A stretch of 64,000 nucleotides of DNA from Ferruginibacter sp. (GTDB lineage: Bacteria > Bacteroidota > Bacteroidia > Chitinophagales > Chitinophagaceae). Within the stretch, counting starts at the first letter, position 1. Each line of letters begins with the position of its first letter. Under the pieces are notes generated by a model. It did no database searches, was not told the DNA's origin, and saw only the letters and a program-made list of their open reading frames with translations. The translations under genes and the position numbers were made by a program. Shown here one piece after another: positions 1 to 64,000 of the stretch. The stretch spans positions 186,001-250,000 of the forward strand of contig JABFRP010000004.1 of NCBI GenBank assembly GCA_013141115.1. Reading direction: 5' to 3'.

Positions 1-36
1 GTGATAATTGTATCTTGCCAAATAAAATATTTCAGG

Positions 37-855
37 ATGAAGAAAATCAGTTGCTTTTTTATTGTTGTTCTTTTTTCTTTTGCCAGCATTGCCGCTACTG
101 TTGATACGGTGGCCGTTTTTAGCAATGCCATGCACCAATCAATAAATTGTGTGGTAATAAAACCAGATAGTTACAAGAAAAAGAAAAATCATTTTCCGGT
201 GGTTTATTTGTTGCATGGCTACAGCGGCAAGTACAGCGATTGGATTATTACCATGCCCGGTTTGAAAGAATTGGCGGACGAAAATAAAATAATTATTGTA
301 TGCCCGGATGGTGGTTTTAGCAGTTGGTATTTTGATAGCCCTATTGATAGCGCTTATAAATATGAAACACATGTGGTAACAGAAGTGGTAAGTTTTATAG
401 ACCATAATTACCGCACTATTGCAGATAAAAACCACCGTGCCATTACAGGCTTAAGCATGGGTGGGCATGGTGGATTGTTTTTAGGCTTACGTCATGCTGA
501 TGTTTTTGGTGCCGCAGGTTCTATGAGTGGTGGAGTGGATTTAAGCGAAAGCAGAAACCGTTTTCATATAATGAAACGTATTGGAGATACAACCGCCAAT
601 GCAAAAAACTGGCACGACTATTCGGTGGTTAACTTAATTGAAAATTACAGCAACACGCCTGTAAAAATTATTTTTGATTGCGGTGTAAAAGATTTTTTTA
701 TTGGCGGTAATCGACTGCTGCATAAAAAAATGATGGAGCTAAAAATACCACACGATTATATTGAGCGGCCCGGCGAACACAATTGGGATTACTGGAGAAA
801 TGCGGTTAAGTTTCAGTTGTATTATTTCAGCAATTTTTTTGATAAGTCAGAATAG
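37..855 (+). CDS. Secreted alpha/beta-hydrolase, putative esterase
   Basis: An esterase-D/S-formylglutathione-hydrolase-like serine hydrolase of the putative esterase family (PF00756 type), probably acting on ester bonds outside the cytoplasm. The frame is open from base 1, but the ATG at 37 gives a clean signal peptide (MKKISCFF... up to SIAA), so I start there; the protein is 272 residues. The nucleophile elbow GLSMGGHGG places the catalytic Ser near residue 140, Asp in DCGVKDF near 219 and His in GEHNW near 248. An LLHGYSG oxyanion-hole motif precedes them. The substrate cannot be told. It converges on the next gene across a strong hairpin. Confidence 0.85.
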   Translation: MKKISCFFIVVLFSFASIAATVDTVAVFSNAMHQSINCVVIKPDSYKKKKNHFPVVYLLHGYSGKYSDWIITMPGLKELADENKIIIVCPDGGFSSWYFDSPIDSAYKYETHVVTEVVSFIDHNYRTIADKNHRAITGLSMGGHGGLFLGLRHADVFGAAGSMSGGVDLSESRNRFHIMKRIGDTTANAKNWHDYSVVNLIENYSNTPVKIIFDCGVKDFFIGGNRLLHKKMMELKIPHDYIERPGEHNWDYWRNAVKFQLYYFSNFFDKSE

Positions 856-879
856 ATAATAAGAAGGTATTGCAAAGAA

Positions 880-910
880 TAATTAAGGCCGCATTATGCG
901 GCCTTAATTA
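880..910. terminator. Bidirectional terminator hairpin
   Basis: A perfect 14-bp inverted repeat (TAATTAAGGCCGCA) with a 3-nt TTA loop lies between two convergent genes. Its A/T-rich outer arms allow it to work on both strands. Confidence 0.8.
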
Positions 911-927
911 AATGAATGACTTTGTTT

Positions 928-1608
928 TTACATTCCCGTCTTTCCATCTCTTAGCGCATTCTTCTTTCCTTTATTTTTCTTTTCCCACTCAAGCATTTCA
1001 GCTGTTTTATCGGGTTTTTTGTAGGGGCTTTTGGCATTAGCCGCCGCAGGCGTTCCGCCGGGTTTTTCTAAAAAGCCACGGTCGTATTTTTCAATTTTTA
1101 CCAGCCTGCCGGTGCTGGGGTCAAAATATTTCCATTCGCCATGCTTAACGCTGTATTGCTCGGCTTTAACCAGCTTCATGTCTATTATTTCGTTGCTTCC
1201 TGTGCCATAAACGGCTACGGTATCAAAAGGTGCTTCAGGGTCGTAGCCACGCCAGCTTTCCTCACGGTACAAGTCGCCCAGGTAAGTATAATATTGTTGT
1301 ATGCCATGCTTACCGCCTAACTTATAATTTTCCACGGCAATTATATCGCCGGTTAAATTATACAGGCGCCAAATACCTTCTTTCTTATCATTTTTAAAAA
1401 GTCCTTCTTCTTCATAACCTGGCTCGCCCCTTACTTCATCTACATGTATCACCCATTTACCCTGCTTCATATCTTTTTTATCAATGGCATTAATGGTGTC
1501 GCCTTTTTCAGATATCTTATAAGTTTTATACTGTGCAAAGCCATTCATCAAAAACAAAAATTGTATGATGAACAATAAGAACAATTGCCGTATTTTTAAA
1601 CTTCTCAT
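928..1608 (-). CDS. Secreted MORN-repeat-like protein
   Basis: A 226-residue protein with an N-terminal signal peptide ending near GFAQ. It carries repeats of the type K-x-G-x-W...Y and E-G-x-x-x-x-Y (KQGKWVIH, KEGIWRLYN, KHGIQQYY, KHGEWKYFD), which resemble the MORN-like repeats of Bacteroidota exported proteins. The C-terminus (after about residue 180) is lysine-rich and low in complexity. Function unknown, probably a periplasmic or surface structural protein. It is divergent from the beta-propeller gene that follows. Confidence 0.65.
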   Translation of the reverse strand: MRSLKIRQLFLLFIIQFLFLMNGFAQYKTYKISEKGDTINAIDKKDMKQGKWVIHVDEVRGEPGYEEEGLFKNDKKEGIWRLYNLTGDIIAVENYKLGGKHGIQQYYTYLGDLYREESWRGYDPEAPFDTVAVYGTGSNEIIDMKLVKAEQYSVKHGEWKYFDPSTGRLVKIEKYDRGFLEKPGGTPAAANAKSPYKKPDKTAEMLEWEKKNKGKKNALRDGKTGM

Positions 1609-1631
1609 TTTTATAAATTTAATTTCTATTT

Positions 1632-4220
1632 ATGTTACCAGCATTTATAATTCTATTGGGCTTCATTGGCATCGCACTCTTGTACTGCATCAATTCTATT
1701 CAGCAAAAGCAGCCTGCGAACTTAAAACTGTTGTTCAACAAATTTACAGTTTTACTTTTTCTTTTAAATGTTAATTCTGTTGCTGCACAAATCAGGCCAA
1801 GCACCGCTTCTGAAAGATTAAACGGTTTGCAAAAAAGAAAATTGCTGGAAGATAACAGTCTTTTAAAAGATATTAAGTTTCGCAATATTGGCCCCAGTGT
1901 AATGAGCGGCCGTGTGGTGGATATTGAAGTAAACCCCGCAGACCCAACGGAGTTTTACGTGGCCTATGCCACAGGCGGTTTGTGGTACACTACCAACAAT
2001 GGCCAAAGTCTTACACCAATTTTTGATAAGGAAAATGTAATTGGTATTGGAGATATTGCGGTTAACTGGCAAAGTAAAACTATTTGGGTAGGTACCGGCG
2101 AAGCTAATAGCAGCCGTTCTTCTTACGCAGGTATTGGCGTGTATAAAAGCAGCGATAATGGCAAAACATGGGAGTATGCAGGTTTGCCCGAAAGCCATCA
2201 TATTGGTAAAGTTATTTTACACCCCACCGATAATAATATTGCATGGGTGGCAGTACTGGGGCATTTATATTCTGCCAATAAAGAAAGAGGTGTTTATAAA
2301 ACTACCGATGGAGGTAAAACATGGAAACAAACTTTGTATATCGATGATAATACGGGTGTGGCAGATATGGATATCAACCCAAAAAATGCCAACGAGTTGT
2401 ATGCAGCAGCCTGGTACAAAACCCGTAAAGCCTGGAACTTTGAAGAAGGCGGCAAAACATCGGGCATTTATAAAAGTACAGATGGTGGCAATACATGGAA
2501 ACTGGTAACGCAGCAGGGTAGCGGCTTTCCTGCAGGCGATGGAGCAGGAAGAATTGGTGTTGCAGTTTATGCCACTAATCCCAATATTGTTTACGCTACG
2601 GTAGATAATCAAAATCATCGTCCTGATACCGCTAAAAGAACCGATACCAATTATGTGTTGAAAGATTTTAAAAACTTAACCAAAGAAGGTTTTTTACAAC
2701 TGAATGATAAAAAACTGGATACATTTTTAATGGATAATAATTTTCCGGAAAAATATAAGGCAGCATCAGTAAAAGAATTAGTGAAGAACGATAAAGTAAA
2801 ACCAACAGCAGTATATGAATACTTATTTGATGCCAACGCAGCCTTATTTGAAACACCCATTATAGGTTGCGAAGTGTACCGCAGCGATGATGCAGGAGCA
2901 ACATGGAAAAAAGTAAATACCAAAGAACTGAATTTGTACAATACTTACGGATATTATTTTGGCAAAATTTCTGTTGCAGCTAGTAACGAAAATAAAATAG
3001 TGATCAGCGGGTATAATTTGCAGGTAAGCAGTGATGGTGGTAAAACATTTAAGCCGGTGGATAATAATGCCACTCATGCCGATTGGCACGGCTGCTGGAT
3101 AAACCCCAATAAAGAAAGCCATTGGGTTGCCGCTAACGATGGTGGGTGCAATGTTACTTACGATAACGGGCAGCATTGGTTTAAGGTAAACACACCTTCA
3201 GTAGGTCAGTTTTATGGTATTAATGTAGATGATGCCAAACCATATAATGTGTATGGTGGTTTGCAGGATAACGGTACCTGGTATGGGCCATCAACTGCAA
3301 AAGATATTGATCAATGGAATTACGAAAGCCCATACCCTTGGAAAAGTATTGGCGGTGGCGATGGTATGCAGGTGCAGGTAGATACAAGAGATAATAAAAC
3401 GGTGTACTCCGGTTCTCAGTTTGGGTACTATGGCCGCAGAACAATTGATGCACCAAGAGGAAGCGGCCTTTCCATTCATCCGCAACCCAATTTGGGAGAG
3501 ACTCAATTGCGGTACAATTGGCAAACGCCTATCTGGTTAAGCAAACACAACCAGGAGGTGTTTTATTATGGCAGCAACAAATTTCACCGCAGTTTACAAA
3601 AAGGCGATAAGATGGAAACGTTAAGTAATGATTTAACCAGCGGCAGGCCGGAAGGTGATATTCCGTTTGGTACACTAACGGCCATTACAGAATCACCATT
3701 AAAATTTGGATTGATCTATACCGGAAGTGATGATGGAAATATTCATGTAACCAAAGACGGTGGATATACCTGGACAAAAATAAATGTAAACGTAAAAGGT
3801 ATTCCGCAGGGGATGTATGTTAGCCGTGTTACGCCATCGGCCTATAAAGAAGCAAGGGTATATGCAACGTTGAATGCGTACCGCAATGATAATTTTACCC
3901 CCTATTTATTTGTAAGCGAAGATTATGGCGTTACATGGATACAGCTGGGTAATGATTTACCTGCCGAGCCTTTAAATGTGGTTAAAGAAGATCCTAAAAA
4001 AGAAAACATCATTTATGTAGGTAGCGATAATGGTTTGTATGCATCTTTTGATATGGGTAAATCATTTATGGTGTTGGGCAATAATTTGCCCCGTGTGCCA
4101 GTGCATGATATTGCTGTGCAACAAAGAGAAAATGAATTACTGATTGGAACACATGGCCGCAGTATTTACGTTACTAAATTAGATACGATACAATCTCTAT
4201 CTGAAAAAAATGTAAAATAA
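1632..4220 (+). CDS. Secreted Asp-box (BNR/sortilin-like) beta-propeller protein
   Basis: A large exported protein made of repeated beta-propeller blades. I count about nine Asp-box motifs of the form S-x-D-x-G-x-T-W (for example KSSDNGKTWEY, KTTDGGKTWKQ, KSTDGGNTWKL, VSSDGGKTFKP, VTKDGGYTWTK), as in VPS10/sortilin-like and BNR-repeat proteins. No catalytic residues are recognisable, so sialidase activity should not be assumed. The ATG at 1632 puts two hydrophobic stretches at the N-terminus. An in-frame TTG at 1731 would give one simple signal peptide (MFNKFTVLLFLL...VAAQ) and is my preferred alternative start. Confidence 0.75.
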   Translation: MLPAFIILLGFIGIALLYCINSIQQKQPANLKLLFNKFTVLLFLLNVNSVAAQIRPSTASERLNGLQKRKLLEDNSLLKDIKFRNIGPSVMSGRVVDIEVNPADPTEFYVAYATGGLWYTTNNGQSLTPIFDKENVIGIGDIAVNWQSKTIWVGTGEANSSRSSYAGIGVYKSSDNGKTWEYAGLPESHHIGKVILHPTDNNIAWVAVLGHLYSANKERGVYKTTDGGKTWKQTLYIDDNTGVADMDINPKNANELYAAAWYKTRKAWNFEEGGKTSGIYKSTDGGNTWKLVTQQGSGFPAGDGAGRIGVAVYATNPNIVYATVDNQNHRPDTAKRTDTNYVLKDFKNLTKEGFLQLNDKKLDTFLMDNNFPEKYKAASVKELVKNDKVKPTAVYEYLFDANAALFETPIIGCEVYRSDDAGATWKKVNTKELNLYNTYGYYFGKISVAASNENKIVISGYNLQVSSDGGKTFKPVDNNATHADWHGCWINPNKESHWVAANDGGCNVTYDNGQHWFKVNTPSVGQFYGINVDDAKPYNVYGGLQDNGTWYGPSTAKDIDQWNYESPYPWKSIGGGDGMQVQVDTRDNKTVYSGSQFGYYGRRTIDAPRGSGLSIHPQPNLGETQLRYNWQTPIWLSKHNQEVFYYGSNKFHRSLQKGDKMETLSNDLTSGRPEGDIPFGTLTAITESPLKFGLIYTGSDDGNIHVTKDGGYTWTKINVNVKGIPQGMYVSRVTPSAYKEARVYATLNAYRNDNFTPYLFVSEDYGVTWIQLGNDLPAEPLNVVKEDPKKENIIYVGSDNGLYASFDMGKSFMVLGNNLPRVPVHDIAVQQRENELLIGTHGRSIYVTKLDTIQSLSEKNVK

Positions 4221-4252
4221 AAAGACGGGTATTTTTATTAATTCAATATCGG

Positions 4253-4317
4253 TGATTGTAATCATTTTTAACGATGTTGGTCATCATTTTTAATGGGCTG
4301 TAACAATGATAAGTTTG
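4253..4317 (+). promoter_or_regulatory. Tandem FNR-like boxes and -7 element before the universal stress gene
   Basis: The distal box TGATTGTAATCA (4253-4264) matches TGATnnnnATCA exactly. The proximal box TGTTGGTCATCA (4275-4286) has one mismatch. Box centres are 22 bp apart. A Bacteroidota -7 element TAAGTTTG (4310-4317) follows, and the proximal centre lies 36.5 bp before its last base. The same geometry is found before three other genes in the window. A 9-bp inverted repeat GATAAGTTT/AAACTTATC (4308-4316 and 4329-4337) overlaps the -7 element. Confidence 0.65.
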
Positions 4318-4341
4318 TGTACAACATAAAACTTATCCATC

Positions 4342-5172
4342 ATGAAAAAGATAATCATTGCATTGGATGGCGATCATTTTCCTCAGGGTGCATTTGAATT
4401 TGCAAAAAGTATTAACCTGAAAAATGAAATACTGCTGGCAGGTGTTTTTTTAAGCCCGGTTGATTACTCAAAACTGATGGCTTATACTGCCGGTGTGGAT
4501 GGTGTGGCGGTGATGCCGGAATGGCTGATGAAAAATGATGATGATGAAATTATAAATAAAAACATTGAGCTGTTTGAAGAAGCCTGCGTTGCCGATGGGC
4601 TGCATTACAGAGTGCATAAAGAAAATAATTTAATGGCATTGGCTTCTTTAGTGGAAGAAAGCCGTTTTGCCGACCTGCTTTTAATAAGCAGTGAATTGTT
4701 TTATAAAAATATAGGTGCGGCACAACCTAATTACTACCTGGAAGAAAATTTAAAAAGATCAGAGTGTCCGGTAATGCTGATTCCGGAAAACTATAAACAG
4801 CCTTCACAAATTTTACTGAGCTACGATGGCGGCGAATCTGCAATGTTTGCCATTAAGCAATTTGCTTACCTGTTTCCAGAGTTGGTAAATATGGAAACTA
4901 CACTGCTTTCTGTAACAGAAGATAAGCCGGAAGAGTTGCCGGAATATGCCATGGTAACAGAATTGCTTACCGGCCATTATCCCAACCTGAAACTGCAAAA
5001 TGTAAAAATATCCGGTAAAAAATTATTTATAGAATGGCTGGCTCTGCAACCCAATAGTTTTATTGTAATGGGGGCATTCTCCAGAAGTATGTTTTCTGAA
5101 TTGTTTAAAAAGAGTTTTGCAAGAAATGTAATTCAGGATATTAAAATGCCGCTTTTTGTATCTCATAAATAA
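4342..5172 (+). CDS. Universal stress protein, two tandem UspA domains
   Basis: A 276-residue cytoplasmic protein with two UspA-like halves. The first begins MKKIIIALDGDHFP, the second near residue 154 with QILLSYDGGESAMFA. The end of the second, FIVMGAFSRSMFSELFKKS, corresponds to the usual nucleotide-binding G-x2-G-x9-G(S/T) region but is degenerate, so ATP binding is uncertain. Seven bases separate it from the OsmC gene, so the two are probably co-transcribed. The upstream tandem FNR-like boxes suggest induction under low oxygen or redox stress, which fits the neighbouring cbb3 oxidase genes. Confidence 0.85.
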   Translation: MKKIIIALDGDHFPQGAFEFAKSINLKNEILLAGVFLSPVDYSKLMAYTAGVDGVAVMPEWLMKNDDDEIINKNIELFEEACVADGLHYRVHKENNLMALASLVEESRFADLLLISSELFYKNIGAAQPNYYLEENLKRSECPVMLIPENYKQPSQILLSYDGGESAMFAIKQFAYLFPELVNMETTLLSVTEDKPEELPEYAMVTELLTGHYPNLKLQNVKISGKKLFIEWLALQPNSFIVMGAFSRSMFSELFKKSFARNVIQDIKMPLFVSHK

Positions 5173-5178
5173 AAAGAG

Positions 5179-5643
5179 ATGATAGCAAAAACTGCAAAGC
5201 ACCAATACTACTTTGAAGTGCAATTGAACTGGCAGGAAGGCCGCAAAGGAATACTTACCGCCAATGATGTAAAAGATACTATTAAGGTGGCAACACCTCC
5301 GGAGTTTACCGGCGGTGTGCCGGATATGTGGAGCCCTGAGCATTTGTTTTTAAGTGCATTAAGCAGTTGCTTTATGACCACTTATTTGTCCATTGCAGAA
5401 AAAAGAAGATTAACGCTTTCGCATTTTGAATGCAGTGCAATAGGGCAGGTAACTTTAGTAGAAGGCCATTTGGAATTTACTACCATCAATCTTTTTCCAA
5501 AAATATTTGTTGCTGCACAAACAGCTGTTGCCATAGCAAATGAAGTATTGATGAAAGCCTACCAGCATTGTATTATTGCCAATTCAATAAAGCCGCATTT
5601 GATACATCATGGCGAAGTGCTGGTGGATAAACATTATTTGTAA
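5179..5643 (+). CDS. OsmC/Ohr family peroxidase-like protein
   Basis: A 154-residue OsmC-family protein. The two conserved cysteines are visible, in LSSCFMT (about residue 60) and HCIIANS (about residue 119). Proteins of this family reduce organic hydroperoxides through this cysteine pair, in the cytoplasm. The start ATG lies 7 bp after the universal stress gene, so it belongs to the same transcript. Family membership is clear; substrate is inferred. Confidence 0.85.
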   Translation: MIAKTAKHQYYFEVQLNWQEGRKGILTANDVKDTIKVATPPEFTGGVPDMWSPEHLFLSALSSCFMTTYLSIAEKRRLTLSHFECSAIGQVTLVEGHLEFTTINLFPKIFVAAQTAVAIANEVLMKAYQHCIIANSIKPHLIHHGEVLVDKHYL

Positions 5644-5714
5644 AAAATAACTGCTCAGTTTATTCTGCATAACCACATAAAAAACAGTAAGTTTGATTTA
5701 GTTAAGCTGTTTGC

Positions 5715-6440
5715 ATGAAAGAAGAAATCAAATCCGAAATAAAATTTTTAGAAGGACCGCAAAGCCGCTGGGAGGAATTTAAATTTGTGGTTAAAGTGCT
5801 GTTCGAATTTATTAAAGGCTTCAGGGCCTTACATTTTGTGGGGCCATGCGTTACCGTTTTTGGTTCGGCAAGGTTTAAAGACGGGCATCCGTATTACGAA
5901 ATTACCGAAGAGTTATCTGGCAAAATTGCACAACTGGGTTTTACTATAATGACGGGTGGCGGCCCCGGCATAATGGAAGCGGCTAACAAAGGTGCCAAAG
6001 CTGTTGGTGGCAGAAGTGTGGGCTGCAATATTGTTTTACCTATGGAGCAAAATCCCAATCCTTATCTTGATAAATGGGTAAGCATCCGTTATTTTTTTAT
6101 CCGCAAAACATTATTGTTAAAATATTCTTACGCATTTGTAGTAATGCCCGGTGGCTTTGGCACACTGGATGAATATTTTGAAGCGCTTACTTTAATTCAA
6201 ACCAAAAAGATAAGTGAGTTTCCTATTGTTATTTTTGATACCGCTTTTCACAAAGAATTACTGGAGCATATAGAGCTGATGAAAACAAAAGCAACTATTT
6301 CAGCTGTTGATACCCGGCTTTTTTTAGTTACAGATTCCATTGAAGAAGCTGTGGCCTACATACAAGAAAAGAGTATTGTTAAATTTGGCCTCAAACATCA
6401 AAAGCCGTACAAACCTTTCAGGTGGTTATTAGAAAAATAA
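5715..6440 (+). CDS. LOG-family protein (TIGR00730-type, Rossmann fold)
   Basis: A 241-residue protein of the LOG/lysine-decarboxylase-like family. The diagnostic motifs are GGGPGIMEAANKGA (about residues 86-99) and PGGFGTLDE (about 149-157). Characterised LOG proteins cleave cytokinin-type or purine nucleoside 5'-monophosphates to the base and ribose 5-phosphate; in bacteria many are nucleotide hydrolases of unclear role. No FNR-like box is seen directly before it, so it may be read through from the upstream stress genes, 71 bp away. Confidence 0.85.
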   Translation: MKEEIKSEIKFLEGPQSRWEEFKFVVKVLFEFIKGFRALHFVGPCVTVFGSARFKDGHPYYEITEELSGKIAQLGFTIMTGGGPGIMEAANKGAKAVGGRSVGCNIVLPMEQNPNPYLDKWVSIRYFFIRKTLLLKYSYAFVVMPGGFGTLDEYFEALTLIQTKKISEFPIVIFDTAFHKELLEHIELMKTKATISAVDTRLFLVTDSIEEAVAYIQEKSIVKFGLKHQKPYKPFRWLLEK

Positions 6441-6493
6441 ATAGCACCGGTTGCTTTTTATGCTACTTCAATACCCTGCACGTAATCATTTAC

Positions 6494-6558
6494 TGATAAA
6501 TATCATATTGTAGTTTGATGGAAATCATCTCCACTCTCTGTACAAAGAGCCACATTTG
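6494..6558 (+). promoter_or_regulatory. Tandem FNR-like boxes and -7 element before a small coiled-coil gene
   Basis: Two exact TGATnnnnATCA boxes, TGATAAATATCA (6494-6505) and TGATGGAAATCA (6516-6527), have centres 22 bp apart. The -7 candidate CACATTTG (6551-6558) matches TAnnTTTG except at its first base, and its last base is 36.5 bp from the proximal centre. Two copies of TTGATCA at 6587 and 6595 sit just before the start codon. Confidence 0.7.
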
Positions 6559-6611
6559 TAACATAATTACAGGCAATAAAAACAAATTGATCAGTTGATC
6601 AATCAATAACG

Positions 6612-6800
6612 ATGCGGCAACCGGGTAACGATATAGGAGAAGAGCAGAAGAGTGTTGCTAAAGAAGATGGTTTTAAAAATCAATATGATATTGATACCTT
6701 TTATGCTCAGGATATATTAAGGGATCGTATTAAGGCTTTAGAAAAAATGTATACTGAATTAAAGTGTAATTTTCAGAAATATGTATCGTCTATATCCTAA
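6612..6800 (+). CDS. Small acidic/coiled-coil protein of unknown function
   Basis: A 62-residue soluble protein with no signal peptide. The C-terminal 23 residues are predicted helical (LEKMYTELKCNFQKYVSSIS) and resemble the C-terminus of the larger protein at 16365-16754 (LEKNFTQLKNEFNKYLVSVL). Both genes have the same tandem-box promoter. I do not recognise a named family. The shared tail and promoter suggest related small helper or adaptor proteins made under the same conditions as the cbb3 oxidase. Confidence 0.65.
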   Translation: MRQPGNDIGEEQKSVAKEDGFKNQYDIDTFYAQDILRDRIKALEKMYTELKCNFQKYVSSIS

Positions 6801-6880
6801 CGTAAAATCATAAAATTCAATATCAATAAATGTTTTATGTAAAAATTATGCATAAAAAGAGTGTTCAATAGTTTCTGTCT

Positions 6881-6923
6881 AAAAAAAGCCGCTGTGTAGT
6901 CTTATTCGGCGGCTACTTTTTTT
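6881..6923 (+). terminator. Rho-independent terminator
   Basis: An A-run, the stem AGCCGC (6887-6892) with GCGGCT (6909-6914), then a T-run (6917-6923). It closes the transcript of the small protein and isolates ccoI. Confidence 0.75.
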
Positions 6924-6939
6924 AATCAAATTGTAAGTT

Positions 6940-9354
6940 ATTAAAACAACAACAGTCATAAAAACCAAATGCTTTCATTGCGGCGAAAACTGCGATGATA
7001 ATGACATTATTATAGAGGATAAAAGTTTTTGTTGCGAAGGTTGCAAGCAGGTGTACTTACTGCTTAACGAAAATGATCTTTGTGTATACTACGATTTTGA
7101 TAAAAACCCCGGTATAAAAGCAAAAGGCAGGTTTGTTAGTGAACGCTTTGCCTATCTTGAAGATGAAGCCACTATAAAAAAATTGGTACAGTTCAGCAAT
7201 GGTTCGCAAACCAATGTTACTTTTTCGCTACCGCAAATGCACTGCTCTTCCTGTATCTTTTTACTCGAAAATCTGCACCGTATCAATCCGGGTGTAATAA
7301 AATCACAAACTAATTTTCAGCGTAAAGAAGTGTTCATCATATTTGATCCTCATCAAATTTCTTTACGTAAAGTAGTAGAACTGCTGGCCTTTATTGGCTA
7401 CGAACCCAATATCAGCTTAAAGGATACTGTTTCAAAGAGAACATCAACATTTAACCGGCAAAGGATTTATAAAATAGGCGTAGCAGGTTTTTGCTTTGCC
7501 AATATTATGATGTTGAGTTTTCCTGAATACTTTTCGTCCGGTAATATTGAGCAAAACGGATTAAAAGAAACATTTACCTGGCTGAACCTTGGTTTATCAT
7601 TACCCGTTTTATTTTACAGCGCTTCTGGTTTTTTTGTGTCAGCATGGAAAGGTTTGCGCCAGCAGTTTTTAAATATTGATGCACCCATTGCTTTGGCAAT
7701 TGTAGTTACATACGCAAGAAGTTATTACGAAATTATCACTGGCACAGGTGCCGGGTATTTAGATTCCGGTACAGGCATTGTGTTTTTTATGCTGATAGGC
7801 CGCTGGTTTCAGGATAAAACTTACGACTCATTTTCTTTCGATAGAGATTACCTGTCTTATTTTCCGCTGGGCGTTAGTATTATAAAAGATGGTATAGAAA
7901 AAAATATTCCTGTTACACAATTGCAAAAGGGCAACCGCATTATTATCCGTAACGAAGAGATGATACCTGCCGATGCTATATTATTAAGTGGCAATGCCAA
8001 TGTGGATTATAGTTTTGTAAGTGGCGAAAATACACCGGTACAAAAGCAACCGGGCCAACTGATATATGCCGGAGGCAAACAGATTGGCAGTGTAATAGAA
8101 CTGGAAGTTGCAGGCGAAGCATCACAGAGCTATATAACACAGCTTTGGAATAATGATGTTTTTCACAATAAAAAGAATGGTGAAAAATCGTTTATCCACC
8201 CATGGAGCCGTTATTTTACATTAGCATTATTTGCAGTGGCTGCAACCACATTGGTATTTTGGCTAATTAACGATACCAGTAAAATATTACCTGCAGTTTC
8301 TTCAGTACTAATTGTAGCATGCCCTTGTTCACTGTTACTATCAGCAACATTTACTTATGGTAATATGCTTAGGCTTTTTGGCAAGAATAAACTTTACCTG
8401 AAAAATGCCAGTGTTATGGAATCGCTGGCTAAAATTGATACCATAGTTTTTGATAAAACAGGTACCATCACTCAAAATCAAACTTCACTGGTAAGTTACG
8501 AGGGCACACCTTTAACTGACAAAGAGTTAGTGGCAGTAAGAAATGTTGCCCGACAATCATCTCACCCTTTAAGCAAAATAATAGCAGTATGGCTGCAAAC
8601 CGGTGATGATAAAATTATACCTGTAGATCAATTTAACGAATACACCGGCAAAGGTTTGCAGGCAATAGTAAATGGTATTGATGTAAAAATGGGTTCTGCC
8701 AGTTTTATGCACCAGTTTAATCCCGGTTTTGCTTCGTACGATACAGGCTCACATGTTCATGTAATGATGAATAATGTACATATGGGGCGTTTTAATGTAA
8801 GCAATCAGTATCGCCCCGGCGTAGAGCAGTTAGTGGATGAATTGAAAAATAAAGGGCTGGTGCTTTCTGTTTTAAGTGGGGATAATGATGCTGAAAGAGA
8901 TAATTTAAAAAAGATATTTGGCGCAGCAGCAGATCTGAATTTTAATCAAACACCGCAGCAAAAACTGGATTTTATTGAAGCACTTCAAAAGGATAAAAAA
9001 AATGTATTAATGCTGGGGGATGGATTGAACGATGCCGGAGCATTAATGCAAAGTAATGTAGGCATAGCAGTTAGTGATAATACTGCACAATTTTCCCCTG
9101 CCTGTGATGCTATTTTAGCTGGCGAAAATGTGCAATTGCTTGAAAAATTTATAGCTTTTGCAAAATCAGGTAAAACTATAGTTACAGCAAGTTTTATACT
9201 TTCAATTTTATATAATATAGCAGGCTTATCCTTTGCGGTACAGGGTATTTTATCACCAATGGTTGCGGCTATACTTATGCCGGCAAGCAGTATCAGCATT
9301 GTATTATTAGTAACTGCACTATCTTCTATTAGTGCAAGGGCAAAAGGTTTATGA
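6940..9354 (+). CDS. ccoI: cbb3 oxidase copper-transporting P1B-type ATPase CcoI, non-standard start
   Basis: A heavy-metal P-type ATPase that exports or delivers copper for cbb3 oxidase assembly in the inner membrane. Motifs: HMA-type MHCSSC, the membrane CPC motif (VACPCS), the phosphorylation motif DKTGT (8452) and the hinge GDGLNDAGAL. The first standard start codon is GTG 7051. However, the frame is open from 6937, and the upstream codons encode KCFHCGENC...FCCEGCKQVY, the cysteine-rich metal-binding domain typical of CcoI. No ATG, GTG or TTG lies upstream, so the true start is probably ATT 6940 or ATA 6958, unless a base was miscalled. Transcribed apart from, and just upstream of, the oxidase operon. 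Confidence 0.85.
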   Translation: MKTTTVIKTKCFHCGENCDDNDIIIEDKSFCCEGCKQVYLLLNENDLCVYYDFDKNPGIKAKGRFVSERFAYLEDEATIKKLVQFSNGSQTNVTFSLPQMHCSSCIFLLENLHRINPGVIKSQTNFQRKEVFIIFDPHQISLRKVVELLAFIGYEPNISLKDTVSKRTSTFNRQRIYKIGVAGFCFANIMMLSFPEYFSSGNIEQNGLKETFTWLNLGLSLPVLFYSASGFFVSAWKGLRQQFLNIDAPIALAIVVTYARSYYEIITGTGAGYLDSGTGIVFFMLIGRWFQDKTYDSFSFDRDYLSYFPLGVSIIKDGIEKNIPVTQLQKGNRIIIRNEEMIPADAILLSGNANVDYSFVSGENTPVQKQPGQLIYAGGKQIGSVIELEVAGEASQSYITQLWNNDVFHNKKNGEKSFIHPWSRYFTLALFAVAATTLVFWLINDTSKILPAVSSVLIVACPCSLLLSATFTYGNMLRLFGKNKLYLKNASVMESLAKIDTIVFDKTGTITQNQTSLVSYEGTPLTDKELVAVRNVARQSSHPLSKIIAVWLQTGDDKIIPVDQFNEYTGKGLQAIVNGIDVKMGSASFMHQFNPGFASYDTGSHVHVMMNNVHMGRFNVSNQYRPGVEQLVDELKNKGLVLSVLSGDNDAERDNLKKIFGAAADLNFNQTPQQKLDFIEALQKDKKNVLMLGDGLNDAGALMQSNVGIAVSDNTAQFSPACDAILAGENVQLLEKFIAFAKSGKTIVTASFILSILYNIAGLSFAVQGILSPMVAAILMPASSISIVLLVTALSSISARAKGL

Positions 9355-9362
9355 ACAAAAAC

Positions 9363-9427
9363 TGACCAAAATCATATCGCCGTTTGATGTTTATCAGTAG
9401 CAAAATATGTTACTCAGGCTATTTTTG
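9363..9427 (+). promoter_or_regulatory. Tandem FNR-like boxes and -7 element of the cbb3 operon
   Basis: Distal box TGACCAAAATCA (9363-9374, one mismatch) and proximal box TGATGTTTATCA (9385-9396, exact) have centres 22 bp apart. The -7 element TATTTTTG (9420-9427) is an exact TAnnTTTG match and ends 36.5 bp after the proximal centre. With transcription starting about 5 bp further on, the proximal box would sit near -41.5, the class II FNR/CRP activator position. Confidence 0.75.
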
Positions 9428-9449
9428 ATGCTATATAAAACCATTTCTC

Positions 9450-9644
9450 TTGAGCGCACTATTTATTTTAATCGGTATTAGCATATTGGTAGCTGCCAGT
9501 TTTCTGGCTGCTTTTTTATGGAGTGTAAAATCCGGTCAGTTCGATGACGACTACACGCCTTCTGTTCGTATGCTTTTTGACGATACCAAACAAATCCCAA
9601 CTAAAAAAATACAAACCAAAACTCAACAAAAATTAAACGATTAA
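9450..9644 (+). CDS. ccoS: cbb3-type oxidase assembly protein CcoS
   Basis: A 64-residue single-span membrane protein with the CcoS pattern: an N-terminal hydrophobic helix (ALFILIGISILVAASFLAAFLW) followed by the conserved polar stretch SGQFDD. CcoS is needed for cofactor insertion into cbb3 oxidase. The start is TTG at 9450, chosen because no ATG precedes the helix. It is the first gene of the oxidase operon and is followed after 2 bp by ccoNO. Confidence 0.85.
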   Translation: MSALFILIGISILVAASFLAAFLWSVKSGQFDDDYTPSVRMLFDDTKQIPTKKIQTKTQQKLND

Positions 9645-9646
9645 CT

Positions 9647-11785
9647 ATGCAGGTAGAAAAATTTTATTACGACAACAAGATTGTTAGAAACTTTGCCTAT
9701 GCAACTGTGGTATGGGGTGCAGTAGGTATGCTTGTTGGCCTATGGGTGGCACTGCAATTAGTGCTTCCATCCGCACTTAACATTACTCAGTACTTTACTT
9801 TTGGCAGGCTTCGTCCTTTACACACCAACGCAGTAATTTTTGCATTTGTGGGTAATGGTATTTTTATGGGTGTGTACTATTCCTTGCAACGCTTATGCAA
9901 GGCAAGAATGTTTAGTGATAAACTGAGTTACATACATTTTTGGGGCTGGCAATTAATTATAGTTGCAGCAGCTATCACTTTGCCAATTGGTTTAACACAA
10001 GGTGCAGAGTATGCCGAATTAATTTGGCCAATAGATTTAGCCATTACAGTTATCTGGGTAATTTTTGGCTGGAACATGTTTGGTACTATCATTAAAAGAA
10101 GAGAAAAACATTTGTATGTAGCCATTTGGTTTTACATAGCCACATTTGTTACTGTTGCAGTGTTACACCTGGTACGTTCTGGCGAATTGCCTTATACCTG
10201 GCTAAAAAGTTATAGCTTTTATGCTGGTGTACAGGATGCGCTGGTACAATGGTGGTATGGTCATAATGCGGTGGCTTTCTTTTTAACTACCCCATACTTA
10301 GGTTTAATGTATTATTTTATGCCTAAAGCGGCCAACCGTCCTGTTTACTCTTACCGCCTTTCTATTATTCACTTTTGGTCGTTAATATTTTTGTATATCT
10401 GGGCTGGTCCTCACCATTTATTATACACTGCATTACCTAACTGGGCACAATCTTTAGGTGTGGTTTTTTCGTTGATGCTCATCTTCCCAAGCTGGGGTGG
10501 TATGATCAATGGTTTACTTACACTACGTGGTGCATGGGATAGGGTACGTGATGATGTTATTTTAAAATTTATGGTAGTGGCAGTTACTGCTTATGGTATG
10601 GCCACTTTTGAAGGTCCGATGCTTTCTTTAAAAAGTGTTAGTGCAGTAGCGCATTATACCGACTGGATTGTAGCCCACGTACATATTGGTGCATTAGGAT
10701 GGAATGGTATGCTAACCTTTGGTATCCTGTACTGGATACTTCCAAGAATGTTTAAAACCGAATTGTATTCTAAAAAAATAGCCAACTGGCATTTCTGGTT
10801 AGGCACTTTGGGTATTTTATTCTGGGCTATTCCAATGTACTGGGCAGGGTTTACACAAAGTTCTATGTGGAAACAATTTACCGATGCAGGTCAGTTAAAA
10901 TATACATTTCTTGAAACAGTTACTTACCTGAAACCATTTTACATTATGCGTTCTTTAGGTGGTACGCTGTATTTGGTAGGTGTGTTATTTATGATTTATA
11001 ATTTGTACAAAACTGTAAAGGCAGGCAAATTAGTAGCTAATGAAGAAGCAGAAGCTGCACCATTACAAAAAGAATATGCTAAACACGAAGGCGAACACTG
11101 GCACAGAGTGATTGAAAGAAAACCAGTTCAATTTATGATCTTAAGTTTAGTGGTAATATTGATTGGAGGTATTATAGAAATCGTTCCTACTTTCTTAATA
11201 AAATCAAATGTACCTACCATCAGCAGTGTAAAACCATACACACCATTAGAATTGGAAGGTAGAGATATTTATATAAGAGAAGGTTGTTATACCTGTCACT
11301 CACAAATGATCCGTCCTTTTAGAAGTGAGACAGAACGTTACGGTGAATATTCTAAAGCAGGTGAGTTTGTGTACGATCATCCGTTCCAGTGGGGAAGTAA
11401 ACGTACCGGTCCGGATTTGGCAAGAGAAGGTGTAGGTAATCTTAAGAAAACCAATGGCTGGCATTTCCGCCATTTCCGTGAACCATCTTCTATGAGTGAA
11501 GGATCAGTAATGCCGGCATATCCGTTCTTGTTAGAGAATGATTTGGATATATCTAATACCGAAGCTAAAATAAATGCGATGAGAACCTTGGGAGTACCTT
11601 ACGAAAAAGGGTATGAGAAAAGTGCTGTTGCAGACCTGGTACTTCAATCAAGTGTAATTGCAAATAACCTGGTAGGAGATAGCATCCGCATTTCACCAAA
11701 AAAAGAAGTGATTGCATTGATAGCATATATACAGCGTTTGGGTGTTGATATCAGTAAAAATAAAACAGCCACTTTTAATAAATAA
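9647..11785 (+). CDS. ccoNO: Fused cbb3-type cytochrome c oxidase subunits I and II (CcoNO)
   Basis: A 712-residue fusion of the catalytic subunit CcoN and the mono-haem cytochrome subunit CcoO, the usual Bacteroidota form. The CcoN part (about residues 1-470) is polytopic and shows the metal-ligand histidines: RPLHTNAVIF, WWYGHNAVAF, GPHHLLYT and VAHVHIGALGWNG. The CcoO part starts after a membrane span near 495 and has the haem c motif CYTCHSQM (about residue 548) with the conserved RPFRSETERYGEYS stretch. It reduces oxygen to water at high affinity and pumps protons in the inner membrane. Confidence 0.95.
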   Translation: MQVEKFYYDNKIVRNFAYATVVWGAVGMLVGLWVALQLVLPSALNITQYFTFGRLRPLHTNAVIFAFVGNGIFMGVYYSLQRLCKARMFSDKLSYIHFWGWQLIIVAAAITLPIGLTQGAEYAELIWPIDLAITVIWVIFGWNMFGTIIKRREKHLYVAIWFYIATFVTVAVLHLVRSGELPYTWLKSYSFYAGVQDALVQWWYGHNAVAFFLTTPYLGLMYYFMPKAANRPVYSYRLSIIHFWSLIFLYIWAGPHHLLYTALPNWAQSLGVVFSLMLIFPSWGGMINGLLTLRGAWDRVRDDVILKFMVVAVTAYGMATFEGPMLSLKSVSAVAHYTDWIVAHVHIGALGWNGMLTFGILYWILPRMFKTELYSKKIANWHFWLGTLGILFWAIPMYWAGFTQSSMWKQFTDAGQLKYTFLETVTYLKPFYIMRSLGGTLYLVGVLFMIYNLYKTVKAGKLVANEEAEAAPLQKEYAKHEGEHWHRVIERKPVQFMILSLVVILIGGIIEIVPTFLIKSNVPTISSVKPYTPLELEGRDIYIREGCYTCHSQMIRPFRSETERYGEYSKAGEFVYDHPFQWGSKRTGPDLAREGVGNLKKTNGWHFRHFREPSSMSEGSVMPAYPFLLENDLDISNTEAKINAMRTLGVPYEKGYEKSAVADLVLQSSVIANNLVGDSIRISPKKEVIALIAYIQRLGVDISKNKTATFNK

Positions 11786-11788
11786 CCC

Positions 11789-11986
11789 ATGTATAAATTC
11801 ATAAAGCAATATGCTGAAACAATGAAGGATGCAAGCATTTATCCAATGATATCATTGTTTATTTTTCTTATCTTTTTTATAGTGCTGCTGGTACTGGTAA
11901 AAAAAATGGGAAAAGAAAGGGTAACGGAATTATCCAATATCCCTTTTGAAGAAGATGAACTAACTAACTCAAACTTAATAAATTAA
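11789..11986 (+). CDS. ccoQ: CcoQ/FixQ-like small cbb3 oxidase subunit
   Basis: A 65-residue protein with one membrane helix (about residues 19-40) between short polar ends, placed between ccoNO and ccoP where CcoQ is normally found. CcoQ stabilises the oxidase complex. Sequence conservation in this family is low, so the call rests on size, topology and position. Confidence 0.75.
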   Translation: MYKFIKQYAETMKDASIYPMISLFIFLIFFIVLLVLVKKMGKERVTELSNIPFEEDELTNSNLIN

Positions 11987-11992
11987 AGTAGT

Positions 11993-13216
11993 ATGCATTT
12001 CATTAATTTAATAAAGAAAAAATTTATCGTGGCGTTAACTGCACTATTTGCAGTAACAAATTTGACAGCGCAAACAACAACGCCTGCAGCAACTACAGTA
12101 ACATCAAGCTATAACCTGCTGGCAATATTGCTGGTAGTAATGACTATAGTATTGGCTTTTGTTATCTGGGGGCTTGGGCAAATACTGGTAGCATTAACTA
12201 CACAGCTGATGGAAAAAACCAAAGCTGCTAAAAATTCAATTGCTGCTGTATTGGTGCTGGTATTATTATTTGCATCGCAGGGTGCTGCCGCACAAACAAC
12301 AACAGCTGCAGATGCTGCAAAAGTATTGCCTAATTACGGCGGCCTTTCTTCCACCACCTTTTACATGTTTGTAACAGTAATTGCAATGGAAGTATTTGCA
12401 GTTTTATTCCTGGTATTTTCTATCCGCAGAATATACACTGAATTATTGCCTAAAAAAGAATTAGCAGCCGCACAAAAATCTGCAACAGCTTCATGGTGGG
12501 CCGGCCTCGATAAAAAAATATTTACCAAAGCTGTGCCTATTGAAAAAGAAGCAGATGTTTTACTGGATCATGATTATGATGGCATTAAAGAACTGGACAA
12601 TGCATTACCACCATGGTGGAAGTACGGATTTTATATTACTATAGCTATAGCATTAGTGTACATCCTTAACTTTCATGTAATGGGTAACGGCAAAAATCCT
12701 ACAGAAGAGTATACCGCAGAAATGGAGAGTGCAAGAATACAAAAAGAGATTTTTGAAGCTGGTAATAAAGATAAGATAGACGAAAATAATGTGCCAATGG
12801 CCGATGCAGCCGGATTGGCAAGGGCGAAAGAAATTTTTGCTACTAAATGTTTAGCATGCCATGGTAATTTAGGCCAGGGTGGTGTAGGGCCAAACCTTAC
12901 TGATGATTATTGGTTGCACAAGGGCTCTTTAAATGATATTTATAATACTATTAAAGTGGGCTATGCCGATAAAGGAATGCAATCGTGGGCCAATGATTTT
13001 ACACCAAAAGAAATGAGTTTTTTAGCAAGCTATATTAAAATACTAAAGGGTACCAACCCTCCAAACCCAAAAGCAGCGCAGGGAGATTTGTATACAGAGA
13101 CAGCAGCAACACCTGCCGTTGCAGATTCTGCTAAAGTGGCTACACCTGATAGTGCAGCAGTTGGTAAAGCAGCAGTAACTATTAAAAAGGATTCCGCTAA
13201 AGCTATAATGAAATAG
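11993..13216 (+). CDS. ccoP: cbb3-type cytochrome c oxidase subunit III (CcoP)
   Basis: A 407-residue membrane-anchored cytochrome c. After a signal-like N-terminus come hydrophobic segments near residues 35-70, 80-100 and 115-143, then the FixP_N-type stretch with DHDYDGIKELDNALPPWW (about 183-200) and another span (about 205-225). One haem c motif, CLACHG (about residue 287), is visible, so it carries one haem rather than the two of proteobacterial CcoP. The C-terminus is an Ala/Lys/Thr-rich tail. Confidence 0.9.
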   Translation: MHFINLIKKKFIVALTALFAVTNLTAQTTTPAATTVTSSYNLLAILLVVMTIVLAFVIWGLGQILVALTTQLMEKTKAAKNSIAAVLVLVLLFASQGAAAQTTTAADAAKVLPNYGGLSSTTFYMFVTVIAMEVFAVLFLVFSIRRIYTELLPKKELAAAQKSATASWWAGLDKKIFTKAVPIEKEADVLLDHDYDGIKELDNALPPWWKYGFYITIAIALVYILNFHVMGNGKNPTEEYTAEMESARIQKEIFEAGNKDKIDENNVPMADAAGLARAKEIFATKCLACHGNLGQGGVGPNLTDDYWLHKGSLNDIYNTIKVGYADKGMQSWANDFTPKEMSFLASYIKILKGTNPPNPKAAQGDLYTETAATPAVADSAKVATPDSAAVGKAAVTIKKDSAKAIMK

Positions 13217-13232
13217 CTGTGGAATAAAAATT

Positions 13233-14720
13233 ATGGAAGAAACTATTGTACAAGAACAAGACAAGAAAGGCAGCTACAGAGATTCCGTTGCTACTATAAG
13301 TAAAGAAGGTAAAAGAAATTTTATCAATCCAAAAAAGCCAAAGGGCAGGTTGTATAATTTACGTACCTGGTTCAGTGTTTTTTATTTGATTGTTTTTTTT
13401 ACACTGCCTTTTATAAAAGTGTATGACGAACCTTTGCTGATGCTGAATGTGCTGGAGCGCAAGTTCATCATATTTAGTATGGTATTTTGGCCACAGGATT
13501 TTTTCATCTTTGGCATAGCCATGCTAACATTTGTTGTTTTTGTTATTTTGTTTACGGTGGTATTTGGCCGCATATTTTGTGGTTGGGCTTGTCCGCAAAC
13601 CATTTTTATGGAAATGGTTTTTCGTAAAATCGAATACTGGATTGATGGCGATTCGGCAAAACAAAAGCAATTAAAAGAAATGCCCTGGAATGCAGAGAAG
13701 GCCAGGAAAAGGATAGTGAAGTTTATTGTGTTCTTTGCTATTTCATTTATCCTTGCTAATTTTTTTCTGGCTTACCTTATTAGTATGGATAAGGTATTGG
13801 AGTATGTACAAAATCCGGGAGCTAATATTGGCACCTTGATTTCACTGCTCATTTTTACTTCAGTGTTTTTCTTTGTGTACTGGTGGTTTAGAGAGCAGGC
13901 TTGTATTGTAGTTTGCCCTTATGGAAGATTACAGGGGGTGTTGTTAGATAAAAACTCAATTGTAGTAGCGTATGACAGAAAACGTGGCGAGCCAAGAGGG
14001 AAATTAAAAAAGAAGGAAGACCACGATTGTAAATGTACCGACTGTAAAGAAGACGGAGCTTGTAAAAGTATAGCACCAAAGCTGGAAATAGCCAAACCGC
14101 AGAGCGATTGTATTGATTGTTTTGCATGTGTAAGAGTATGCCCTACCGGAATTGATATCAGGAATGGTACGCAATTAGAATGTGTGAACTGTACGGCTTG
14201 TATTGATGCCTGCGATGCCATTATGACCAGCATTCAAAAACCTACAGGTTTGGTGCGTTATGCATCGGAAAATAGTATTGTAAACGGCGTGCAGATAAAG
14301 TTTACCACCAGGATAAAAGCTTACACAGCGGTGCTTACTTTATTGCTGTCGTTGCTGGTATTTCTGTTGGTAAGCCGTACCGATCTGGATGCAAGGTTAA
14401 TGCGTACTGCCGGCATGACGTACACCTCTTTACCCGATGGCCGCATCAGCAATTTGTACAATTTAAAACTGGCCAATAAAACGCATAATGATATTCCGTT
14501 TACTTTAAAACTGGAAAACACAAATGGCGAAATTGAATTTGTAGGAACGGCAAATATGGTTGTAAAAAAAGAGGATTACTCGCATGTACAATTTTTTATA
14601 AAACTAGATAGAAGCCTAGTAAAAGGATGGAAAACACCCATTGAGATAGGCATGTACCAAAACGATAAAAAAATAAAAACAATTGAGGCTAAATTTATTG
14701 GCCCCGAAATTTATAACTAA
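13233..14720 (+). CDS. ccoG: Cytochrome c oxidase accessory protein CcoG (FixG/RdxA family)
   Basis: A 495-residue polytopic iron-sulfur protein. Motifs include FGRIFCGWACPQTIFMEM, EQACIVVCPYGRLQG, and ferredoxin-like clusters CIDCFACVRVCP and CVNCTACIDACD. An additional cysteine-rich insert CKCTDCKEDGACK (about residues 267-279) precedes them. CcoG helps reduce copper for transfer into the oxidase. The C-terminal periplasmic domain after the last membrane span is Ig-like. Sits between ccoP and ccoH in one transcript. Confidence 0.95.
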   Translation: MEETIVQEQDKKGSYRDSVATISKEGKRNFINPKKPKGRLYNLRTWFSVFYLIVFFTLPFIKVYDEPLLMLNVLERKFIIFSMVFWPQDFFIFGIAMLTFVVFVILFTVVFGRIFCGWACPQTIFMEMVFRKIEYWIDGDSAKQKQLKEMPWNAEKARKRIVKFIVFFAISFILANFFLAYLISMDKVLEYVQNPGANIGTLISLLIFTSVFFFVYWWFREQACIVVCPYGRLQGVLLDKNSIVVAYDRKRGEPRGKLKKKEDHDCKCTDCKEDGACKSIAPKLEIAKPQSDCIDCFACVRVCPTGIDIRNGTQLECVNCTACIDACDAIMTSIQKPTGLVRYASENSIVNGVQIKFTTRIKAYTAVLTLLLSLLVFLLVSRTDLDARLMRTAGMTYTSLPDGRISNLYNLKLANKTHNDIPFTLKLENTNGEIEFVGTANMVVKKEDYSHVQFFIKLDRSLVKGWKTPIEIGMYQNDKKIKTIEAKFIGPEIYN

Positions 14721-14733
14721 TAAATTATTTACT

Positions 14734-15165
14734 ATGAACTGGGGATATAAAATACTTTTTGTTTATGGTGTTTTTGTTTTGGGCATTTTGTTCATGGTGT
14801 TTAAATCATCCAGTCAAAAAATGGATTTGGTAACAACTGATTATTACGCCAAAGAATTAAAATACCAGGAAAAAATTGATGAAATGAACCGGGTTAGTAC
14901 TTTAACTGAAGAGCTTAAGTATGAATTAAAAGATAACCAGATCGTTTTATATTTTCCAAAAGATTTTTCAGGTAAAAAAATAACCGGTACTGCAGAATTG
15001 TACTGCCCTTCTAACGAGGATAAAGATGTAAAACAAAATTTTTCGGTGCAGGATACGCCATTGATAATTGCTATTAAACCAGGCAATAAAGGACAGCACG
15101 AATTGCATATTACCTGGCTGGTAGATGGAACAAGTTATTATTTTGAAAAGAAGATTTTTATATGA
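14734..15165 (+). CDS. ccoH: CcoH/FixH family protein
   Basis: A 143-residue single-span membrane protein (helix in the first 25 residues) with a periplasmic domain. The motif DLVTTDYYAKELKYQEKID is typical of FixH in Bacteroidota. The frame is open from 14683 inside ccoG, but ATG 14734 directly precedes the membrane helix and is the natural start. CcoH is required for cbb3 assembly. Its TGA overlaps the next ATG (ATGA), showing translational coupling. Confidence 0.85.
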   Translation: MNWGYKILFVYGVFVLGILFMVFKSSSQKMDLVTTDYYAKELKYQEKIDEMNRVSTLTEELKYELKDNQIVLYFPKDFSGKKITGTAELYCPSNEDKDVKQNFSVQDTPLIIAIKPGNKGQHELHITWLVDGTSYYFEKKIFI

Positions 15166-15539
15166 GCCATCAAAAACAAACAGAACATCATGTAAGGCCT
15201 TATAAATTGCTGGCACAAACTGTTGGGCTATTGGTATGTGGCTTTTTTTTGTTGTTTATAATTGGAGAAGGAATACCTGATATTATAAAAGGTAATGGCG
15301 CCGGATTAATTCTTTTTTTGCCTTTTGTATTGTTGCCCATTGCAGGCTATATAATAACATGGTTTAAAGAGTGGCAGGGAGCTGCAGTAATGGTTACCGG
15401 AGCAATTTTATTGCTGGTTTATTGTGTAGTTAAGGTAGATATTAAAGCAGGATTGATTTACTGCATTCCATTTTTTATATCAGGAGCATTATTCTTTTTA
15501 CATATTAAAAAACGCAGTACACTGCAACATCATAAATAA
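15162..15539 (+). CDS. Four-span membrane protein of unknown function in the cbb3 operon
   Basis: A 125-residue hydrophobic protein with about four membrane helices separated by short loops and a basic C-terminal tail. The start overlaps the ccoH stop by 4 bp and the next gene begins 6 bp after its stop, so it is firmly within the operon. I do not recognise a characterised family. Its place suggests a role in oxidase assembly or membrane support. Confidence 0.7.
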   Translation: MSHQKQTEHHVRPYKLLAQTVGLLVCGFFLLFIIGEGIPDIIKGNGAGLILFLPFVLLPIAGYIITWFKEWQGAAVMVTGAILLLVYCVVKVDIKAGLIYCIPFFISGALFFLHIKKRSTLQHHK

Positions 15540-15545
15540 CAAAGT

Positions 15546-16262
15546 ATGATACAATTGATAATTGCTGCATTTGCTATGGGTTTGCTGGGAAGCTTTCACT
15601 GTGTGGGCATGTGTGGGCCATTAGCATTATCATTACCCATAAACAGCGATAGTTTCTGGTCAAAATTTTCGGGGGCATTATTATACAATGCTGGCCGTAT
15701 AGTTACTTACTCGTTATTTGGGTTGGTGTTTGGTGCCATTGGAAAAAGTGTGGCATTGTTTGGTTACCAGCAATGGCTGTCTGTAATACTGGGTGTGTTG
15801 ATCATTGTATTTGTTATACTGCCTAAAAGAGTATCCTCTTTTAGCGGCAATAATTATGTAATGCAATTTTTTGAAAAGATACGTGCCGCATTAGGACAAC
15901 TGTTTTTTAAAAAGAATAATGCATCATTATTTTCGATAGGGTTATTAAACGGGTTACTACCATGCGGCCTGGTATATATGGCAGCAGCTGGTGCAGTGGC
16001 CACGGGAGATATTGCAAATAGTGTAATTTTTATGGCTTTTTTTGGTTTGGGTACATTGCCGGTAATGTGGAGTGTTGCATTTTTTGGCAACTATGTTAGC
16101 ATTGGTATCAGGCAAAAAATTCGTAAGGCTTATCCTTATATGATGATGCTGATGGCTTGCCTGCTTATTTTAAGGGGCATGGGTTTAGGGATACCGTATG
16201 TAAGCCCTAAGGCAGATACCACCGAAAAAGTGGTGCAGGGCTGCTGTGCAAAACCTGATTAA
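15546..16262 (+). CDS. Sulfite-exporter TauE/SafE-like (DsbD_2-type) membrane protein
   Basis: A 238-residue polytopic protein with the signature FHCVGMCGPLALSLP near the N-terminus and the repeat-like GLLNGLLPCGLVY in its second half, the cysteine-bearing motifs of the TauE/SafE-DsbD_2 family often found with ccoI/ccoG. The C-terminal CCAK could bind metal. A role in copper or thiol handling for cbb3 oxidase is inferred from position. Its stop codon lies inside the distal FNR-like box of the next promoter. Confidence 0.8.
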   Translation: MIQLIIAAFAMGLLGSFHCVGMCGPLALSLPINSDSFWSKFSGALLYNAGRIVTYSLFGLVFGAIGKSVALFGYQQWLSVILGVLIIVFVILPKRVSSFSGNNYVMQFFEKIRAALGQLFFKKNNASLFSIGLLNGLLPCGLVYMAAAGAVATGDIANSVIFMAFFGLGTLPVMWSVAFFGNYVSIGIRQKIRKAYPYMMMLMACLLILRGMGLGIPYVSPKADTTEKVVQGCCAKPD

Positions 16263-16320
16263 ATTCAGCAGGTGGCATGATATTAATCTGCAAGCAGGTG
16301 GGTTAAACAAAATAGATTTA
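16256..16320 (+). promoter_or_regulatory. Tandem FNR-like boxes and -7 element before a coiled-coil gene
   Basis: Distal box TGATTAAATTCA (16256-16267) and proximal box TGATATTAATCT (16278-16289) each have one mismatch to TGATnnnnATCA. Centres are 22 bp apart. A -7-like TAGATTTA (16313-16320, one mismatch) ends 36.5 bp after the proximal centre. Each element alone would be weak evidence; the shared geometry makes the case. Confidence 0.6.
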
Positions 16321-16364
16321 TAAAAAATAGCGGACGGCAAAAATAATATTCAGTGTTTCTTACT

Positions 16365-16754
16365 ATGACAAATAGTTATACAGCTAAATTAGATCAGTAT
16401 CGTCACGAGTACCGTACATGGCAAAGAATGCTTGAGTTTTTTAAGCAGGAAAATGCTTTTTTAAAAACACGGTTATCAGAAGTGGTGGATCGTAATACCG
16501 ACAAGGAGTTTTTAGCCCTTGCCGAGCATTTTCAAAACCAGTTTATAATAAAAGATGATTTTATAGCAGAGCTCAAACATGATATTAATGAAATGGAAAC
16601 CATTTTAAAAACAACTACCACTCCATTAAAAAATATGCCTGATAAAAGGGTAGAGGCAAAACACATTAAACTGCGTAACGAAATTGAATACCTGGAGAAA
16701 AATTTTACACAGTTGAAAAACGAGTTTAATAAATACCTGGTATCCGTTTTATAA
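16365..16754 (+). CDS. Coiled-coil protein of unknown function
   Basis: A 129-residue soluble protein, almost wholly helical, with heptad-like leucine/isoleucine spacing. The frame opens at a GTG (16353), but ATG 16365 (MTNSYTAKLDQY) is the better start. The C-terminal stretch LEKNFTQLKNEFNKYLVSVL resembles the tail of the 62-residue protein at 6612-6800, suggesting a shared partner or multimerisation motif. It converges on the response regulator gene, with 9 bp between stops. Confidence 0.65.
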   Translation: MTNSYTAKLDQYRHEYRTWQRMLEFFKQENAFLKTRLSEVVDRNTDKEFLALAEHFQNQFIIKDDFIAELKHDINEMETILKTTTTPLKNMPDKRVEAKHIKLRNEIEYLEKNFTQLKNEFNKYLVSVL

Positions 16755-16763
16755 AGCCGGTGG

Positions 16764-17822
16764 TTAGTTTAATAATGCGGCCAGCTTTTTTTCGTTGATG
16801 ATAGAAATATTTCCGTCTTTAATTTCAATTAATTTTTCATTTTTAAAATCGCTTAGGGTGCGGATGAGCGACTCTGTTGCGGTGCCTGCAATATTGGCCA
16901 GATCTTCTCTTGAAATATGCATAGAAAAAATAGCATCACTTTCTTTTTTGTATTTGTTCTGTAAAGTGATCAATGCATCTGCCACTCTTTTTCTTAAAGA
17001 GTTGTAGGCAATATTTAATAGTTGTTCTTCTTTTTCCGATACATTTTTTGCCAGTAACTGGATGAACTTTTTTTGTATGCCGGCATTGGAGTGAATGAGT
17101 TTTTCAAAATCTTCTCTTGGTATTACAGCAATTTCTGCATCTTCAATAGCTTCTGCATTTTCTTTATACACGGTTTCTTCAAGCAGGGCGGTATAGCCTA
17201 AAAAATCACCTTCATTAAAAAGCCCCACTGTAAGTTCTTTACCATCGTCGTTAGTTTTAAAAGTTTTTACTTTTCCTTTTTCGATGTAAAATAAACGCAC
17301 CGGGTGATTGCCTTCTGTATAAATGATCTGTTTCTTTTTGTAATGGTTTACATTGCCGCTTTCTGCCAGATATTGTACTGCATTTTTTCCACCAAACTCA
17401 TTCAGCATTTGCTGTACTCCTTCGGCATTGGATTGGTATTCTTTTTTTAACAGATCGGCTTTACGCAGGCGGCTTTCCACTGCATTTAATAATTCTATAT
17501 CATTAAATGGTTTGGTTATATAATCATCAGCTCCCATTTCCATACCTTTTCTAAAATCGCCACGCTCTGCCTTGGCGGTTAAAAAGATAAAAGGAATGCC
17601 GGTAAGTTCCGGGTTTTTATGAATGAGGTGTAAAACGCCATAGCCATCCAAAACAGGCATCATTACATCGCAAATAATTGCATCTGGTTTTTTTTGCATA
17701 GCAATTTCAATACCCTTTTTGCCATTTTCGGCAGTGGCTACGGTATATCCGGCTAGCTGCAGTATCTCTGCTGTGTTTTCTCTTATTTCGTCATTATCTT
17801 CAATAAGCAGTAGATGCTTCAT
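16764..17822 (-). CDS. Response regulator fused to a CRP/FNR-family DNA-binding protein
   Basis: A 352-residue hybrid. Residues 1-120 are a receiver domain: acidic pocket in LLIEDNDEIREN, phospho-acceptor Asp in AIICDVMMPVLDG (about residue 52) and Lys in ITKPF. A cNMP-binding-like barrel follows (about 150-265), then a CRP-type helix-turn-helix (SREDLANIAGTATESLIRTL). The recognition helix has Glu and Arg four residues apart (TESLIR), as in CRP and FNR. No FNR-type iron-sulfur cysteine cluster is present, so signal input probably comes by phosphorylation from the adjacent kinase. Likely regulator of the tandem TGATnnnnATCA promoters. Confidence 0.85.
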   Translation of the reverse strand: MKHLLLIEDNDEIRENTAEILQLAGYTVATAENGKKGIEIAMQKKPDAIICDVMMPVLDGYGVLHLIHKNPELTGIPFIFLTAKAERGDFRKGMEMGADDYITKPFNDIELLNAVESRLRKADLLKKEYQSNAEGVQQMLNEFGGKNAVQYLAESGNVNHYKKKQIIYTEGNHPVRLFYIEKGKVKTFKTNDDGKELTVGLFNEGDFLGYTALLEETVYKENAEAIEDAEIAVIPREDFEKLIHSNAGIQKKFIQLLAKNVSEKEEQLLNIAYNSLRKRVADALITLQNKYKKESDAIFSMHISREDLANIAGTATESLIRTLSDFKNEKLIEIKDGNISIINEKKLAALLN

Positions 17823-17849
17823 AAAAAAGTTGTTAAGTAGGTTAAAAGT

Positions 17850-19142
17850 TTAAGGCATGGTAAATTTAATAATAAATTCCGTTCCCTTTTCCAATTCACT
17901 GGAAAAAGCAATCTGCCCGTCCATAAGTTCTATATATTTACTTACTATATGAAGCCCGAGGCCGGTGCCCTGAATGTTGGCCGCATTGGTGCCCCTGAAA
18001 AAACGTTCAAATAAATGTTCCTGATCTTCTTTGGAAATACCAATTCCGCAATCTCTTACAGTGATGGTAATTTCTTTTTCTTTGGTAGTACTGTTTATTT
18101 CGATAACTCCTTTTTCGGGAGAAAATTTTATGGCATTGGATAGCAGGTTAAGAACTACATTCCTCAGCAATGAAGGATCTAAGCAAACATTTTCTTCTCC
18201 ATGGTGTACATAGTTAATGTGTTGCCCGTGTTTTACCAGGCTTTGCATTTCGGCACAAACCACTCCCAGCATTTCTTTAATATTAAACTGGGCATAATGC
18301 GCTGTAATTTTTCCGTCTTCAATTTTGCCGATGGATAAAAATTCATTCAGCAGATCGGTTAAATTATTTACCGATGATTTTATACGGTGAATGTGTTTAT
18401 CCCTGTTTTCCTGCTGTGCAGTTTCGGTATATTTTGCCACTAAAGAAGCAGAGGAAAGTATGGTGCTTAATGGTGTACGGAATTCATGCGAAGCCATAGA
18501 AACAAAACGGCTTTTTAAGTCGCTCAGTTCCTTCTCTTTGCTTAATGCTTTGGTAAGTTCTTCTTTGGAAGTTTGTAACTGAATTAAGGTTTCCTGCAAT
18601 TGCTGGGTACGCAGTTCTACTTTTTGTTCCAGTGCATCATTCAATTCTTCAATCTTTAAATTGATATCTGCTAGTTGCTCTTTTTGCTGTAATACAGCAT
18701 TTTCAATTTCTTTGCGTTTGGTAATATCAATAATAAATGCAATGGCAAAACTGCCTTCATCGGCACCATAATGGCTTAAGCTTATTTCTACCGGAAATTC
18801 GGTACCATCCTTCTTTATACCAAAAAGGTCTTTGCCAATACCCATTGGCCTGCGTTCGGGCTTTTTGCTGTAATTAGTTAAATGTTGTGTGTGATTATGA
18901 TGGTATCTTGATGGTATCAGCGCTTCCACTTTTTTACCTACCAGTTCTTCTGCTTTTTCATATCCAAACTGGGAGAGTAAAAAGTTATTGGCAAGCATGA
19001 TCTCACTTTTCTCATTAATTACTAATATGCCCATAGAAGCATATTGAAAAAGTGCTTCAAATTTCTCTTTTTCCTTTAAAAGGATATGTGCTGATGTATA
19101 TACCAAATGTATTTTTTTTCTGCTTTCTATTTTTACAAACAC
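17850..19142 (-). CDS. PAS-domain sensor histidine kinase
   Basis: A 430-residue kinase with a PAS domain (about residues 25-145), a coiled-coil linker (about 150-205), the H box SMASHEFRTPLST (about 216-228) and an ATPase domain with VVLNLLSNAIKFS, GIGISKEDQ and GTGLGLHIVS. No membrane spans, so it is cytoplasmic. The PAS domain resembles FixL in its IGIG-like stretch (RPMGIGKDLFG) followed by KKDGTEFPVEIS, but Arg/Pro stand where the FixL haem-ligand His would be, so haem oxygen sensing is not supported. Start is GTG 19142. It lies 27 bp upstream of the response regulator gene in the same direction: a two-component operon. Confidence 0.85.
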   Translation of the reverse strand: MFVKIESRKKIHLVYTSAHILLKEKEKFEALFQYASMGILVINEKSEIMLANNFLLSQFGYEKAEELVGKKVEALIPSRYHHNHTQHLTNYSKKPERRPMGIGKDLFGIKKDGTEFPVEISLSHYGADEGSFAIAFIIDITKRKEIENAVLQQKEQLADINLKIEELNDALEQKVELRTQQLQETLIQLQTSKEELTKALSKEKELSDLKSRFVSMASHEFRTPLSTILSSASLVAKYTETAQQENRDKHIHRIKSSVNNLTDLLNEFLSIGKIEDGKITAHYAQFNIKEMLGVVCAEMQSLVKHGQHINYVHHGEENVCLDPSLLRNVVLNLLSNAIKFSPEKGVIEINSTTKEKEITITVRDCGIGISKEDQEHLFERFFRGTNAANIQGTGLGLHIVSKYIELMDGQIAFSSELEKGTEFIIKFTMP

Positions 19143-19464
19143 TTTGGCCTTTTACTGGTAGAGGTACAATTAATAATATATTGCACAAATCACCGGTAAA
19201 TTAGCGTAGGTTGCTAATTTGTAGGGATAAAATTACAACAATACAAACAGATGTAAGAAGAGAATAACAGAAAAATAATTTTTATCATTTTATCATTCTG
19301 TATATTGATCATACCCTTTTTCGTGTTCTTAATCAGGGGTTATTTTAAAAAATGGGGTAATAGACTTGGGTATTTAGTAGAGAATAAAATTTACGTTGTA
19401 AAATTTAATGTGTGCTGAAAATATTGATGTGCAAATGTCTTTTGCAGCCTATGGCCAAAAGGAA
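19143..19464. other. Intergenic region upstream of the kinase gene
   Basis: A 322-bp AT-rich region between the kinase gene (transcribed leftward) and msrB. It holds an 8-bp inverted repeat AAATTAGC/GCTAATTT with a 7-nt spacer (19198-19220), a possible operator for the kinase promoter, and one lone near-match to the FNR-like box (TAATTTTTATCA, 19276-19287) without a partner at 22 bp. No gene seen. Confidence 0.4.
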
Positions 19465-19929
19465 TTATTTCTTTGGGTAAAAGGTTAAACTGGCCGAATT
19501 CATACAATACCTTAATCCCGTTGGCTTTGGCCCATCATCAAAAACGTGGCCCAAATGAGCGCCGCACCTGCTGCAGTTTGCTTCGGTGCGTTGCATGCCA
19601 AAGCTGTTGTCTTCCACCTCTTCTACACTATTTTTTGTAAGTGGTTTCCAAAAACTTGGCCAGCCTGTACCACTGTCAAATTTTGTATCGGAGCTAAACA
19701 ATTCCTGATCGCAGCAAATACATTTATAAATTCCTGCTTTATGATTGTCCCAGTATTTGCCGGTATAGGCTCTCTCTGTTCCTTTTTTACGGGTTACCTG
19801 GTATTGCTCAGCCGTTAACTGTTTACGCCACTCTGCATCCGTTTTTTTTACGGCATAAGTTTTTATTTGGGCAGATGTGGTACATACTGCCGTAAACAAT
19901 ATAATAGTAGCTAATACAATATACTTCAT
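19465..19929 (-). CDS. msrB: Exported peptide-methionine (R)-S-oxide reductase MsrB
   Basis: A 154-residue MsrB with a signal peptide (first about 20 residues). The zinc-binding pairs CICC and CSRC and the catalytic Cys in RYCMNSASL are all present, as are GTGWPSFW and HVFDDGP. It repairs oxidised methionines in periplasmic proteins. The gene stands alone. Confidence 0.93.
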
Positions 19930-20053
19930 AATAATTATTTGAATAAATTACGCAAGATGAAGGATTTTGGTTTTTATACCACCGAACTTTTAACAAATGA
20001 CTGCGTTAACAAATTTAACTTTTAAATTCGTGAAGACATAAACTATTACACTA

Positions 20054-20218
20054 ATGGGAATATTACAACAAGTGGCCGAGTATTTATACCTTAAAAAGAG
20101 AGATACTCAAAAAAAACGTTCGTTTAATATTAAAGCCATGCATTTTATCAACCGGCTTTCTATTTTGCTATTTCTTTTGGCAATGATAATACTGGCAGTA
20201 AAACTATTACGCAGTTAA
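20054..20218 (+). CDS. DUF6728-like small membrane protein
   Basis: A 54-residue protein starting MGILQQVAEYLYLKKRDTQ, with a basic middle, a conserved-looking NIKAMHFINRLSI stretch and a single C-terminal membrane helix ending KLLRS. The pattern matches the small DUF6728-type proteins of Bacteroidota; function unknown. Its last 12 bases overlap the 3' end of lpxB on the other strand, so the two genes converge tail to tail. Confidence 0.75.
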   Translation: MGILQQVAEYLYLKKRDTQKKRSFNIKAMHFINRLSILLFLLAMIILAVKLLRS

Positions 20219-21367
20219 TGTAACAAAATTATAAATACTCTTTGCTGCATTGGCAGATGCATGGCCGCCTTGGCTCAGCAGTTTTTTTAAAGCTGCATAA
20301 TCTGCCTTTAGTTGCTGCTGTTTATTTTCATTGGTTAAAAGAGCTTCTAATTCTCTGGTGCAATTTTCTACAGTAAGTTCATTCTGTATCAATTCCTTCA
20401 CCACTTCTTTATCCATTATTAAATTAACCAGGCCAATGTATTTTATTTTTATCAGGCGTTTTGCAATTTGGTAACTGATGGAATTGCCTTTATAACAAAT
20501 AACCTGCGGCACTGCAAACAATGCCGTTTCTAAAGTGGCGGTGCCACTGGTTACCAGTGCCGCTTTTGATTGCGCTAATAATTGGTAGGTTTTATTTACT
20601 ACAGATGATACATTACTGTAAGGGGCTAACAATTCGTTATAAAAACTTTCTTCCAGCCCGGGAGCTTTAGCAACTACAAACTGGTATGCAGTAAAATGTT
20701 TGGCCACTTCCAGCATAATGGGCAGTTTTTTTAAGATCTCCTGTTTGCGGCTGCCGGGGAGTAAGGCCACCAGGCCGGAATTAGTAATTGGTAACTGGGT
20801 ATTGGTAAGAAAAGATGTAGTATTTTGAGCACCCAATTCCATCCCGTAAGGGGCGGAACCAAATTCCTCTATTACTTCCACCAGCGGATGTCCCACATAC
20901 TCCACTTCGTAATTCCATTTTTTATAAAAATCTTTTTCAAAAGGTAAGATCACCAGCATTTTGTCTACGTTTGCTTTAATGCCTTTTACACGGTTCTCTT
21001 TCCATGCCCAAACCTGTGGCGAAATGTAATAGATGACTTTTATGCCTTGTTGCTTTGCCCATTCTGCAATGCGTAAATTAAAGCCAGGGTAATCAATCAG
21101 TATTAATACATCTGGTTTGTTGGCTGCAATATCTTTTTTACAAAAATTGATATTACGAAAAATGGTACGCAAGTTTTTTATTACTTCTACAAAGCCCATA
21201 AAAGCAAGATCACGGTAATGTTTTACCAGTGTGGCACCGGCAGCTTCCATCTTATCGCCACCCCAGCAGCGGATGCTGGCTGATGTATCGAGTTTGCGCA
21301 ATTCTTTTATCAGGTTGCTGCCATGTAAATCGCCACTTGCCTCTCCGGCTATAATGTAATATTGCAT
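20207..21367 (-). CDS. lpxB: Lipid-A-disaccharide synthase LpxB
   Basis: A 386-residue GT-B fold glycosyltransferase that joins UDP-2,3-diacylglucosamine to lipid X in lipid A biosynthesis at the inner membrane. Motifs: AGEASGDLHGSNL at the N-terminus, IDYPGFNLRIA, YYISPQVWAWKENR, LLPGSRKQEI and SGTATLETALFAVPQV. Full length for the family. Stop lies inside the 3' end of the DUF6728-like gene. Confidence 0.95.
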   Translation of the reverse strand: MQYYIIAGEASGDLHGSNLIKELRKLDTSASIRCWGGDKMEAAGATLVKHYRDLAFMGFVEVIKNLRTIFRNINFCKKDIAANKPDVLILIDYPGFNLRIAEWAKQQGIKVIYYISPQVWAWKENRVKGIKANVDKMLVILPFEKDFYKKWNYEVEYVGHPLVEVIEEFGSAPYGMELGAQNTTSFLTNTQLPITNSGLVALLPGSRKQEILKKLPIMLEVAKHFTAYQFVVAKAPGLEESFYNELLAPYSNVSSVVNKTYQLLAQSKAALVTSGTATLETALFAVPQVICYKGNSISYQIAKRLIKIKYIGLVNLIMDKEVVKELIQNELTVENCTRELEALLTNENKQQQLKADYAALKKLLSQGGHASANAAKSIYNFVTLTA

Positions 21368-21459
21368 ATTGTATAATTACCGGTGCAATTTACCACTGTT
21401 TATTTAAATGAGCCCTACCAAGCCGGAATTGCAGTGTTTTTTACAGCCAAAATGCGTAT

Positions 21460-21554
21460 TATCTTAAGCCAAAACGTTATAAAAATAGTAGTTTTGGCTC
21501 AAGATAATAGTGAAATTATAAGCCAAAACTATAAAAAATTTGTACTTTTGGCTT
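21460..21554 (+). promoter_or_regulatory. Two inverted-repeat operators over the AAA ATPase promoter
   Basis: Two palindromes built on the half-site AGCCAAAAC with the same 15-nt spacer: 21460-21506 (arms of 16 bp with one mismatch) and 21520-21554 (10-bp arms, one mismatch). The right arm of the second overlaps a -7 element TACTTTTG (21543-21550), 17 bp before the start codon. This looks like an autorepression operator. A third copy lies just after the gene. Confidence 0.65.
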
Positions 21555-21567
21555 ACAATAATTAGCT

Positions 21568-23025
21568 ATGAAAGAAATAAATATTATTGGAAGAGAAGAA
21601 GAAAAGCATTTACTGACAAGTATTGTAGTTAATGCTAAAGCCAGTTTGGTGGCAGTGTATGGCCGCCGCAGAATTGGTAAAACCTACCTCATTCGTAACT
21701 GTTTAAAAAAACATATTGCTTTTGAATATTCCGGTATTCATAACGTAGAAACTGCGGTGCAGTTAACCAGTTATTGCAAAGCACTGGCTGCACAACTGAA
21801 TAATAATATAGCCTTACCTGATGTTGCAGATTGGTTTACTGCTTTTGAATTAACAGCCCGGCTGCTGCAAAAAAAAATGCGGCGCAAAAAAGCAGTACTG
21901 TTTTTAGATGAGTTCCCCTGGATGCAAACGCCTAAATCTAATTTTTTGGCGGCTTTTGAACAATTTTGGAATACCTGGGCAAGCAAACAAAATAATTTAG
22001 CCGTTGTACTATGTGGCTCTGCCGCCAGCTGGATGATACAAAATGTAGTACGCAATAAAGGTGGGCTGCACAACCGCATTACACATAAAATTGCCCTGCA
22101 ACCTTTTACATTGTACGAGACCGAAGCATTTTTAAAAAGCAGGAATGTGCTGCTGAACCGTTACCAGATTGTTCAATTATACATGGCATTTGGTGGTGTG
22201 CCGCATTATTTGGAGCAGGCTGTGCCAGGCTTAAGTGCAGCACAAATTATAGATAAGACCTGCTTTACAAAAAACGGTTTTTTGTACAATGAATTTGCTG
22301 ACCTGTACAAAGCTTTATTTGATAGTGCCGACAGACATTTTAAAGTAATTAGGGCTTTAGCTGCCAAACCCATGGGCTTAAGCCGCAACGAAATTATTAA
22401 AATATGTAAACTGCAAAGCGGCGGCAGTACCAGTACTTTGCTGGAAGAATTAGCTGCATCAGGGTTTATTACGCCTTATGTGCCCATTGGCAAAAAAAGC
22501 AAAGACAGTATCTATAAATTAACAGACGAATACTCCCTGTTTTATTTAAAATTTATGGAAGCCAACCGCAGTGGCAGCAAAGGCACCTGGGTGCGGCTCA
22601 GCGATACCCCCACCTGGAAAAGCTGGAGCGGACTGGCCTTTGAAAGTATTTGTATGAAGCACATTCCCGCTATAAAAAAAGCACTGGGTATAACAGGTAT
22701 TTACAGCGAAACTGCAATATGGAAAAGTAAAGGCAACAGCAGTAAAGATGCCGCACAAATTGATTTGGTAATCAGCCGCCGAGATAATTGTATTAATCTT
22801 TGCGAAATAAAATTTTATGAAAATAAATTTACAATAGATAAAAAATATGCGGCAGCCCTGCAACAAAAGAAAAATATTTTTCAGCAGGAAACCAAAACCC
22901 GTAAACACCTTTTTATAACCCTTATCAGCACTATGGGTTTGCAACTTAATGAACACAGTATTGGGTTAATAGATCAGCAGCTTACACTGGATGATCTATT
23001 TGTTCCCTGGCAAAAAGAAGGCTGA
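21568..23025 (+). CDS. Archaeal-type AAA ATPase with DUF234-like C-terminus
   Basis: A 485-residue STAND-like ATPase of the archaeal ATPase family (PF01637 type). Walker A is GRRRIGKTYLI (about residues 30-40), Walker B VLFLDEFPWM (about 111-120), and the GSAASWM sensor region follows. A winged-helix section (about 265-310) precedes a C-terminal DUF234/restriction-nuclease-like region with DAAQIDLVI...LCEIKF, reminiscent of the D...ExK core of PD-(D/E)XK folds. Such genes occur as scattered, repeat-flanked singletons in Bacteroidota; their role is unresolved. Here the gene is bracketed by matching inverted repeats. Confidence 0.8.
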   Translation: MKEINIIGREEEKHLLTSIVVNAKASLVAVYGRRRIGKTYLIRNCLKKHIAFEYSGIHNVETAVQLTSYCKALAAQLNNNIALPDVADWFTAFELTARLLQKKMRRKKAVLFLDEFPWMQTPKSNFLAAFEQFWNTWASKQNNLAVVLCGSAASWMIQNVVRNKGGLHNRITHKIALQPFTLYETEAFLKSRNVLLNRYQIVQLYMAFGGVPHYLEQAVPGLSAAQIIDKTCFTKNGFLYNEFADLYKALFDSADRHFKVIRALAAKPMGLSRNEIIKICKLQSGGSTSTLLEELAASGFITPYVPIGKKSKDSIYKLTDEYSLFYLKFMEANRSGSKGTWVRLSDTPTWKSWSGLAFESICMKHIPAIKKALGITGIYSETAIWKSKGNSSKDAAQIDLVISRRDNCINLCEIKFYENKFTIDKKYAAALQQKKNIFQQETKTRKHLFITLISTMGLQLNEHSIGLIDQQLTLDDLFVPWQKEG

Positions 23026-23027
23026 TG

Positions 23028-23072
23028 ATCTTGAGCCAAAACACTACTTTTTGATGAGTTTTGGCTCAGGAT
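23028..23072. repeat. Inverted repeat matching the upstream operators
   Basis: Begins 3 bp after the ATPase stop codon. Arms are ATCTTGAGCCAAAAC (23028-23042) and its near-complement (23058-23072), with a 15-nt spacer, the same half-site and spacer length as the two palindromes upstream of the gene. It may be an element boundary, a second regulator site or a terminator-like hairpin. Confidence 0.7.
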
Positions 23073-23114
23073 GAAACGATGGGGAATTAAAAATACCGAT
23101 TTCTATTTTGCAGG

Positions 23115-23771
23115 TTATTCTTTAATTGCTGTTACAACCAGGCTTTCCATCTTTACCATTTCGCCGTTTAATTCAAAATTGGGTTCTTGTATTTCAACAG
23201 ACTGTAAAATGCTGTAACCATTTTTAATAAGTAGCTGTTCCACTTCTTCTTTACTATACATTGTAAATCCATATTTAGTAAACGGGTAATTTGTCATTTG
23301 CCGCTTTGGCCGCAGGGTAATAATGAGTTTGCCTTTGGGTTGCAGTACCCGTTTTAATTCTGCTAAAATGGTTACTGTATCTTCCCAAAAGTAAATAGTG
23401 TTAATGGTAAATATTTTATTAAAACCTGCATCAGCAAATGGCAATGCGGTAGCATCAGCTAAAACAAAATTGGCCTGCCCGTTATTTATCCATTCCGTAT
23501 TTATTCTTTTAGCTTCTGCAACCATCACTTCCGAAAAATCGGCACCGGTATATTTTATGCTGCCGTGTTTTTGCAAAATATTCTTTACAAAAAAGCCATT
23601 GCCCATACCAATTTCTAAAATAGTATCGCCTGCTGCAGCATTCAATATTTCCACCGTATCTAAATTAATATGCACATTGCCACGGTTCATCCATTCTCCG
23701 GTTTGTATGCCAGCTTCGCCGCTGGGGTGGCGGAGTTGTGCAGCAAGATTTTGGTAAGTTTGTTCGTTCAT
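23115..23771 (-). CDS. Class I SAM-dependent methyltransferase
   Basis: A 218-residue methyltransferase. The SAM-binding motif I is ILEIGMGNGFFVKNIL (about residues 50-65), with the acidic end of strand 2 at GADFSEVMV and motif IV-like region LADATALPFADAGFN (Methyltransf_11 type). Substrate cannot be read from the sequence. Transcribed leftward, 20 bp downstream of the possible nuclease gene. Confidence 0.85.
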   Translation of the reverse strand: MNEQTYQNLAAQLRHPSGEAGIQTGEWMNRGNVHINLDTVEILNAAAGDTILEIGMGNGFFVKNILQKHGSIKYTGADFSEVMVAEAKRINTEWINNGQANFVLADATALPFADAGFNKIFTINTIYFWEDTVTILAELKRVLQPKGKLIITLRPKRQMTNYPFTKYGFTMYSKEEVEQLLIKNGYSILQSVEIQEPNFELNGEMVKMESLVVTAIKE

Positions 23772-23791
23772 AGGCCAATAGTTTTTGTTGA

Positions 23792-24292
23792 TTATATATT
23801 TTTGAAGCTGTCACGCCCAAATTTTCTTAGTAAAGACCATTTCTTGCCTTCAATTACCCCGTCTTTCTGACTCCAGATTCTATGATTATCTTGTAAGTAA
23901 AATGTCCAGCCATAATATTTGGTGTAGCCGAGTCTGCCTACTCCTAAGTCTGATAATATCTTATTCCAATATATTTTATCATTATTTTCGTCAAGTATCG
24001 ATGGGCAAGAAAAAACATAGATATAGCCATGATTATCCCATTTTGTATTAGCATAGTCTATACATTGCTTAATCCAATGTGTGGTATGTTTTATCCCGTC
24101 AAGTTTTTCTTTAGATTTGAATTCAATACCAATTGAAATATTTTTATTCTTCCACTTTGATGTGTCTTTTGGTTTTAAAATTGCATCAATACGAAGTCTC
24201 TTACCAGAAAAGTGTGTTCCATATACTTCTGTTTTAATTTGGAAGTCGTCAATAAGCAATTCAAGTATCTCTTTTGAAAATATTTTTTCCAT
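23792..24292 (-). CDS. Hypothetical protein with possible PD-(D/E)XK nuclease core
   Basis: A 166-residue protein that is more AT-rich than its neighbours. The stretch RLRIDAILKPKD...ISIGIEFKSKEK (about residues 32-60) has the spacing of an Asp...Glu-x-Lys restriction-endonuclease-fold active site. Aromatic residues dominate the C-terminal half (KYYGWTFYLQD). No partner restriction or defence genes are obvious; the adjacent methyltransferase is not of a recognisable DNA-methylase type. Nuclease activity is an inference from one motif. Confidence 0.55.
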   Translation of the reverse strand: MEKIFSKEILELLIDDFQIKTEVYGTHFSGKRLRIDAILKPKDTSKWKNKNISIGIEFKSKEKLDGIKHTTHWIKQCIDYANTKWDNHGYIYVFSCPSILDENNDKIYWNKILSDLGVGRLGYTKYYGWTFYLQDNHRIWSQKDGVIEGKKWSLLRKFGRDSFKNI

Positions 24293-24367
24293 TCAACTTT
24301 TTTAGTATCTCATATAAATATACTCACCATTTATAAAATTAAAAAAAGTAATAATTTGGTTAAAAGT

Positions 24368-24430
24368 ATTGCAGCTATCTACGCTGCAATAAAAGCTCAA
24401 TAAAGAATAAAAAGTACAAGAGTGCGACGC
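24368..24430. repeat. Dispersed intergenic repeat, copy 1
   Basis: Starts with a hairpin ATTGCAGC/GCTGCAAT (24368-24390). Bases 24373-24404 match, in inverted orientation, 27034-27065 at 29 of 32 positions. The segment AAGAGTGCGACGC (24418-24430) recurs at 46687-46699. The 24293-24519 gap contains no gene that I can see. Confidence 0.6.
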
Positions 24431-24519
24431 AACAATGCTAAATCAATGCATAAATGCTGGCAACAAAAAAAGCAGAATGCAAAGCATTCTCATCAGTAAA
24501 ATTTGCAGGAGAATAAATG

Positions 24520-24822
24520 TTAACTTTCAAAAACCTCAATCGTTGCATTGATGCCTCTCTCGGTAATGGCATCGCATTGTGGTTTTAAAATATCGTAGCT
24601 ACCTTCTTTTACGGCGTACTTGCCCTTGGTATGAATGATCATGCTGCATTGCTCGGCCTGTTGTTCGGTATGGCCGCAAATTTTTATCAGGGTTTCAATC
24701 ACCCATTCAAAAGTGTTTACCTCATCATTCCATATAATGAGGGTGCAGGTTTCGCCAGTGGTGGTTAACACATCAGTGTCTTCCCATTGCTTTGTTTCGG
24801 TATGTGATTGCACTGCTTTCAT
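24520..24822 (-). CDS. clpS: ATP-dependent Clp protease adaptor ClpS
   Basis: A 100-residue ClpS. It recognises N-degron substrates and hands them to the ClpAP-type protease. The conserved LIIWNDEVNTFEWVIETL (substrate pocket with N-D-x-x-x-T) and C-terminal GKYAVKEGSYDI are present. The frame stays open to 24939, but the ATG at 24822 (MKAVQSHTET) fits the family's length and leaves a 116-bp promoter region shared with the divergent gene. Confidence 0.88.
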   Translation of the reverse strand: MKAVQSHTETKQWEDTDVLTTTGETCTLIIWNDEVNTFEWVIETLIKICGHTEQQAEQCSMIIHTKGKYAVKEGSYDILKPQCDAITERGINATIEVFES

Positions 24823-24938
24823 GCGATAACGCAAAAATAATATCATTTTTTTATAAAACAGCGGCCATGCAACATTTAAGGCACAATAATTGTCAATATA
24901 AAAAGTTTTAATACTGTATCCCAAATTCACCAAAAACA

Positions 24939-26966
24939 ATGCTGCGGCTTACAAAAAGAAAAAAAGAAGGCACCGACCCACCTGTAAAACAACAGGCCGT
25001 GGTATTGCCTTTGCATACCGGCAACCGCAGCCTGGAGTATTTGGTGGAGCTTATTGATAAAATTCGCCCTGATAATGCCAGAAATATTGAAGAAGCTGAG
25101 CTGAAATTTAAAGCCGTTTTATACCAGGTAGGGCAGGAGCGTACTTCCTTATTTTCGTTACGTAAAGCATTGCTGAGCCAGTTTGTAAAAACCAATATTG
25201 TTACGGCACTTACAGAAAGTGGTATTGTTAGCAGCCGTGGTTTTGTGCAGGAGCTGATGGGTAAGATCAAGCATAAAATATTACCGGCGCTGCAAAGCCC
25301 CGATAATTTTTTGTATGTGATCAATAAAATATTTTATAAAAAAACAGATCACATTTGGGTAGAAGGGATGAACCCCATTTTGTGGAAACAGTTTTTTGAA
25401 ATGCTGGGCATACAAATTAACCTTACCGAACCGGCACTGATAAAACAATTGCAGCAATCGTTACAGATGCTGAGTTACCGCATTACCACTTTGGGGTTAG
25501 AAAAAGAAATGACGCATCGGTACGAAAATTTTGAAGATGCTATTTATCCTTTTTTAGAACAGAACCGTTTGGTGAACGATTATATTAAAGCAGTTGAAGC
25601 AAATAAAGATGCACAATCGCTACGTATATTGCTGGGCAATACCACAGAGGCATTACATAATTGCAACCAGAGTATTCAATGGATACGTGATCAGCGAAAA
25701 ACTTATGGTACCAGCCTTGCACAAACTTATATACTTACAAGATTGCAACAACAAATTAACCGGTTGTTCATTGTTATTGATGTGCTGGATAGCGATAATG
25801 CATTAAATACCGAACGCTTTGCCGATTATTTTAAAACTGTGGTGCATAACGAGAATAGAAAAAATTCGGTAAAAGAATTTTTAAGTGAGAACACAGGTTA
25901 CCTGGCTTATCAAATTGCAGAGCATGGCGGCCGCACCGGCGAAAGATATATAACCACCACCCGTAAAGAATTTTGGAAAATGTTTTGGAGTGCAGCAGGT
26001 GGCGGTATTATTATTTCTTTTATCGGCATTATAAAAAACCTGTTGGGTAAAATGAAGCTGGCTCCGTTTTGGCAGGGTTTTTTATACAGCACCAATTATT
26101 CGCTGGGTTTTGTTTTAATACAGGATACAGGATCTACACTGGCTACTAAGCAGCCGGCTTACACCGCCAATAATGTGGTAAGCTCTTTTGATGTAGAAAA
26201 AATTGGTGAACAACCCGACCTGCGTAACCTTGCTATAACTGTTGCAAGGGTTAGCCGCACACAGCTGGCCTCTTTTGCAGGCAACTTAATGGTGGTATTT
26301 CCGTTAACGTATCTTTTGGCAATGTTGTATTTTCAAATTACCGGAACTAAAATTGCCGAAGGCGTAGCAGCACAAAAATTATTAACCGATCAGCAGCCTT
26401 TTCATAGCCTGGCATTATTGTATGCCTGCTTTACCGGTTTCTTTTTATTTGCCAGCGGCTTAATTGCGGGCTATGTAGAAAATTATGTGGTGTATGGTAA
26501 AATTGGCGACCGCCTACGCAGCCTTTCTTCTTTTAAAAATGCCTTTGGCGAAAAGCGCCGGTATAAAATTATTCATTACATCGAAAATAATTTGGGTGCC
26601 CTCATTGGTAATATTTCTCTCGGTTTCTTTTTGGGGATGGCCGGTTTTTTTGGAAAAATATTTGGTATTCCTTTCGATATAAGGCACATCACTATCTCCG
26701 CTGCCAATACTTCCATTGGCTTTTTTGGTTTAGACCATCTGATTACCGCCAAAGAATTATGGTATACTCTTTTTGGTGTTTTTATGATCGGTTTTTTAAA
26801 CTTTGCCGTAAGCTTTAGTCTTGCATTTATTGTTGCTGTAAAAAGCCGTGGTATTCATTTAAGAGAATACCCGGAATTTCTTGGTATTATGTGGCGCTAC
26901 TTTAAAAAATTTCCCCGTGATTTTATTAAAGCACCTTCGGTGCGTACGGCCAATGAATTGAAATAA
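24939..26966 (+). CDS. Gcr-like 'site-specific recombinase' family membrane protein (PF10136 type)
   Basis: A 675-residue protein. The N-terminal half (residues 1-340) is helical and soluble; the C-terminal half has several membrane spans, for example around residues 345-365, 443-463, 488-508 and 590-645. This layout matches the family annotated as site-specific recombinase (Gcr). No tyrosine or serine recombinase catalytic residues can be seen, and membrane topology argues against a DNA recombinase, so the name should be treated with caution. Divergent from clpS. Inverted dispersed repeats flank the clpS and Gcr pair. Confidence 0.7.
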   Translation: MLRLTKRKKEGTDPPVKQQAVVLPLHTGNRSLEYLVELIDKIRPDNARNIEEAELKFKAVLYQVGQERTSLFSLRKALLSQFVKTNIVTALTESGIVSSRGFVQELMGKIKHKILPALQSPDNFLYVINKIFYKKTDHIWVEGMNPILWKQFFEMLGIQINLTEPALIKQLQQSLQMLSYRITTLGLEKEMTHRYENFEDAIYPFLEQNRLVNDYIKAVEANKDAQSLRILLGNTTEALHNCNQSIQWIRDQRKTYGTSLAQTYILTRLQQQINRLFIVIDVLDSDNALNTERFADYFKTVVHNENRKNSVKEFLSENTGYLAYQIAEHGGRTGERYITTTRKEFWKMFWSAAGGGIIISFIGIIKNLLGKMKLAPFWQGFLYSTNYSLGFVLIQDTGSTLATKQPAYTANNVVSSFDVEKIGEQPDLRNLAITVARVSRTQLASFAGNLMVVFPLTYLLAMLYFQITGTKIAEGVAAQKLLTDQQPFHSLALLYACFTGFFLFASGLIAGYVENYVVYGKIGDRLRSLSSFKNAFGEKRRYKIIHYIENNLGALIGNISLGFFLGMAGFFGKIFGIPFDIRHITISAANTSIGFFGLDHLITAKELWYTLFGVFMIGFLNFAVSFSLAFIVAVKSRGIHLREYPEFLGIMWRYFKKFPRDFIKAPSVRTANELK

Positions 26967-27033
26967 TTTGTTGAGCAGGCTGTGTGGCAGCGTTTACCCC
27001 GAAAGCGTTTGAGGCGTTTTTCAACAGTATAAT

Positions 27034-27065
27034 TTTATTGGGCTTTTATTGTAGCGTAGATAACT
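27034..27065. repeat. Dispersed intergenic repeat, copy 2 (inverted)
   Basis: Reverse complement of 24373-24404 with three mismatches over 32 bases. Lies between the Gcr-like gene and a lipoprotein gene. Confidence 0.6.
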
Positions 27066-27113
27066 AATTTTCTATGGAAACGTTAGCGCATTGCATCTAA
27101 GTGAAAAAGAAAT

Positions 27114-27674
27114 ATGGTCAACTATTTTCTTATTGCAACAATTATACTTACTTTATTTTCATGTAAAAACGCTTCAGTAAAAATACACCAACGAGTTATT
27201 GTTGATTCGACTCCAAAACTTTTGATTGCAGGGTTACCAGAAAGAATTGAAACAAATGCAATGAATACTGTTGCGAAAAAATATGGCTTTCATTATGAAA
27301 GAGTTGGAGGTTGTGTTGTTTCTAAAAAACTATCAGATAGTATGAGAATCATAAATGCTATAACTTATCAATATTTAGAAAATAAATTTGGCAAATACTG
27401 GCGCAATAACTTTAACAGAGAGGTGGATATTATAAGTGATTTGCAATATAAAGTTGAACAGTGTTTAAATAATAATGAAGATATAATAAAACTAAATTTG
27501 GCGTTCAAGAAAGATGAGTATCAAATGCAGTACGAAATTGAACCAGATGCCCAAAAGGAAATTATTATTATAAATGCCTATGATTTTGAAGAGATTGAAG
27601 GCGCATTTCAAAAGGTTACTTATTATACTATCTCACTTGATCCGAAGCGGAAGCAATTATTTTTTCCGCTTTAG
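27114..27674 (+). CDS. Hypothetical lipoprotein
   Basis: A 186-residue protein with a lipoprotein signal (hydrophobic helix then LFSCKN, lipid attachment at Cys 17). The mature part has a pattern PKLLIAGLPERIETNAMNTVAKKYGFHYERVGGCVVS, then an amphipathic region. I do not recognise the family. Codon use and AT content are slightly higher than neighbours. Probably periplasmic, attached to a membrane. Confidence 0.6.
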   Translation: MVNYFLIATIILTLFSCKNASVKIHQRVIVDSTPKLLIAGLPERIETNAMNTVAKKYGFHYERVGGCVVSKKLSDSMRIINAITYQYLENKFGKYWRNNFNREVDIISDLQYKVEQCLNNNEDIIKLNLAFKKDEYQMQYEIEPDAQKEIIIINAYDFEEIEGAFQKVTYYTISLDPKRKQLFFPL

Positions 27675-27740
27675 TTACTTTCATCCCAAATAAATTTATT
27701 TTAAAATTATGTTGGATTATAAAAATTAAAATCCCACACA

Positions 27741-28505
27741 CTAAATCTTCCCATACACATAAGTTTCCGCTATGGTTGGTGTAGCAACTCCGGCAGCATT
27801 TTCAAGCGTTACCGAAAAAGCAGTTGCACCGGCAGGTACATTTTGTAATTCTATAAAGCGGTCTCTAATAGCATCGTTTACCATACCTACATTTACAGGC
27901 TTATCATTTACCATTGCCCAAAGCTGGTATTTTTTTTCTTGTGTAGAGCGTACCAAATGATGGATCATCATATAAGCCTTGCCGGTTTTTTTATCCCAAA
28001 ATAAAGTGCAGCGGCAAATACTATGCGGATATACACCATACAAGGCAACGGGTGTAATAGTAGGGCTTTTTAAAATGGCATAATCAGCTTGTGGTAAGCC
28101 CGAAATATTTTCTTTTAACTGTGTTAAAGCAGTTTGCTGTTCTTTATTTTTTTTGTACAGACTATAATTATAAATACTGCTGGCGGTGAGTAATATAATT
28201 GCAGCAGCAGCCACCGGCTTAAACCAATTGATTTTCTTTATTCTGGCAGATGCTGTATTAATATTAATAATGGGGATTTGTAAATTGTGCAGTGCCTGTA
28301 AAATTTTTGTATCAGTTTTTTCGCCTGGCAATGTGGGGCTTTGTTGTAAATTATTTTCCAGCTCGGTTTCAAATTGTATTATGGCAGTATTCAATTGCGG
28401 ATATTGCAGGCGCAGCAATTCCAACTCAGTTTTTTCTTCTGCTGAGCAAAGCCCCATCACATACATTTCAATAATGCCCGATGATATGTAATTATTAATA
28501 TCCAT
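27741..28505 (-). CDS. Anti-sigma factor (RskA-like)
   Basis: A 254-residue single-span protein. The N-terminal anti-sigma domain (about residues 1-80, with ISSGIIEMYVMGLCSAEEK) faces the cytoplasm, a membrane helix sits near 94-112, and a periplasmic RskA domain follows, with LYGVYPHSICRC...KKYQLWAMVNDKPVNVG and TFAFSVTLE-like ending (ATAFSVTLENAAG). Its start codon overlaps the sigma factor's stop, so both are made together. It should hold the sigma factor inactive until a signal arrives. Confidence 0.88.
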   Translation of the reverse strand: MDINNYISSGIIEMYVMGLCSAEEKTELELLRLQYPQLNTAIIQFETELENNLQQSPTLPGEKTDTKILQALHNLQIPIININTASARIKKINWFKPVAAAAIILLTASSIYNYSLYKKNKEQQTALTQLKENISGLPQADYAILKSPTITPVALYGVYPHSICRCTLFWDKKTGKAYMMIHHLVRSTQEKKYQLWAMVNDKPVNVGMVNDAIRDRFIELQNVPAGATAFSVTLENAAGVATPTIAETYVYGKI

Positions 28506-29050
28506 TATACAAATTGTTTGCGTAGTTCTATCAACGCATTTCTTAATCTTGTTTTTACGGTGCCAACAGGTAAAACTAAAATTTTAGCAATTTCCTCATG
28601 TGTATACCCATCGAAATAAGAAAGTTCTACCACGTTTTTATAATCATCTCTTAACTGATGAATTTGGTTCCTTAAACCTATCTGATTAATATTAAAAATT
28701 GTATTCTCTTTCTCATCAACATAAGAAACGTAATTGTCGATAGAATCGTTTTTTTGCTCCGATTTATAATTCTTGCTACGGGTGGTATTGATAGCACAAT
28801 TACGGGTAACATTAAACAACCAGGTAAAAAGCCGCCCTTTTGAGGAATCGTATTTGTCAATATTTTTCCAGGCGGTAATAAATGCATCCTGTAAAACATC
28901 TTCTGCAATAATTTTATCGGGTATTATTTGCATAACCACCGTAAACAAAGCTCCTTTATAATTATTATATAAATATTCAAAAGCATCATTGTCGTACTTT
29001 TTAAGTGCTTGCGTTAAGTTTTGCTCGGTATATGTTTGTTGTTCAGCCAA
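28505..29050 (-). CDS. ECF-family RNA polymerase sigma factor
   Basis: A 181-residue sigma-70 family factor of the ECF type. Region 2 includes AFEYLYNNYKGALFTVVM and AEDVLQDAFITAWKNIDKYD; region 4 includes VVELSYFDGYTHEEIAKILVLPVGTVKTRLRNALIELR. It overlaps the anti-sigma gene by one base. Targets are unknown; the DM13 lipoprotein gene lies divergently next to it and is a candidate. Confidence 0.93.
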   Translation of the reverse strand: MAEQQTYTEQNLTQALKKYDNDAFEYLYNNYKGALFTVVMQIIPDKIIAEDVLQDAFITAWKNIDKYDSSKGRLFTWLFNVTRNCAINTTRSKNYKSEQKNDSIDNYVSYVDEKENTIFNINQIGLRNQIHQLRDDYKNVVELSYFDGYTHEEIAKILVLPVGTVKTRLRNALIELRKQFV

Positions 29051-29207
29051 AAAATGAGAATAGTTTCTTAATGTTAAAAATAGACGGTACGGGGCTTTAA
29101 AAAAAATAAATTTTAAAAAAAACTAAAATGGCTTTTACTGTGTAAATGCTTTTAAAGTTTTAAATCAGTGCCTGGTTAAAGTCATTTTATCAATTAAAAA
29201 CTGTTTT

Positions 29208-29627
29208 ATGAGAAAACTAATAATTTCATTTTCTGCTACCTTGTTTTTTTTCGCTTCTTGTAAAAAAGAAAGTTCCACTCCGGCTGTTATCAATGATCCT
29301 CTGCCTGTAACCATAACAACATTGGCATCGGGTAGTTTTGTAACCGGCGCACATGCCAGCAGTGGCACTGCCAAAATTGTTAAAGATGCCGCTAACAAAA
29401 TTTATTTAGTAGTGGAAAATTTTAAAACCGATGGTGGTCCCGATTTACGAATATGGCTTTCGCCCAATAACAATGCAAGCCCGTATCAGGAGGTTGGATT
29501 GCTTAAAGCAACTTCTGGTAAATTTTCTTATGAGCTTGATGCAACTTTTAATTATATAACTAACAACCGGGTATTAATCTGGTGTAAACAATTTTCTGTT
29601 TTGTTTGGCTACGCTGTGCTGCAATAG
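29208..29627 (+). CDS. DM13-domain lipoprotein
   Basis: A 139-residue lipoprotein (FFASCKK, acylated Cys near residue 18). The DM13 domain covers about residues 35-139, with GSFVTGAHASSGTAKI, DGGPDLRIWLS and a late cysteine in VLIWCKQFSVLFGYAVL, the pattern proposed for redox-active DM13 domains. Divergent from the sigma/anti-sigma pair, which may regulate it. Confidence 0.8.
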   Translation: MRKLIISFSATLFFFASCKKESSTPAVINDPLPVTITTLASGSFVTGAHASSGTAKIVKDAANKIYLVVENFKTDGGPDLRIWLSPNNNASPYQEVGLLKATSGKFSYELDATFNYITNNRVLIWCKQFSVLFGYAVLQ

Positions 29628-29812
29628 GCAGCAACGTACTTAGCTCCTGATTTTTTCTTCATCAGCTATACTTTCCTTTTTCGGATATATACCGTACAGT
29701 TATTCCTATGTCTTTTTTAAAAAATTATTGCCAGCTTTAAAAGTCACTCTTCTGTTTAAAACCAATTGCATTTAATTAACTCAAAATTATTTAACAAACT
29801 AAATCAACAATT

Positions 29813-31000
29813 ATGAAACAATTTAAAAAATTTACTGTGCTTGCTATTACCGTACTGAGTTTACTAGCATGTAAAAAACAAACTAGTATTTTACCCGAAT
29901 CAGAAAATGTAAAAACTGATGAACTTTCCATTGCTGCCCGCCGAGGTGAAAATGGTGAAGAAGGATTTGAAGAAAGGGGAAAACATGTGTACACTTTAAG
30001 TAACCAGGCAAGTGGTAATGCCGTGCTGGATTTTACAAGATCTTCAAACGGTACATTAACCTACAACGCGGCTTATGCAACTGGCGGTACAGGTACAGGC
30101 GGAGGCTTGGGCAACCAAGGGGCGGTAATAATAACCGAAGATGAAGATGATAACCTGCTTTTAGCGGTAAACCCGGGAAGTAACAGTATTTCTTCTTTTA
30201 AAATAAAGGAAAATGGTTTGCAGCTACGCTCAACTGTTAGTTCCGGAGGAATGAGGCCTGTAAGTATTACACAACATCAAAATATTGTGTATGTACTTAA
30301 TGCAGGCGGTAATGGCAATATTTCTGGATTTAAATTGGGGAATAATAATAAGTTAATGCCCATTGCCAATTCAACAAGGGCATTAAGTTCAACCGCAGCC
30401 GGAGCAGCACAAATATCGTTTGTAAACGAAGGAAAGGTTTTGGTGATCACAGAAAAAGCTACTAATAAAATTATTACTTATACGGTTAATGAATGGGGTA
30501 TTGCAGGCGCTATGCATTCAATTACATCAGCCAACCCTACACCGTTTGGCTTTGATGCTGGTCGCAATGGAAATGTTTTTGTTTCGGAAGCAGCAGGTGG
30601 AGCAACTGGTGCAAGTACCTTATCATCTTACCGTGTTTATTACAATGGTGTAATTACTTTAACTGACGGCCCGGTGAGTGCCAGCCAAAGTGCAGCATGC
30701 TGGGTGGTAATAACAGGCAACGGCAAATATGCTTACACAACCAATACGGCCAGTAATAATATTTCAAACTATAATATAAACAGGCAATCGGGCAGTATAA
30801 ATGTAAATACTGCAATTGCAGCCACAACTGGTATGGGGCCAATTGATGCCGCTTTAAGTAACAACTCTAAATATTTATATGTTTTAAATGCCACCAGCCA
30901 TACCATTGGTGCATACGCAGTTGCTAACAATGGAAATTTAAGCAGCGTACAAACTACAACAGGGATACCTGTTGGTGCCACTGGGCTTGCCGCAAGATAA
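29813..31000 (+). CDS. Lipoprotein beta-propeller (lactonase/YVTN-like)
   Basis: A 395-residue lipoprotein (LLACKKQ). From about residue 60 it has repeating strands with N-x-I-S-x-F/Y motifs such as NPGSNSISSFKI, NAGGNGNISGFKL, NTASNNISNYNI and NATSHTIGAYAV, as in 7-bladed lactonase-like propellers. No catalytic residues can be assigned. A strong hairpin ends the gene. Confidence 0.75.
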   Translation: MKQFKKFTVLAITVLSLLACKKQTSILPESENVKTDELSIAARRGENGEEGFEERGKHVYTLSNQASGNAVLDFTRSSNGTLTYNAAYATGGTGTGGGLGNQGAVIITEDEDDNLLLAVNPGSNSISSFKIKENGLQLRSTVSSGGMRPVSITQHQNIVYVLNAGGNGNISGFKLGNNNKLMPIANSTRALSSTAAGAAQISFVNEGKVLVITEKATNKIITYTVNEWGIAGAMHSITSANPTPFGFDAGRNGNVFVSEAAGGATGASTLSSYRVYYNGVITLTDGPVSASQSAACWVVITGNGKYAYTTNTASNNISNYNINRQSGSINVNTAIAATTGMGPIDAALSNNSKYLYVLNATSHTIGAYAVANNGNLSSVQTTTGIPVGATGLAAR

Positions 31001-31022
31001 AAAAGCAAAAATTAATTCTTTA

Positions 31023-31050
31023 ACTGCCGTAATTTTACGGCAGTTTTTTA
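31023..31050 (+). terminator. Rho-independent terminator
   Basis: A perfect 10-bp stem ACTGCCGTAA/TTACGGCAGT with a 2-nt loop (drawn as 4 nt or more in practice) followed by a T-run (31044-31050). Confidence 0.85.
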
Positions 31051-31152
31051 TTGCTTTAACCAATTAGCTAAGCAATAAGTTTAAGATGTAGCTTTTTAAC
31101 AACGCAACGCTACAGCAGTTTTTGTTGTCTGTACATAAAAAGCTACAGTAGT

Positions 31153-31560
31153 ATGAAAAAATACATCCACTTTATCCTAACCAGTTTCATCACTTTAAAT
31201 TTAGGGCTGGCAAGCTGTAATAAAACAGCCGAAGAAGATAAGTTGTGTACTTCATTTACCTCTGCTCCGGTGGTAAAAGTAGAAGGGGCAAAAACTGCTG
31301 CCGTTAATCAAACTATTGCCTTAATAGTTTCTTTCCCCTGCTTTAGCAGCTGCGGTAATTTTGGTAACTACCAACAAACAGTTACCGGTAATACCACCAT
31401 CATAAATGTAATGGCAAAATACCAGGGTTGCATTTGTACACAGGATGTGCCCACCAGGCAAAGCATTTATAATTTCAGTGCATCGCAGCCGGGTATTTAC
31501 TACCTTAAATTTTTACAGACAGCAAATGCATATTTGATTGATACTATAACAGTACAATAG
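31153..31560 (+). CDS. Hypothetical lipoprotein
   Basis: A 135-residue protein with a lipoprotein signal (LGLASCNK). The mature part has several cysteines (CFSSCGNF, GCICTQ) and strands ending YYLKF...IDTITV, suggesting a small Ig-like fold stabilised by disulfides. Family not recognised. Confidence 0.6.
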   Translation: MKKYIHFILTSFITLNLGLASCNKTAEEDKLCTSFTSAPVVKVEGAKTAAVNQTIALIVSFPCFSSCGNFGNYQQTVTGNTTIINVMAKYQGCICTQDVPTRQSIYNFSASQPGIYYLKFLQTANAYLIDTITVQ

Positions 31561-31687
31561 TTGCCATGTAAATTTAAAATGATACTTTTTTAGCACTATC
31601 CAATAAAGAACAAACCGCACACCAATAACCTCCTGCGATTTTTGTATATTGTAAGCAATTTTAAAAATTCATTTCAATTGTTTCAGT

Positions 31688-33664
31688 ATGAAAAAAGTTG
31701 TTGTACTCTTTGTACTTTTTATTTCCGTTTGTGCTGCTTTTGCCAACGTAACACTGCCCAAAATTTTTGGCGATAATATGGTGTTACAACGTAATAAACC
31801 GGTAAGCATTTGGGGCTGGGCTGCACCGGGAGAAAAAGTAACCGTACAATTTAATCAGCAGAAAAAAATAGCCGTCACCAATAAAATGGGCAAGTGGCAG
31901 TTGTTGTTGCAACCCGAAAATGCCGGCGGCCCTTATCAACTTATAGTAACGGGTAAAAATAAAATAAGCCTGCAAAATATTTTGGTAGGCGAAGTGTGGA
32001 TTTGCAGTGGCCAGTCGAACATGGAAATGCCCATTGCAGGCTGGGGAAGAATTAATGATTATGAAAAGGAAATTGCGGCTGCAGATTATTCTTTCATTCG
32101 TCATTTTGATATACCGAATACCATTAGTTCAACTTTAAAAGAAGATGTTACAGGCGGTGAGTGGCAAGTTTGTAGTGCCGCAACTGCAGGCGAATTTTCG
32201 GCTACAGCGTATTTTTTTGCAAGAGAATTATACAAAAAATTAAAAGTACCTGTTGGGTTAATTAATTCATCCTGGGGTGGCACACAATCCGAAGCATGGA
32301 CAAGTAAAGAAGGCTTTGCACAAAGCAACGAGTTTAAAGATATAGCTGCTGTAATGCAATCGGGTAATATGGAAGAGATCATTAAAAAAAGAAGCGAAGC
32401 AGTTTTAGAGAATATAAAAAAAGCACAAGGCAATCTTGATGATAAAACTGCTGTAGCAACTTTTAAAAACTTAGTTTTTGATGACAGCAAATGGCTAACG
32501 ATGAAATTACCGGGTGCATGGGAAGAACGTGGCTTTCCGGGGTTAGACGGCATTGCATGGTTTAGAAAAACAATAATAATCAGCGAAGCTGATGCCGGAA
32601 AACCCGCCATACTTGAAATTGCAAAAATTGACGATGAAGATGAAACCTATATTAATGGCGAAAAAGTGGGCGGCATAGCTAAGTGGGATGAACCAAGAAA
32701 ATACAATATTGCTGCCGGTAGTTTAAAAGCGGGTAAAAATGTGATAGCAGTTAAAGTGATAGATAACCAGGGCGGTGGAGGCATTTATGGTGATGAAGCC
32801 AACATGACACTTACTATCGATAAAACAATAATACCTCTTTACGGCGAATGGAAATTTAGGGTAGAAGCCATAACAGCAAACGGTGCAAACGCCGGTGTGG
32901 GGCCAAATGATTTTCCGGGTATTTTATTTAATGGCATGATCAATCCAATATTGCCTTATACTATAAAAGGAGCCATTTGGTACCAGGGCGAAAGTAATGC
33001 TGGCAGGGCTTATCAATACCGTACCGCTTTTCCCTTAATGATAACCGACTGGCGCCAACATTTTAAACAGGGCGATTTTCCTTTCTTGTTTGTGCAACTT
33101 GCTACTTTTGGCGCAGCAGATGCCAATAGTAATAACGGAAGTAACTGGGCCGAATTAAGAGAAGCACAACAGATGACATTAGCATTACCTAATACCGGCA
33201 TGGCAGTTACCACAGATATTGGTAACCCAAAAGATATTCACCCAAAAAACAAACAGGATGTAGGCAAAAGACTGGCCTTTATTGCGCTGCATGATGTGTA
33301 TGAGCAGGCAGGCGAATATACCGGCCCGGTTTATCAATCGATGAAAGCAACAGGAAATCAAATTGAATTATCATTTACACATACCGGCAGCGGCTGGCTG
33401 GTAAAAGATAAGTATGGTTATATAAAAGGATTTGAAATTGCCGGTGCTGATAAAAAATTTCATTTTGCAAAAGCAATGATAAAAAATGATAAGCTGATTG
33501 TATTTAGTGATGATGTATTGCAACCAGTTGCAGTAAGGTATAATTGGGCAGATGATGCATCGGAGGGCAACTTGTTTAATAAAGAAAATTTTCCGGCAGC
33601 GCCTTTTAGAACAGATGATTGGCAGGGGGTAACTTTTAAAAGTAAATATAGTTTAACTCAATAG
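31688..33664 (+). CDS. Sialate O-acetylesterase (SGNH-type)
   Basis: A 658-residue exported enzyme with a signal peptide (first about 20 residues). The SGNH block I is CSGQSNMEMP, with the nucleophile Ser near residue 108. The second part has IWYQGESNAG and the Asp/His block IHPKNKQDVGKRLA. A jelly-roll (galactose-binding-like) insert lies around residues 260-390. Such enzymes remove acetyl groups from sialic acids or from plant polysaccharides in the periplasm. The neighbouring TPR gene begins 21 bp later. Confidence 0.9.
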   Translation: MKKVVVLFVLFISVCAAFANVTLPKIFGDNMVLQRNKPVSIWGWAAPGEKVTVQFNQQKKIAVTNKMGKWQLLLQPENAGGPYQLIVTGKNKISLQNILVGEVWICSGQSNMEMPIAGWGRINDYEKEIAAADYSFIRHFDIPNTISSTLKEDVTGGEWQVCSAATAGEFSATAYFFARELYKKLKVPVGLINSSWGGTQSEAWTSKEGFAQSNEFKDIAAVMQSGNMEEIIKKRSEAVLENIKKAQGNLDDKTAVATFKNLVFDDSKWLTMKLPGAWEERGFPGLDGIAWFRKTIIISEADAGKPAILEIAKIDDEDETYINGEKVGGIAKWDEPRKYNIAAGSLKAGKNVIAVKVIDNQGGGGIYGDEANMTLTIDKTIIPLYGEWKFRVEAITANGANAGVGPNDFPGILFNGMINPILPYTIKGAIWYQGESNAGRAYQYRTAFPLMITDWRQHFKQGDFPFLFVQLATFGAADANSNNGSNWAELREAQQMTLALPNTGMAVTTDIGNPKDIHPKNKQDVGKRLAFIALHDVYEQAGEYTGPVYQSMKATGNQIELSFTHTGSGWLVKDKYGYIKGFEIAGADKKFHFAKAMIKNDKLIVFSDDVLQPVAVRYNWADDASEGNLFNKENFPAAPFRTDDWQGVTFKSKYSLTQ

Positions 33665-33684
33665 TATTGATATAACTTAATACA

Positions 33685-34386
33685 ATGAAAATTTTTCTGC
33701 TGGCAGGTTGTTTTATTTCTTCTATGGCATACAGCCAAACTGCAGAGGAGTATTTTAAATCGGCCGATAATAAACTGGCAGCTAAAAATTATAAAGCTGC
33801 AATAGCCGATTACAGCAGTGTAATATTTATTAATCCTAAAGATGCTAAAGCGTTTTGCAACAGGGGTATTGCAAAAGATTCACTGCACGATTATAAGGGT
33901 GCTATGGCAGATTACAGTGCTGCAATTGCTATTGATCCTGATGATGCTAAGGCATATAACAATCGTGGATTAATAAAGGAACAGCAAAAAGATTACCGTG
34001 CTGCAATGGCAGATTACAGCGATGCTATGAACCTTGATCCTAAAAGTGCAGCAGCCTGCATTAACCGGGGCCGTATAAAAGATAAACTAAACGATTATAT
34101 GGGGGCAATTGTAGATTTTAATAAAGCCATTGCAATTGATTCCAATTATGTAAGTGCCTACCTTAACCGGGGTAATATAAAAAATCATTTAAAAGACCAT
34201 GATGGCGCCATTGCCGATTATGATAAAGCCATCACCATCGACCCCAATTATGCCAGTGCTTATTTTAACAGAGGGCTTACTAAAATTTTATTAAAGCAAA
34301 AAAGAGAAGGTTGTGATGACCTGGCAAAGGCAAAAGAGCTGGGCTATGAGAATGTACAAGACGTAATAAAAAAGTATTGTAAGTAA
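33685..34386 (+). CDS. TPR-repeat protein, exported
   Basis: A 233-residue protein with a signal peptide (to AYSQ) and six consecutive tetratricopeptide repeats of the pattern A-x-x-N-R-G-x-x-K...Y-x-x-A-x-x-D-Y-x-x-A-I-x-I-D-P. TPRs bind partner proteins; the partner is unknown. The close spacing to the esterase gene suggests co-transcription. Confidence 0.85.
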   Translation: MKIFLLAGCFISSMAYSQTAEEYFKSADNKLAAKNYKAAIADYSSVIFINPKDAKAFCNRGIAKDSLHDYKGAMADYSAAIAIDPDDAKAYNNRGLIKEQQKDYRAAMADYSDAMNLDPKSAAACINRGRIKDKLNDYMGAIVDFNKAIAIDSNYVSAYLNRGNIKNHLKDHDGAIADYDKAITIDPNYASAYFNRGLTKILLKQKREGCDDLAKAKELGYENVQDVIKKYCK

Positions 34387-34477
34387 ATTAAAGTCTCATT
34401 CAAAGATTCAAATTTGGAGGAGGTAGTTTTCTTAAAGTTCAAGAGAATAATATTTTCTAAATAAGTTGCATAAAATA

Positions 34478-34508
34478 TTTTGTCAAAAGTTATTAAACCT
34501 TATCTTTG
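34478..34508 (+). promoter_or_regulatory. tRNA-Val promoter
   Basis: TTTTG (-33 type, 34478-34482), 18 bp, then TATCTTTG (34501-34508), an exact Bacteroidota -7 TAnnTTTG. The tRNA begins 17 bp later. Confidence 0.75.
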
Positions 34509-34525
34509 CCCTCCGAAATTAAAAA

Positions 34526-34600
34526 GGGAGTTTAGCTCAGTTGGTTTAGAGCATCTGCCTTACAAGCAGAGGGTCGGCGGTTCGACCCCGTCAACTCCCA
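34526..34600 (+). tRNA. tRNA-Val (anticodon TAC)
   Basis: A 75-nt cloverleaf. Acceptor stem GGGAGTT pairs with AACTCCC, discriminator A. The anticodon arm TCTGC/GCAGA holds loop CTTACAA with anticodon TAC. The T loop GTTCGAC is standard. CCA is not encoded. Confidence 0.95.
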
Positions 34601-34604
34601 CATA

Positions 34605-34630
34605 AAAGCCCTGCAACAGCGGGGCTTTTT
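34605..34630 (+). terminator. Terminator after tRNA-Val
   Basis: Stem AAAGCCCTGC/GCGGGGCTTT with one G-U pair, AACA loop and T-run. Confidence 0.85.
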
Positions 34631-34637
34631 CTATTTA

Positions 34638-36156
34638 GTGAAATCAACCTTTAACATAGCATGCCGTGGTTCCTGGCTTTCCTTAGCCCAGGCCGAGATC
34701 TTTAAAAAAAGGTGGCTGCTTTATATCCTGATATTATTATAAATACCACTATAATTGAAACTTCCGGCGATAAAGAACAAAGCATGCCGCTGCATCTGGT
34801 AGAAGGCAAAGATTTTTTTACCCGTGAAATACAGGATTATCTAAATAGTAACCAGGCCGATTTTGCTGTGCATAGTATGAAGGATGTAAGCAGTGTGGAT
34901 TTTTTTGCAGCAGGGCATTATGCTATTATCGACCGGGAAATGCTGCATGATGTGGCTATTTTTAATGAAAGGGTGATTGATAAAATTAAGAGAGGGGAGA
35001 AGATCATCATCGGCACATCATCGCCCAGGCGCAGCAATATGGCTACCGGCTTTTTGCAAAAAGCTTTGCCCAAGCTAAACGAACAATCTGTGGAAGTAGA
35101 AGCTCAATCTATAAGAGGCAATGTAGATACCCGCTTACAAAAATTACACGATGGCCTTTACGATGGAATAATTTTAGCTGCCGCCGGATTAAATCGCTTA
35201 TTGCAATACGAGCCGGCAAAAAAACAAGTAAGTAGCTTATTGAAAAATAAAAAATTAATGCTGTTGCCTTTGTTTGAATGTCCACCGGCAGCAGGGCAGG
35301 GCGCTATTGTAGCCGAAACTACAGATAGCAATACCGATGCTATTGAAATTTTAAATGCTATAAAAAATACGGCACTAACCAATGCCATTACCGAAGAAAG
35401 AAAGTATGCACAGCAATATGGCTATGGTTGCTCACAGCAGTTTGGTGTTTTTCATTTAGATACTGTAGCAACTTCATTTACCTATGCATCAGGTAAAGAT
35501 GGAGACATTAAGAGTTTTACAGAATGTAATTTTAAAACAGCATTAAATATTACAGGTAAACAATTATTTTCTTCTACAGATTATATGAAAGATTTCTTTA
35601 CCTATAATTTTTAGATATTGCAATAGATGAAACGACTAAAGTATTTTTCATCAGCAGTCATAAAGCCATTCATTCCGAAAAAATAAAAGATACTATTCAG
35701 CAAAAAAGCGTGTGGGCCGCAGGTACCAGAACCTGGTACGATTTAGCTAAAAAAGGCATTTGGGTAGAAGGTTGTGCCGATGGTTTGGGCTTTGATTTTT
35801 TGCAAACCATTTTTAAAAGCCCGTTGATAAATATTGCAGTAAATGATATTCAGATCATCACCAATAATTTAAGTAAAACACATTGGCTTCAGGATGGCAT
35901 TAATGCAGTAGGTACTTACGAATTGATAGGCAATTTATCTGCAGCAATAAAAATGGAAATAGCTAAAGCTGATATTATTTTCTGGACCAGTTACCAGCAA
36001 TATGAGTTGTGCAAAGCATTTATTAAAAATAGTGTACAGCATGTTTGCCCCGCTGGCAAAACGGCAAAACTATTATCAGCTCAGGGCTTGCAACCAATAA
36101 TCTTTCCAACAATAAAAGCATTTAATGATTGGAGGGCTAAGAATAAAGAAATTTGA
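34638..36156 (+). pseudogene. hemC: hemC-like hydroxymethylbilane synthase with HemD-like C-terminal part, broken by two frameshifts
   Basis: Three consecutive frames together encode one porphobilinogen deaminase-like protein. Part 1 (GTG 34638 on) reads IACRGSWLSLAQAE; part 2 (34712-35614) holds AVHSMKD, VEVEAQSIRGNVDTRL, CPPAAGQGA and the dipyrromethane-cofactor Cys in YGYGCSQQFG; part 3 (from 35611, ending 36156) has a uroporphyrinogen-III-synthase-like pattern AAGTRTWYDLAKKGIWVEGCADGLG. Each junction needs one extra base, at an A7 run (34704-34710) and a T5 run (35608-35612). Either the gene is decayed or the sequence lost a base in two homopolymers. Haem synthesis would use this gene. 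Confidence 0.75.
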
Positions 36157-36222
36157 TTTTTTAGAAGAGGCTAAATTATACAGCCTTCCACACTCACGAT
36201 TCACAACTCACGATTCACGACA

Positions 36223-36537
36223 CTAATTTAATTGCAGTGCCGGTAGCCTGTACGTTTGCCCATCATAAACAAACAGTTCATCAATTTCTACCGTCCAGTA
36301 TTTATATAAGGGAGATTTTTTTAGCATTTTTTCCACTTCTTTTTTTGTGGCTGCATTAACTATCATCCAGCTTCGCTGTGTTTCCATACTTACCGAATAA
36401 TAATCGATCACGCTTTTTTCAATTAGCGAATTGATGTACACCCGGTGCGGCGGTACAAAGCTCATAAACTCATCATTCATTTCAAAATGAATAGTTACCT
36501 GGTACTTATTTAATTCTTTTTCGTTTAAATAGTCCAT
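36223..36537 (-). CDS. YciI/muconolactone-isomerase-like small protein
   Basis: A 104-residue protein with an alternating strand-helix layout: YQVTIHFEMNDEFMSFVPPHRVYINSLIEKSVIDYYSVS then RSWMIVNAATKKEVEKMLKKSPLYKYWTVEIDEL, which resembles dimeric alpha+beta barrel YciI-type proteins. Function unknown. Its start overlaps the 3' end of mtaB by 13 bp, so the two are co-transcribed. Confidence 0.65.
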   Translation of the reverse strand: MDYLNEKELNKYQVTIHFEMNDEFMSFVPPHRVYINSLIEKSVIDYYSVSMETQRSWMIVNAATKKEVEKMLKKSPLYKYWTVEIDELFVYDGQTYRLPALQLN

Positions 36538-37835
36538 GTGGTGATATTATTAACCCATTCTTTATTAAACGGGGCGGTTATTTTAATATAGTTATCAGTA
36601 AAGCCTTCCATCATGTTATTCTTATCCTGCTTTTCAAACAACACCTTCCTGGTTTCGCCAATATGCTGCTGTGTAAAATATTGTAGCTTTTGGTAACTCA
36701 AATTACGCAATTGTTTATTTCTTTCGTTACGTGTGGCAATGGGCACTACAGGTTTTAATGTTAATGCATGTGTATTATCTCTTTCAGAATAAGTGAATAC
36801 GTGTAAATAACTAATATCAAGGCTGTGCAAAAAATCAAAAGTCTCTCTAAAATCTTCATCAGTTTCACCCGGAAAACCAACGATCACATCTACACCAATA
36901 CAGCAATGCGGCATCAGTGTTTTAATCAATCCCACTCTTTCGGCATACAGTTCCCGTTTGTACCTTCTGCGCATGGCCCCCAAAATTTTATTGCTGCCAC
37001 TTTGCAAAGGAATATGAAAGTGCGGCATAAATCTTTTGCTGTTGCTTACAAATTCGATGATCTCGTTGGTAAGCAAATTGGGTTCAATAGAAGAGATCCG
37101 GTAACGTTCGATGCCTTCAATATTATCCAGCTCTTTAATTAACGAAAAGAAATTTTCTTTATTATCAACATCACCCTTCAAGCTTTTCGCATTAACCTTC
37201 TCCAATTCTCCCTTCAAGGGGCTGGGGGGAGTAAAATCTCCCAAATTCACGCCAGTTAAAACGATCTCTTTTATTCCGCTTGCTGCCAGTTCGTTTACAT
37301 TCGCCACCACATTTGCAATGCTATCACTCCTGCTTTTACCCCTTGCCATGGGAATAGTACAGAAAGAACAGTTGTAATCGCAGCCATCCTGTACTTTTAA
37401 AAAAGTACGGGTGCGGTCGTTTTTAGAAAAGGAAGCGGTGAACGTATTTACATCTTCAATATCGCAACTGCAAATTTTAGTAGCATCTCCTTTACTAATT
37501 GCGGCAAGGTGATGGCTGATATTAAATTTTTCGGCAGCGCCTAATACTAAATCTACACCTGGTATAGCAGCAATTTCTTTTGGTTTTAATTGTGCGTAGC
37601 AACCCGTTATTACCACCATGGCTTCGGGGGCTTTGCGTTGTATGCGGCGCACCAGCATGCGGCATTCTTTATCGGCATTATCGGTAACGCTGCAGGTATT
37701 TATTACATATACATCGGCTACTTCGTCAAATTCTTTTTTTATAAAGCCATCATTCTCCAGCATCCTTCCCATAGAAGAGGTTTCGGAAAAGTTAAGCTTG
37801 CAGCCCAAAGTGTGTAATGCAACAGATTTACTCAT
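36525..37835 (-). CDS. mtaB: tRNA t6A37 methylthiotransferase MtaB
   Basis: A 436-residue radical-SAM methylthiotransferase that converts t6A37 to ms2t6A in tRNA. The N-terminal UPF0004 domain shows HTLGCKLNFSE, INTCSVTDNAD and ITGCYAQLKP; the radical SAM motif is CDYNCSFCTIPMARG. I start at the ATG 37835 rather than the upstream ATG 37901, because MSKSVALHTLGCK matches the family's N-terminus. An in-frame, GC-rich repeat (37206-37235) encodes TPPSPLKGE in a loop after LTGVNLGDF, with further low-complexity residues to about residue 240. Confidence 0.93.
   Translation of the reverse strand: MSKSVALHTLGCKLNFSETSSMGRMLENDGFIKKEFDEVADVYVINTCSVTDNADKECRMLVRRIQRKAPEAMVVITGCYAQLKPKEIAAIPGVDLVLGAAEKFNISHHLAAISKGDATKICSCDIEDVNTFTASFSKNDRTRTFLKVQDGCDYNCSFCTIPMARGKSRSDSIANVVANVNELAASGIKEIVLTGVNLGDFTPPSPLKGELEKVNAKSLKGDVDNKENFFSLIKELDNIEGIERYRISSIEPNLLTNEIIEFVSNSKRFMPHFHIPLQSGSNKILGAMRRRYKRELYAERVGLIKTLMPHCCIGVDVIVGFPGETDEDFRETFDFLHSLDISYLHVFTYSERDNTHALTLKPVVPIATRNERNKQLRNLSYQKLQYFTQQHIGETRKVLFEKQDKNNMMEGFTDNYIKITAPFNKEWVNNITTWTI
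37206..37235. repeat. GC-rich repeat inside mtaB
   Basis: Lies in frame in mtaB. Read on the + strand it begins TTCTCCCTTCAAGGGG and ends GGGGGGAGTAAA, closely matching 47249-47277 inside the carbamoyltransferase gene. Confidence 0.6.
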
Positions 37836-37946
37836 GAGGCGCAAAGATAATAAAAGCCCTTCTTTAAATCTTTCCGCAAAACGGAGACTTTTTAACAGCA
37901 AGCGTAAACCAACTACTTTTACTTTACTTTAGCACTTTATTTTATC

Positions 37947-38387
37947 ATGCTTAAAAAATATTTTCCATATATAGTTTTAATAGCAGCCGCAATGCTGTTG
38001 TGGTATGTTAAAACACACCAGCGGGGTAATTTACCTGATAAACCCAATACCGGCCGGCAGAAAAACATTCCTGTTCCGGCAATAACCACAGCTGAAAAGG
38101 AGAATGAACCGTTCGACCGGCATGTAAGCCAACTTATTTATACCAAACATGCCCGCTGCCGTATGGAGTGCCGGCATATTGACGAAAGTGAAGTGAAAGA
38201 AATACTGGATAATGGTACAGTAAACTATAATAAAATTGAAGAAGGTGATAAAGGCAAAAGTTATCCTTTAGAAGGGGTTACACATGATAAGCAACATGTT
38301 CGTATTGTGTTTGCCCCTAAAAAAGAAAACCTGGTGGTGGTAACCGTTATTGATCTGGATAAAGATTGGTACTGCAATTGTAAATAA
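37947..38387 (+). CDS. DUF4258-domain protein with membrane anchor
   Basis: A 146-residue protein with an N-terminal membrane helix (about residues 5-21), a proline-rich linker and a DUF4258 domain (about 60-146) with YTKHARCRMECRHIDESEVKEIL and VRIVFAPKKENLVVVTVIDLD. DUF4258 proteins resemble RelE/BrnT-like folds, but this membrane-tethered type is not known to be a toxin, and there is no antitoxin gene beside it. Confidence 0.75.
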   Translation: MLKKYFPYIVLIAAAMLLWYVKTHQRGNLPDKPNTGRQKNIPVPAITTAEKENEPFDRHVSQLIYTKHARCRMECRHIDESEVKEILDNGTVNYNKIEEGDKGKSYPLEGVTHDKQHVRIVFAPKKENLVVVTVIDLDKDWYCNCK

Positions 38388-38414
38388 GTTTTTTAGAATT
38401 GCACGAATTAAAGG

Positions 38415-38469
38415 CACTAATTACACGAATTAATGCTTTAATTTTAATAAAGAATTCGTGTAATTAGTG
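38415..38469. repeat. Perfect 17-bp inverted repeat
   Basis: Arms CACTAATTACACGAATT (38415-38431) and its exact complement (38453-38469) with a 21-nt spacer. Motifs AATTCGTGTAATTAG recur in pieces at about 45380-45410 and 54710-54740, so this is part of a dispersed AT-rich family. It may act as a transcription terminator or a mobile hairpin. Confidence 0.6.
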
Positions 38470-38497
38470 TAATTCGAAAAATTAGCGGTATAACAAA

Positions 38498-39994
38498 ATG
38501 AAAATAAAATCTTTTCTGGCAAAACCTTTTGCCTCATACATACATAAGCAAATTAAAAAGGGAATGGAGAATGCTGTGGAAGACCAGCAATCCATTTTTC
38601 ATCATTTAATAAAAGAAGCTGCAAAAACTGATTTTGGAAAAGAGCATGGTTTTGCCGACATAAAAACCTACGAAGATTTTGTAAAGCAAGTACCGGTAAG
38701 AGATTACGAAGCTTTTAAAATATACATAGAAAGAATTAAAGAAGGAAAGCACAATGTATTGTGGAAAGGGCAACCCATTTATTTTGCTAAAACAAGTGGT
38801 ACCACCAGCGGCGTAAAATATATTCCTATTACAAAAGATTCTATACCCAACCATATTAACACCGCACGCAATGCGTTACTGAGTTATATGGCCGAAACTG
38901 GCAATACTAAATTTGCCGATGGTAAATTGATTTTTTTAAGTGGTTCTCCCGAACTGGAAAGAGTGGGCGGCATACCCACCGGAAGATTAAGTGGTATTGT
39001 AAATCATCATGTGCCCAAATATTTACGGGCCAATCAAATGCCATCTTACCCTACCAATTGTATTGAAGAGTGGGAAGAAAAATTAGATAAGATTGTAGAA
39101 GAAACGATCAATCAAAACATGAGTTTGATCAGCGGTATACCACCGTGGATGCAAATGTATTTTGATCGCTTAACTGAAAAGAGCGGCAAAAAGATCGGGG
39201 AACTATTTCCTGATTTTAGTGTGATGGTACAAGGCGGCGTAAACTTTGAACCTTACAAAGCCAAACTGTTTGAAAGCATTGGTAAAAAAATTGATTGTAT
39301 AGAATTGTTTCCGGCAAGCGAAGGTTTTTTTGCTTTCCAGGATAGTCAAAATGCAGAAGGGTTACTGCTGAATACCAACAGTGGGATATTTTTTGAGTTT
39401 GTGCCTGCGGCAGAAATATTTAATACCAACCCAACAAGGCTGAGTTTAAAGGATGTAAAAGTAGGAGAGAATTATGCATTGATCATTAATAATAATGCTG
39501 GTTTGTGGGGTTATAATATTGGTGATACGGTAAAGTTTGTTTCTACCAATCCTTACCGCATTATTGTAAGCGGCCGCACCAAACATTTTATCAGCGCCTT
39601 TGGCGAACATGTGATTGGCGAAGAAGTGGAAGCCGCTTTATTAAAAGCTGCCGAAGAAGAAAATATACAGGTAAGAGAATTTACTGTGGCACCAATGATT
39701 GCTCAGGATGCAGGAAAAAGTTACCACGAATGGTTTATTGAATTTGAGAACACACCAGAAGATATGGGCCGCTTTGCTAAAAGGATAGATGATAACCTGC
39801 GTGCTAAAAATGTTTATTACGATGACTTAATTGCGGGTAACATTTTACAGCAACTAAAAATATCTGCCATTAATAAAAATGGTTTTATCGATTACATGAA
39901 AAGCATTGGCAAACTGGGTGGACAAAATAAAATGCCGAGGTTGAGTAATGACAGGAAGATTGCGGAAGAATTAGAACCTTATGTAGCCAATTAA
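38498..39994 (+). CDS. GH3-family acyl-adenylate/amido-synthetase-like protein
   Basis: A 498-residue protein of the GH3 auxin-responsive promoter family. Motifs: AKTSGTTSGVKYIPIT (ATP-binding P-loop-like signature, about residues 98-113), ELFPASEGFFAFQ and YNIGDTVKFVSTNPYRIIVSGRTKHFISAFGEHV. Plant GH3 enzymes link amino acids to acyl hormones through adenylation; bacterial substrates are unknown. A monocistronic gene by its spacing. Confidence 0.88.
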   Translation: MKIKSFLAKPFASYIHKQIKKGMENAVEDQQSIFHHLIKEAAKTDFGKEHGFADIKTYEDFVKQVPVRDYEAFKIYIERIKEGKHNVLWKGQPIYFAKTSGTTSGVKYIPITKDSIPNHINTARNALLSYMAETGNTKFADGKLIFLSGSPELERVGGIPTGRLSGIVNHHVPKYLRANQMPSYPTNCIEEWEEKLDKIVEETINQNMSLISGIPPWMQMYFDRLTEKSGKKIGELFPDFSVMVQGGVNFEPYKAKLFESIGKKIDCIELFPASEGFFAFQDSQNAEGLLLNTNSGIFFEFVPAAEIFNTNPTRLSLKDVKVGENYALIINNNAGLWGYNIGDTVKFVSTNPYRIIVSGRTKHFISAFGEHVIGEEVEAALLKAAEEENIQVREFTVAPMIAQDAGKSYHEWFIEFENTPEDMGRFAKRIDDNLRAKNVYYDDLIAGNILQQLKISAINKNGFIDYMKSIGKLGGQNKMPRLSNDRKIAEELEPYVAN

Positions 39995-40009
39995 ATTGCC
40001 GCCAATTTT

Positions 40010-40690
40010 ATGAAAGTATCCATAACTATTGGGATGTTATTTTTTGCAACAGTTTTGTACGGCCAACAATGCCAATGTGAGACAGATACTCAATTGAAAG
40101 AAATAATTTCTTGCGAAACAATTCATTTTAATAATCACTCAAAACTATATCGCCAATTTAATTGCGATTCATCATGGTTAACATTTGAAAGCAGTGTAGG
40201 GATAAAAAGAACACTTTATTCACTGGAAGCTGCCTTAATGAACTATACAGAAAGGCTGGGATACCAGTATGCTACAGAATATAAGTGGTCATTCCTGATA
40301 CAGAATAATCTTATTTCCGGATGTTGTACACCGCCAGAATATATTTTATTCAATAAAATTAATGGTGCAAGTATTAAAAAATTAGGGAGATTAATATTTT
40401 ATAGCGAAAAAAGTCGGTATCCAATAGTGGTTTTTATTAATGAAAAAACATTGAATTCCTTAAAATTTTATAATATTGATACAAAAAAATCATTTGCTAT
40501 TTATCTTCCTTCAGGCAAAATAAAAAATACTTTAAGAAACGGAAGCCAAATCCACCCAGAATATTTATTTGATGAGCCAGCCATCATCGGGACTGTTTTT
40601 TCTGTATCCTTTAAGTATCAAAATTCTGGTAAAACTGACAAGTGGTATGAAAATATAATATCCGTAGATCTAAAAAAATACGGCTACTAA
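40010..40690 (+). CDS. Hypothetical secreted protein
   Basis: A 226-residue protein with a signal peptide (to LYGQ) followed by a Cys-rich start (QQCQCETD). It has alternating hydrophobic strands and aromatic residues but no motif that I recognise. AT-rich relative to neighbours. It is followed by a hairpin shared with the convergent oxidoreductase gene. Confidence 0.6.
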   Translation: MKVSITIGMLFFATVLYGQQCQCETDTQLKEIISCETIHFNNHSKLYRQFNCDSSWLTFESSVGIKRTLYSLEAALMNYTERLGYQYATEYKWSFLIQNNLISGCCTPPEYILFNKINGASIKKLGRLIFYSEKSRYPIVVFINEKTLNSLKFYNIDTKKSFAIYLPSGKIKNTLRNGSQIHPEYLFDEPAIIGTVFSVSFKYQNSGKTDKWYENIISVDLKKYGY

Positions 40691-40711
40691 TTTTTTATAC
40701 ATTAGTAGCCG
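40681..40711. terminator. Hairpin between convergent genes
   Basis: An 11-bp perfect stem CGGCTACTAAT/ATTAGTAGCCG with a 9-nt T-rich loop. It overlaps the final codons of the upstream hypothetical gene and probably serves both strands. Confidence 0.6.
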
Positions 40712-40735
40712 AGGTGATAATAAGTTTCAAGAAAT

Positions 40736-42097
40736 TTACACTTTCTGCACTCCCGGCTTAATCGTTGTCAAATCTCCAATCTTCACCGGCTTACCACTAT
40801 CACAACTATTTCTTGCTGCAATACCAATTAAGCACGATAATGCACCATCTCTTACGCCAGCCGATTGACGCAATGCATCTCCTGTTCCGGGTATGAATAT
40901 TTTATCTTTTAAGAGTTTATCGCCGCCGCCATGTCCACCCTGCGGAATAGGCACTTTTATTAACTCTGGTTTGCCAAAGTTTTTGGTTAGCATCAGCTCG
41001 TCATAACCTTTCTTTACATCGCCTGCAGGCGGATTACTTTCCTGTATCCAGGCTTCTAAACGGCCTTCGGTACCATTAAAAGCTATGCGGTAACCTTCAT
41101 AAGGCGAGTAAGCCGTAAGCGAATAACTTACCTGCACACCATTGGCATATTTTATAGAGGCAGCCATCTTATCAAAAATATCAATGTCTTCTCTCCACAC
41201 ACAACCATCTCTTAAATAGCCATCGTACTGCTGATTATCTGCATACAATTCCATCAGTCGTTTTTGTTTGGTCATATCCCAGTAAAATTTGCATTTGTCT
41301 TTATACTCACAGGTTCTGCAACTCACACCACGAAAGCTATTGTTTTTTCCATAATGCTCCAATGCGCCGTAAGCAAATACTTCAGTTGGGTCGCTATCAA
41401 TCCACCAGTTTAATAAATCAAAATGATGTGTTGCTTTGTGTACCCAAAGGCTGCCACCATTTTCCCGAAGGCGGTGCCATCTTCTAAAATAATCTGCACC
41501 ATGATGCACATCTAAGTACCAATGAAAATCAACAGAAGTAATTTTTCCTATAGCGCCGCTGCGTAACAGTTCATACATTTTTGCACGGTGAGGAGAGTAG
41601 CGGTAATTAAATGTAACGGTAACTTTTTTGCCGGTCTTTTTTTCGGCATCAATAATTTGCTGGCATTTTGTTTCATCGGTGGTCATTGGTTTTTCCGAAA
41701 TAATATCGGCGCCCATTTCCATACCTTTTACAATAAACTCGTTGTGGGTGGCATCTACTGTTGTTACGATGAGTACATCAGGTTTAACTGCCTTCATCAT
41801 TTCTTCAAAATTGGTAAAGCTGGGGCAGCTAACACCCATCATTTTTTTTGCGGTTTCCACACGGCCTTTATTTTTATCGCAGAGGCCAACAAATTCTACA
41901 TAGTCGGCATATTCTGCCAATATATCTTTGCCCCACATGCCGGTGCCACGGTGGCCGGTGCCAACCATGGCGTAACGTTTTTTGGGGCCTTTAAAAAGAG
42001 AAGTAGTTTCTCCCAAGGCTTCATTCATAAGCATACTGCCTGCTAAAACAGTAGCGGTTGATGTAATAAATTTTCTACGGCTGAAATTGTTTTCCAT
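40736..42097 (-). CDS. Gfo/Idh/MocA-family oxidoreductase with Tat-like signal
   Basis: A 453-residue NAD(P)-dependent dehydrogenase. The N-terminus has a twin-arginine-like signal (SRRKFITSTATVLAG). The Rossmann motif is VGTGHRGTGMWG, followed by EFVGLCDKN and the EKPMTTDE motif with catalytic Lys. A Cys cluster CRTCEYKDKC (about residues 261-270) is unusual for the general family but seen in Bacteroidota members. Such exported enzymes act on sugars or inositols, or as GH109-type glycosidases; which applies cannot be told. Confidence 0.85.
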   Translation of the reverse strand: MENNFSRRKFITSTATVLAGSMLMNEALGETTSLFKGPKKRYAMVGTGHRGTGMWGKDILAEYADYVEFVGLCDKNKGRVETAKKMMGVSCPSFTNFEEMMKAVKPDVLIVTTVDATHNEFIVKGMEMGADIISEKPMTTDETKCQQIIDAEKKTGKKVTVTFNYRYSPHRAKMYELLRSGAIGKITSVDFHWYLDVHHGADYFRRWHRLRENGGSLWVHKATHHFDLLNWWIDSDPTEVFAYGALEHYGKNNSFRGVSCRTCEYKDKCKFYWDMTKQKRLMELYADNQQYDGYLRDGCVWREDIDIFDKMAASIKYANGVQVSYSLTAYSPYEGYRIAFNGTEGRLEAWIQESNPPAGDVKKGYDELMLTKNFGKPELIKVPIPQGGHGGGDKLLKDKIFIPGTGDALRQSAGVRDGALSCLIGIAARNSCDSGKPVKIGDLTTIKPGVQKV

Positions 42098-42216
42098 AAT
42101 GCAAGCGTTTGATGATTTGATTGATTAAATTTTAGTATAGCAGTTTGGTTACTAAAGATATTCTAAACTATTTTAAACTTTAGTGATTTTTTACAACTTT
42201 TATTTAAATAAACCTA

Positions 42217-42224
42217 TACCTTTG
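42217..42224 (+). promoter_or_regulatory. -7 element of the arginine operon
   Basis: TACCTTTG, an exact TAnnTTTG match followed by GC, about 55 bp before the leader ORF. No clear -33 element is seen. Confidence 0.6.
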
Positions 42225-42278
42225 CGGCAAGTTTATATTTAATACAAAGTGAACAACACACAACCTCATATTACTTCG

Positions 42279-42359
42279 ATGAAAAATTACCCGGTAAGGG
42301 TGATGTTTTCTATTGAAGCTGTTATTGAATCACTCCCGCGACCCCGACGTGGTTGCTGA
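42279..42359 (+). CDS. Candidate arginine-operon leader peptide
   Basis: A 26-residue ORF: ATG at 42279, TGA at 42357. It ends LPRPRRGC, with CGA, CGA and CGT arginine codons within the last seven sense codons and one more Arg (AGG) at position 7. It is the only short ORF between the promoter and the first arginine gene. Ribosome stalling at these codons when charged tRNA-Arg is scarce would alter folding just downstream. Short ORFs of this kind are often missed by gene finders. Confidence 0.7.
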   Translation: MKNYPVRVMFSIEAVIESLPRPRRGC

Positions 42360-42391
42360 TAGGACGAGCAAGTAAAACCTGCCCCTGTCAG
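42353..42391 (+). promoter_or_regulatory. Mutually exclusive hairpins after the leader ORF
   Basis: Hairpin A: TTGCT (42353-42357) with AGCAA (42367-42371). Hairpin B: CTGATAGG (42356-42363) with CCTGTCAG (42384-42391), one G-U pair. They share bases 42356-42363 region, and the stalled ribosome's footprint would cover A. No classic T-run terminator follows, so the control mode (Rho, pausing or translation of the next gene) is open. Confidence 0.45.
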
Positions 42392-42450
42392 TGAAAAAAT
42401 CTCCGAAAGTTTTCTAAAAATATTTTTAATCTTACTTCAATTTAAACAAA

Positions 42451-43152
42451 TTGGAAAATAGTAACATTATTATCAGGGTAGCATCCGCATCCGACATACA
42501 ATACGCAACCACCATCACCGATGAAATGGCCTCTTCTGCAAAGGCAAGAGGCACCGGCATTGCAAAACGTTCTCCCGAGTACATCGAACAAAAAATTAAC
42601 GAAGGCAAAGCTGTTATTGCTGTTACAAAAGAAGGTAACTGGGTAGGCTTTTGTTATATAGAAGTTTGGAAAGGTGAGTATGTTGCCAATAGCGGTTTAA
42701 TTGTGGCGCCCGAATACCGCAAGAGCGGTATTGCCAAACAAATTAAAAAAAGAGTATTCGATCTTAGCAGGGAAAAATATCCGGATGCAAAAATATTTGG
42801 ATTAACTACAGGCCTTGCCGTAATGAAAATAAATTCGGAGCTGGGTTACGAACCGGTTACTTACAGCGAACTTACAGATGATGAAGAATTTTGGGCCGGC
42901 TGTAAAAGCTGTGTTAACTACGATATTTTAATGAGCAAGGAAAGAAAGAATTGTATGTGTACCGCCATGCTGTACGATCCAACAGATCATTACGAACCTG
43001 CAGAGACCAAGCAGTTTTTTGAGGAGAATAAAAATATATTTGAACGTATGATCCGTTTTAAACAATGGAAATTATTGAAACCATTTTTTGAAAAGCAGCA
43101 TTCAGGTGGAGGTTCGGTAAAATCTTTATTAAGACATTTTTTACATTTTTAG
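42451..43152 (+). CDS. GNAT-family acetyltransferase, probable first enzyme of arginine synthesis
   Basis: A 233-residue GNAT protein starting at TTG 42451. The acyl-CoA-binding region is NSGLIVAPEYRKSGIAKQIKKRVF (about residues 90-113). Its place as first gene of an arginine operon that has no argA or argJ suggests it acylates glutamate (N-acetyl- or N-succinylglutamate synthase). A cysteine group near the end (CKSCVNYD, CMCTAM) is notable. Role is inferred from position. Confidence 0.8.
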   Translation: MENSNIIIRVASASDIQYATTITDEMASSAKARGTGIAKRSPEYIEQKINEGKAVIAVTKEGNWVGFCYIEVWKGEYVANSGLIVAPEYRKSGIAKQIKKRVFDLSREKYPDAKIFGLTTGLAVMKINSELGYEPVTYSELTDDEEFWAGCKSCVNYDILMSKERKNCMCTAMLYDPTDHYEPAETKQFFEENKNIFERMIRFKQWKLLKPFFEKQHSGGGSVKSLLRHFLHF

Positions 43153-43173
43153 CATTCTTATAATTAATCAATA

Positions 43174-44397
43174 ATGAGTACAGATAAATTAACGAAAGGC
43201 GCAAAAGTTGTTTTAGGTTTTAGTGGTGGTTTGGATACCACTTATTGCGCAAAATATTTTACCGACGAGAAAGGTTATGAAGTGCATTCGGTAATTGTAA
43301 ACACCGGAGGCTTTAGCGAGGAAGAATTAAAAAAGATTGAAGCACATGCTTACAAACTGGGTGTTAAAACACATACCACTATTGATGCGGTAAAAAGTTA
43401 TTACGATAGCATTATTAAGTATTTAATTTTTGGCAACTGCTTAAAAAATAATACCTATCCATTAAGCGTAAGTGCCGAAAGATTAAGCCAGGCTTTAAGC
43501 ATTGCAAAGCATACAAAAAAATTAAATGCCGATGCAGTAGCGCATGGCAGCACCGGTGCCGGTAACGATCAGGTGCGGTTTGATATGATCTTCAACATTA
43601 TCATACCGGGCGTAGAAATTATTACCCCAATACGTGATATGAAATTAAGCCGTGAAGAAGAAATTACTTACCTGAAAAGTAAAGGCGTGGAAATGAATTT
43701 TGAAAAAACTGCTTACTCTATCAATAAAGGATTATGGGGAACAAGCGTTGGCGGAAAAGAAACATTAAACAGCAAAGGCATGTTGCCAGAAAGCGCATGG
43801 CCAACACCAGTTACTAAAACCGGCACAGAAGAAATAAAACTACATTTTGTAAAAGGAGAATTGTTTGGCGTGAATGATAAATCATTTACACATCCCACAG
43901 AAGCGATACAATATTTGCAAACCATTGCCGGTGCTTATGGTGTGGGCAGAGACATACATGTTGGGGATACCATCATTGGCATTAAAGGCCGTGTAGGTTT
44001 TGAAGCCGCAGCACCTATGGTAATTTTAAAAGCACACCATGCGTTGGAAAAACATGTACTTACCAAATGGCAATTAAACTGGAAAGACCAGTTGGCATTA
44101 TTTTATGGCAACTGGTTGCACGAAGGACAAATTATGGATCCGGTGATGAGAGATATTGAAGCCTACTTTACCAACAGCCAGCAAAATGTAACAGGCGATG
44201 TTTTTGTGCAATTGAATCCTTATCATTTCCAGGTTATTGGTATCGAATCAGAATTTGATTTGATGAGTGCTAAGTTTGGCAAGTATGGCGAAATGAATAC
44301 TGGTTACACAGGCGATGATGTACGAGGCTTCAGCAAAATATTTGGCAACCAGGTTTCTATTTATCACAAAGTAAATGCTGCAGGCGATGGTAAATAA
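43174..44397 (+). CDS. argG: Argininosuccinate synthase
   Basis: A 407-residue ATP-dependent ligase joining citrulline and aspartate. The PP-loop-type motif VVLGFSGGLDTTYC is near residue 11, with HGSTGAGNDQVRFD further on. Second gene of the arginine operon; its 3' end overlaps argC. Confidence 0.95.
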   Translation: MSTDKLTKGAKVVLGFSGGLDTTYCAKYFTDEKGYEVHSVIVNTGGFSEEELKKIEAHAYKLGVKTHTTIDAVKSYYDSIIKYLIFGNCLKNNTYPLSVSAERLSQALSIAKHTKKLNADAVAHGSTGAGNDQVRFDMIFNIIIPGVEIITPIRDMKLSREEEITYLKSKGVEMNFEKTAYSINKGLWGTSVGGKETLNSKGMLPESAWPTPVTKTGTEEIKLHFVKGELFGVNDKSFTHPTEAIQYLQTIAGAYGVGRDIHVGDTIIGIKGRVGFEAAAPMVILKAHHALEKHVLTKWQLNWKDQLALFYGNWLHEGQIMDPVMRDIEAYFTNSQQNVTGDVFVQLNPYHFQVIGIESEFDLMSAKFGKYGEMNTGYTGDDVRGFSKIFGNQVSIYHKVNAAGDGK

Positions 44398-45379
44398 AAT
44401 TCGTGTTGGCATTATTGGTGGCGCAGGATATACTGCAGGTGAATTGATAAGGATATTATTAAATCATCCGAATGTTGAATTAGCTTCTATCCACAGTAAT
44501 AGTAACGCTGGAAATTATGTTTATAAAGTACACCAGGATTTAGTGGGCGAGACTAATTTAAAGTTTACTGCCGAGTTAAGCAATGAGGTTGATGTTTTAT
44601 TTCTTTGTTTAGGCCACGGCGAATCAACAAAATTTTTAGCAGAAAATAAAATTGCAGATGCGGTAAAAATTATTGATTTGGCAAATGACTTTAGATTAAA
44701 TCTGCAATCTGAAATCGGAAATAGAAAATTCATTTACGGTTTGCCCGAATTACAAAGAGAAAAAATTAAGACTGCAAATAATATTGCTAACCCCGGTTGT
44801 TTTGCTACAGCCATTCAATTAGGTTTATTGCCTTTGGCAAAAGCAGGTTTGTTAAAGGAAGTACATACTACCGGTATTACAGGTAGTACAGGAGCAGGAC
44901 AAAGCTTAGCGGCCACATCTCATTTTAGCTGGAGAGCAAATAATGTGCAGGCGTACAAAACATTAACGCATCAGCATAATGCAGAGATATTGCAATCAGT
45001 AAATTCATTTCAATCAGCTTCATCTTTAAATGAAGATGATTTCAACTTTGTGCCATGGCGGGGAGATTTTACAAGAGGCATTTTTATCAGCTCTCAAATA
45101 AAATGCGATTTAAGTATTGATGAACTCAATGTAATGTATAAGGCTTTTTATGAAGGCCATCCATTTACAACTGTAATTACAGAGTCTGTATTTCTAAAGC
45201 AAGTTGTAAATACTAACAAGTGTATTATTCAACTGGAGAAAGTAGGAACTAAATTGGTTGTGCATTCGGTGATTGACAATTTAGTTAAAGGTGCAAGCGG
45301 TCAGGCTATTCAAAATATGAATTTAATTTTTGGATTGGAAGAAACAACGGGATTAAAATTAAAAGCTAATTATTTTTAA
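44387..45379 (+). CDS. argC: N-acetyl-gamma-glutamyl-phosphate reductase
   Basis: A 330-residue NADP-dependent reductase. N-terminal GIIGGAGYTAGELIRIL binds NADP; the catalytic Cys is in ANPGCFATAIQLG (about residue 130); TGSTGAGQS and HRHNAEI-like HQHNAEI follow. Two ATGs are possible (44375, 44387). I take 44387 (MVNKIRVG), which gives an 11-bp overlap with argG. Confidence 0.95.
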   Translation: MVNKIRVGIIGGAGYTAGELIRILLNHPNVELASIHSNSNAGNYVYKVHQDLVGETNLKFTAELSNEVDVLFLCLGHGESTKFLAENKIADAVKIIDLANDFRLNLQSEIGNRKFIYGLPELQREKIKTANNIANPGCFATAIQLGLLPLAKAGLLKEVHTTGITGSTGAGQSLAATSHFSWRANNVQAYKTLTHQHNAEILQSVNSFQSASSLNEDDFNFVPWRGDFTRGIFISSQIKCDLSIDELNVMYKAFYEGHPFTTVITESVFLKQVVNTNKCIIQLEKVGTKLVVHSVIDNLVKGASGQAIQNMNLIFGLEETTGLKLKANYF

Positions 45380-45412
45380 TTAGTGTAATTAGTAAAAATT
45401 AGTGTAATCAAT

Positions 45413-46546
45413 ATGGAATTATTCGATGTATATCCAATCAACGACATTATCATTGATAAAGCACAGGGCTCTTATGTATGGGATGATAAAGGACAAATAT
45501 ATTTAGATATGTATGGCGGCCATGCGGTAATATCCATTGGGCATACGCACCCGCATTATGTAAAACGTTTGGAAGACCAGTTACATAAAGTGGGTTTCTA
45601 TTCCAACTCTGTAAAAATTCCTTTACAGGTACAGCTGGCAAAAAAATTAGGAGAAGTTTCCGGTAAGGAAGATTACCATTTATTTCTTTGTAACTCTGGT
45701 GCCGAAGCAAATGAAAATGCATTAAAGCTGGCATCGTTTTATAATGGCAGAAAAAAAATTATCGCATTTACAAAAGCATTTCATGGCCGTACCTCTTTGG
45801 CTGTTGCAGTTACCGATAATCCAAATATTGTAGCACCGGTTAACCAAACGGACAATGTAGTATTCCTGCCTTTTAATGATGCGACTGCATTACAAAAATA
45901 TTTTTATGAAAATGGTAACGATATTTCGGCTGTAATTATTGAAGGCATACAAGGAGTGGGTGGAATAAATGTGGCCAGTGATTCTTTTTTGCAACTGATA
46001 CGTAGCTTGTGCGATCAATATAATGCCGTGTACATTGCCGACTCGGTACAATGCGGTTATGGACGTACAGGTAAATTTTACAGCCAGGATTTTAGCGGTG
46101 TAGATGCTGATATTTATACTATGGCAAAAGGTATGGGTAATGGTTTTCCTGTAGCCGGTATTTCTATTGCACCCAAATTAAAAGCCAAACATTTTATGTT
46201 GGGTACTACATTTGGCGGCAATCATTTGGCATGTGCTGCAGCATTGTCTGTACTGGAAATAATTGAGGAAGATGCTTTGATGCACAATGCAACCGTGGTG
46301 GGTAATTATTTAATTGAAGCATTAAAAAAAATACCCAAAATTATTGAAGTAAGAGGCAAAGGTTTAATGATCGGTATTGTATTGCCGGAAGAATTAAAAG
46401 AAGTAAAAAAGAATTTATTATTCAAACATAAAATATTTACGGGGGAAGCAAAACCGAATGTAATAAGGTTATTGTCAGCATTAAATATTACAAAGGAAGA
46501 TGCAGATATTTTTCTTAAAGCAATTGGGAAAGAATTGGATGCATGA
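45413..46546 (+). CDS. argD: N-acetyl-/N-succinylornithine aminotransferase
   Basis: A 377-residue class III PLP aminotransferase. Motifs include CNSGAEANENALKLA, FHGRTSLAVAVT, DSVQCGYGRTGKF (with the DxxQ motif) and the PLP lysine in TMAKGMGNGFP. Converts N-acylglutamate semialdehyde to N-acylornithine. A 210-bp repeat-bearing gap separates it from the carbamoyltransferase. Confidence 0.93.
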   Translation: MELFDVYPINDIIIDKAQGSYVWDDKGQIYLDMYGGHAVISIGHTHPHYVKRLEDQLHKVGFYSNSVKIPLQVQLAKKLGEVSGKEDYHLFLCNSGAEANENALKLASFYNGRKKIIAFTKAFHGRTSLAVAVTDNPNIVAPVNQTDNVVFLPFNDATALQKYFYENGNDISAVIIEGIQGVGGINVASDSFLQLIRSLCDQYNAVYIADSVQCGYGRTGKFYSQDFSGVDADIYTMAKGMGNGFPVAGISIAPKLKAKHFMLGTTFGGNHLACAAALSVLEIIEEDALMHNATVVGNYLIEALKKIPKIIEVRGKGLMIGIVLPEELKEVKKNLLFKHKIFTGEAKPNVIRLLSALNITKEDADIFLKAIGKELDA

Positions 46547-46755
46547 GTGCTTAGCCCCACCGGGCGACATATTAGTAGTTCCGGGTGCAATCCGGAGAAT
46601 AGAATAGAGGGAGAATGTTGATAAACCCAGTAGGAGTGAAAGTTTTGTGCAAAACATAATTAAAGTTCAGTAGAGAGGTATAGTTGAAGAGTGCGACGCC
46701 AATGCGGCTCAATAGAATTCTAAAAGCTCGTCTCAAAAAAATAAAAATATAAAAT
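46547..46755. repeat. Intergenic repeat region inside the arginine operon
   Basis: A GC-rich stretch with CGGGCGACATATTAGTAG, a TCCGG/CCGGA hairpin (46580-46596), and AGTTGAAGAGTGCGACGC (46682-46699) that shares 13 bases with 24418-24430 and, inverted, 13 bases with 53152-53164. It looks like a decayed dispersed element inserted between argD and the next gene. No coding region seen. Confidence 0.5.
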
Positions 46756-47730
46756 TTGAAAAATTTTATTTCTGTTAAAGATGTTTCCGATATCAATGCA
46801 CTTGTTGCAAAAGCCCTGGCTTATAAAGCAAATCCGTTTGCCGACAGAAATCTTGGTGCTGATAAAAAAATTGGCCTGCTATTTTTAAACCCAAGTTTGC
46901 GCACAAGATTAAGCACACAGGTGGCTGCAAAAAATTTAGGATTAGAAGCCATTGTTTTTAATGTGGATAAAGAAGGCTGGGCATTGGAGTTTGAAGACGG
47001 TGCCATAATGAGCGGTACAACGGTAGAGCATGTAAAAGATGCGGCGCCCATTTTAGGCCAATACTTTGATGTGTTGTGCATTCGTGCATTTCCATCTTTG
47101 CAAAATAAGAATGATGATTATAGCGAACTGGTGATGCGGTCATTTGTGCAGTTTGCAGGCGTACCTATTGTAAGTTTGGAAAGCGCCACCTTGCATCCAT
47201 TGCAATCGCTTACCGATATAATAACTATTAAGGAACAAATGCTGCAAGTTCCCCCTTTAGGGGGCGGAGGGGGTAAACCTAAAATTGTATTGACCTGGGC
47301 ACCGCATATTAAACCTTTACCACAATGCGTGGCCAACAGTTTTGCACAATGGGTTAATGCATGGGGCGAAGCGGATTTTGTGATCACCCATCCGGAAGAT
47401 TATGAACTGGATGAACAATTTACCAAAGGTGCTACCATTACACAAAACCAGGATGAAGCTTTGAAAGATGCAGATTTTGTGTACGTAAAAAACTGGAGTA
47501 CAGTTACAGACTATGGTAAAATATATTGTAACGATCCTTCGTGGATGCTTACTCCTGAAAAATTAAAACATTCCAATAACGCTAAAGTGATGCATTGCCT
47601 GCCGGTAAGAAGGAATGTGGAGCTGAGTGATGAAATTTTAGATGGCGCCAACAGTTTAGTTACAACGCAAGCTGGCAACAGGGTTTGGGCAGTACAAGCT
47701 GTTCTTGCAGAAATTTTAAAAGCGAAGTAA
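46756..47730 (+). CDS. argF': N-acetyl-/N-succinylornithine carbamoyltransferase
   Basis: A 324-residue transcarbamylase starting at TTG 46756. The carbamoyl-phosphate motif is LNPSLRTRLS; HPLQSLTD and HCLPVRRN follow, the latter fitting the acylornithine rather than ornithine type, as expected in Bacteroidota where the acyl group stays on until citrulline. A short repeat-derived insert (PPLGGGGGK, around residue 167-175) lies in a surface loop before KIVLTWAPH. N-acetyl against N-succinyl substrate cannot be told here. Confidence 0.9.
   Translation: MKNFISVKDVSDINALVAKALAYKANPFADRNLGADKKIGLLFLNPSLRTRLSTQVAAKNLGLEAIVFNVDKEGWALEFEDGAIMSGTTVEHVKDAAPILGQYFDVLCIRAFPSLQNKNDDYSELVMRSFVQFAGVPIVSLESATLHPLQSLTDIITIKEQMLQVPPLGGGGGKPKIVLTWAPHIKPLPQCVANSFAQWVNAWGEADFVITHPEDYELDEQFTKGATITQNQDEALKDADFVYVKNWSTVTDYGKIYCNDPSWMLTPEKLKHSNNAKVMHCLPVRRNVELSDEILDGANSLVTTQAGNRVWAVQAVLAEILKAK
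47249..47277. repeat. GC-rich repeat inside the carbamoyltransferase gene
   Basis: TTCCCCCTTTAGGGGG then CGGAGGGGGTAAA, encoding VPPLGGGGGK in frame. Same family as 37206-37235 in mtaB, same + strand orientation but opposite orientation relative to the host gene. Confidence 0.6.
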
Positions 47731-48524
47731 TGCAGCAGTTATTTGTTATAAAAATTGGTGGTAATGTAATTGATGATGAAAAAAATCTTTCCGCATTCCT
47801 GAAAAATTTTGCAGCCGTTGATGGCAAAAAAATATTGATCCATGGCGGCGGAAAGATTGCTACAAAACTGGGAGATAAATTAGGCATAGAGTCGAAATAC
47901 ATTAATGGCAGAAGAATTACCGATGCCGAAACAATTGATTTGGTGACGATGGTATATGGCGGATTGGTAAATAAAAAAATTGTTGCCCAGTTACAAGCTT
48001 TACAATGCAATGCTATTGGATTAACAGGTGCCGATGCCAACATAATTTCTGCAACAAAAAGACCGGTTACAAAAGAAGGGATTGATTTTGGTTTTGTGGG
48101 TGATGTAAATACAAAGGAATTGGGAATTAGTAATTTGGAATTGATGGTTGCGAACGGCTTAACGCCGGTGATTGCGCCGCTTACGCATGATGGCAAAGGA
48201 CAAATACTGAATACCAATGCGGACACCATTGCATCTTCAATTGCTGTAGCACTTTCTTCATTATACGATGTGAGACTGATCTATTGCTTTGAAAAGAAAG
48301 GCGTGCTGGAAAATGTAGCCGATGATAATTCGGCCATTCCGTTAATTACAAAAGATATTTACCAGCAATTAAAGACAGGTAATAAATTATTCGACGGTAT
48401 TCTGCCGAAAATTGATAATGCTTTTGCCGCAATAGACAGTGGTGTAAAAGAAGTGTTGATAGGCCATGCGGATGACCTGTTACAAAATGTAACCGAAACA
48501 ACAACGGGTACTTTAATAAAATAA
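47730..48524 (+). CDS. argB: N-acetylglutamate kinase
   Basis: A 264-residue amino-acid kinase. VIKIGGNVIDD and LIHGGGKIATKLG bind ATP and substrate; INGRRITDAETID and GQILNTNADTIAS are the NAG-binding motifs. Start ATG 47730 overlaps the upstream TAA by one base; an in-frame ATG-like start further up is a spurious extension. Confidence 0.95.
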   Translation: MQQLFVIKIGGNVIDDEKNLSAFLKNFAAVDGKKILIHGGGKIATKLGDKLGIESKYINGRRITDAETIDLVTMVYGGLVNKKIVAQLQALQCNAIGLTGADANIISATKRPVTKEGIDFGFVGDVNTKELGISNLELMVANGLTPVIAPLTHDGKGQILNTNADTIASSIAVALSSLYDVRLIYCFEKKGVLENVADDNSAIPLITKDIYQQLKTGNKLFDGILPKIDNAFAAIDSGVKEVLIGHADDLLQNVTETTTGTLIK

Positions 48525-48526
48525 AA

Positions 48527-49591
48527 ATGACAACTAACGAACTGTACAGCGAGGCAGTAACACTGTTAAAGGATTTAATTGCCACGCCTTCATTTTCAAA
48601 AGAAGAAAATGATACGGCGGAAATACTGATGGCTTTTTTTACAAAGCATAGCATTGAGTATGCAAGAGTAGGCAACAATATTTATGCAAAGAATAAATAT
48701 TACAATGTAAACAAGCCTTCTGTTTTGTTAAACTCACATCATGATACGGTAAAGCCTAATAAAGGTTACACACTCGATCCGTTTACGCCAATTGAAAAAG
48801 AAGGTAAATTATTTGGGCTCGGCAGTAATGATGCCGGTGGATGTTTGGTTAGTTTGATCGCTACTTTTTTGCATTTTTACAATGATGAAAATACAAAGTA
48901 TAATGTTGTATTTGCAGCAAGTGCAGAAGAAGAGATCAGTGGGGTGAATGGTATTGAATTAGTATTGCCTTACCTGGGCAATATTGATTTTGGAATTGTA
49001 GGCGAACCTACTAAATTAGAAATGGCAGTGGCAGAAAGAGGATTGATGGTAATTGATTGTACAGCACCCGGCAGGGCCGGCCATGCAGCACGTAAAGAAG
49101 GCGAGAATGCTTTATACAATGCAGTAGATGATATTAACTGGATAAGAAATTATCATTTCCCCAAAGTAAGCGACCTGTTAGGCGAATCAAGATTAACGGT
49201 GACGGTGATTGAAACCGAAAATAAACAACACAACGTTGTACCTGCGCAATGCAAATTTGTAATTGATGTAAGGGTAAATGAATTGTATACATTTGAAGAA
49301 ATACTGGAGGCTTTAAAAGTCAATTTAAAAAGTGCTTTCAAACCACGTACTACCAGGATGAAATCAACTTCTATTGCATTAGATCATCCATTGGTAAAAG
49401 CGGGGATTAATTTAGGTAAAGGATATTATGGTTCACCTACAACAAGTGATAAAGCATTAATGCCTTTCCCTACTTTAAAAATGGGGCCCGGCGATAGTGC
49501 CAGAAGTCATACTGCAGATGAATTTATTTATTTGGATGAAATAAAAGATGGCATTGAAACTTATATTAAAATGGTAAAGCAAATAGTTTAA
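48527..49591 (+). CDS. argE': M20-family deacylase, N-acetyl-/N-succinylcitrulline deacylase
   Basis: A 354-residue zinc peptidase-like enzyme. Metal-site motifs: LNSHHDTVKP, GSNDAGG and ASAEEEISG with catalytic Glu, plus a dimerisation insert. In this pathway, the deacylase acts on N-acylcitrulline to give citrulline for ArgG. Two bases separate it from argB. Confidence 0.9.
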   Translation: MTTNELYSEAVTLLKDLIATPSFSKEENDTAEILMAFFTKHSIEYARVGNNIYAKNKYYNVNKPSVLLNSHHDTVKPNKGYTLDPFTPIEKEGKLFGLGSNDAGGCLVSLIATFLHFYNDENTKYNVVFAASAEEEISGVNGIELVLPYLGNIDFGIVGEPTKLEMAVAERGLMVIDCTAPGRAGHAARKEGENALYNAVDDINWIRNYHFPKVSDLLGESRLTVTVIETENKQHNVVPAQCKFVIDVRVNELYTFEEILEALKVNLKSAFKPRTTRMKSTSIALDHPLVKAGINLGKGYYGSPTTSDKALMPFPTLKMGPGDSARSHTADEFIYLDEIKDGIETYIKMVKQIV

Positions 49592-49638
49592 AGCCAAAGG
49601 GTAAAATCCTAAACTCTAAACTTCTAAACTTGATTTAA

Positions 49639-50970
49639 ATGAAACTCTGGCAAAAAGATAAAGCATCGTTACAAGAAGTAGAAAAATTCACTGTAGGTAA
49701 AGACAATGAACTGGATATTCATTTGGCGCCGTTTGATGTATTGGGTTCTTTGGCGCATACTAAAATGCTGGAGTCTGTAGGGTTATTAACTGAAGAAGAA
49801 TTGAGTTTGTTAGAAGTGGAACTAAAAAATATCTTCTTGCAAATACAAAAAGGCGGTTTTAAATTAGATGATGGGGTAGAAGACATTCACTCGCAGGTAG
49901 AATTAATGCTTACCGAAAAACTGGGTGATGTCGGAAAAAAAATTCACAGCGCCAGAAGCAGGAACGACCAGGTTTTAGTTGACCTGAAATTATACCTGAG
50001 AAGCGAAATTGAAAAATTAGTTTTCAACACCAAAGATCTTTTTGATTTACTAATTCAGCAAAGCGAAAAATATAAGGCTGATTTGTTACCTGGCTATACC
50101 CATTTACAATTGGCAATGCCATCCTCATTTGGATTATGGTTTGGCGCTTATGCCGAAAGTCTAGTAGATGATCTTACCACATTGCAAGCAGCCTATACGG
50201 TGGTAAATAAAAATCCATTAGGCTCCGCTGCAGGTTATGGCAGTTCTTTCCCTATCAACCGAACATTAACCACACAGTTATTAGGTTTTGAAGAACTGAA
50301 TTATAATGTGGTATATGCACAAATGGGCCGCGGCAAAACAGAACGTATAGTTGCTTCCGCAATGGCAAATATTGCAGCCACATTGTCTAAATTAAGTATG
50401 GATGCCTGTTTGTTCATCAACCAGAATTTTTCATTCATCAGCTTTCCCGATGAATTAACCACCGGTAGCAGCATTATGCCGCATAAAAAAAACCCGGATG
50501 TATTTGAACTCATCCGCAGCCATTGCAACCGCATACAGGCATTACCTAACGAAATAATGCTGATGACAACCAACCTGCCTTCAGGTTATCAACGAGATCT
50601 GCAATTACTAAAAGAACATATCATTCCTGCATTTGAAAATTTAAACAACTGCCTGCAAATGGCAGGCTTAATGCTCAGCAATATCCAAATAAAAAAAGAC
50701 CTTTTGCAGGATGCAAAATATAAATTCCTGTTTAGCGTGGAAGAAGTGAACAAGCTGGTGTTGCAGGGTGTTCCATTCAGAGATGCTTATAAAAAAGTGG
50801 GACTTGATATTGAGGGAGGGAATTTTACTTATTCTACAACAGTTGATCATACACATGAAGGTTCTATTGGTAATTTGTGTAATGATAAAATTATTGTGAT
50901 GATGGAAGCTGTAATAAAAAAATTCGATTTTGAAAAGATTCACACACTTATAAAAGAATTATTGCAGTAA
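49639..50970 (+). CDS. argH: Argininosuccinate lyase
   Basis: A 443-residue member of the fumarase/aspartase superfamily that releases arginine and fumarate. Motifs: SQVELMLTEKLGDVGKKIHSARSRNDQV-type region, PGYTHLQLAMPSSFG and the signature GSSIMPHKKNPD. Last clear arginine gene of the operon. Confidence 0.95.
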   Translation: MKLWQKDKASLQEVEKFTVGKDNELDIHLAPFDVLGSLAHTKMLESVGLLTEEELSLLEVELKNIFLQIQKGGFKLDDGVEDIHSQVELMLTEKLGDVGKKIHSARSRNDQVLVDLKLYLRSEIEKLVFNTKDLFDLLIQQSEKYKADLLPGYTHLQLAMPSSFGLWFGAYAESLVDDLTTLQAAYTVVNKNPLGSAAGYGSSFPINRTLTTQLLGFEELNYNVVYAQMGRGKTERIVASAMANIAATLSKLSMDACLFINQNFSFISFPDELTTGSSIMPHKKNPDVFELIRSHCNRIQALPNEIMLMTTNLPSGYQRDLQLLKEHIIPAFENLNNCLQMAGLMLSNIQIKKDLLQDAKYKFLFSVEEVNKLVLQGVPFRDAYKKVGLDIEGGNFTYSTTVDHTHEGSIGNLCNDKIIVMMEAVIKKFDFEKIHTLIKELLQ

Positions 50971-50978
50971 TTTTTAAC

Positions 50979-51707
50979 ATGAAACACTTTTTTCTTTTCA
51001 TACTATTTACTTTTATTTATTTGGTTTCTTTCAGCCAAACCGAGGATACTATAAAAGTATTTGATTACTCCATTGGAAGAGAAGTATGGAAAATTAATAT
51101 TCTCAATAATAAAAACTTTGAACTTATTGCAGGAATATATGATGATACTATGTGGTTTATAAAAGGCACTTGCAATCAAACTGACAGCACTATAAATTTT
51201 ATTTATGATACGTCGGATAGAGTGACTGTAGCTAAGTTGAATGGAATATTTCCAATTAATTCAAATGTTGGGCAGATTATTCTTGGTACTATTTTTAAAA
51301 AACAAAATAATTGGATTATCCCTTTTCAATTTGGTCAAACTTTTAAGGATTCACTATTCAATAAAAATAGAGTTCTTTATTACAGGGGAGGAGACGGCTA
51401 TATGAACAATATTATTGAATTAAATCGAGCAGGAAACTTTATACACTATCACGAGAGTTGTAAGATGCGCTTTAAAACCAAGGGAGGGTATGTAAATAAT
51501 TCTGGAATATTAGAATTGAGGCCAAAGAAAAAGGGCCAGATTATCGGAGGCTTTTCTGATACCAATAAGTTTTATATCAGTGAAAATTACCTAGCAGCTG
51601 TAAAAATAGATAAAGGGTTTTCTGTAGATGAAAAACCTGTCATAAAAAAGACCTATTCTTACTTTGTAAGAATTTATACTGACTTATATGTATCAAATTT
51701 TCAATAA
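50979..51707 (+). CDS. Hypothetical secreted protein
   Basis: A 242-residue protein with a signal peptide (ending SFSQ). Beta-rich with many aromatic and Asn residues; no motif recognised. Begins 8 bp after argH, so it may be read through from the arginine operon, although nothing ties it to arginine. AT-rich. Confidence 0.6.
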   Translation: MKHFFLFILFTFIYLVSFSQTEDTIKVFDYSIGREVWKINILNNKNFELIAGIYDDTMWFIKGTCNQTDSTINFIYDTSDRVTVAKLNGIFPINSNVGQIILGTIFKKQNNWIIPFQFGQTFKDSLFNKNRVLYYRGGDGYMNNIIELNRAGNFIHYHESCKMRFKTKGGYVNNSGILELRPKKKGQIIGGFSDTNKFYISENYLAAVKIDKGFSVDEKPVIKKTYSYFVRIYTDLYVSNFQ

Positions 51708-51921
51708 TTCTCGTGGGATTATCTTTAGCTTTCAGCAAAGCGCAATTAGTGAGAGAGTGATTTTTGCAACACATCTTTACAATTTATTTATCGGGAAGGC
51801 CTTTTTTCAGGCATAATATCTATAAAAATTCTATTACCTGTTTTAGTTATCACTTTAAATCGGGGCATTGTTTATGATATTAGCTATAGTATTATCTTTA
51901 CAAATATAGATTTCAAAATAA

Positions 51922-53079
51922 ATGCAGAAAAAACGCATCGCTATCTTTGGCTCCACCGGTTCTATTGGCACACAGGCATTGGATGTTATCCGTGCAAATA
52001 CTGATTTATTTGAAGTGGAGATACTTACGGCACAATCCAATGACGAGCTGTTGATAAAACAGGCTTTGGAATTTAAACCCAATGCGGTGGTAATTGGCGA
52101 CGAAACCCGTTATCAAAAAGTAAAAGATGCACTGGATAAGACTTTAGTAAAAGTTTTTGCCGGCGAAAAAGCATTAGAAGAAGTAGCAGATTTTGACAGC
52201 TACGATATGATGCTGGCGGGCATTGTAGGTTTTGCAGGGCTTAAACCCACCATGAAAGCAGTGGAAAAAGGTAAAGCCGTTGGCCTGGCCAATAAAGAAA
52301 CATTGGTGGTGGCTGGCGACCTGGTAATGCAAAAAGCCATTGAAAAAAGAGCTCCTATTATTCCGGTAGATAGCGAACACTCCGCCATATTTCAATGCCT
52401 GGTAGGCGAAACAAGAAACCGAATAGAAAAAATTATACTAACGGCAAGCGGTGGCCCATTTTTAGGAAAGAAGCCTAACTATTTGGTTAATGTAAAGCGT
52501 GATCATGCGCTGCAACATCCCAACTGGAGCATGGGTGCAAAAATTTCTATCGACTCTGCAACCCTTATGAATAAAGGGCTGGAGATGATAGAAGCCAAAT
52601 GGTTATTTAATTTACAACCCGAACAAATTCAGGTGCTGGTGCATCCGCAAAGTATTATACATAGTATGGTGCAGTTTGAAGACGGCAGTGTAAAAGCGCA
52701 AATGGGCTTACCCGATATGAAGCTACCCATTCAATATGCCATGGCATTTCCGCAGCGGATAAAGACCGATTTTCCACGCCTCGATTTCAGAAAATATCCC
52801 AGCCTCACTTTTGAAGACCCGGATGTTAAAACTTTCAGAAATTTAGCATTAGCAACAGAAGCATTATTTAAGGCCGGCAATATGCCCTGCGTATTAAATG
52901 CCGCCAACGAAATTGCGGTGTGGGCCTTTCTGCGCAACCGTATTGGCTTTTTAGATATGACCGCTATGGTAGAAAAAACCATGGAAAAGATCAGTTTTAT
53001 CGAAAAACCCACTATGCAGGAATATTTTGATAGCGACGGCGAAGCCCGTAATTTTGCCGCTTCACTAATAAACCTGTAA
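51922..53079 (+). CDS. dxr: 1-deoxy-D-xylulose 5-phosphate reductoisomerase
   Basis: A 385-residue MEP-pathway enzyme. NADPH-binding IFGSTGSIGTQALDVI at the N-terminus, then NKETLVVAG, the metal-binding PVDSEHSAIFQCL and GGPFL, and MNKGLEMIEAKWLF. Full length. A -7-like TATCTTTA lies about 25 bp upstream of the start. Confidence 0.95.
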   Translation: MQKKRIAIFGSTGSIGTQALDVIRANTDLFEVEILTAQSNDELLIKQALEFKPNAVVIGDETRYQKVKDALDKTLVKVFAGEKALEEVADFDSYDMMLAGIVGFAGLKPTMKAVEKGKAVGLANKETLVVAGDLVMQKAIEKRAPIIPVDSEHSAIFQCLVGETRNRIEKIILTASGGPFLGKKPNYLVNVKRDHALQHPNWSMGAKISIDSATLMNKGLEMIEAKWLFNLQPEQIQVLVHPQSIIHSMVQFEDGSVKAQMGLPDMKLPIQYAMAFPQRIKTDFPRLDFRKYPSLTFEDPDVKTFRNLALATEALFKAGNMPCVLNAANEIAVWAFLRNRIGFLDMTAMVEKTMEKISFIEKPTMQEYFDSDGEARNFAASLINL

Positions 53080-53151
53080 AAGTTCTTTTTGAGCCGGGCC
53101 TTTGTACTCCTATTTTACTTCATTTGCAGAGTTTACACTGAGGTACGAAGG

Positions 53152-53164
53152 GCACTCTTCAACT
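53152..53164. repeat. Short copy of the dispersed repeat (inverted)
   Basis: GCACTCTTCAACT is the exact complement of 46682-46694. The wider 53080-53234 gap shows no gene. Confidence 0.4.
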
Positions 53165-53234
53165 TTTTCAGCAATATTGAACCCATTAAATTCAAAACGG
53201 CATTAAAAAAAATGCTTCAACCAGGTAAAAATAT

Positions 53235-54617
53235 ATGGAATTATTAGCAATAAATTGGAGCAATATCGGATCGCAAATTGTTCAGCTCATTTTAGCTTTA
53301 TCAATATTGGTTATCGTTCACGAGTTTGGCCATTACATTACCGCAAGATGGTTTAAATGCCGGGTAGAAAAATTTTACCTTTTCTTCGATCCCTGGTTTT
53401 CTTTGTTTAAAAAGAAAGTAGGCGATACCGAATATGGTATTGGCTGGTTGCCATTGGGCGGTTATGTAAAAATATCCGGCATGGTGGATGAAAGTATGGA
53501 TAAAGAACAATTAAAATTGCCACCGCAGCCATGGGAGTTTAGAAGTAAACCGGCCTGGCAGCGTTTAATAGTAATGTTGGCAGGTGTTACCATGAATATA
53601 TTGCTGGCATTTTTTATTTACGCCATGATATTGTTTGTGTGGGGTGAAAAAAAGATCGACAATAGCTCTGTAAAAAATGGTATTTATTGTGCGGATAGTT
53701 TATTACTCAAATTTGGTTTACAACATGGCGATAAAATTGTTTCGGTAAATGATAAGCCGGCAAAATATTTTGATGACATTCCTGCAAGCATCATTACATC
53801 TGAAAGTATAGTGGTAGAAAGAAATGGTAAACAGCAAACACTTACCATGCCTGAAAATTTGTTGGGGCAACTAGCAGAGCTAAAGAAAAAAGGCGTAGGA
53901 TTTTTAGAGCTCAGAAGGCCTGCATTGGTAGGAGATATGTCGGATAAATATTTTGATACTTCTTATGCAAAAAAAGCCGGACTGCAACACAACGATAAGA
54001 TCATTGCTATTGATTCTGTGCAGGTGCAATATTTTGATGAAATTGGTTTGCTTGTTCAAGGCAAAAAAAATGCTACTGTAAATATTGAAATAGAAAGAAA
54101 CGGAGAGAAAAAATTATTGACGAGTAAAGTAAATGGCGATGGTAAATTAGGTCTTCCATACATTGATGTTGAACAGATGGATAGCCTTGGGTTACTTAAA
54201 ATTAATGAAAAAAAATACGGCTTCTTCGCATCCTTCCCTGCGGGAGTTGCTAAAACCTGGGAAAAATTAAACAGCTATATCGATCAGTTTAAAAAAGTAG
54301 TTAACCCAAGCACAGGTGGTTATAAAGCGGTAGGAGGATTTAAACGTATTGCTTCTATCTTTCCCACACCCTGGGATTGGCAGGCTTTCTGGAGCATCAC
54401 TGCCTTTTTATCTGTAATGCTGGCCTTTATGAACTTACTGCCAATACCGGCATTGGATGGCGGACACGTTTTATTTACATTAGGCGAAATGATTACCGGC
54501 CGAAAACCCAACGAGAAGTTTTTAGAGTACGCACAAATTGTAGGTATGGTATTATTACTTGGCCTGATGCTTTATGCCAATGGTAACGATTGGTTTGGCT
54601 GGGGGAAGGGACAATAG
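53235..54617 (+). CDS. rseP: RIP metalloprotease RseP (site-2 protease)
   Basis: A 460-residue intramembrane zinc protease. The active site motif is VHEFGHYITARWF (about residue 33-45); a second motif NLLPIPALDGGHVL (about 400) supplies the Asp ligand. Two PDZ-like domains lie in between (around 145-215 and 225-300). It cleaves membrane anti-sigma factors within the bilayer, and could act on the RskA-like protein at 27741-28505, though that is a guess. Follows dxr, the usual order. Confidence 0.95.
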   Translation: MELLAINWSNIGSQIVQLILALSILVIVHEFGHYITARWFKCRVEKFYLFFDPWFSLFKKKVGDTEYGIGWLPLGGYVKISGMVDESMDKEQLKLPPQPWEFRSKPAWQRLIVMLAGVTMNILLAFFIYAMILFVWGEKKIDNSSVKNGIYCADSLLLKFGLQHGDKIVSVNDKPAKYFDDIPASIITSESIVVERNGKQQTLTMPENLLGQLAELKKKGVGFLELRRPALVGDMSDKYFDTSYAKKAGLQHNDKIIAIDSVQVQYFDEIGLLVQGKKNATVNIEIERNGEKKLLTSKVNGDGKLGLPYIDVEQMDSLGLLKINEKKYGFFASFPAGVAKTWEKLNSYIDQFKKVVNPSTGGYKAVGGFKRIASIFPTPWDWQAFWSITAFLSVMLAFMNLLPIPALDGGHVLFTLGEMITGRKPNEKFLEYAQIVGMVLLLGLMLYANGNDWFGWGKGQ

Positions 54618-54660
54618 GGAAGAAGTAAAAAAGTATATAAGGTATTGAGTATAGAAAGTA

Positions 54661-54694
54661 AAAGGAAGTTTTCATGATGAAGCTTCCTTTTTTT
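54661..54694. terminator. Terminator hairpin
   Basis: Stem AAAGGAAG (54661-54668) with CTTCCTTT (54683-54690), then a T-run. Ends rseP and faces the convergent MutS-like gene. Confidence 0.75.
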
Positions 54695-54750
54695 ATAACT
54701 AATAATTTAATTTGTGTAATTAGTTAAAATTCGTGTAATAGAAATTCCAG

Positions 54751-56544
54751 TTACAATTCAATCCCAATTTTCTTCATCAGTATTGATGCATTTAAACTGG
54801 TGCAAATACCTTCTTTTAATTTGTAATCAAAATATAATTCCTCATTTTCTACCTGCACATCAAAATGGTAGTTCAAAATGTTTTCGGGATAGGTTTCTTT
54901 TAATTTTGCCAGTTCCACATCGTGTGTGGCAATAATGCATGCAGCTTTATGTTTTATCAATTGTTTTACTAAAGCTACAGATCCTGTGTGGCGATCTAAA
55001 GAGTTGGTACCTCTTAAGATTTCATCTAATAAAATAAATATTTTTTCACCGGCATTTACCCTGTCAATAATGGCTTTTAGTTTTTTTAGTTCTGCATAAA
55101 AAGTACTGGTACTTTCTTCTAAATTATCGGCAATACGCATACTGCTGATCACCTGTACAGGTGATAATGTAAAATCTGTTGCACAAACATTGGCGCCTGC
55201 CATTGCCAAAACGGTATTAACACCTATGCTGCGCAGGTAAGTGCTTTTGCCTGCCATATTACTTCCGGTTATCAGCATCAGTTCTTCACGGGTATTCATG
55301 CTGATATTATTGTTGACTCTTTTTTCTGCATTAATTAAAGGATGACCAATATTGCTACCGCTAATAGTAAAATGATTATCCGTAAATGTTGGGCTGCACC
55401 ATTCCGGATGGTTAAATGATACTGTGGCAAAACTATTCAATGCTTCAAATTCACCAATGGCATCAAACCACTCATTTATATTCTGGCGGTTGCGTTGCTT
55501 CCATTTTTCTAATGCCATGGCCTGGTGAATATCCCATTGAAAAATAATGGCTAACGGAATAAAAACCACAGGGTTTAATCTCAGGTCCAATCTCTCCACT
55601 ATCTTTTTTAATTGCTTTAATTGGGTGGAGGCTTTACTGTTTTCAATAATGAATTTTGCCTGCAGCGATTGCAGTAAAGGCGTATTAAAAGAAGTTTGTT
55701 CAATTAATTTTACACTATCTGCTAATACCGCTAACTCATCCGCCATTTTGCTTACCTGCTCATGTAATGGGGCAATTTTTTTTGCCATCACAAAAGCAAG
55801 CATTGCAGAACCCAGTAAAAAAAGATTCCTTGTAGTATCTGCAATAATATCTGCCATGTTTAATCCGATAACAGCGATGATTATTGCGGGTACTGCGTAT
55901 TGTAATATTTTCCAGAATACATTATTAATAAAATGAGGTTGGCTTTGTAACCAGCTTTGCAATCTTTCTTGTGTGGCGGTAGTTATTTTTTGTGCAGCAC
56001 CATAAGCCTGTAATTGCTGGCTCCAGTCTTTGGTGGCAGTTAGTTCTTTTATGGCAGCTTGTCTTTGTAAAATGGTATTTACTCCGGCAGGTTGTAGCAA
56101 CCATGCTGCTAAATTTTTTCCACCCATATCGGATGTAGTGCGGTTGCAATATTGAAACACCGAAGCTTTTCCAAAAATATCCAGGTCGTTGGCGTAAGGA
56201 TGTTCAGCCGGTAAAAACTGGCTGCCATTTTCAAAATGATAGTATTGATGAGCCAAAGTTTTTAACTCATCTTCATTAATTTTTATCAACCGTTGCGTAT
56301 GTTTTATGGCTTCTTTGTTTTTTATATCCAGGTAAATTATTCGGCTAAATACAGCTAACAATAATAAGGTGGCAATAATGACATAGCTAACTCCCGACGG
56401 CAATAAAAAATAAATAGCTGCCCCAATTGCAAGCACCATGGCAAAACGCAGCCAGCCTAATATGGATTTTTTTTGCAGTAATTGTTCCTGTTGTTCGGCT
56501 AGTAATTTTATTCTGCTATTGTAATAAGTATCCGGAGCCATCAT
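54751..56544 (-). CDS. MutS-family ATPase with N-terminal membrane segments
   Basis: A 598-residue MutS-related protein. The N-terminus has two membrane helices (about residues 32-70) and another pair near 205-250. A MutS core/clamp-like region follows, then the ABC-type ATPase domain V: Walker A TGSNMAGKSTYL, Walker B FILLDEILRGTNSLD and a switch His in ATHDVELAKL. The mismatch-recognition domain is missing, so it is not a classical mismatch-repair MutS. Starts at ATG 56544 (or 56541). Membrane MutS-likes are common in Bacteroidota; role unknown. Confidence 0.85.
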   Translation of the reverse strand: MMAPDTYYNSRIKLLAEQQEQLLQKKSILGWLRFAMVLAIGAAIYFLLPSGVSYVIIATLLLLAVFSRIIYLDIKNKEAIKHTQRLIKINEDELKTLAHQYYHFENGSQFLPAEHPYANDLDIFGKASVFQYCNRTTSDMGGKNLAAWLLQPAGVNTILQRQAAIKELTATKDWSQQLQAYGAAQKITTATQERLQSWLQSQPHFINNVFWKILQYAVPAIIIAVIGLNMADIIADTTRNLFLLGSAMLAFVMAKKIAPLHEQVSKMADELAVLADSVKLIEQTSFNTPLLQSLQAKFIIENSKASTQLKQLKKIVERLDLRLNPVVFIPLAIIFQWDIHQAMALEKWKQRNRQNINEWFDAIGEFEALNSFATVSFNHPEWCSPTFTDNHFTISGSNIGHPLINAEKRVNNNISMNTREELMLITGSNMAGKSTYLRSIGVNTVLAMAGANVCATDFTLSPVQVISSMRIADNLEESTSTFYAELKKLKAIIDRVNAGEKIFILLDEILRGTNSLDRHTGSVALVKQLIKHKAACIIATHDVELAKLKETYPENILNYHFDVQVENEELYFDYKLKEGICTSLNASILMKKIGIEL

Positions 56545-56605
56545 GTTTTTTGTTAAAGTAATTATTTGCAAATGTACTTTTATAACGATAACAAAATACT
56601 TTCCG

Positions 56606-56613
56606 TAAATTTG
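56606..56613 (+). promoter_or_regulatory. -7 element of the tmRNA promoter
   Basis: TAAATTTG, an exact TAnnTTTG match, ending 16 bp before the tmRNA 5' end. Confidence 0.6.
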
Positions 56614-56628
56614 CTGCTCTTAAAACCC

Positions 56629-56999
56629 GGGGCTGACCGGTTTTGACAGCATAGCTCTTTGTAAGTATAAGCATGTAGTGCGTTGGATAATTAGCACTTT
56701 AATCTGAATATTCAACAACTTAAATGGCAATACTCAGTATGCCATGGCTGCTTAATCGATAGATTAGCATCCATTAGGGCCGCCGAACAGGTCAGTTCTG
56801 TTACCATGTTCCGCCGCCGACTCAAAAACAAAACGGAATGCTGTAATGGAATGAAGTGACCATTGCTTAAGACCATTCTTCTAAGGATACAGTTGGTTGG
56901 TTAGGTTCCTGCTGTTTCCCGACAATTAATAACTAAATAAACATGTAGAAAGCTTACGGCGAATATGTTTGGACCAGGGTTCGATTCCCTGCAGCTCCA
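56629..56999 (+). ncRNA. ssrA: tmRNA (SsrA)
   Basis: A 371-nt tmRNA. The 5' end GGGGCTG pairs with CAGCTCC near the 3' end, discriminator A at 56999; the T arm GGTTCGATTCCC is standard. The tag ORF (56726-56755) encodes GNTQYAMAA followed by TAA, close to the known Bacteroidota tags ending YALAA/YAMAA. CCA is not encoded. The tag targets stalled proteins for proteolysis. Confidence 0.95.
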
Positions 57000-57003
57000 C
57001 CTG

Positions 57004-57033
57004 AGGGGAAAACTGATAAGTTTTCCCCTTTTT
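57004..57033 (+). terminator. tmRNA terminator
   Basis: An 11-bp perfect stem AGGGGAAAACT/AGTTTTCCCCT with a GATA loop and T-run. Confidence 0.9.
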
Positions 57034-57093
57034 CGTCTATTATCAGTAGTCGCTTTTCCTTTAAAATCAAAGCGTTATGAGAGAATGTAGGCA

Positions 57094-57228
57094 TTAGGTA
57101 TGGGGTTCGATAAACACCGACCACTTTGTTAAAACACTATACAAAGATTCTTCATTGGCAGGCGCCGGATACAATAAGCGTAAGTTGTCAGTAGTAAATT
57201 TAGTTTCTCTTGCTCCGTTGTTTTTCAT
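57094..57228 (-). CDS. Possible small ORF of unknown function downstream of tmRNA
   Basis: A 44-residue reading frame (MKNNGARETKFTT...EPHT) on the minus strand. It has the look of the N-terminus of a longer protein but ends at a TAA. Could be a real small gene or a remnant of a gene disrupted when the region beside tmRNA was rearranged. Nothing else is seen in 57034-57394. Confidence 0.3.
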   Translation of the reverse strand: MKNNGARETKFTTDNLRLLYPAPANEESLYSVLTKWSVFIEPHT

Positions 57229-57394
57229 ACAAACATATTTTTGGTTTGTTAAGCAGGCAGCGTTTCATTATCAGAATATCCCCCAAAGTTTGTACCTATA
57301 GGTCAGTATAGGTTTTGGTGATTAGAGTGGAATGTTTGTGAAAAGGATTATTTCGGTCAGACTCACTATTTGAACTCATTTTAGTTATTAATCC

Positions 57395-57530
57395 GTAATA
57401 TATTTCTGATAGGAGGCGGTTTGTTGCCTAATGCCATATTTTACCTATTTTTAAGTAATATATTTCTGATTATTTTGTTTTTTAAGAGATTGTTACTATT
57501 TTTGGCATATACCGGTAATATATTTCTGAT
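57395..57530 (+). promoter_or_regulatory. HipB-type operator array and promoter
   Basis: Three identical copies of GTAATATATTTCTGAT at 57395, 57455 and 57515, exactly 60 bp apart. A -7 element TATTTTTG (57497-57504) lies between copies two and three, and copy three runs into the hipB ATG. This suggests autorepression with DNA looping. Confidence 0.7.
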
Positions 57531-57864
57531 GAATAAAGTAGAAATTGGACATATTATACAAAATAGGCGAAATTCGCTATCAATTAAGCAAGAGGATCTT
57601 GCAGAAATGACGGGCATTACTTCTAAGACAATCTACCTGATTGAAAGTGGAAATGGTAATCCATCCATTGATACGCTCAACAAGCTATTGGAAACTCTGG
57701 GCCTTGAAATATCTGTTGACATAAAAAAACTGAATGAATGGAAGGGCTTGTTTACAATAATGGTGTGCTTGTCGGCAGCATTGAGAAAGATGAAAACGGC
57801 CACTATATGTTTCAGTATGACGACGGGTATTTTGCCAATAAGCAAAATCCGCCTGTTAGCTTAA
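57529..57864 (+). CDS. hipB: HipB-like antitoxin, Xre-family HTH
   Basis: Start ATG 57529 (MNKVEIGHIIQNRRNSL). A helix-turn-helix of the Xre/HipB type (IKQEDLAEMTGITSKTIYLIESGNGNPSIDTLNKLLETLG) covers about residues 18-58. Conserved HipB proteins stop soon after the LGLEIS strand; here the frame runs on for about 40 unlike residues, into the hipS frame, after an A7 run (57723-57729). One base fewer there would stop translation at TGA 57731, next to the hipS start. The extension may be an error or a real tail. Confidence 0.75.
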   Translation: MNKVEIGHIIQNRRNSLSIKQEDLAEMTGITSKTIYLIESGNGNPSIDTLNKLLETLGLEISVDIKKLNEWKGLFTIMVCLSAALRKMKTATICFSMTTGILPISKIRLLA

Positions 57865-58082
57865 CGCTGCCCAAAACACAAAAAGAATACCGGTCAGAAA
57901 AAATGTTTCCTTTTTTTTATGGACTTCTTTCGGAAGGAATTAATAAAGACATCCAGTGCCGGTTATACAAGATTGATGAGAATGACGATTTTACGAGGCT
58001 GTTGTTAACCACCAGTCATGATACAATAGGTTCTATTACTATTAAACCAGAAGATGATGAATTGTTTAGGTTGTTATACTGA
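57738..58082 (+). CDS. HipS-like protein (HipA N-terminal subdomain)
   Basis: A 114-residue protein equal to the N-terminal Couple_hipA domain of HipA: GLVYNNGVLVGSIEKDENGHYMFQYDDGYF and SLTLPKTQKEYRSEKMFPFFYGLLSEG. In split HipBST loci this separate subunit acts as or with the antitoxin. It overlaps both hipB and the kinase gene. Confidence 0.85.
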   Translation: MEGLVYNNGVLVGSIEKDENGHYMFQYDDGYFANKQNPPVSLTLPKTQKEYRSEKMFPFFYGLLSEGINKDIQCRLYKIDENDDFTRLLLTTSHDTIGSITIKPEDDELFRLLY

Positions 58083-59031
58083 AGTAAAAGAAGGCTACTG
58101 TTTAAAATGCAGGAAGAAATTGTTTGATAAAGCAAGGGTGCCTGCAGTATTATTATTTGATGCCCCTAAAGCCGATAACCTTGCGGAGTTTCAGGAACAC
58201 AGTAAGCGTTTATCCATTTCCGGTGTACAACTTAAATACTCTATTTGGTTAGAAAACGGTGAGCTTAAATTGTATGACAGAAATGGTCAGTATATTTTAA
58301 AACCGGTTCCTCCTGCAAAACAATTAATCAATTTTGACGATGCTCCAGAAAACGAGCATCTCACTATGCAGATAGCAGAACAGTTTTTTAATATCGATAC
58401 TGCGGCTAATGCACTCATACATTTTAAAGATGGACAGCCAGCATATATCACCAGGCGCTTTGATGTAAAACCGGATGGCAGCAAGTATATGCAGGAGGAT
58501 TTTGCACAGTTGACAAACAGGACAAAACATACGCACGGTGAAACATTCAAGTACGAGGGTACCTATGAAGAAATTGGAATATTGATAAAAAAATTTGTGG
58601 CAGCTGCTATGCCTGCGCTTGAAAAGTTTTTTCAACTGGTTATTTTCAATTATGTTTTTTCAAATGGCGATGCTCATTTAAAAAACTTTTCTCTTATCCG
58701 TAATGATTCCGGCGAGTACCTGTTGGCTCCTGCGTATGATTTGATGAGTACAGTCATTCACACGCCGTATGAATCTGATACAGCTTTGGATTTATATGCG
58801 GATGATATTAATTCAGCATACTACTCAGCTTATGGCCATTATGGCCGTGACAATTTTATGGAACTGGCGAGGCGCTTAGGAATAGTGGAAACAAGGGCAG
58901 CAAGAATACTGGATCAATTCAATACAAATAAAAATGAAATAACTGAATTCATCAATGGCTCTTTTTTATCTGAGGTAGTTAAAAAGCTTTATGTGTCATG
59001 CTTTAACGATAAAGTAAAACGTATTCAATAA
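58054..59031 (+). CDS. HipT-like Ser/Thr kinase toxin (HipA C-terminal domain)
   Basis: A 325-residue HipA-type kinase without the N-terminal subdomain. It starts with a CxxC pair motif (CLGCY...CLKC, possibly zinc-binding), then SGVQLKYSI, RRFDVKPDG, the catalytic FSNGDAHLKNFSLI (Asp in NGDxHxKN) and APAYDLMS (Mg-binding). E. coli HipA and HipT phosphorylate aminoacyl-tRNA synthetases, halting growth; the target here is unknown. Start overlaps hipS by 29 bp. Confidence 0.88.
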   Translation: MMNCLGCYTEVKEGYCLKCRKKLFDKARVPAVLLFDAPKADNLAEFQEHSKRLSISGVQLKYSIWLENGELKLYDRNGQYILKPVPPAKQLINFDDAPENEHLTMQIAEQFFNIDTAANALIHFKDGQPAYITRRFDVKPDGSKYMQEDFAQLTNRTKHTHGETFKYEGTYEEIGILIKKFVAAAMPALEKFFQLVIFNYVFSNGDAHLKNFSLIRNDSGEYLLAPAYDLMSTVIHTPYESDTALDLYADDINSAYYSAYGHYGRDNFMELARRLGIVETRAARILDQFNTNKNEITEFINGSFLSEVVKKLYVSCFNDKVKRIQ

Positions 59032-59103
59032 GTTTTTACCTCATCTATTTTAATCACCAAATACCTGTAAGGTAGCAAGCCTTGTATCTTCTTTCTCATC
59101 AGC

Positions 59104-59298
59104 TTACAGGTGAAGTGTAATGCTTAATCCAAAACAATGCACTTTCTTTTTATCAGCATCTATTATGCATGAACCGATAGTAATAGGGGTGAGGTGCTTG
59201 AAAGAAAAATGCTCCAAGTTCTTAGAAAAAATGATGATTTCATTACCGTCCAAACGCATATACTTTTGAATCTTTTCTTGTAAAATTTTTGTTTCCAT
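59104..59298 (-). CDS. Possible small hypothetical protein
   Basis: A 64-residue frame (METKILQEKIQKYM...) in an otherwise gene-poor stretch (59032-59816). It has charged helix then strand-like composition, but no family or promoter that I can identify. Could be spurious. Confidence 0.3.
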   Translation of the reverse strand: METKILQEKIQKYMRLDGNEIIIFSKNLEHFSFKHLTPITIGSCIIDADKKKVHCFGLSITLHL

Positions 59299-59393
59299 AA
59301 AAATTTCGCACTTAAATTAAAGGTGGTATAAGCAACTCTATTGCTCAAACAATTCTAACCATATTTGATAGCTTATTGTTGTCAAGATACTGA

Positions 59394-59585
59394 GACAGTT
59401 TATCCTTGGCCTTTGTAAATTTTAATTGTGATAATAATGCAGTAAAAATAATTTCTAAAGATTTACAGTATATAAGTGCTGAAGGAGAATTATTAATAAG
59501 CTGGCCATCTGTAATCAAAGCTGATGAATATGATTTGGAATGGGCAGTAATTGATCAGGCCGCTTTACCACAATATTATATCTAA
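59394..59585 (+). pseudogene. Remnant of a large surface protein
   Basis: An open stretch without a proper start, encoding SISAEGELLISW-like ISAEGELLISWPSVIKADEYDLEW then a stop. The pattern is that of fibronectin/RHS-type surface protein domains common in this phylum. It is too short to be functional, and upstream sequence is interrupted by a stop. Decayed gene end. Confidence 0.35.
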
Positions 59586-59795
59586 CCCGTTGGCGGAGTT
59601 AAGCATACTTTAGCCAATTAATTCTGCCAACAGGTTATTTTATTCCGGTTAATACAAATTAATAAATTTGTTAGCACATGCCACCAATTTATACTTAATA
59701 CTGGCCACAATTTTTTTGCGCCACCATTCGTATGCAGAATGTGGTATTTAGTGATTCCTTGAAGGTTATTCGTAGGTGAATTTGGTTTGGGAGTT

Positions 59796-59803
59796 TATAT
59801 TTG
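59796..59803 (+). promoter_or_regulatory. -7 element of the LytS/LytTR pair
   Basis: TATATTTG, an exact TAnnTTTG match 13 bp before the kinase start codon, implying an almost leaderless message. Confidence 0.5.
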
Positions 59804-59816
59804 CCATTTTTGACAC

Positions 59817-60866
59817 TTGAAAAGCGAAAATCGAAAACATATCATTTTTTGGCTGTGCTATGTCGTATTTGAGATATATGTTGAATATGCCTATTTACTG
59901 CGTGATTTTAAGCAAACCCCATGGTATGAAGTAGTGTGGATTTCAACTCGTACCGAATCATTGCTGCTATTATTAAAAATTCCACTTGCTTACGTTGTTG
60001 TTAATAGTGTACATAATCTTGTAGAGAACCAAAAGAAGGTTTTTGGGAGTTTATTACGCATTTTTTTTTCGTATGCTATAGCAATTGCAATATACGTGTA
60101 TTTTGTTTTTAATATTTTTTACCCTCTAATTTACAAATTACCAGTTTCAGAAGACGATACTTTAGGTAACCGGAGTTTAATGGTCTTTCTGGATCTGACA
60201 TTTGCAGCAGTTGTATTTTTTGCCGTGTTTCAGTATTTTCAACACCAGAAATGGAAATTAAAAGAAAGAGAATTGGTCAATGAGCGTATTGTGGCAGAGT
60301 TAAATTTAATCAAAGCACAAACCAATCCGCATTTTTTATTTAATACCTTGAATTCACTTTATGCATTGGCCCGTAAAAATTCCCCGGATACACAACATGG
60401 AATTTTGAAATTGTCAAACCTGTTAAGATATTTACTGTATGAAGCATCCGCAAATGCTGTTCTCATTAAAAGGGAGATTAATGTAATACAGGATTATATT
60501 GAGCTGGAACAATTGCGCTGGGGTAATAAAGTAGATGTTAAATTTTCCATAGCAGTTGATTGCGAAAATACAGAAATCATTCCTTCCATTTTACTTCAGT
60601 TAGTGGAAAATGCCTTTAAACATGGTGCTGGTGAATCAAGATTTAATTCTTTTATTTTTATTGATTTAAGGCTTAGTAACGAATTTCTTCAATTTACTAT
60701 TCGCAATAGTGCTGAAGAGGAAAAACCAAAGTCTGAAAACAGTTTGGGGTTAAAAAATCTTAAACGATTAATTGATTTATCATATTCTGATTATCACTTC
60801 AATTGCGAATTACTGAATAACGAATTTCTGGTTGAATTAAATATTGCATTAGATGAGAGAAAATAA
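59817..60866 (+). CDS. LytS-like sensor histidine kinase
   Basis: A 349-residue membrane kinase (His_kinase PF06580 type), starting at TTG 59817. Four membrane helices lie in the first about 145 residues. The H box is NPHFLFNTLNSLYALAR (about residue 177) and the ATPase N box is LLQLVENAFKHG. There is no periplasmic sensor domain, so the signal is sensed in or near the membrane. Overlaps its regulator by 14 bp. Confidence 0.92.
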   Translation: MKSENRKHIIFWLCYVVFEIYVEYAYLLRDFKQTPWYEVVWISTRTESLLLLLKIPLAYVVVNSVHNLVENQKKVFGSLLRIFFSYAIAIAIYVYFVFNIFYPLIYKLPVSEDDTLGNRSLMVFLDLTFAAVVFFAVFQYFQHQKWKLKERELVNERIVAELNLIKAQTNPHFLFNTLNSLYALARKNSPDTQHGILKLSNLLRYLLYEASANAVLIKREINVIQDYIELEQLRWGNKVDVKFSIAVDCENTEIIPSILLQLVENAFKHGAGESRFNSFIFIDLRLSNEFLQFTIRNSAEEEKPKSENSLGLKNLKRLIDLSYSDYHFNCELLNNEFLVELNIALDERK

Positions 60867-61575
60867 AATTAATTGTATTGTAATTGAAGATGAACCTTTG
60901 GCAGCTGAAATACTGAAAGATTATATTGCGGAGCTACCAAACTTTCACCTGGTTGCGTATTGTTCAGATGCTATTGCAGCATTAGAAATATTAAAAGATC
61001 AGGAAATTGATTTGATTTTTTTAGATATTAATTTGCCCAAGCTTAAGGGGTTTGATTTTCTTAAAACGCTAACAGTGAGGCCAAAAGTAATTATTACAAG
61101 TGCCTATCATGAGTATGCATTGAAAAGCTTTGAATATAATGTGGTGGATTATTTGCTTAAGCCAATAGAGTTTACACGGTTTTTAAATGCCGTAAATAAA
61201 GTGACAGAAAAAAATAAAGCTTTACCTGTACAACAGCAAACGGTGCAACTATTACCGGAAAGGAAATACCTTTTTTTTAGTGTTGGAAAAAAAAGTGTGA
61301 AAATTTTTCTGGATGAAATAGCCTATGTGGAAAGTGTGAGAGAGTATGTGAAAATATATTACAATAATAAGTTTTTACTTACTAAGATAAAAATAAGTGA
61401 TATAGAACAGGTTTTAATAGCAGAGAATTTTATTCGTATTCACCGATCTTATATTGTTAATATCAACAAGATTGATTCTTTCTCACAACATGAGATTGAA
61501 ATTAATAGTACTGTATTGCCAGTGAGCCGTAGCTATAAAGAAAAATTACAACTCAGGCTTCACACTTTCAAATAA
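60853..61575 (+). CDS. LytTR-family response regulator
   Basis: A 240-residue regulator. Receiver (about 1-120): IEDEPLAAEIL, phospho-acceptor Asp in IDLIFLDINLPKL (about residue 57), TSAYHEYALKSF and VDYLLKPIEF. C-terminal LytTR DNA-binding domain (about 140-240) with EIAYVESVREYVKIYY and IRIHRSYIVNINKI. Likely to act on direct repeats; one candidate lies upstream of the receptor gene that follows. Confidence 0.93.
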   Translation: MRENKINCIVIEDEPLAAEILKDYIAELPNFHLVAYCSDAIAALEILKDQEIDLIFLDINLPKLKGFDFLKTLTVRPKVIITSAYHEYALKSFEYNVVDYLLKPIEFTRFLNAVNKVTEKNKALPVQQQTVQLLPERKYLFFSVGKKSVKIFLDEIAYVESVREYVKIYYNNKFLLTKIKISDIEQVLIAENFIRIHRSYIVNINKIDSFSQHEIEINSTVLPVSRSYKEKLQLRLHTFK

Positions 61576-61581
61576 TTTGTA

Positions 61582-61609
61582 GATACCAATTTCTGTTTTT
61601 CGATACCGA
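61582..61609 (+). promoter_or_regulatory. Candidate LytTR direct-repeat site
   Basis: GATACCAA (61582-61589) and GATACCGA (61602-61609) are direct repeats 20 bp apart, the spacing typical for a LytTR dimer, right after the regulator gene and about 150 bp before the receptor gene. Confidence 0.4.
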
Positions 61610-61752
61610 AATAGCAATTTTTGCCGTCCTTTTAATTCGTATTATCAAATCTGCTGTTTGTAGATAACCTTAGCAGTATGGTAGAGTTTGGAAATTAATT
61701 ACAGTTTGTCAAAATACATTTAGATAAATTTTTTAACCAAAAAACTAACTGT

Positions 61753-64000
61753 ATGAGAAAACTGCTATTGTTATTTCTTATTCTAACAGGTTCAGTTGCT
61801 TATTCCCAAAAAAACATCAATGGGAAAGTAATAGATAAGAACGGAGTGCCTGTGTCATTTACTTCGATCACAATAAAAGGAAAAAAGACTGGTACGCAAT
61901 CAGATCAAAACGGAGAGTTTTCATTAAAAGTATCTCTGAACGACGTACTGGTATTTAGCAATACCTCCTTTGTTACTGCTGAAATTGCAGTGAACAATGC
62001 AAATTATTATCCGGTAACATTACAGAACAAGGAAAACACAATCCAGGAAGTAGTAGTTACCAGTGCTTTTAACATTACCCGTACCTCAAGAAGTGTATCT
62101 TCTAATATTCAAACCATATCTGCCGACAAATTAAATACAGTACGTTCCACTAACATTAATAATGCATTAGCAGGTAAAGTGGCAGGGGTTCAGGTACGCA
62201 GCCAATCTGGAGCCGCACTTGGGCGGGAAACGGCAATAAGATTAAGGGGCGAAAATTCTCTGGGGGCAGGTACCGGTGCAATTTATGTTGTTGACGGTAC
62301 AATTGTTACCAATGCGAATGATATTAACCTGGATGATATTGAAGAGCTGAATGTGTTGCAGGGGCCATCTGCGGCAGCCCTATTTGGGCCTGACGGGTCA
62401 AACGGTGCCGTTGTGGTAACCACCAAAAAAGGACGTAAGAATAACAATACAGGCATTGAGATAAATTCAGCACTATATTTTGATAATATATTCGTAACAC
62501 CGCAATATCAAAATGCTTATGCCGGTGGTAGTGCGCAAGACTTGTATCAATACAAATGGCAAACAGGGCAACCTGAAGGATGGAAAGCGCTGGATGGTAA
62601 ATATTATCATGATTATTCTGATGACGCATCATGGGGGCCACGTATTGCAGGGCAGGAATATATACCCTGGTATGCATGGTATGGTGGCCATGAAAATTCC
62701 TACAAAACGGCAAGGCTTACCCCACAGCCTAACAACGTAAGAGATTTTTATGATCGTGGGGTAACCAAACAGAATAATATAAATTTTGTAAAAGGCGGTG
62801 ATAATTTTAAGCTACGAATTTCTTATACCAATCTTGATGTTAAAGGAATTATGCCTGGGTCCTACCTGCAAAAAAATACCTTTAATAGCAGCATGTCAGT
62901 AGATATTTCGCCAAGCATTGCCGTTAACGCCAACATCAATTATTTAAATCAGAAAAGAAATTCAGAAAATAATGATGGATATTCCAATCAGTCTGCCGGC
63001 AGTTTCAATCAGTGGTTTCACCGGGATCTGGACATGGGCATGATGCGTAGTTTAAGAAATTTGCGTACCCCGGAGGGTATTTATGCCAGCTGGAATCATA
63101 AAAATCCCGGAGCTTATGATCCAAATAATCTAGTGTCTTTTTACGGAGCAAACTTTTGGCTAAATCCTTACACTTATTTTGATTTAATTAAAACACCTGA
63201 TACCAGAAATCGCTTGTATGGTGATGCAGGTATTACGGTTAAAATTACCAAGGATTTAAAATTACGTGGTACGTACAGGCGCAATCAATTGAATACTGCA
63301 GGAACTTTAATTTATCCTATAGAAATGGAGAATAGTTCGTCACAATCTTCCTTTAATCCATTTGAAGGGAACGGTTTAGCAGGTTATGGCATTGATAATA
63401 GTTCGGATATTCGTCAGAATTATGAGTTATTGGCCAGCTATTCTAAAAAAATTAAATCTTTTCAAATCAATGCAAATGCGGGTGTTGATATACTAAAAAG
63501 CCTGTTTGAAAGATACCAAATTAATACCATTGGTGGTTTAAAAGTGCCGGGCTTATATTCAATTGCAAATTCTGTAAGTGCGGCTAAAAACTCTAATCCT
63601 AATTCTCCAACTGGTAATCCGCAATCAATAATTCCTTTAAAACAAAGAGCCTGGTTCCTGAGAGGTGATGTGGGGTATAAAAATTTTGTTTTTGCTGAAG
63701 GGTCTTTTAGAAGAAACTTTATCTCCAGCGAACCTGCAGGCAAATCCATTGATGCCTATTCAGTTGGTACAAGCTTAATATTCAGTGAATTTTTTAAAGA
63801 GAAAAAAATATTGTCTTACGGAAAACTCCGGGCTTCTATTGGGCAGGTAAACAACAGGCTGTTACCTTTTCAACTCTATAATACCTATGCTCCTAATGCT
63901 TCCGATTTGTTTACCATGTCCGAGCCCAATACTTTTATCGACCCTAACCTGCATGGCAGCGTAAATACCGAAAAGGAATTAGGGATAGAAACCAGGTGGT
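61753..64000 (+). CDS. SusC/RagA-family TonB-dependent receptor, 5' part
   Basis: An outer-membrane receptor gene, cut off by the window end (749 codons visible, no stop). Signal peptide to AYSQ, then a carboxypeptidase-regulatory-like domain (INGKVIDKNGVPVSF, NGEFSLKVS; about residues 20-95), then the plug with NALAGKVAGVQVRSQSGA, IRLRGENSL and AIYVVDGTIV. The barrel continues to the edge (KELGIETRW). Receptors of this family import glycans or other large nutrients with a SusD partner, which would be expected just outside the window. Probably regulated by the LytS/LytTR pair. Confidence 0.95.
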   Translation, partial: MRKLLLLFLILTGSVAYSQKNINGKVIDKNGVPVSFTSITIKGKKTGTQSDQNGEFSLKVSLNDVLVFSNTSFVTAEIAVNNANYYPVTLQNKENTIQEVVVTSAFNITRTSRSVSSNIQTISADKLNTVRSTNINNALAGKVAGVQVRSQSGAALGRETAIRLRGENSLGAGTGAIYVVDGTIVTNANDINLDDIEELNVLQGPSAAALFGPDGSNGAVVVTTKKGRKNNNTGIEINSALYFDNIFVTPQYQNAYAGGSAQDLYQYKWQTGQPEGWKALDGKYYHDYSDDASWGPRIAGQEYIPWYAWYGGHENSYKTARLTPQPNNVRDFYDRGVTKQNNINFVKGGDNFKLRISYTNLDVKGIMPGSYLQKNTFNSSMSVDISPSIAVNANINYLNQKRNSENNDGYSNQSAGSFNQWFHRDLDMGMMRSLRNLRTPEGIYASWNHKNPGAYDPNNLVSFYGANFWLNPYTYFDLIKTPDTRNRLYGDAGITVKITKDLKLRGTYRRNQLNTAGTLIYPIEMENSSSQSSFNPFEGNGLAGYGIDNSSDIRQNYELLASYSKKIKSFQINANAGVDILKSLFERYQINTIGGLKVPGLYSIANSVSAAKNSNPNSPTGNPQSIIPLKQRAWFLRGDVGYKNFVFAEGSFRRNFISSEPAGKSIDAYSVGTSLIFSEFFKEKKILSYGKLRASIGQVNNRLLPFQLYNTYAPNASDLFTMSEPNTFIDPNLHGSVNTEKELGIETRW

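Follow-up and report, generated by a model that had tools for sequence, protein, structure and literature searches.

In this analysis, we describe a promoter architecture that recurs four times in a 64,000-nucleotide stretch of a Ferruginibacter sp. contig (hereafter, the window), in which two FNR-like boxes with centres 22 bp apart stand at a fixed distance from a -7 element. Judged from sequence, the four sites are best read as a class II promoter module with tandem boxes, belonging to an FNR-like regulon. It is quite probable that they belong to one low-oxygen or redox-stress regulon, of which a receiver domain fused to a CRP/FNR module (receiver-CRP) and a PAS histidine kinase, both encoded in the window, would be the likely drivers. 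The features concerned are the following.

4253..4264, forward strand: distal box of the universal stress gene promoter, TGATTGTAATCA, 0 mismatches
4275..4286, forward: proximal box of the same promoter, TGTTGGTCATCA, 1 mismatch
4310..4317, forward: its -7 element, TAAGTTTG; whole-site matrix score 35.5
4342..5172, forward: universal stress protein-like gene, 276 aa, beginning 24 nt past the -7 element
6494..6505, forward: distal box of the 62-aa gene promoter, TGATAAATATCA, exact
6516..6527, forward: proximal box of the same promoter, TGATGGAAATCA, exact
6551..6558, forward: its -7 element, CACATTTG; whole-site matrix score 36.3
6612..6800, forward: 62-aa open reading frame, no family
9363..9374, forward: distal box of the ccoS-ccoNO promoter, TGACCAAAATCA, 1 mismatch
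9385..9396, forward: proximal box of the same promoter, TGATGTTTATCA, exact
9420..9427, forward: its -7 element, TATTTTTG; whole-site matrix score 41.2
9450..9644, forward: ccoS (FixS), cbb3 oxidase assembly (Pfam FixS, 8.4e-22; TIGR00847 above cut-off)
9647..11785, forward: fused ccoN-ccoO, cbb3 oxidase subunits I/II (NF011053, 1259.6 bits, cut-off 1080)
16256..16267, forward: distal box of the 129-aa coiled-coil gene promoter, TGATTAAATTCA, 1 mismatch
16278..16289, forward: proximal box of the same promoter, TGATATTAATCT, 1 mismatch
16313..16320, forward: its -7 element, TAGATTTA; whole-site matrix score 20.1
16365..16754, forward: 129-aa coiled-coil protein, a conserved neighbour of the receiver-CRP gene, with relatives in 49 of 80 loci
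16764..17822, reverse: candidate regulator, receiver fused to a CRP/FNR module (Pfam Response_reg, cNMP_binding, HTH_Crp_2)
17850..19142, reverse: partner histidine kinase with a FixL-like PAS domain (Pfam PAS, HisKA, HATPase_c)

All eight boxes lie where an earlier sequence-only reading had placed them, and its count of matches is reproduced: boxes 4253, 6494, 6516 and 9385 show 0 mismatches to TGATNNNNATCA, while boxes 4275, 9363, 16256 and 16278 have one each. The spacing and the fixed -7 distance which it had claimed are likewise present in all four promoters, the centres of the TGAT-N4-ATCA-like boxes being 22 bp apart and the TAnnTTTG-like element ending 36.5 bp past the proximal centre. 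Taken singly, boxes show only mild enrichment in the window, where 47 occur and shuffled sequences have 34.2 on average. When up to 2 mismatches in total are allowed, four pairs are found at spacing 22, against 0 or 1 at each of the 48 other spacings between 12 and 60, 4 altogether. A position weight matrix, trained on 105 sites from other species (lowest training score 22.5), gives the four sites scores of 41.2, 36.3, 35.5 and 20.1; the top score in ten Markov-shuffled windows was 9.5. The weakest site, 16256, falls below the lowest training score, and its pair scores equally high (20.6) on the opposite strand, where a proper -7 element is missing.

The same geometry dominates in 80 loci, which are the surroundings of receiver-CRP genes and were hence selected by receiver-CRP. 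Site 16256 is supported because the promoter precedes relatives of its downstream gene in 8 of these loci (a BLAST-linked cluster of 9, including the window). With up to 2 mismatches, 88 pairs have spacing 22, and the remaining spacings between 12 and 55 have 1 to 9 each; where an exact TAnnTTTG follows, 36 of 38 proximal boxes have a gap of 23 to it, and spacing 22 combined with gap 23 yields 105 sites, against 0 to 7 for 29 other combinations. Among the matches listed for exact pairs in 195 family genomes, 47 of 75 are at spacing 22, the next best spacing accounting for 4. The two boxes are coupled: at exact -7 elements, a good distal box (up to 1 mismatch) is accompanied by a proximal box with up to 3 mismatches in 66 of 70 cases, and conversely 45 of 49 good proximal boxes have a comparable distal partner. 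In the background, the modal count is 6 mismatches. Distal and proximal boxes are not equally constrained, since the proximal one is more degenerate (17 exact copies among 109 sites, against 43 for the distal).

Both boxes share the core TGA-N6-TCA, with T or A preferred inside. This matches the core of the canonical FNR box, TTGAT-N4-ATCAA, but not its outer T and A, which are unconserved (the commonest base before the distal box is A, 41%, and after it T, 54%); the boxes are therefore FNR-like rather than canonical, and the FNR core claimed earlier stands only in this looser sense. As to position, the -7 box of Flavobacterium psychrophilum, a distant relative, has been mapped at -12 to -5 (PMC9723704), which would place the present boxes at -41.5 and -63.5. 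This mapping and the 36.5 bp between the proximal centre and the end of the -7 element agree with the position near -41.5 proposed for the proximal box, which is that of a class II dimer site, if starts can be transferred from F. psychrophilum. A -33 TTG (spacer 17–20) accompanies 14 of 109 sites and 107 of the 1113 exact TAnnTTTG words of the loci; being hardly commoner than at this background, the -35 (-33) element appears weak or missing as in class II promoters, and as expected if these promoters depend on an activator.

The candidate regulator is a single chain of 352 aa, holding both receiver and CRP output. The receiver possesses the acceptor Asp, acidic pair and conserved Thr and Lys of phosphorylatable domains: E8, D9, D52 and K104 are invariant in 35 sequences, and T82 is conserved in at least 90%. 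The recognition helix is conserved as well. The cysteines of FNR are missing, the N-terminus being occupied by the receiver domain, and, by eye, YKENAEA is found where cAMP-type CRP has ERSAWV, with its Arg-Ser pair for the cyclic phosphate. A paralogue is located on contig C4 of the same genome. A structure model of receiver-CRP was set aside: its domains are well predicted, but confidence in the whole is low (pTM 0.42). The best PDB matches of the kinase PAS domain are haem PAS sensors, FixL first: the 14 matches comprise seven FixL, four DosP, one yddU and one "heme PAS sensor", both of which we take to be E. coli Dos, and one other kinase. The column of the FixL haem His contains His in 74 of 75 sequences with a PAS match. 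That of the distal Arg (n=75) contains Met in 32, Leu in 24, Arg in 7, Lys in 5, Phe in 5 and Ile in 2 and is thus unconserved, so that haem or oxygen sensing is uncertain. Candidate FNRs of relatives carry N-terminal cysteines, most of them the central cysteine too, and the cysteine-bearing FNR of some relatives has a recognition helix nearly identical to that of receiver-CRP.

A search of the genome and of the Chitinophagaceae, which the sequence-only reading had suggested, detected the three-element pattern in 137 of 195 family genomes; of the other genomes of the class, 24 of 79 have it, as do 3 of 297 from other classes. Within the family, 97 of 114 genomes with receiver-CRP only have pair promoters, as do 22 of 24 with receiver-CRP and FNR, 15 of 27 with FNR only and 3 of 30 with neither (0 of 22 among those at least 90% complete), the genomes compared being phylogenetically non-independent. 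At the 2-mismatch threshold sites are absent from 19 of the 138 family genomes with receiver-CRP, and, among 28 examined of the 55 site-less class genomes, 14 still encode it. Outside the family, 31 genomes that contain sites were selected; 35 of the 93 matches listed for them are no farther than 20 kb from receiver-CRP (or from FNR, if there is none), where about 0.9 are expected. Once the two strands of a pair are merged, 31 of the 85 matches listed lie this close to a regulator. Of 16 matches in the Ferruginibacter genome itself, nine fall no more than some 14 kb from one or other of its two receiver-CRP genes; these nine include a second count of the 6494 pair, on its opposite strand. By this association, the protein most likely to bind is the response regulator-CRP fusion, as had been proposed; the tie of the layout to the group and to this protein is looser than first thought, given its occurrence elsewhere in the class and in FNR-only genomes. 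The latter also make it less likely that pairing is imposed by the receiver domain itself, FNR having no such domain. Counting that of the window, 23 sites precede ccoS/ccoNO, and 10 precede a ccoI-type ATPase gene; the set of genes behind such sites, which also holds universal stress and Hsp20 genes, is FNR-like, in keeping with the suggested oxygen or redox regulon. The presence of a regulator gene, its closeness to the sites and the functions of the targets all agree.

That the pairs merely result from TGAT and ATCA words, frequent in an AT-rich genome, has a practically negligible probability. The mild enrichment of single boxes would suit such an origin, and so would the reversed control of the bare pair, still giving 17 hits at 3 mismatches against 89 in the true orientation. 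For the bare pair, however, this control is weak because these words are common, and the spacing controls were relied on instead. These contradict a chance origin, as do the -7 controls, the reversed control of the three-element pattern, which gives 0, and the near absence of sites from other classes; with spacing, gap, reversed-pattern and Markov controls all against it, chance was rejected, and the paired spacing survived this check. One box might also suffice for activation, the second serving a different factor, fine-tuning or repressing. The greater degeneracy of the proximal box would fit, but the common core, tight coupling and fixed spacing of the two boxes make this unlikely.

It appears quite improbable, too, that a stand-alone CRP/FNR protein binds the boxes, receiver-CRP being a mere neighbour or another target. 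Candidates in the same genome, which might use the boxes jointly with receiver-CRP, are the short CRPs L003 and L004, with a related recognition helix (GLRVETVIR), and a third, L005, with an N-terminal cysteine cluster but a different helix. A weak module copy (4 mismatches) precedes the L003 gene, in other genomes the module lies directly 5' of L003-type genes (L229; G087 C3), and the FNR-only genomes with pairs would speak for a stand-alone FNR. Against this, the module is present in 57 of 73 genomes having receiver-CRP but neither FNR nor a short L003-type CRP, and in 2 of 28 having none of the three, figures that weaken the L003-type CRP as sole regulator; moreover, copies concentrate at receiver-CRP genes, and no relative of the GTATES-type FNR is found in the window's genome at 1e-50.

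In the favoured regulon, driven by receiver-CRP and its kinase, each promoter would offer two palindromes to CRP/FNR-type dimers, at about -41.5 and -63.5. The dimer at -41.5 would act in class II fashion, contacting RNA polymerase, with the other adjacent to it on nearly the same DNA face; binding may be cooperative, and both boxes may be needed. The protein bound here would most likely be receiver-CRP (16764–17822), the contig C4 paralogue or both, activated when the kinase encoded alongside phosphorylates Asp52. The PAS domain of this kinase, akin to FixL and DosP, which sense oxygen by means of haem, would feed the regulator a putative oxygen signal. The FixL-FixJ-FixK cascade would thus be compressed into two proteins with the same kind of targets (cbb3 oxidase and assembly genes), to which dormancy-type ones would be added (universal stress proteins, Hsp20, DoxX, ScdA, CBS and BON proteins). 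In some relatives, a cysteine-bearing FNR may drive the module instead.

With the rhizobial FixL-FixJ-FixK system the present one shares a PAS kinase resembling FixL, a receiver domain, a CRP/FNR-type module, FNR-like boxes, and sites before cbb3 oxidase (fixNOQP) and assembly (fixGHIS) genes. It differs in joining receiver and CRP module in a single protein, with no separate FixJ, which carries a LuxR-type output, and FixK, and in its tandem boxes at 22 bp, Bacteroidota -7 element and dormancy-type targets. Class II and tandem CRP/FNR promoters of E. coli similarly feature a palindrome at -41.5, no -35/-33 element and a second dimer upstream; there, the upstream site can be absent and lies at varying distances, whereas here the second box, putatively at -63.5, is nearly always recognisable. 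The mycobacterial dormancy regulon of DosR, with its haem-sensor kinase, low-oxygen signal, and universal stress, Hsp20 and CBS-domain proteins, has similar target types, but DosR belongs to the LuxR type and recognises a different box, while the output here is CRP-type. Fe-S FNR, DNR and NnrR regulons share the TGAT-N4-ATCA core and likewise include genes for low-oxygen respiration and for coping with NO stress (ScdA); in contrast, the outer T and A are unconserved here, and the candidate regulator has a receiver domain and no cysteine cluster. The FNR box is given as TTGATnnnnATCAA in PMC1274295. In agreement with the earlier reading, which knew of no account of the paired layout, neither this nor a receiver-CRP regulon was found described in the open-access literature searched: both are missing from the accessible part of PMC8510549, "tandem" and "spacing" do not occur in that of the E. 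coli FNR paper PMC3688515, and PMC3267773, as far as accessible, deals with the GAL4 and ZEBRA activators.

We lean slightly towards a broader view, in which dimers at -41.5 and -63.5 would form a standard low-oxygen unit of Bacteroidota, read by interchangeable sensors on a GTATES-IR helix. An Fe-S-type FNR in some lineages and a phosphorylation-driven receiver-CRP with a haem-PAS kinase in others would act on this operator, the DNA code and many targets being retained while the sensor changed. The module would then be a natural example of sensor replacement on an unchanged operator, and a test case for why two adjoining dimers are used. As the three-element pattern is rarely false (any hit in 3 of 297 genomes from other classes), the regulon may be read from any genome, and the pattern points to a regulator worth testing. 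Leads to function are provided for the three-helix neighbour of the regulator gene, a 130-aa family, and DUF892 and baeRF proteins. For the 130-aa downstream family, a role as ribosome hibernation factor was dropped, there being no Pfam hit.

The universal stress protein-like product scores 23.7 bits with Pfam Usp, slightly below the cut-off of 24. The two genes of unassigned function which the sequence-only reading had put forward as possible new response proteins are unequally backed, relatives being found in 49 of the 80 receiver-CRP loci for the 129-aa protein, and in 4 for the 62-aa product. The latter has no match in Pfam or NCBIfam profile searches. A hairpin with a T run is seen at about 6888, although terminator prediction over 6400–7200 found none. 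The 129-aa protein is predicted to form a three-helix bundle (mean pLDDT 89, pTM 0.81); a fold search returned nothing at E of 0.001 or below, its top entries being generic helical bundles. The genes of 40 of its 49 relatives are arranged tail-to-tail with receiver-CRP, within 250 bp.

The paired-box promoter architecture proposed in the sequence-only reading is real and widely conserved. Its eight TGAT-N4-ATCA-like boxes, four -7 elements and 36.5-bp distance from proximal centre to the last base of the -7 element were all found exactly as claimed when the regions were read and the window scanned. Four pairs with at most 2 total mismatches have centres 22 bp apart, the other 48 spacings (12 to 60) yielding 0 or 1 each. 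In the 5.44 Mb of the same genome (5 contigs), the pattern box-N10-box-N23-TANNTTTG, comprising 22 positions with up to 3 mismatches allowed, was matched 16 times and its reversed control never; part of these matches lack a convincing downstream gene and may have arisen by chance.

The nearby receiver-CRP, a response-regulator receiver fused to a CRP/FNR module, has relatives encoded in the 80 loci (1.38 Mb) sampled, mostly from Chitinophagaceae or other Bacteroidota by record title, three being merely "uncultured bacterium" and one Streptomyces; the nearest relative, from a Ferruginibacter MAG, is 84% identical. The contig filed under Streptomyces griseus (L137) encodes a 63% identical receiver-CRP, and this MAG label is probably wrong. 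In these loci, 88 pairs were found at spacing 22, against 1-9 at other spacings, and an exact -7 element follows the proximal box at a gap of 23 in 36 of 38 cases. When the three elements were counted together (up to 3 mismatches, 29 control combinations of spacing and gap), spacing 22 with gap 23 gave 105 sites, the runner-up combination 7, and 21 of the 29 controls none; at this tolerance 54 loci contain at least one site and 26 contain none.

Alignment of 109 sites, including the four of the window, defines the box core as TGA-N6-TCA, with inner T and A preferred and no conservation of the outer T/A, and the -7 consensus as TA-N2-TTTG. Distal boxes are better preserved, being exact in 43 sites versus 17 for proximal ones. 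At exact -7 elements, 66 of 70 good distal boxes are accompanied by a recognisable proximal one (up to 3 mismatches), as are 45 of 49 good proximal boxes by a recognisable distal one; the tandem is the rule in receiver-CRP loci. A TTG at -33 is present in 14/109 sites, slightly above the frequency for all TAnnTTTG words (107/1113). According to PMC9723704, the Flavobacterium psychrophilum -7 box maps at -12 to -5, which would place the boxes at -41.5 and -63.5.

At up to 2 mismatches, the module was detected in 137 of 195 Chitinophagaceae genomes, with no reversed-control match; a separate free-spacing exact search of this family gave at least 75 pairs, and among the 75 listed, spacing 22 accounts for 47. 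Among 395 genomes sampled across the phylum, it occurs in 13/14 genomes of the family, 5/5 of the order, 24/79 of the class and 3/297 of other classes, two of the last three belonging to one genus and carrying 9 and 10 sites. At G151:C333:5122-5199, four exact boxes follow one another every 22 bp and form three overlapping pairs, extending the operator unit into an array.

Candidate binders are the receiver-CRP (window 16764-17822, minus strand), the cysteine-bearing FNR of relatives, and three CRPs of the same genome, the short L003 and L004 and a third, L005. Recognition helices read GTATESLIRTLSDFK in the receiver-CRP, GTATESxIRLLSEFK in FNR and GLRVETVIRTIKNL in L003. Sorted by regulator, with genomes sharing ancestry and the co-occurrence tests thus being dependent draws, the module is found in 97/114 family genomes with receiver-CRP only, 22/24 with both, 15/27 with FNR only and 3/30 with neither, the latter falling to 0/22 among genomes at least 90% complete. 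Receiver-CRP genomes devoid of FNR and L003-type proteins have it in 57/73 cases, and those devoid of all three regulators in 2/28. Outside the family, 31 module-bearing genomes were sampled: a full-length receiver-CRP is encoded in 25 of the 29 from the order and class and in neither of the 2 from another class, and the remaining six encode FNRs at 1.4e-59 or better, as do 2 of 28 examined module-less class genomes. In this sample, 35 of 93 listed rows (31 of 85 strand-merged pairs) lie within 20 kb of the receiver-CRP gene, or of the FNR gene in genomes lacking receiver-CRP, about 0.9 being expected; they are spread over 21 of the 31 genomes, and 12 rows fall within 2 kb. Against the link to these regulators, however, a receiver-CRP is also encoded in 14 of the 28 module-less class genomes, and the site is absent at up to 2 mismatches from 19 of 138 receiver-CRP family genomes. 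FNR appears to substitute for receiver-CRP on the same boxes. The architecture fits known principles, namely class II CRP/FNR activation and FixL-type signalling; for the combination of near-obligate tandem boxes, the receiver-CRP fusion and an FNR that apparently replaces it on the same boxes, searches of the open-access literature found no prior description.

The receiver retains a complete phosphorylation set (E8, D9, D52 and K104 invariant, T82 nearly so). Its partner kinase has a single PAS domain, and the kinase matches 14 PDB sequences: 7 named FixL, including the top match (1.1e-11), 4 DosP, one yddU, one "heme PAS sensor protein" and one multi-sensor kinase. In the column that we take to hold the FixL haem histidine, His is present in 74 of the 75 sequences with a match (82 searched), and the column of the FixL distal Arg holds mostly Met or Leu; haem-based oxygen sensing by the kinase is thus plausible rather than established.

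Genes downstream of the module, in loci and window together, group into ccoS/ccoNO (23), Hsp20 (13), ccoI-type ATPase (10), the 129-aa coiled-coil gene (9), universal stress proteins (7 and 3), a 130-aa family (5) and DoxX (4), along with 7 PAS-kinase-like genes assigned by eye; ScdA hemerythrin, beta-CASP, BON, CBS, DUF892 and cytochrome c each turn up once or a few times. Ten of the downstream proteins from the loci were scanned with Pfam. In other genomes, by-eye naming adds hydrogenase small subunit with hypA, Rrf2-type regulators, YceI-like proteins and L003-type CRP, several sites having no recognisable target in the listed sequences. The cbb3 oxidase is strongly induced under oxygen limitation in F. 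psychrophilum (PMC9723704), a paper whose main text contains no word starting with Fnr or Crp. The placement of the module before genes named by eye as Rrf2-type regulators (L062, L063, L080, L081) suggests an extra layer of the regulatory network.

Relatives of the 129-aa coiled-coil protein occur in 49 of the 80 loci and in a second island; in 40 of the 49 the gene lies tail-to-tail with receiver-CRP, at most 250 bp apart. Its predicted structure is a three-helix bundle, for which a fold search found no informative match; from gene position, our guess is that it modulates the regulator or the kinase. The 62-aa gene has relatives in only 4 loci and is followed by this element:

Window 6880-6925 (about 6888): hairpin with T run, -15.7 kcal/mol, separating the 62-aa gene from the ccoI-type ATPase gene

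Because of this hairpin, the 62-aa gene may be a monocistronic small protein gene, and the promoter at 6494 may not read into the ATPase. The ATPase frame extends upstream of its listed GTG start (7051), through window 6934-7051, and there encodes the Cys motifs KCFHCGENC...FCCEGC common to relatives; from the preceding stop (6934) to 7051 the frame contains no ATG, GTG or TTG, so that either the start codon is unusual or the sequence is in error.

The second island is a duplicated control island of the same genome:

G000:C4:126001-145000 (L052): receiver-CRP paralogue (63% identical), three-PAS kinase, coiled-coil paralogue and universal-stress-like genes

Here, sites precede a DUF892 gene and a baeRF gene; a further one, with 4 mismatches, lies before a universal-stress-like gene. 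Elsewhere in this genome (L059, G000:C1:840000-850000), a weak module copy, again with 4 mismatches, lies upstream of a short CRP gene followed by genes that by eye are NnrS-like and ScdA-like; this CRP is possibly a sub-regulator for NO stress.
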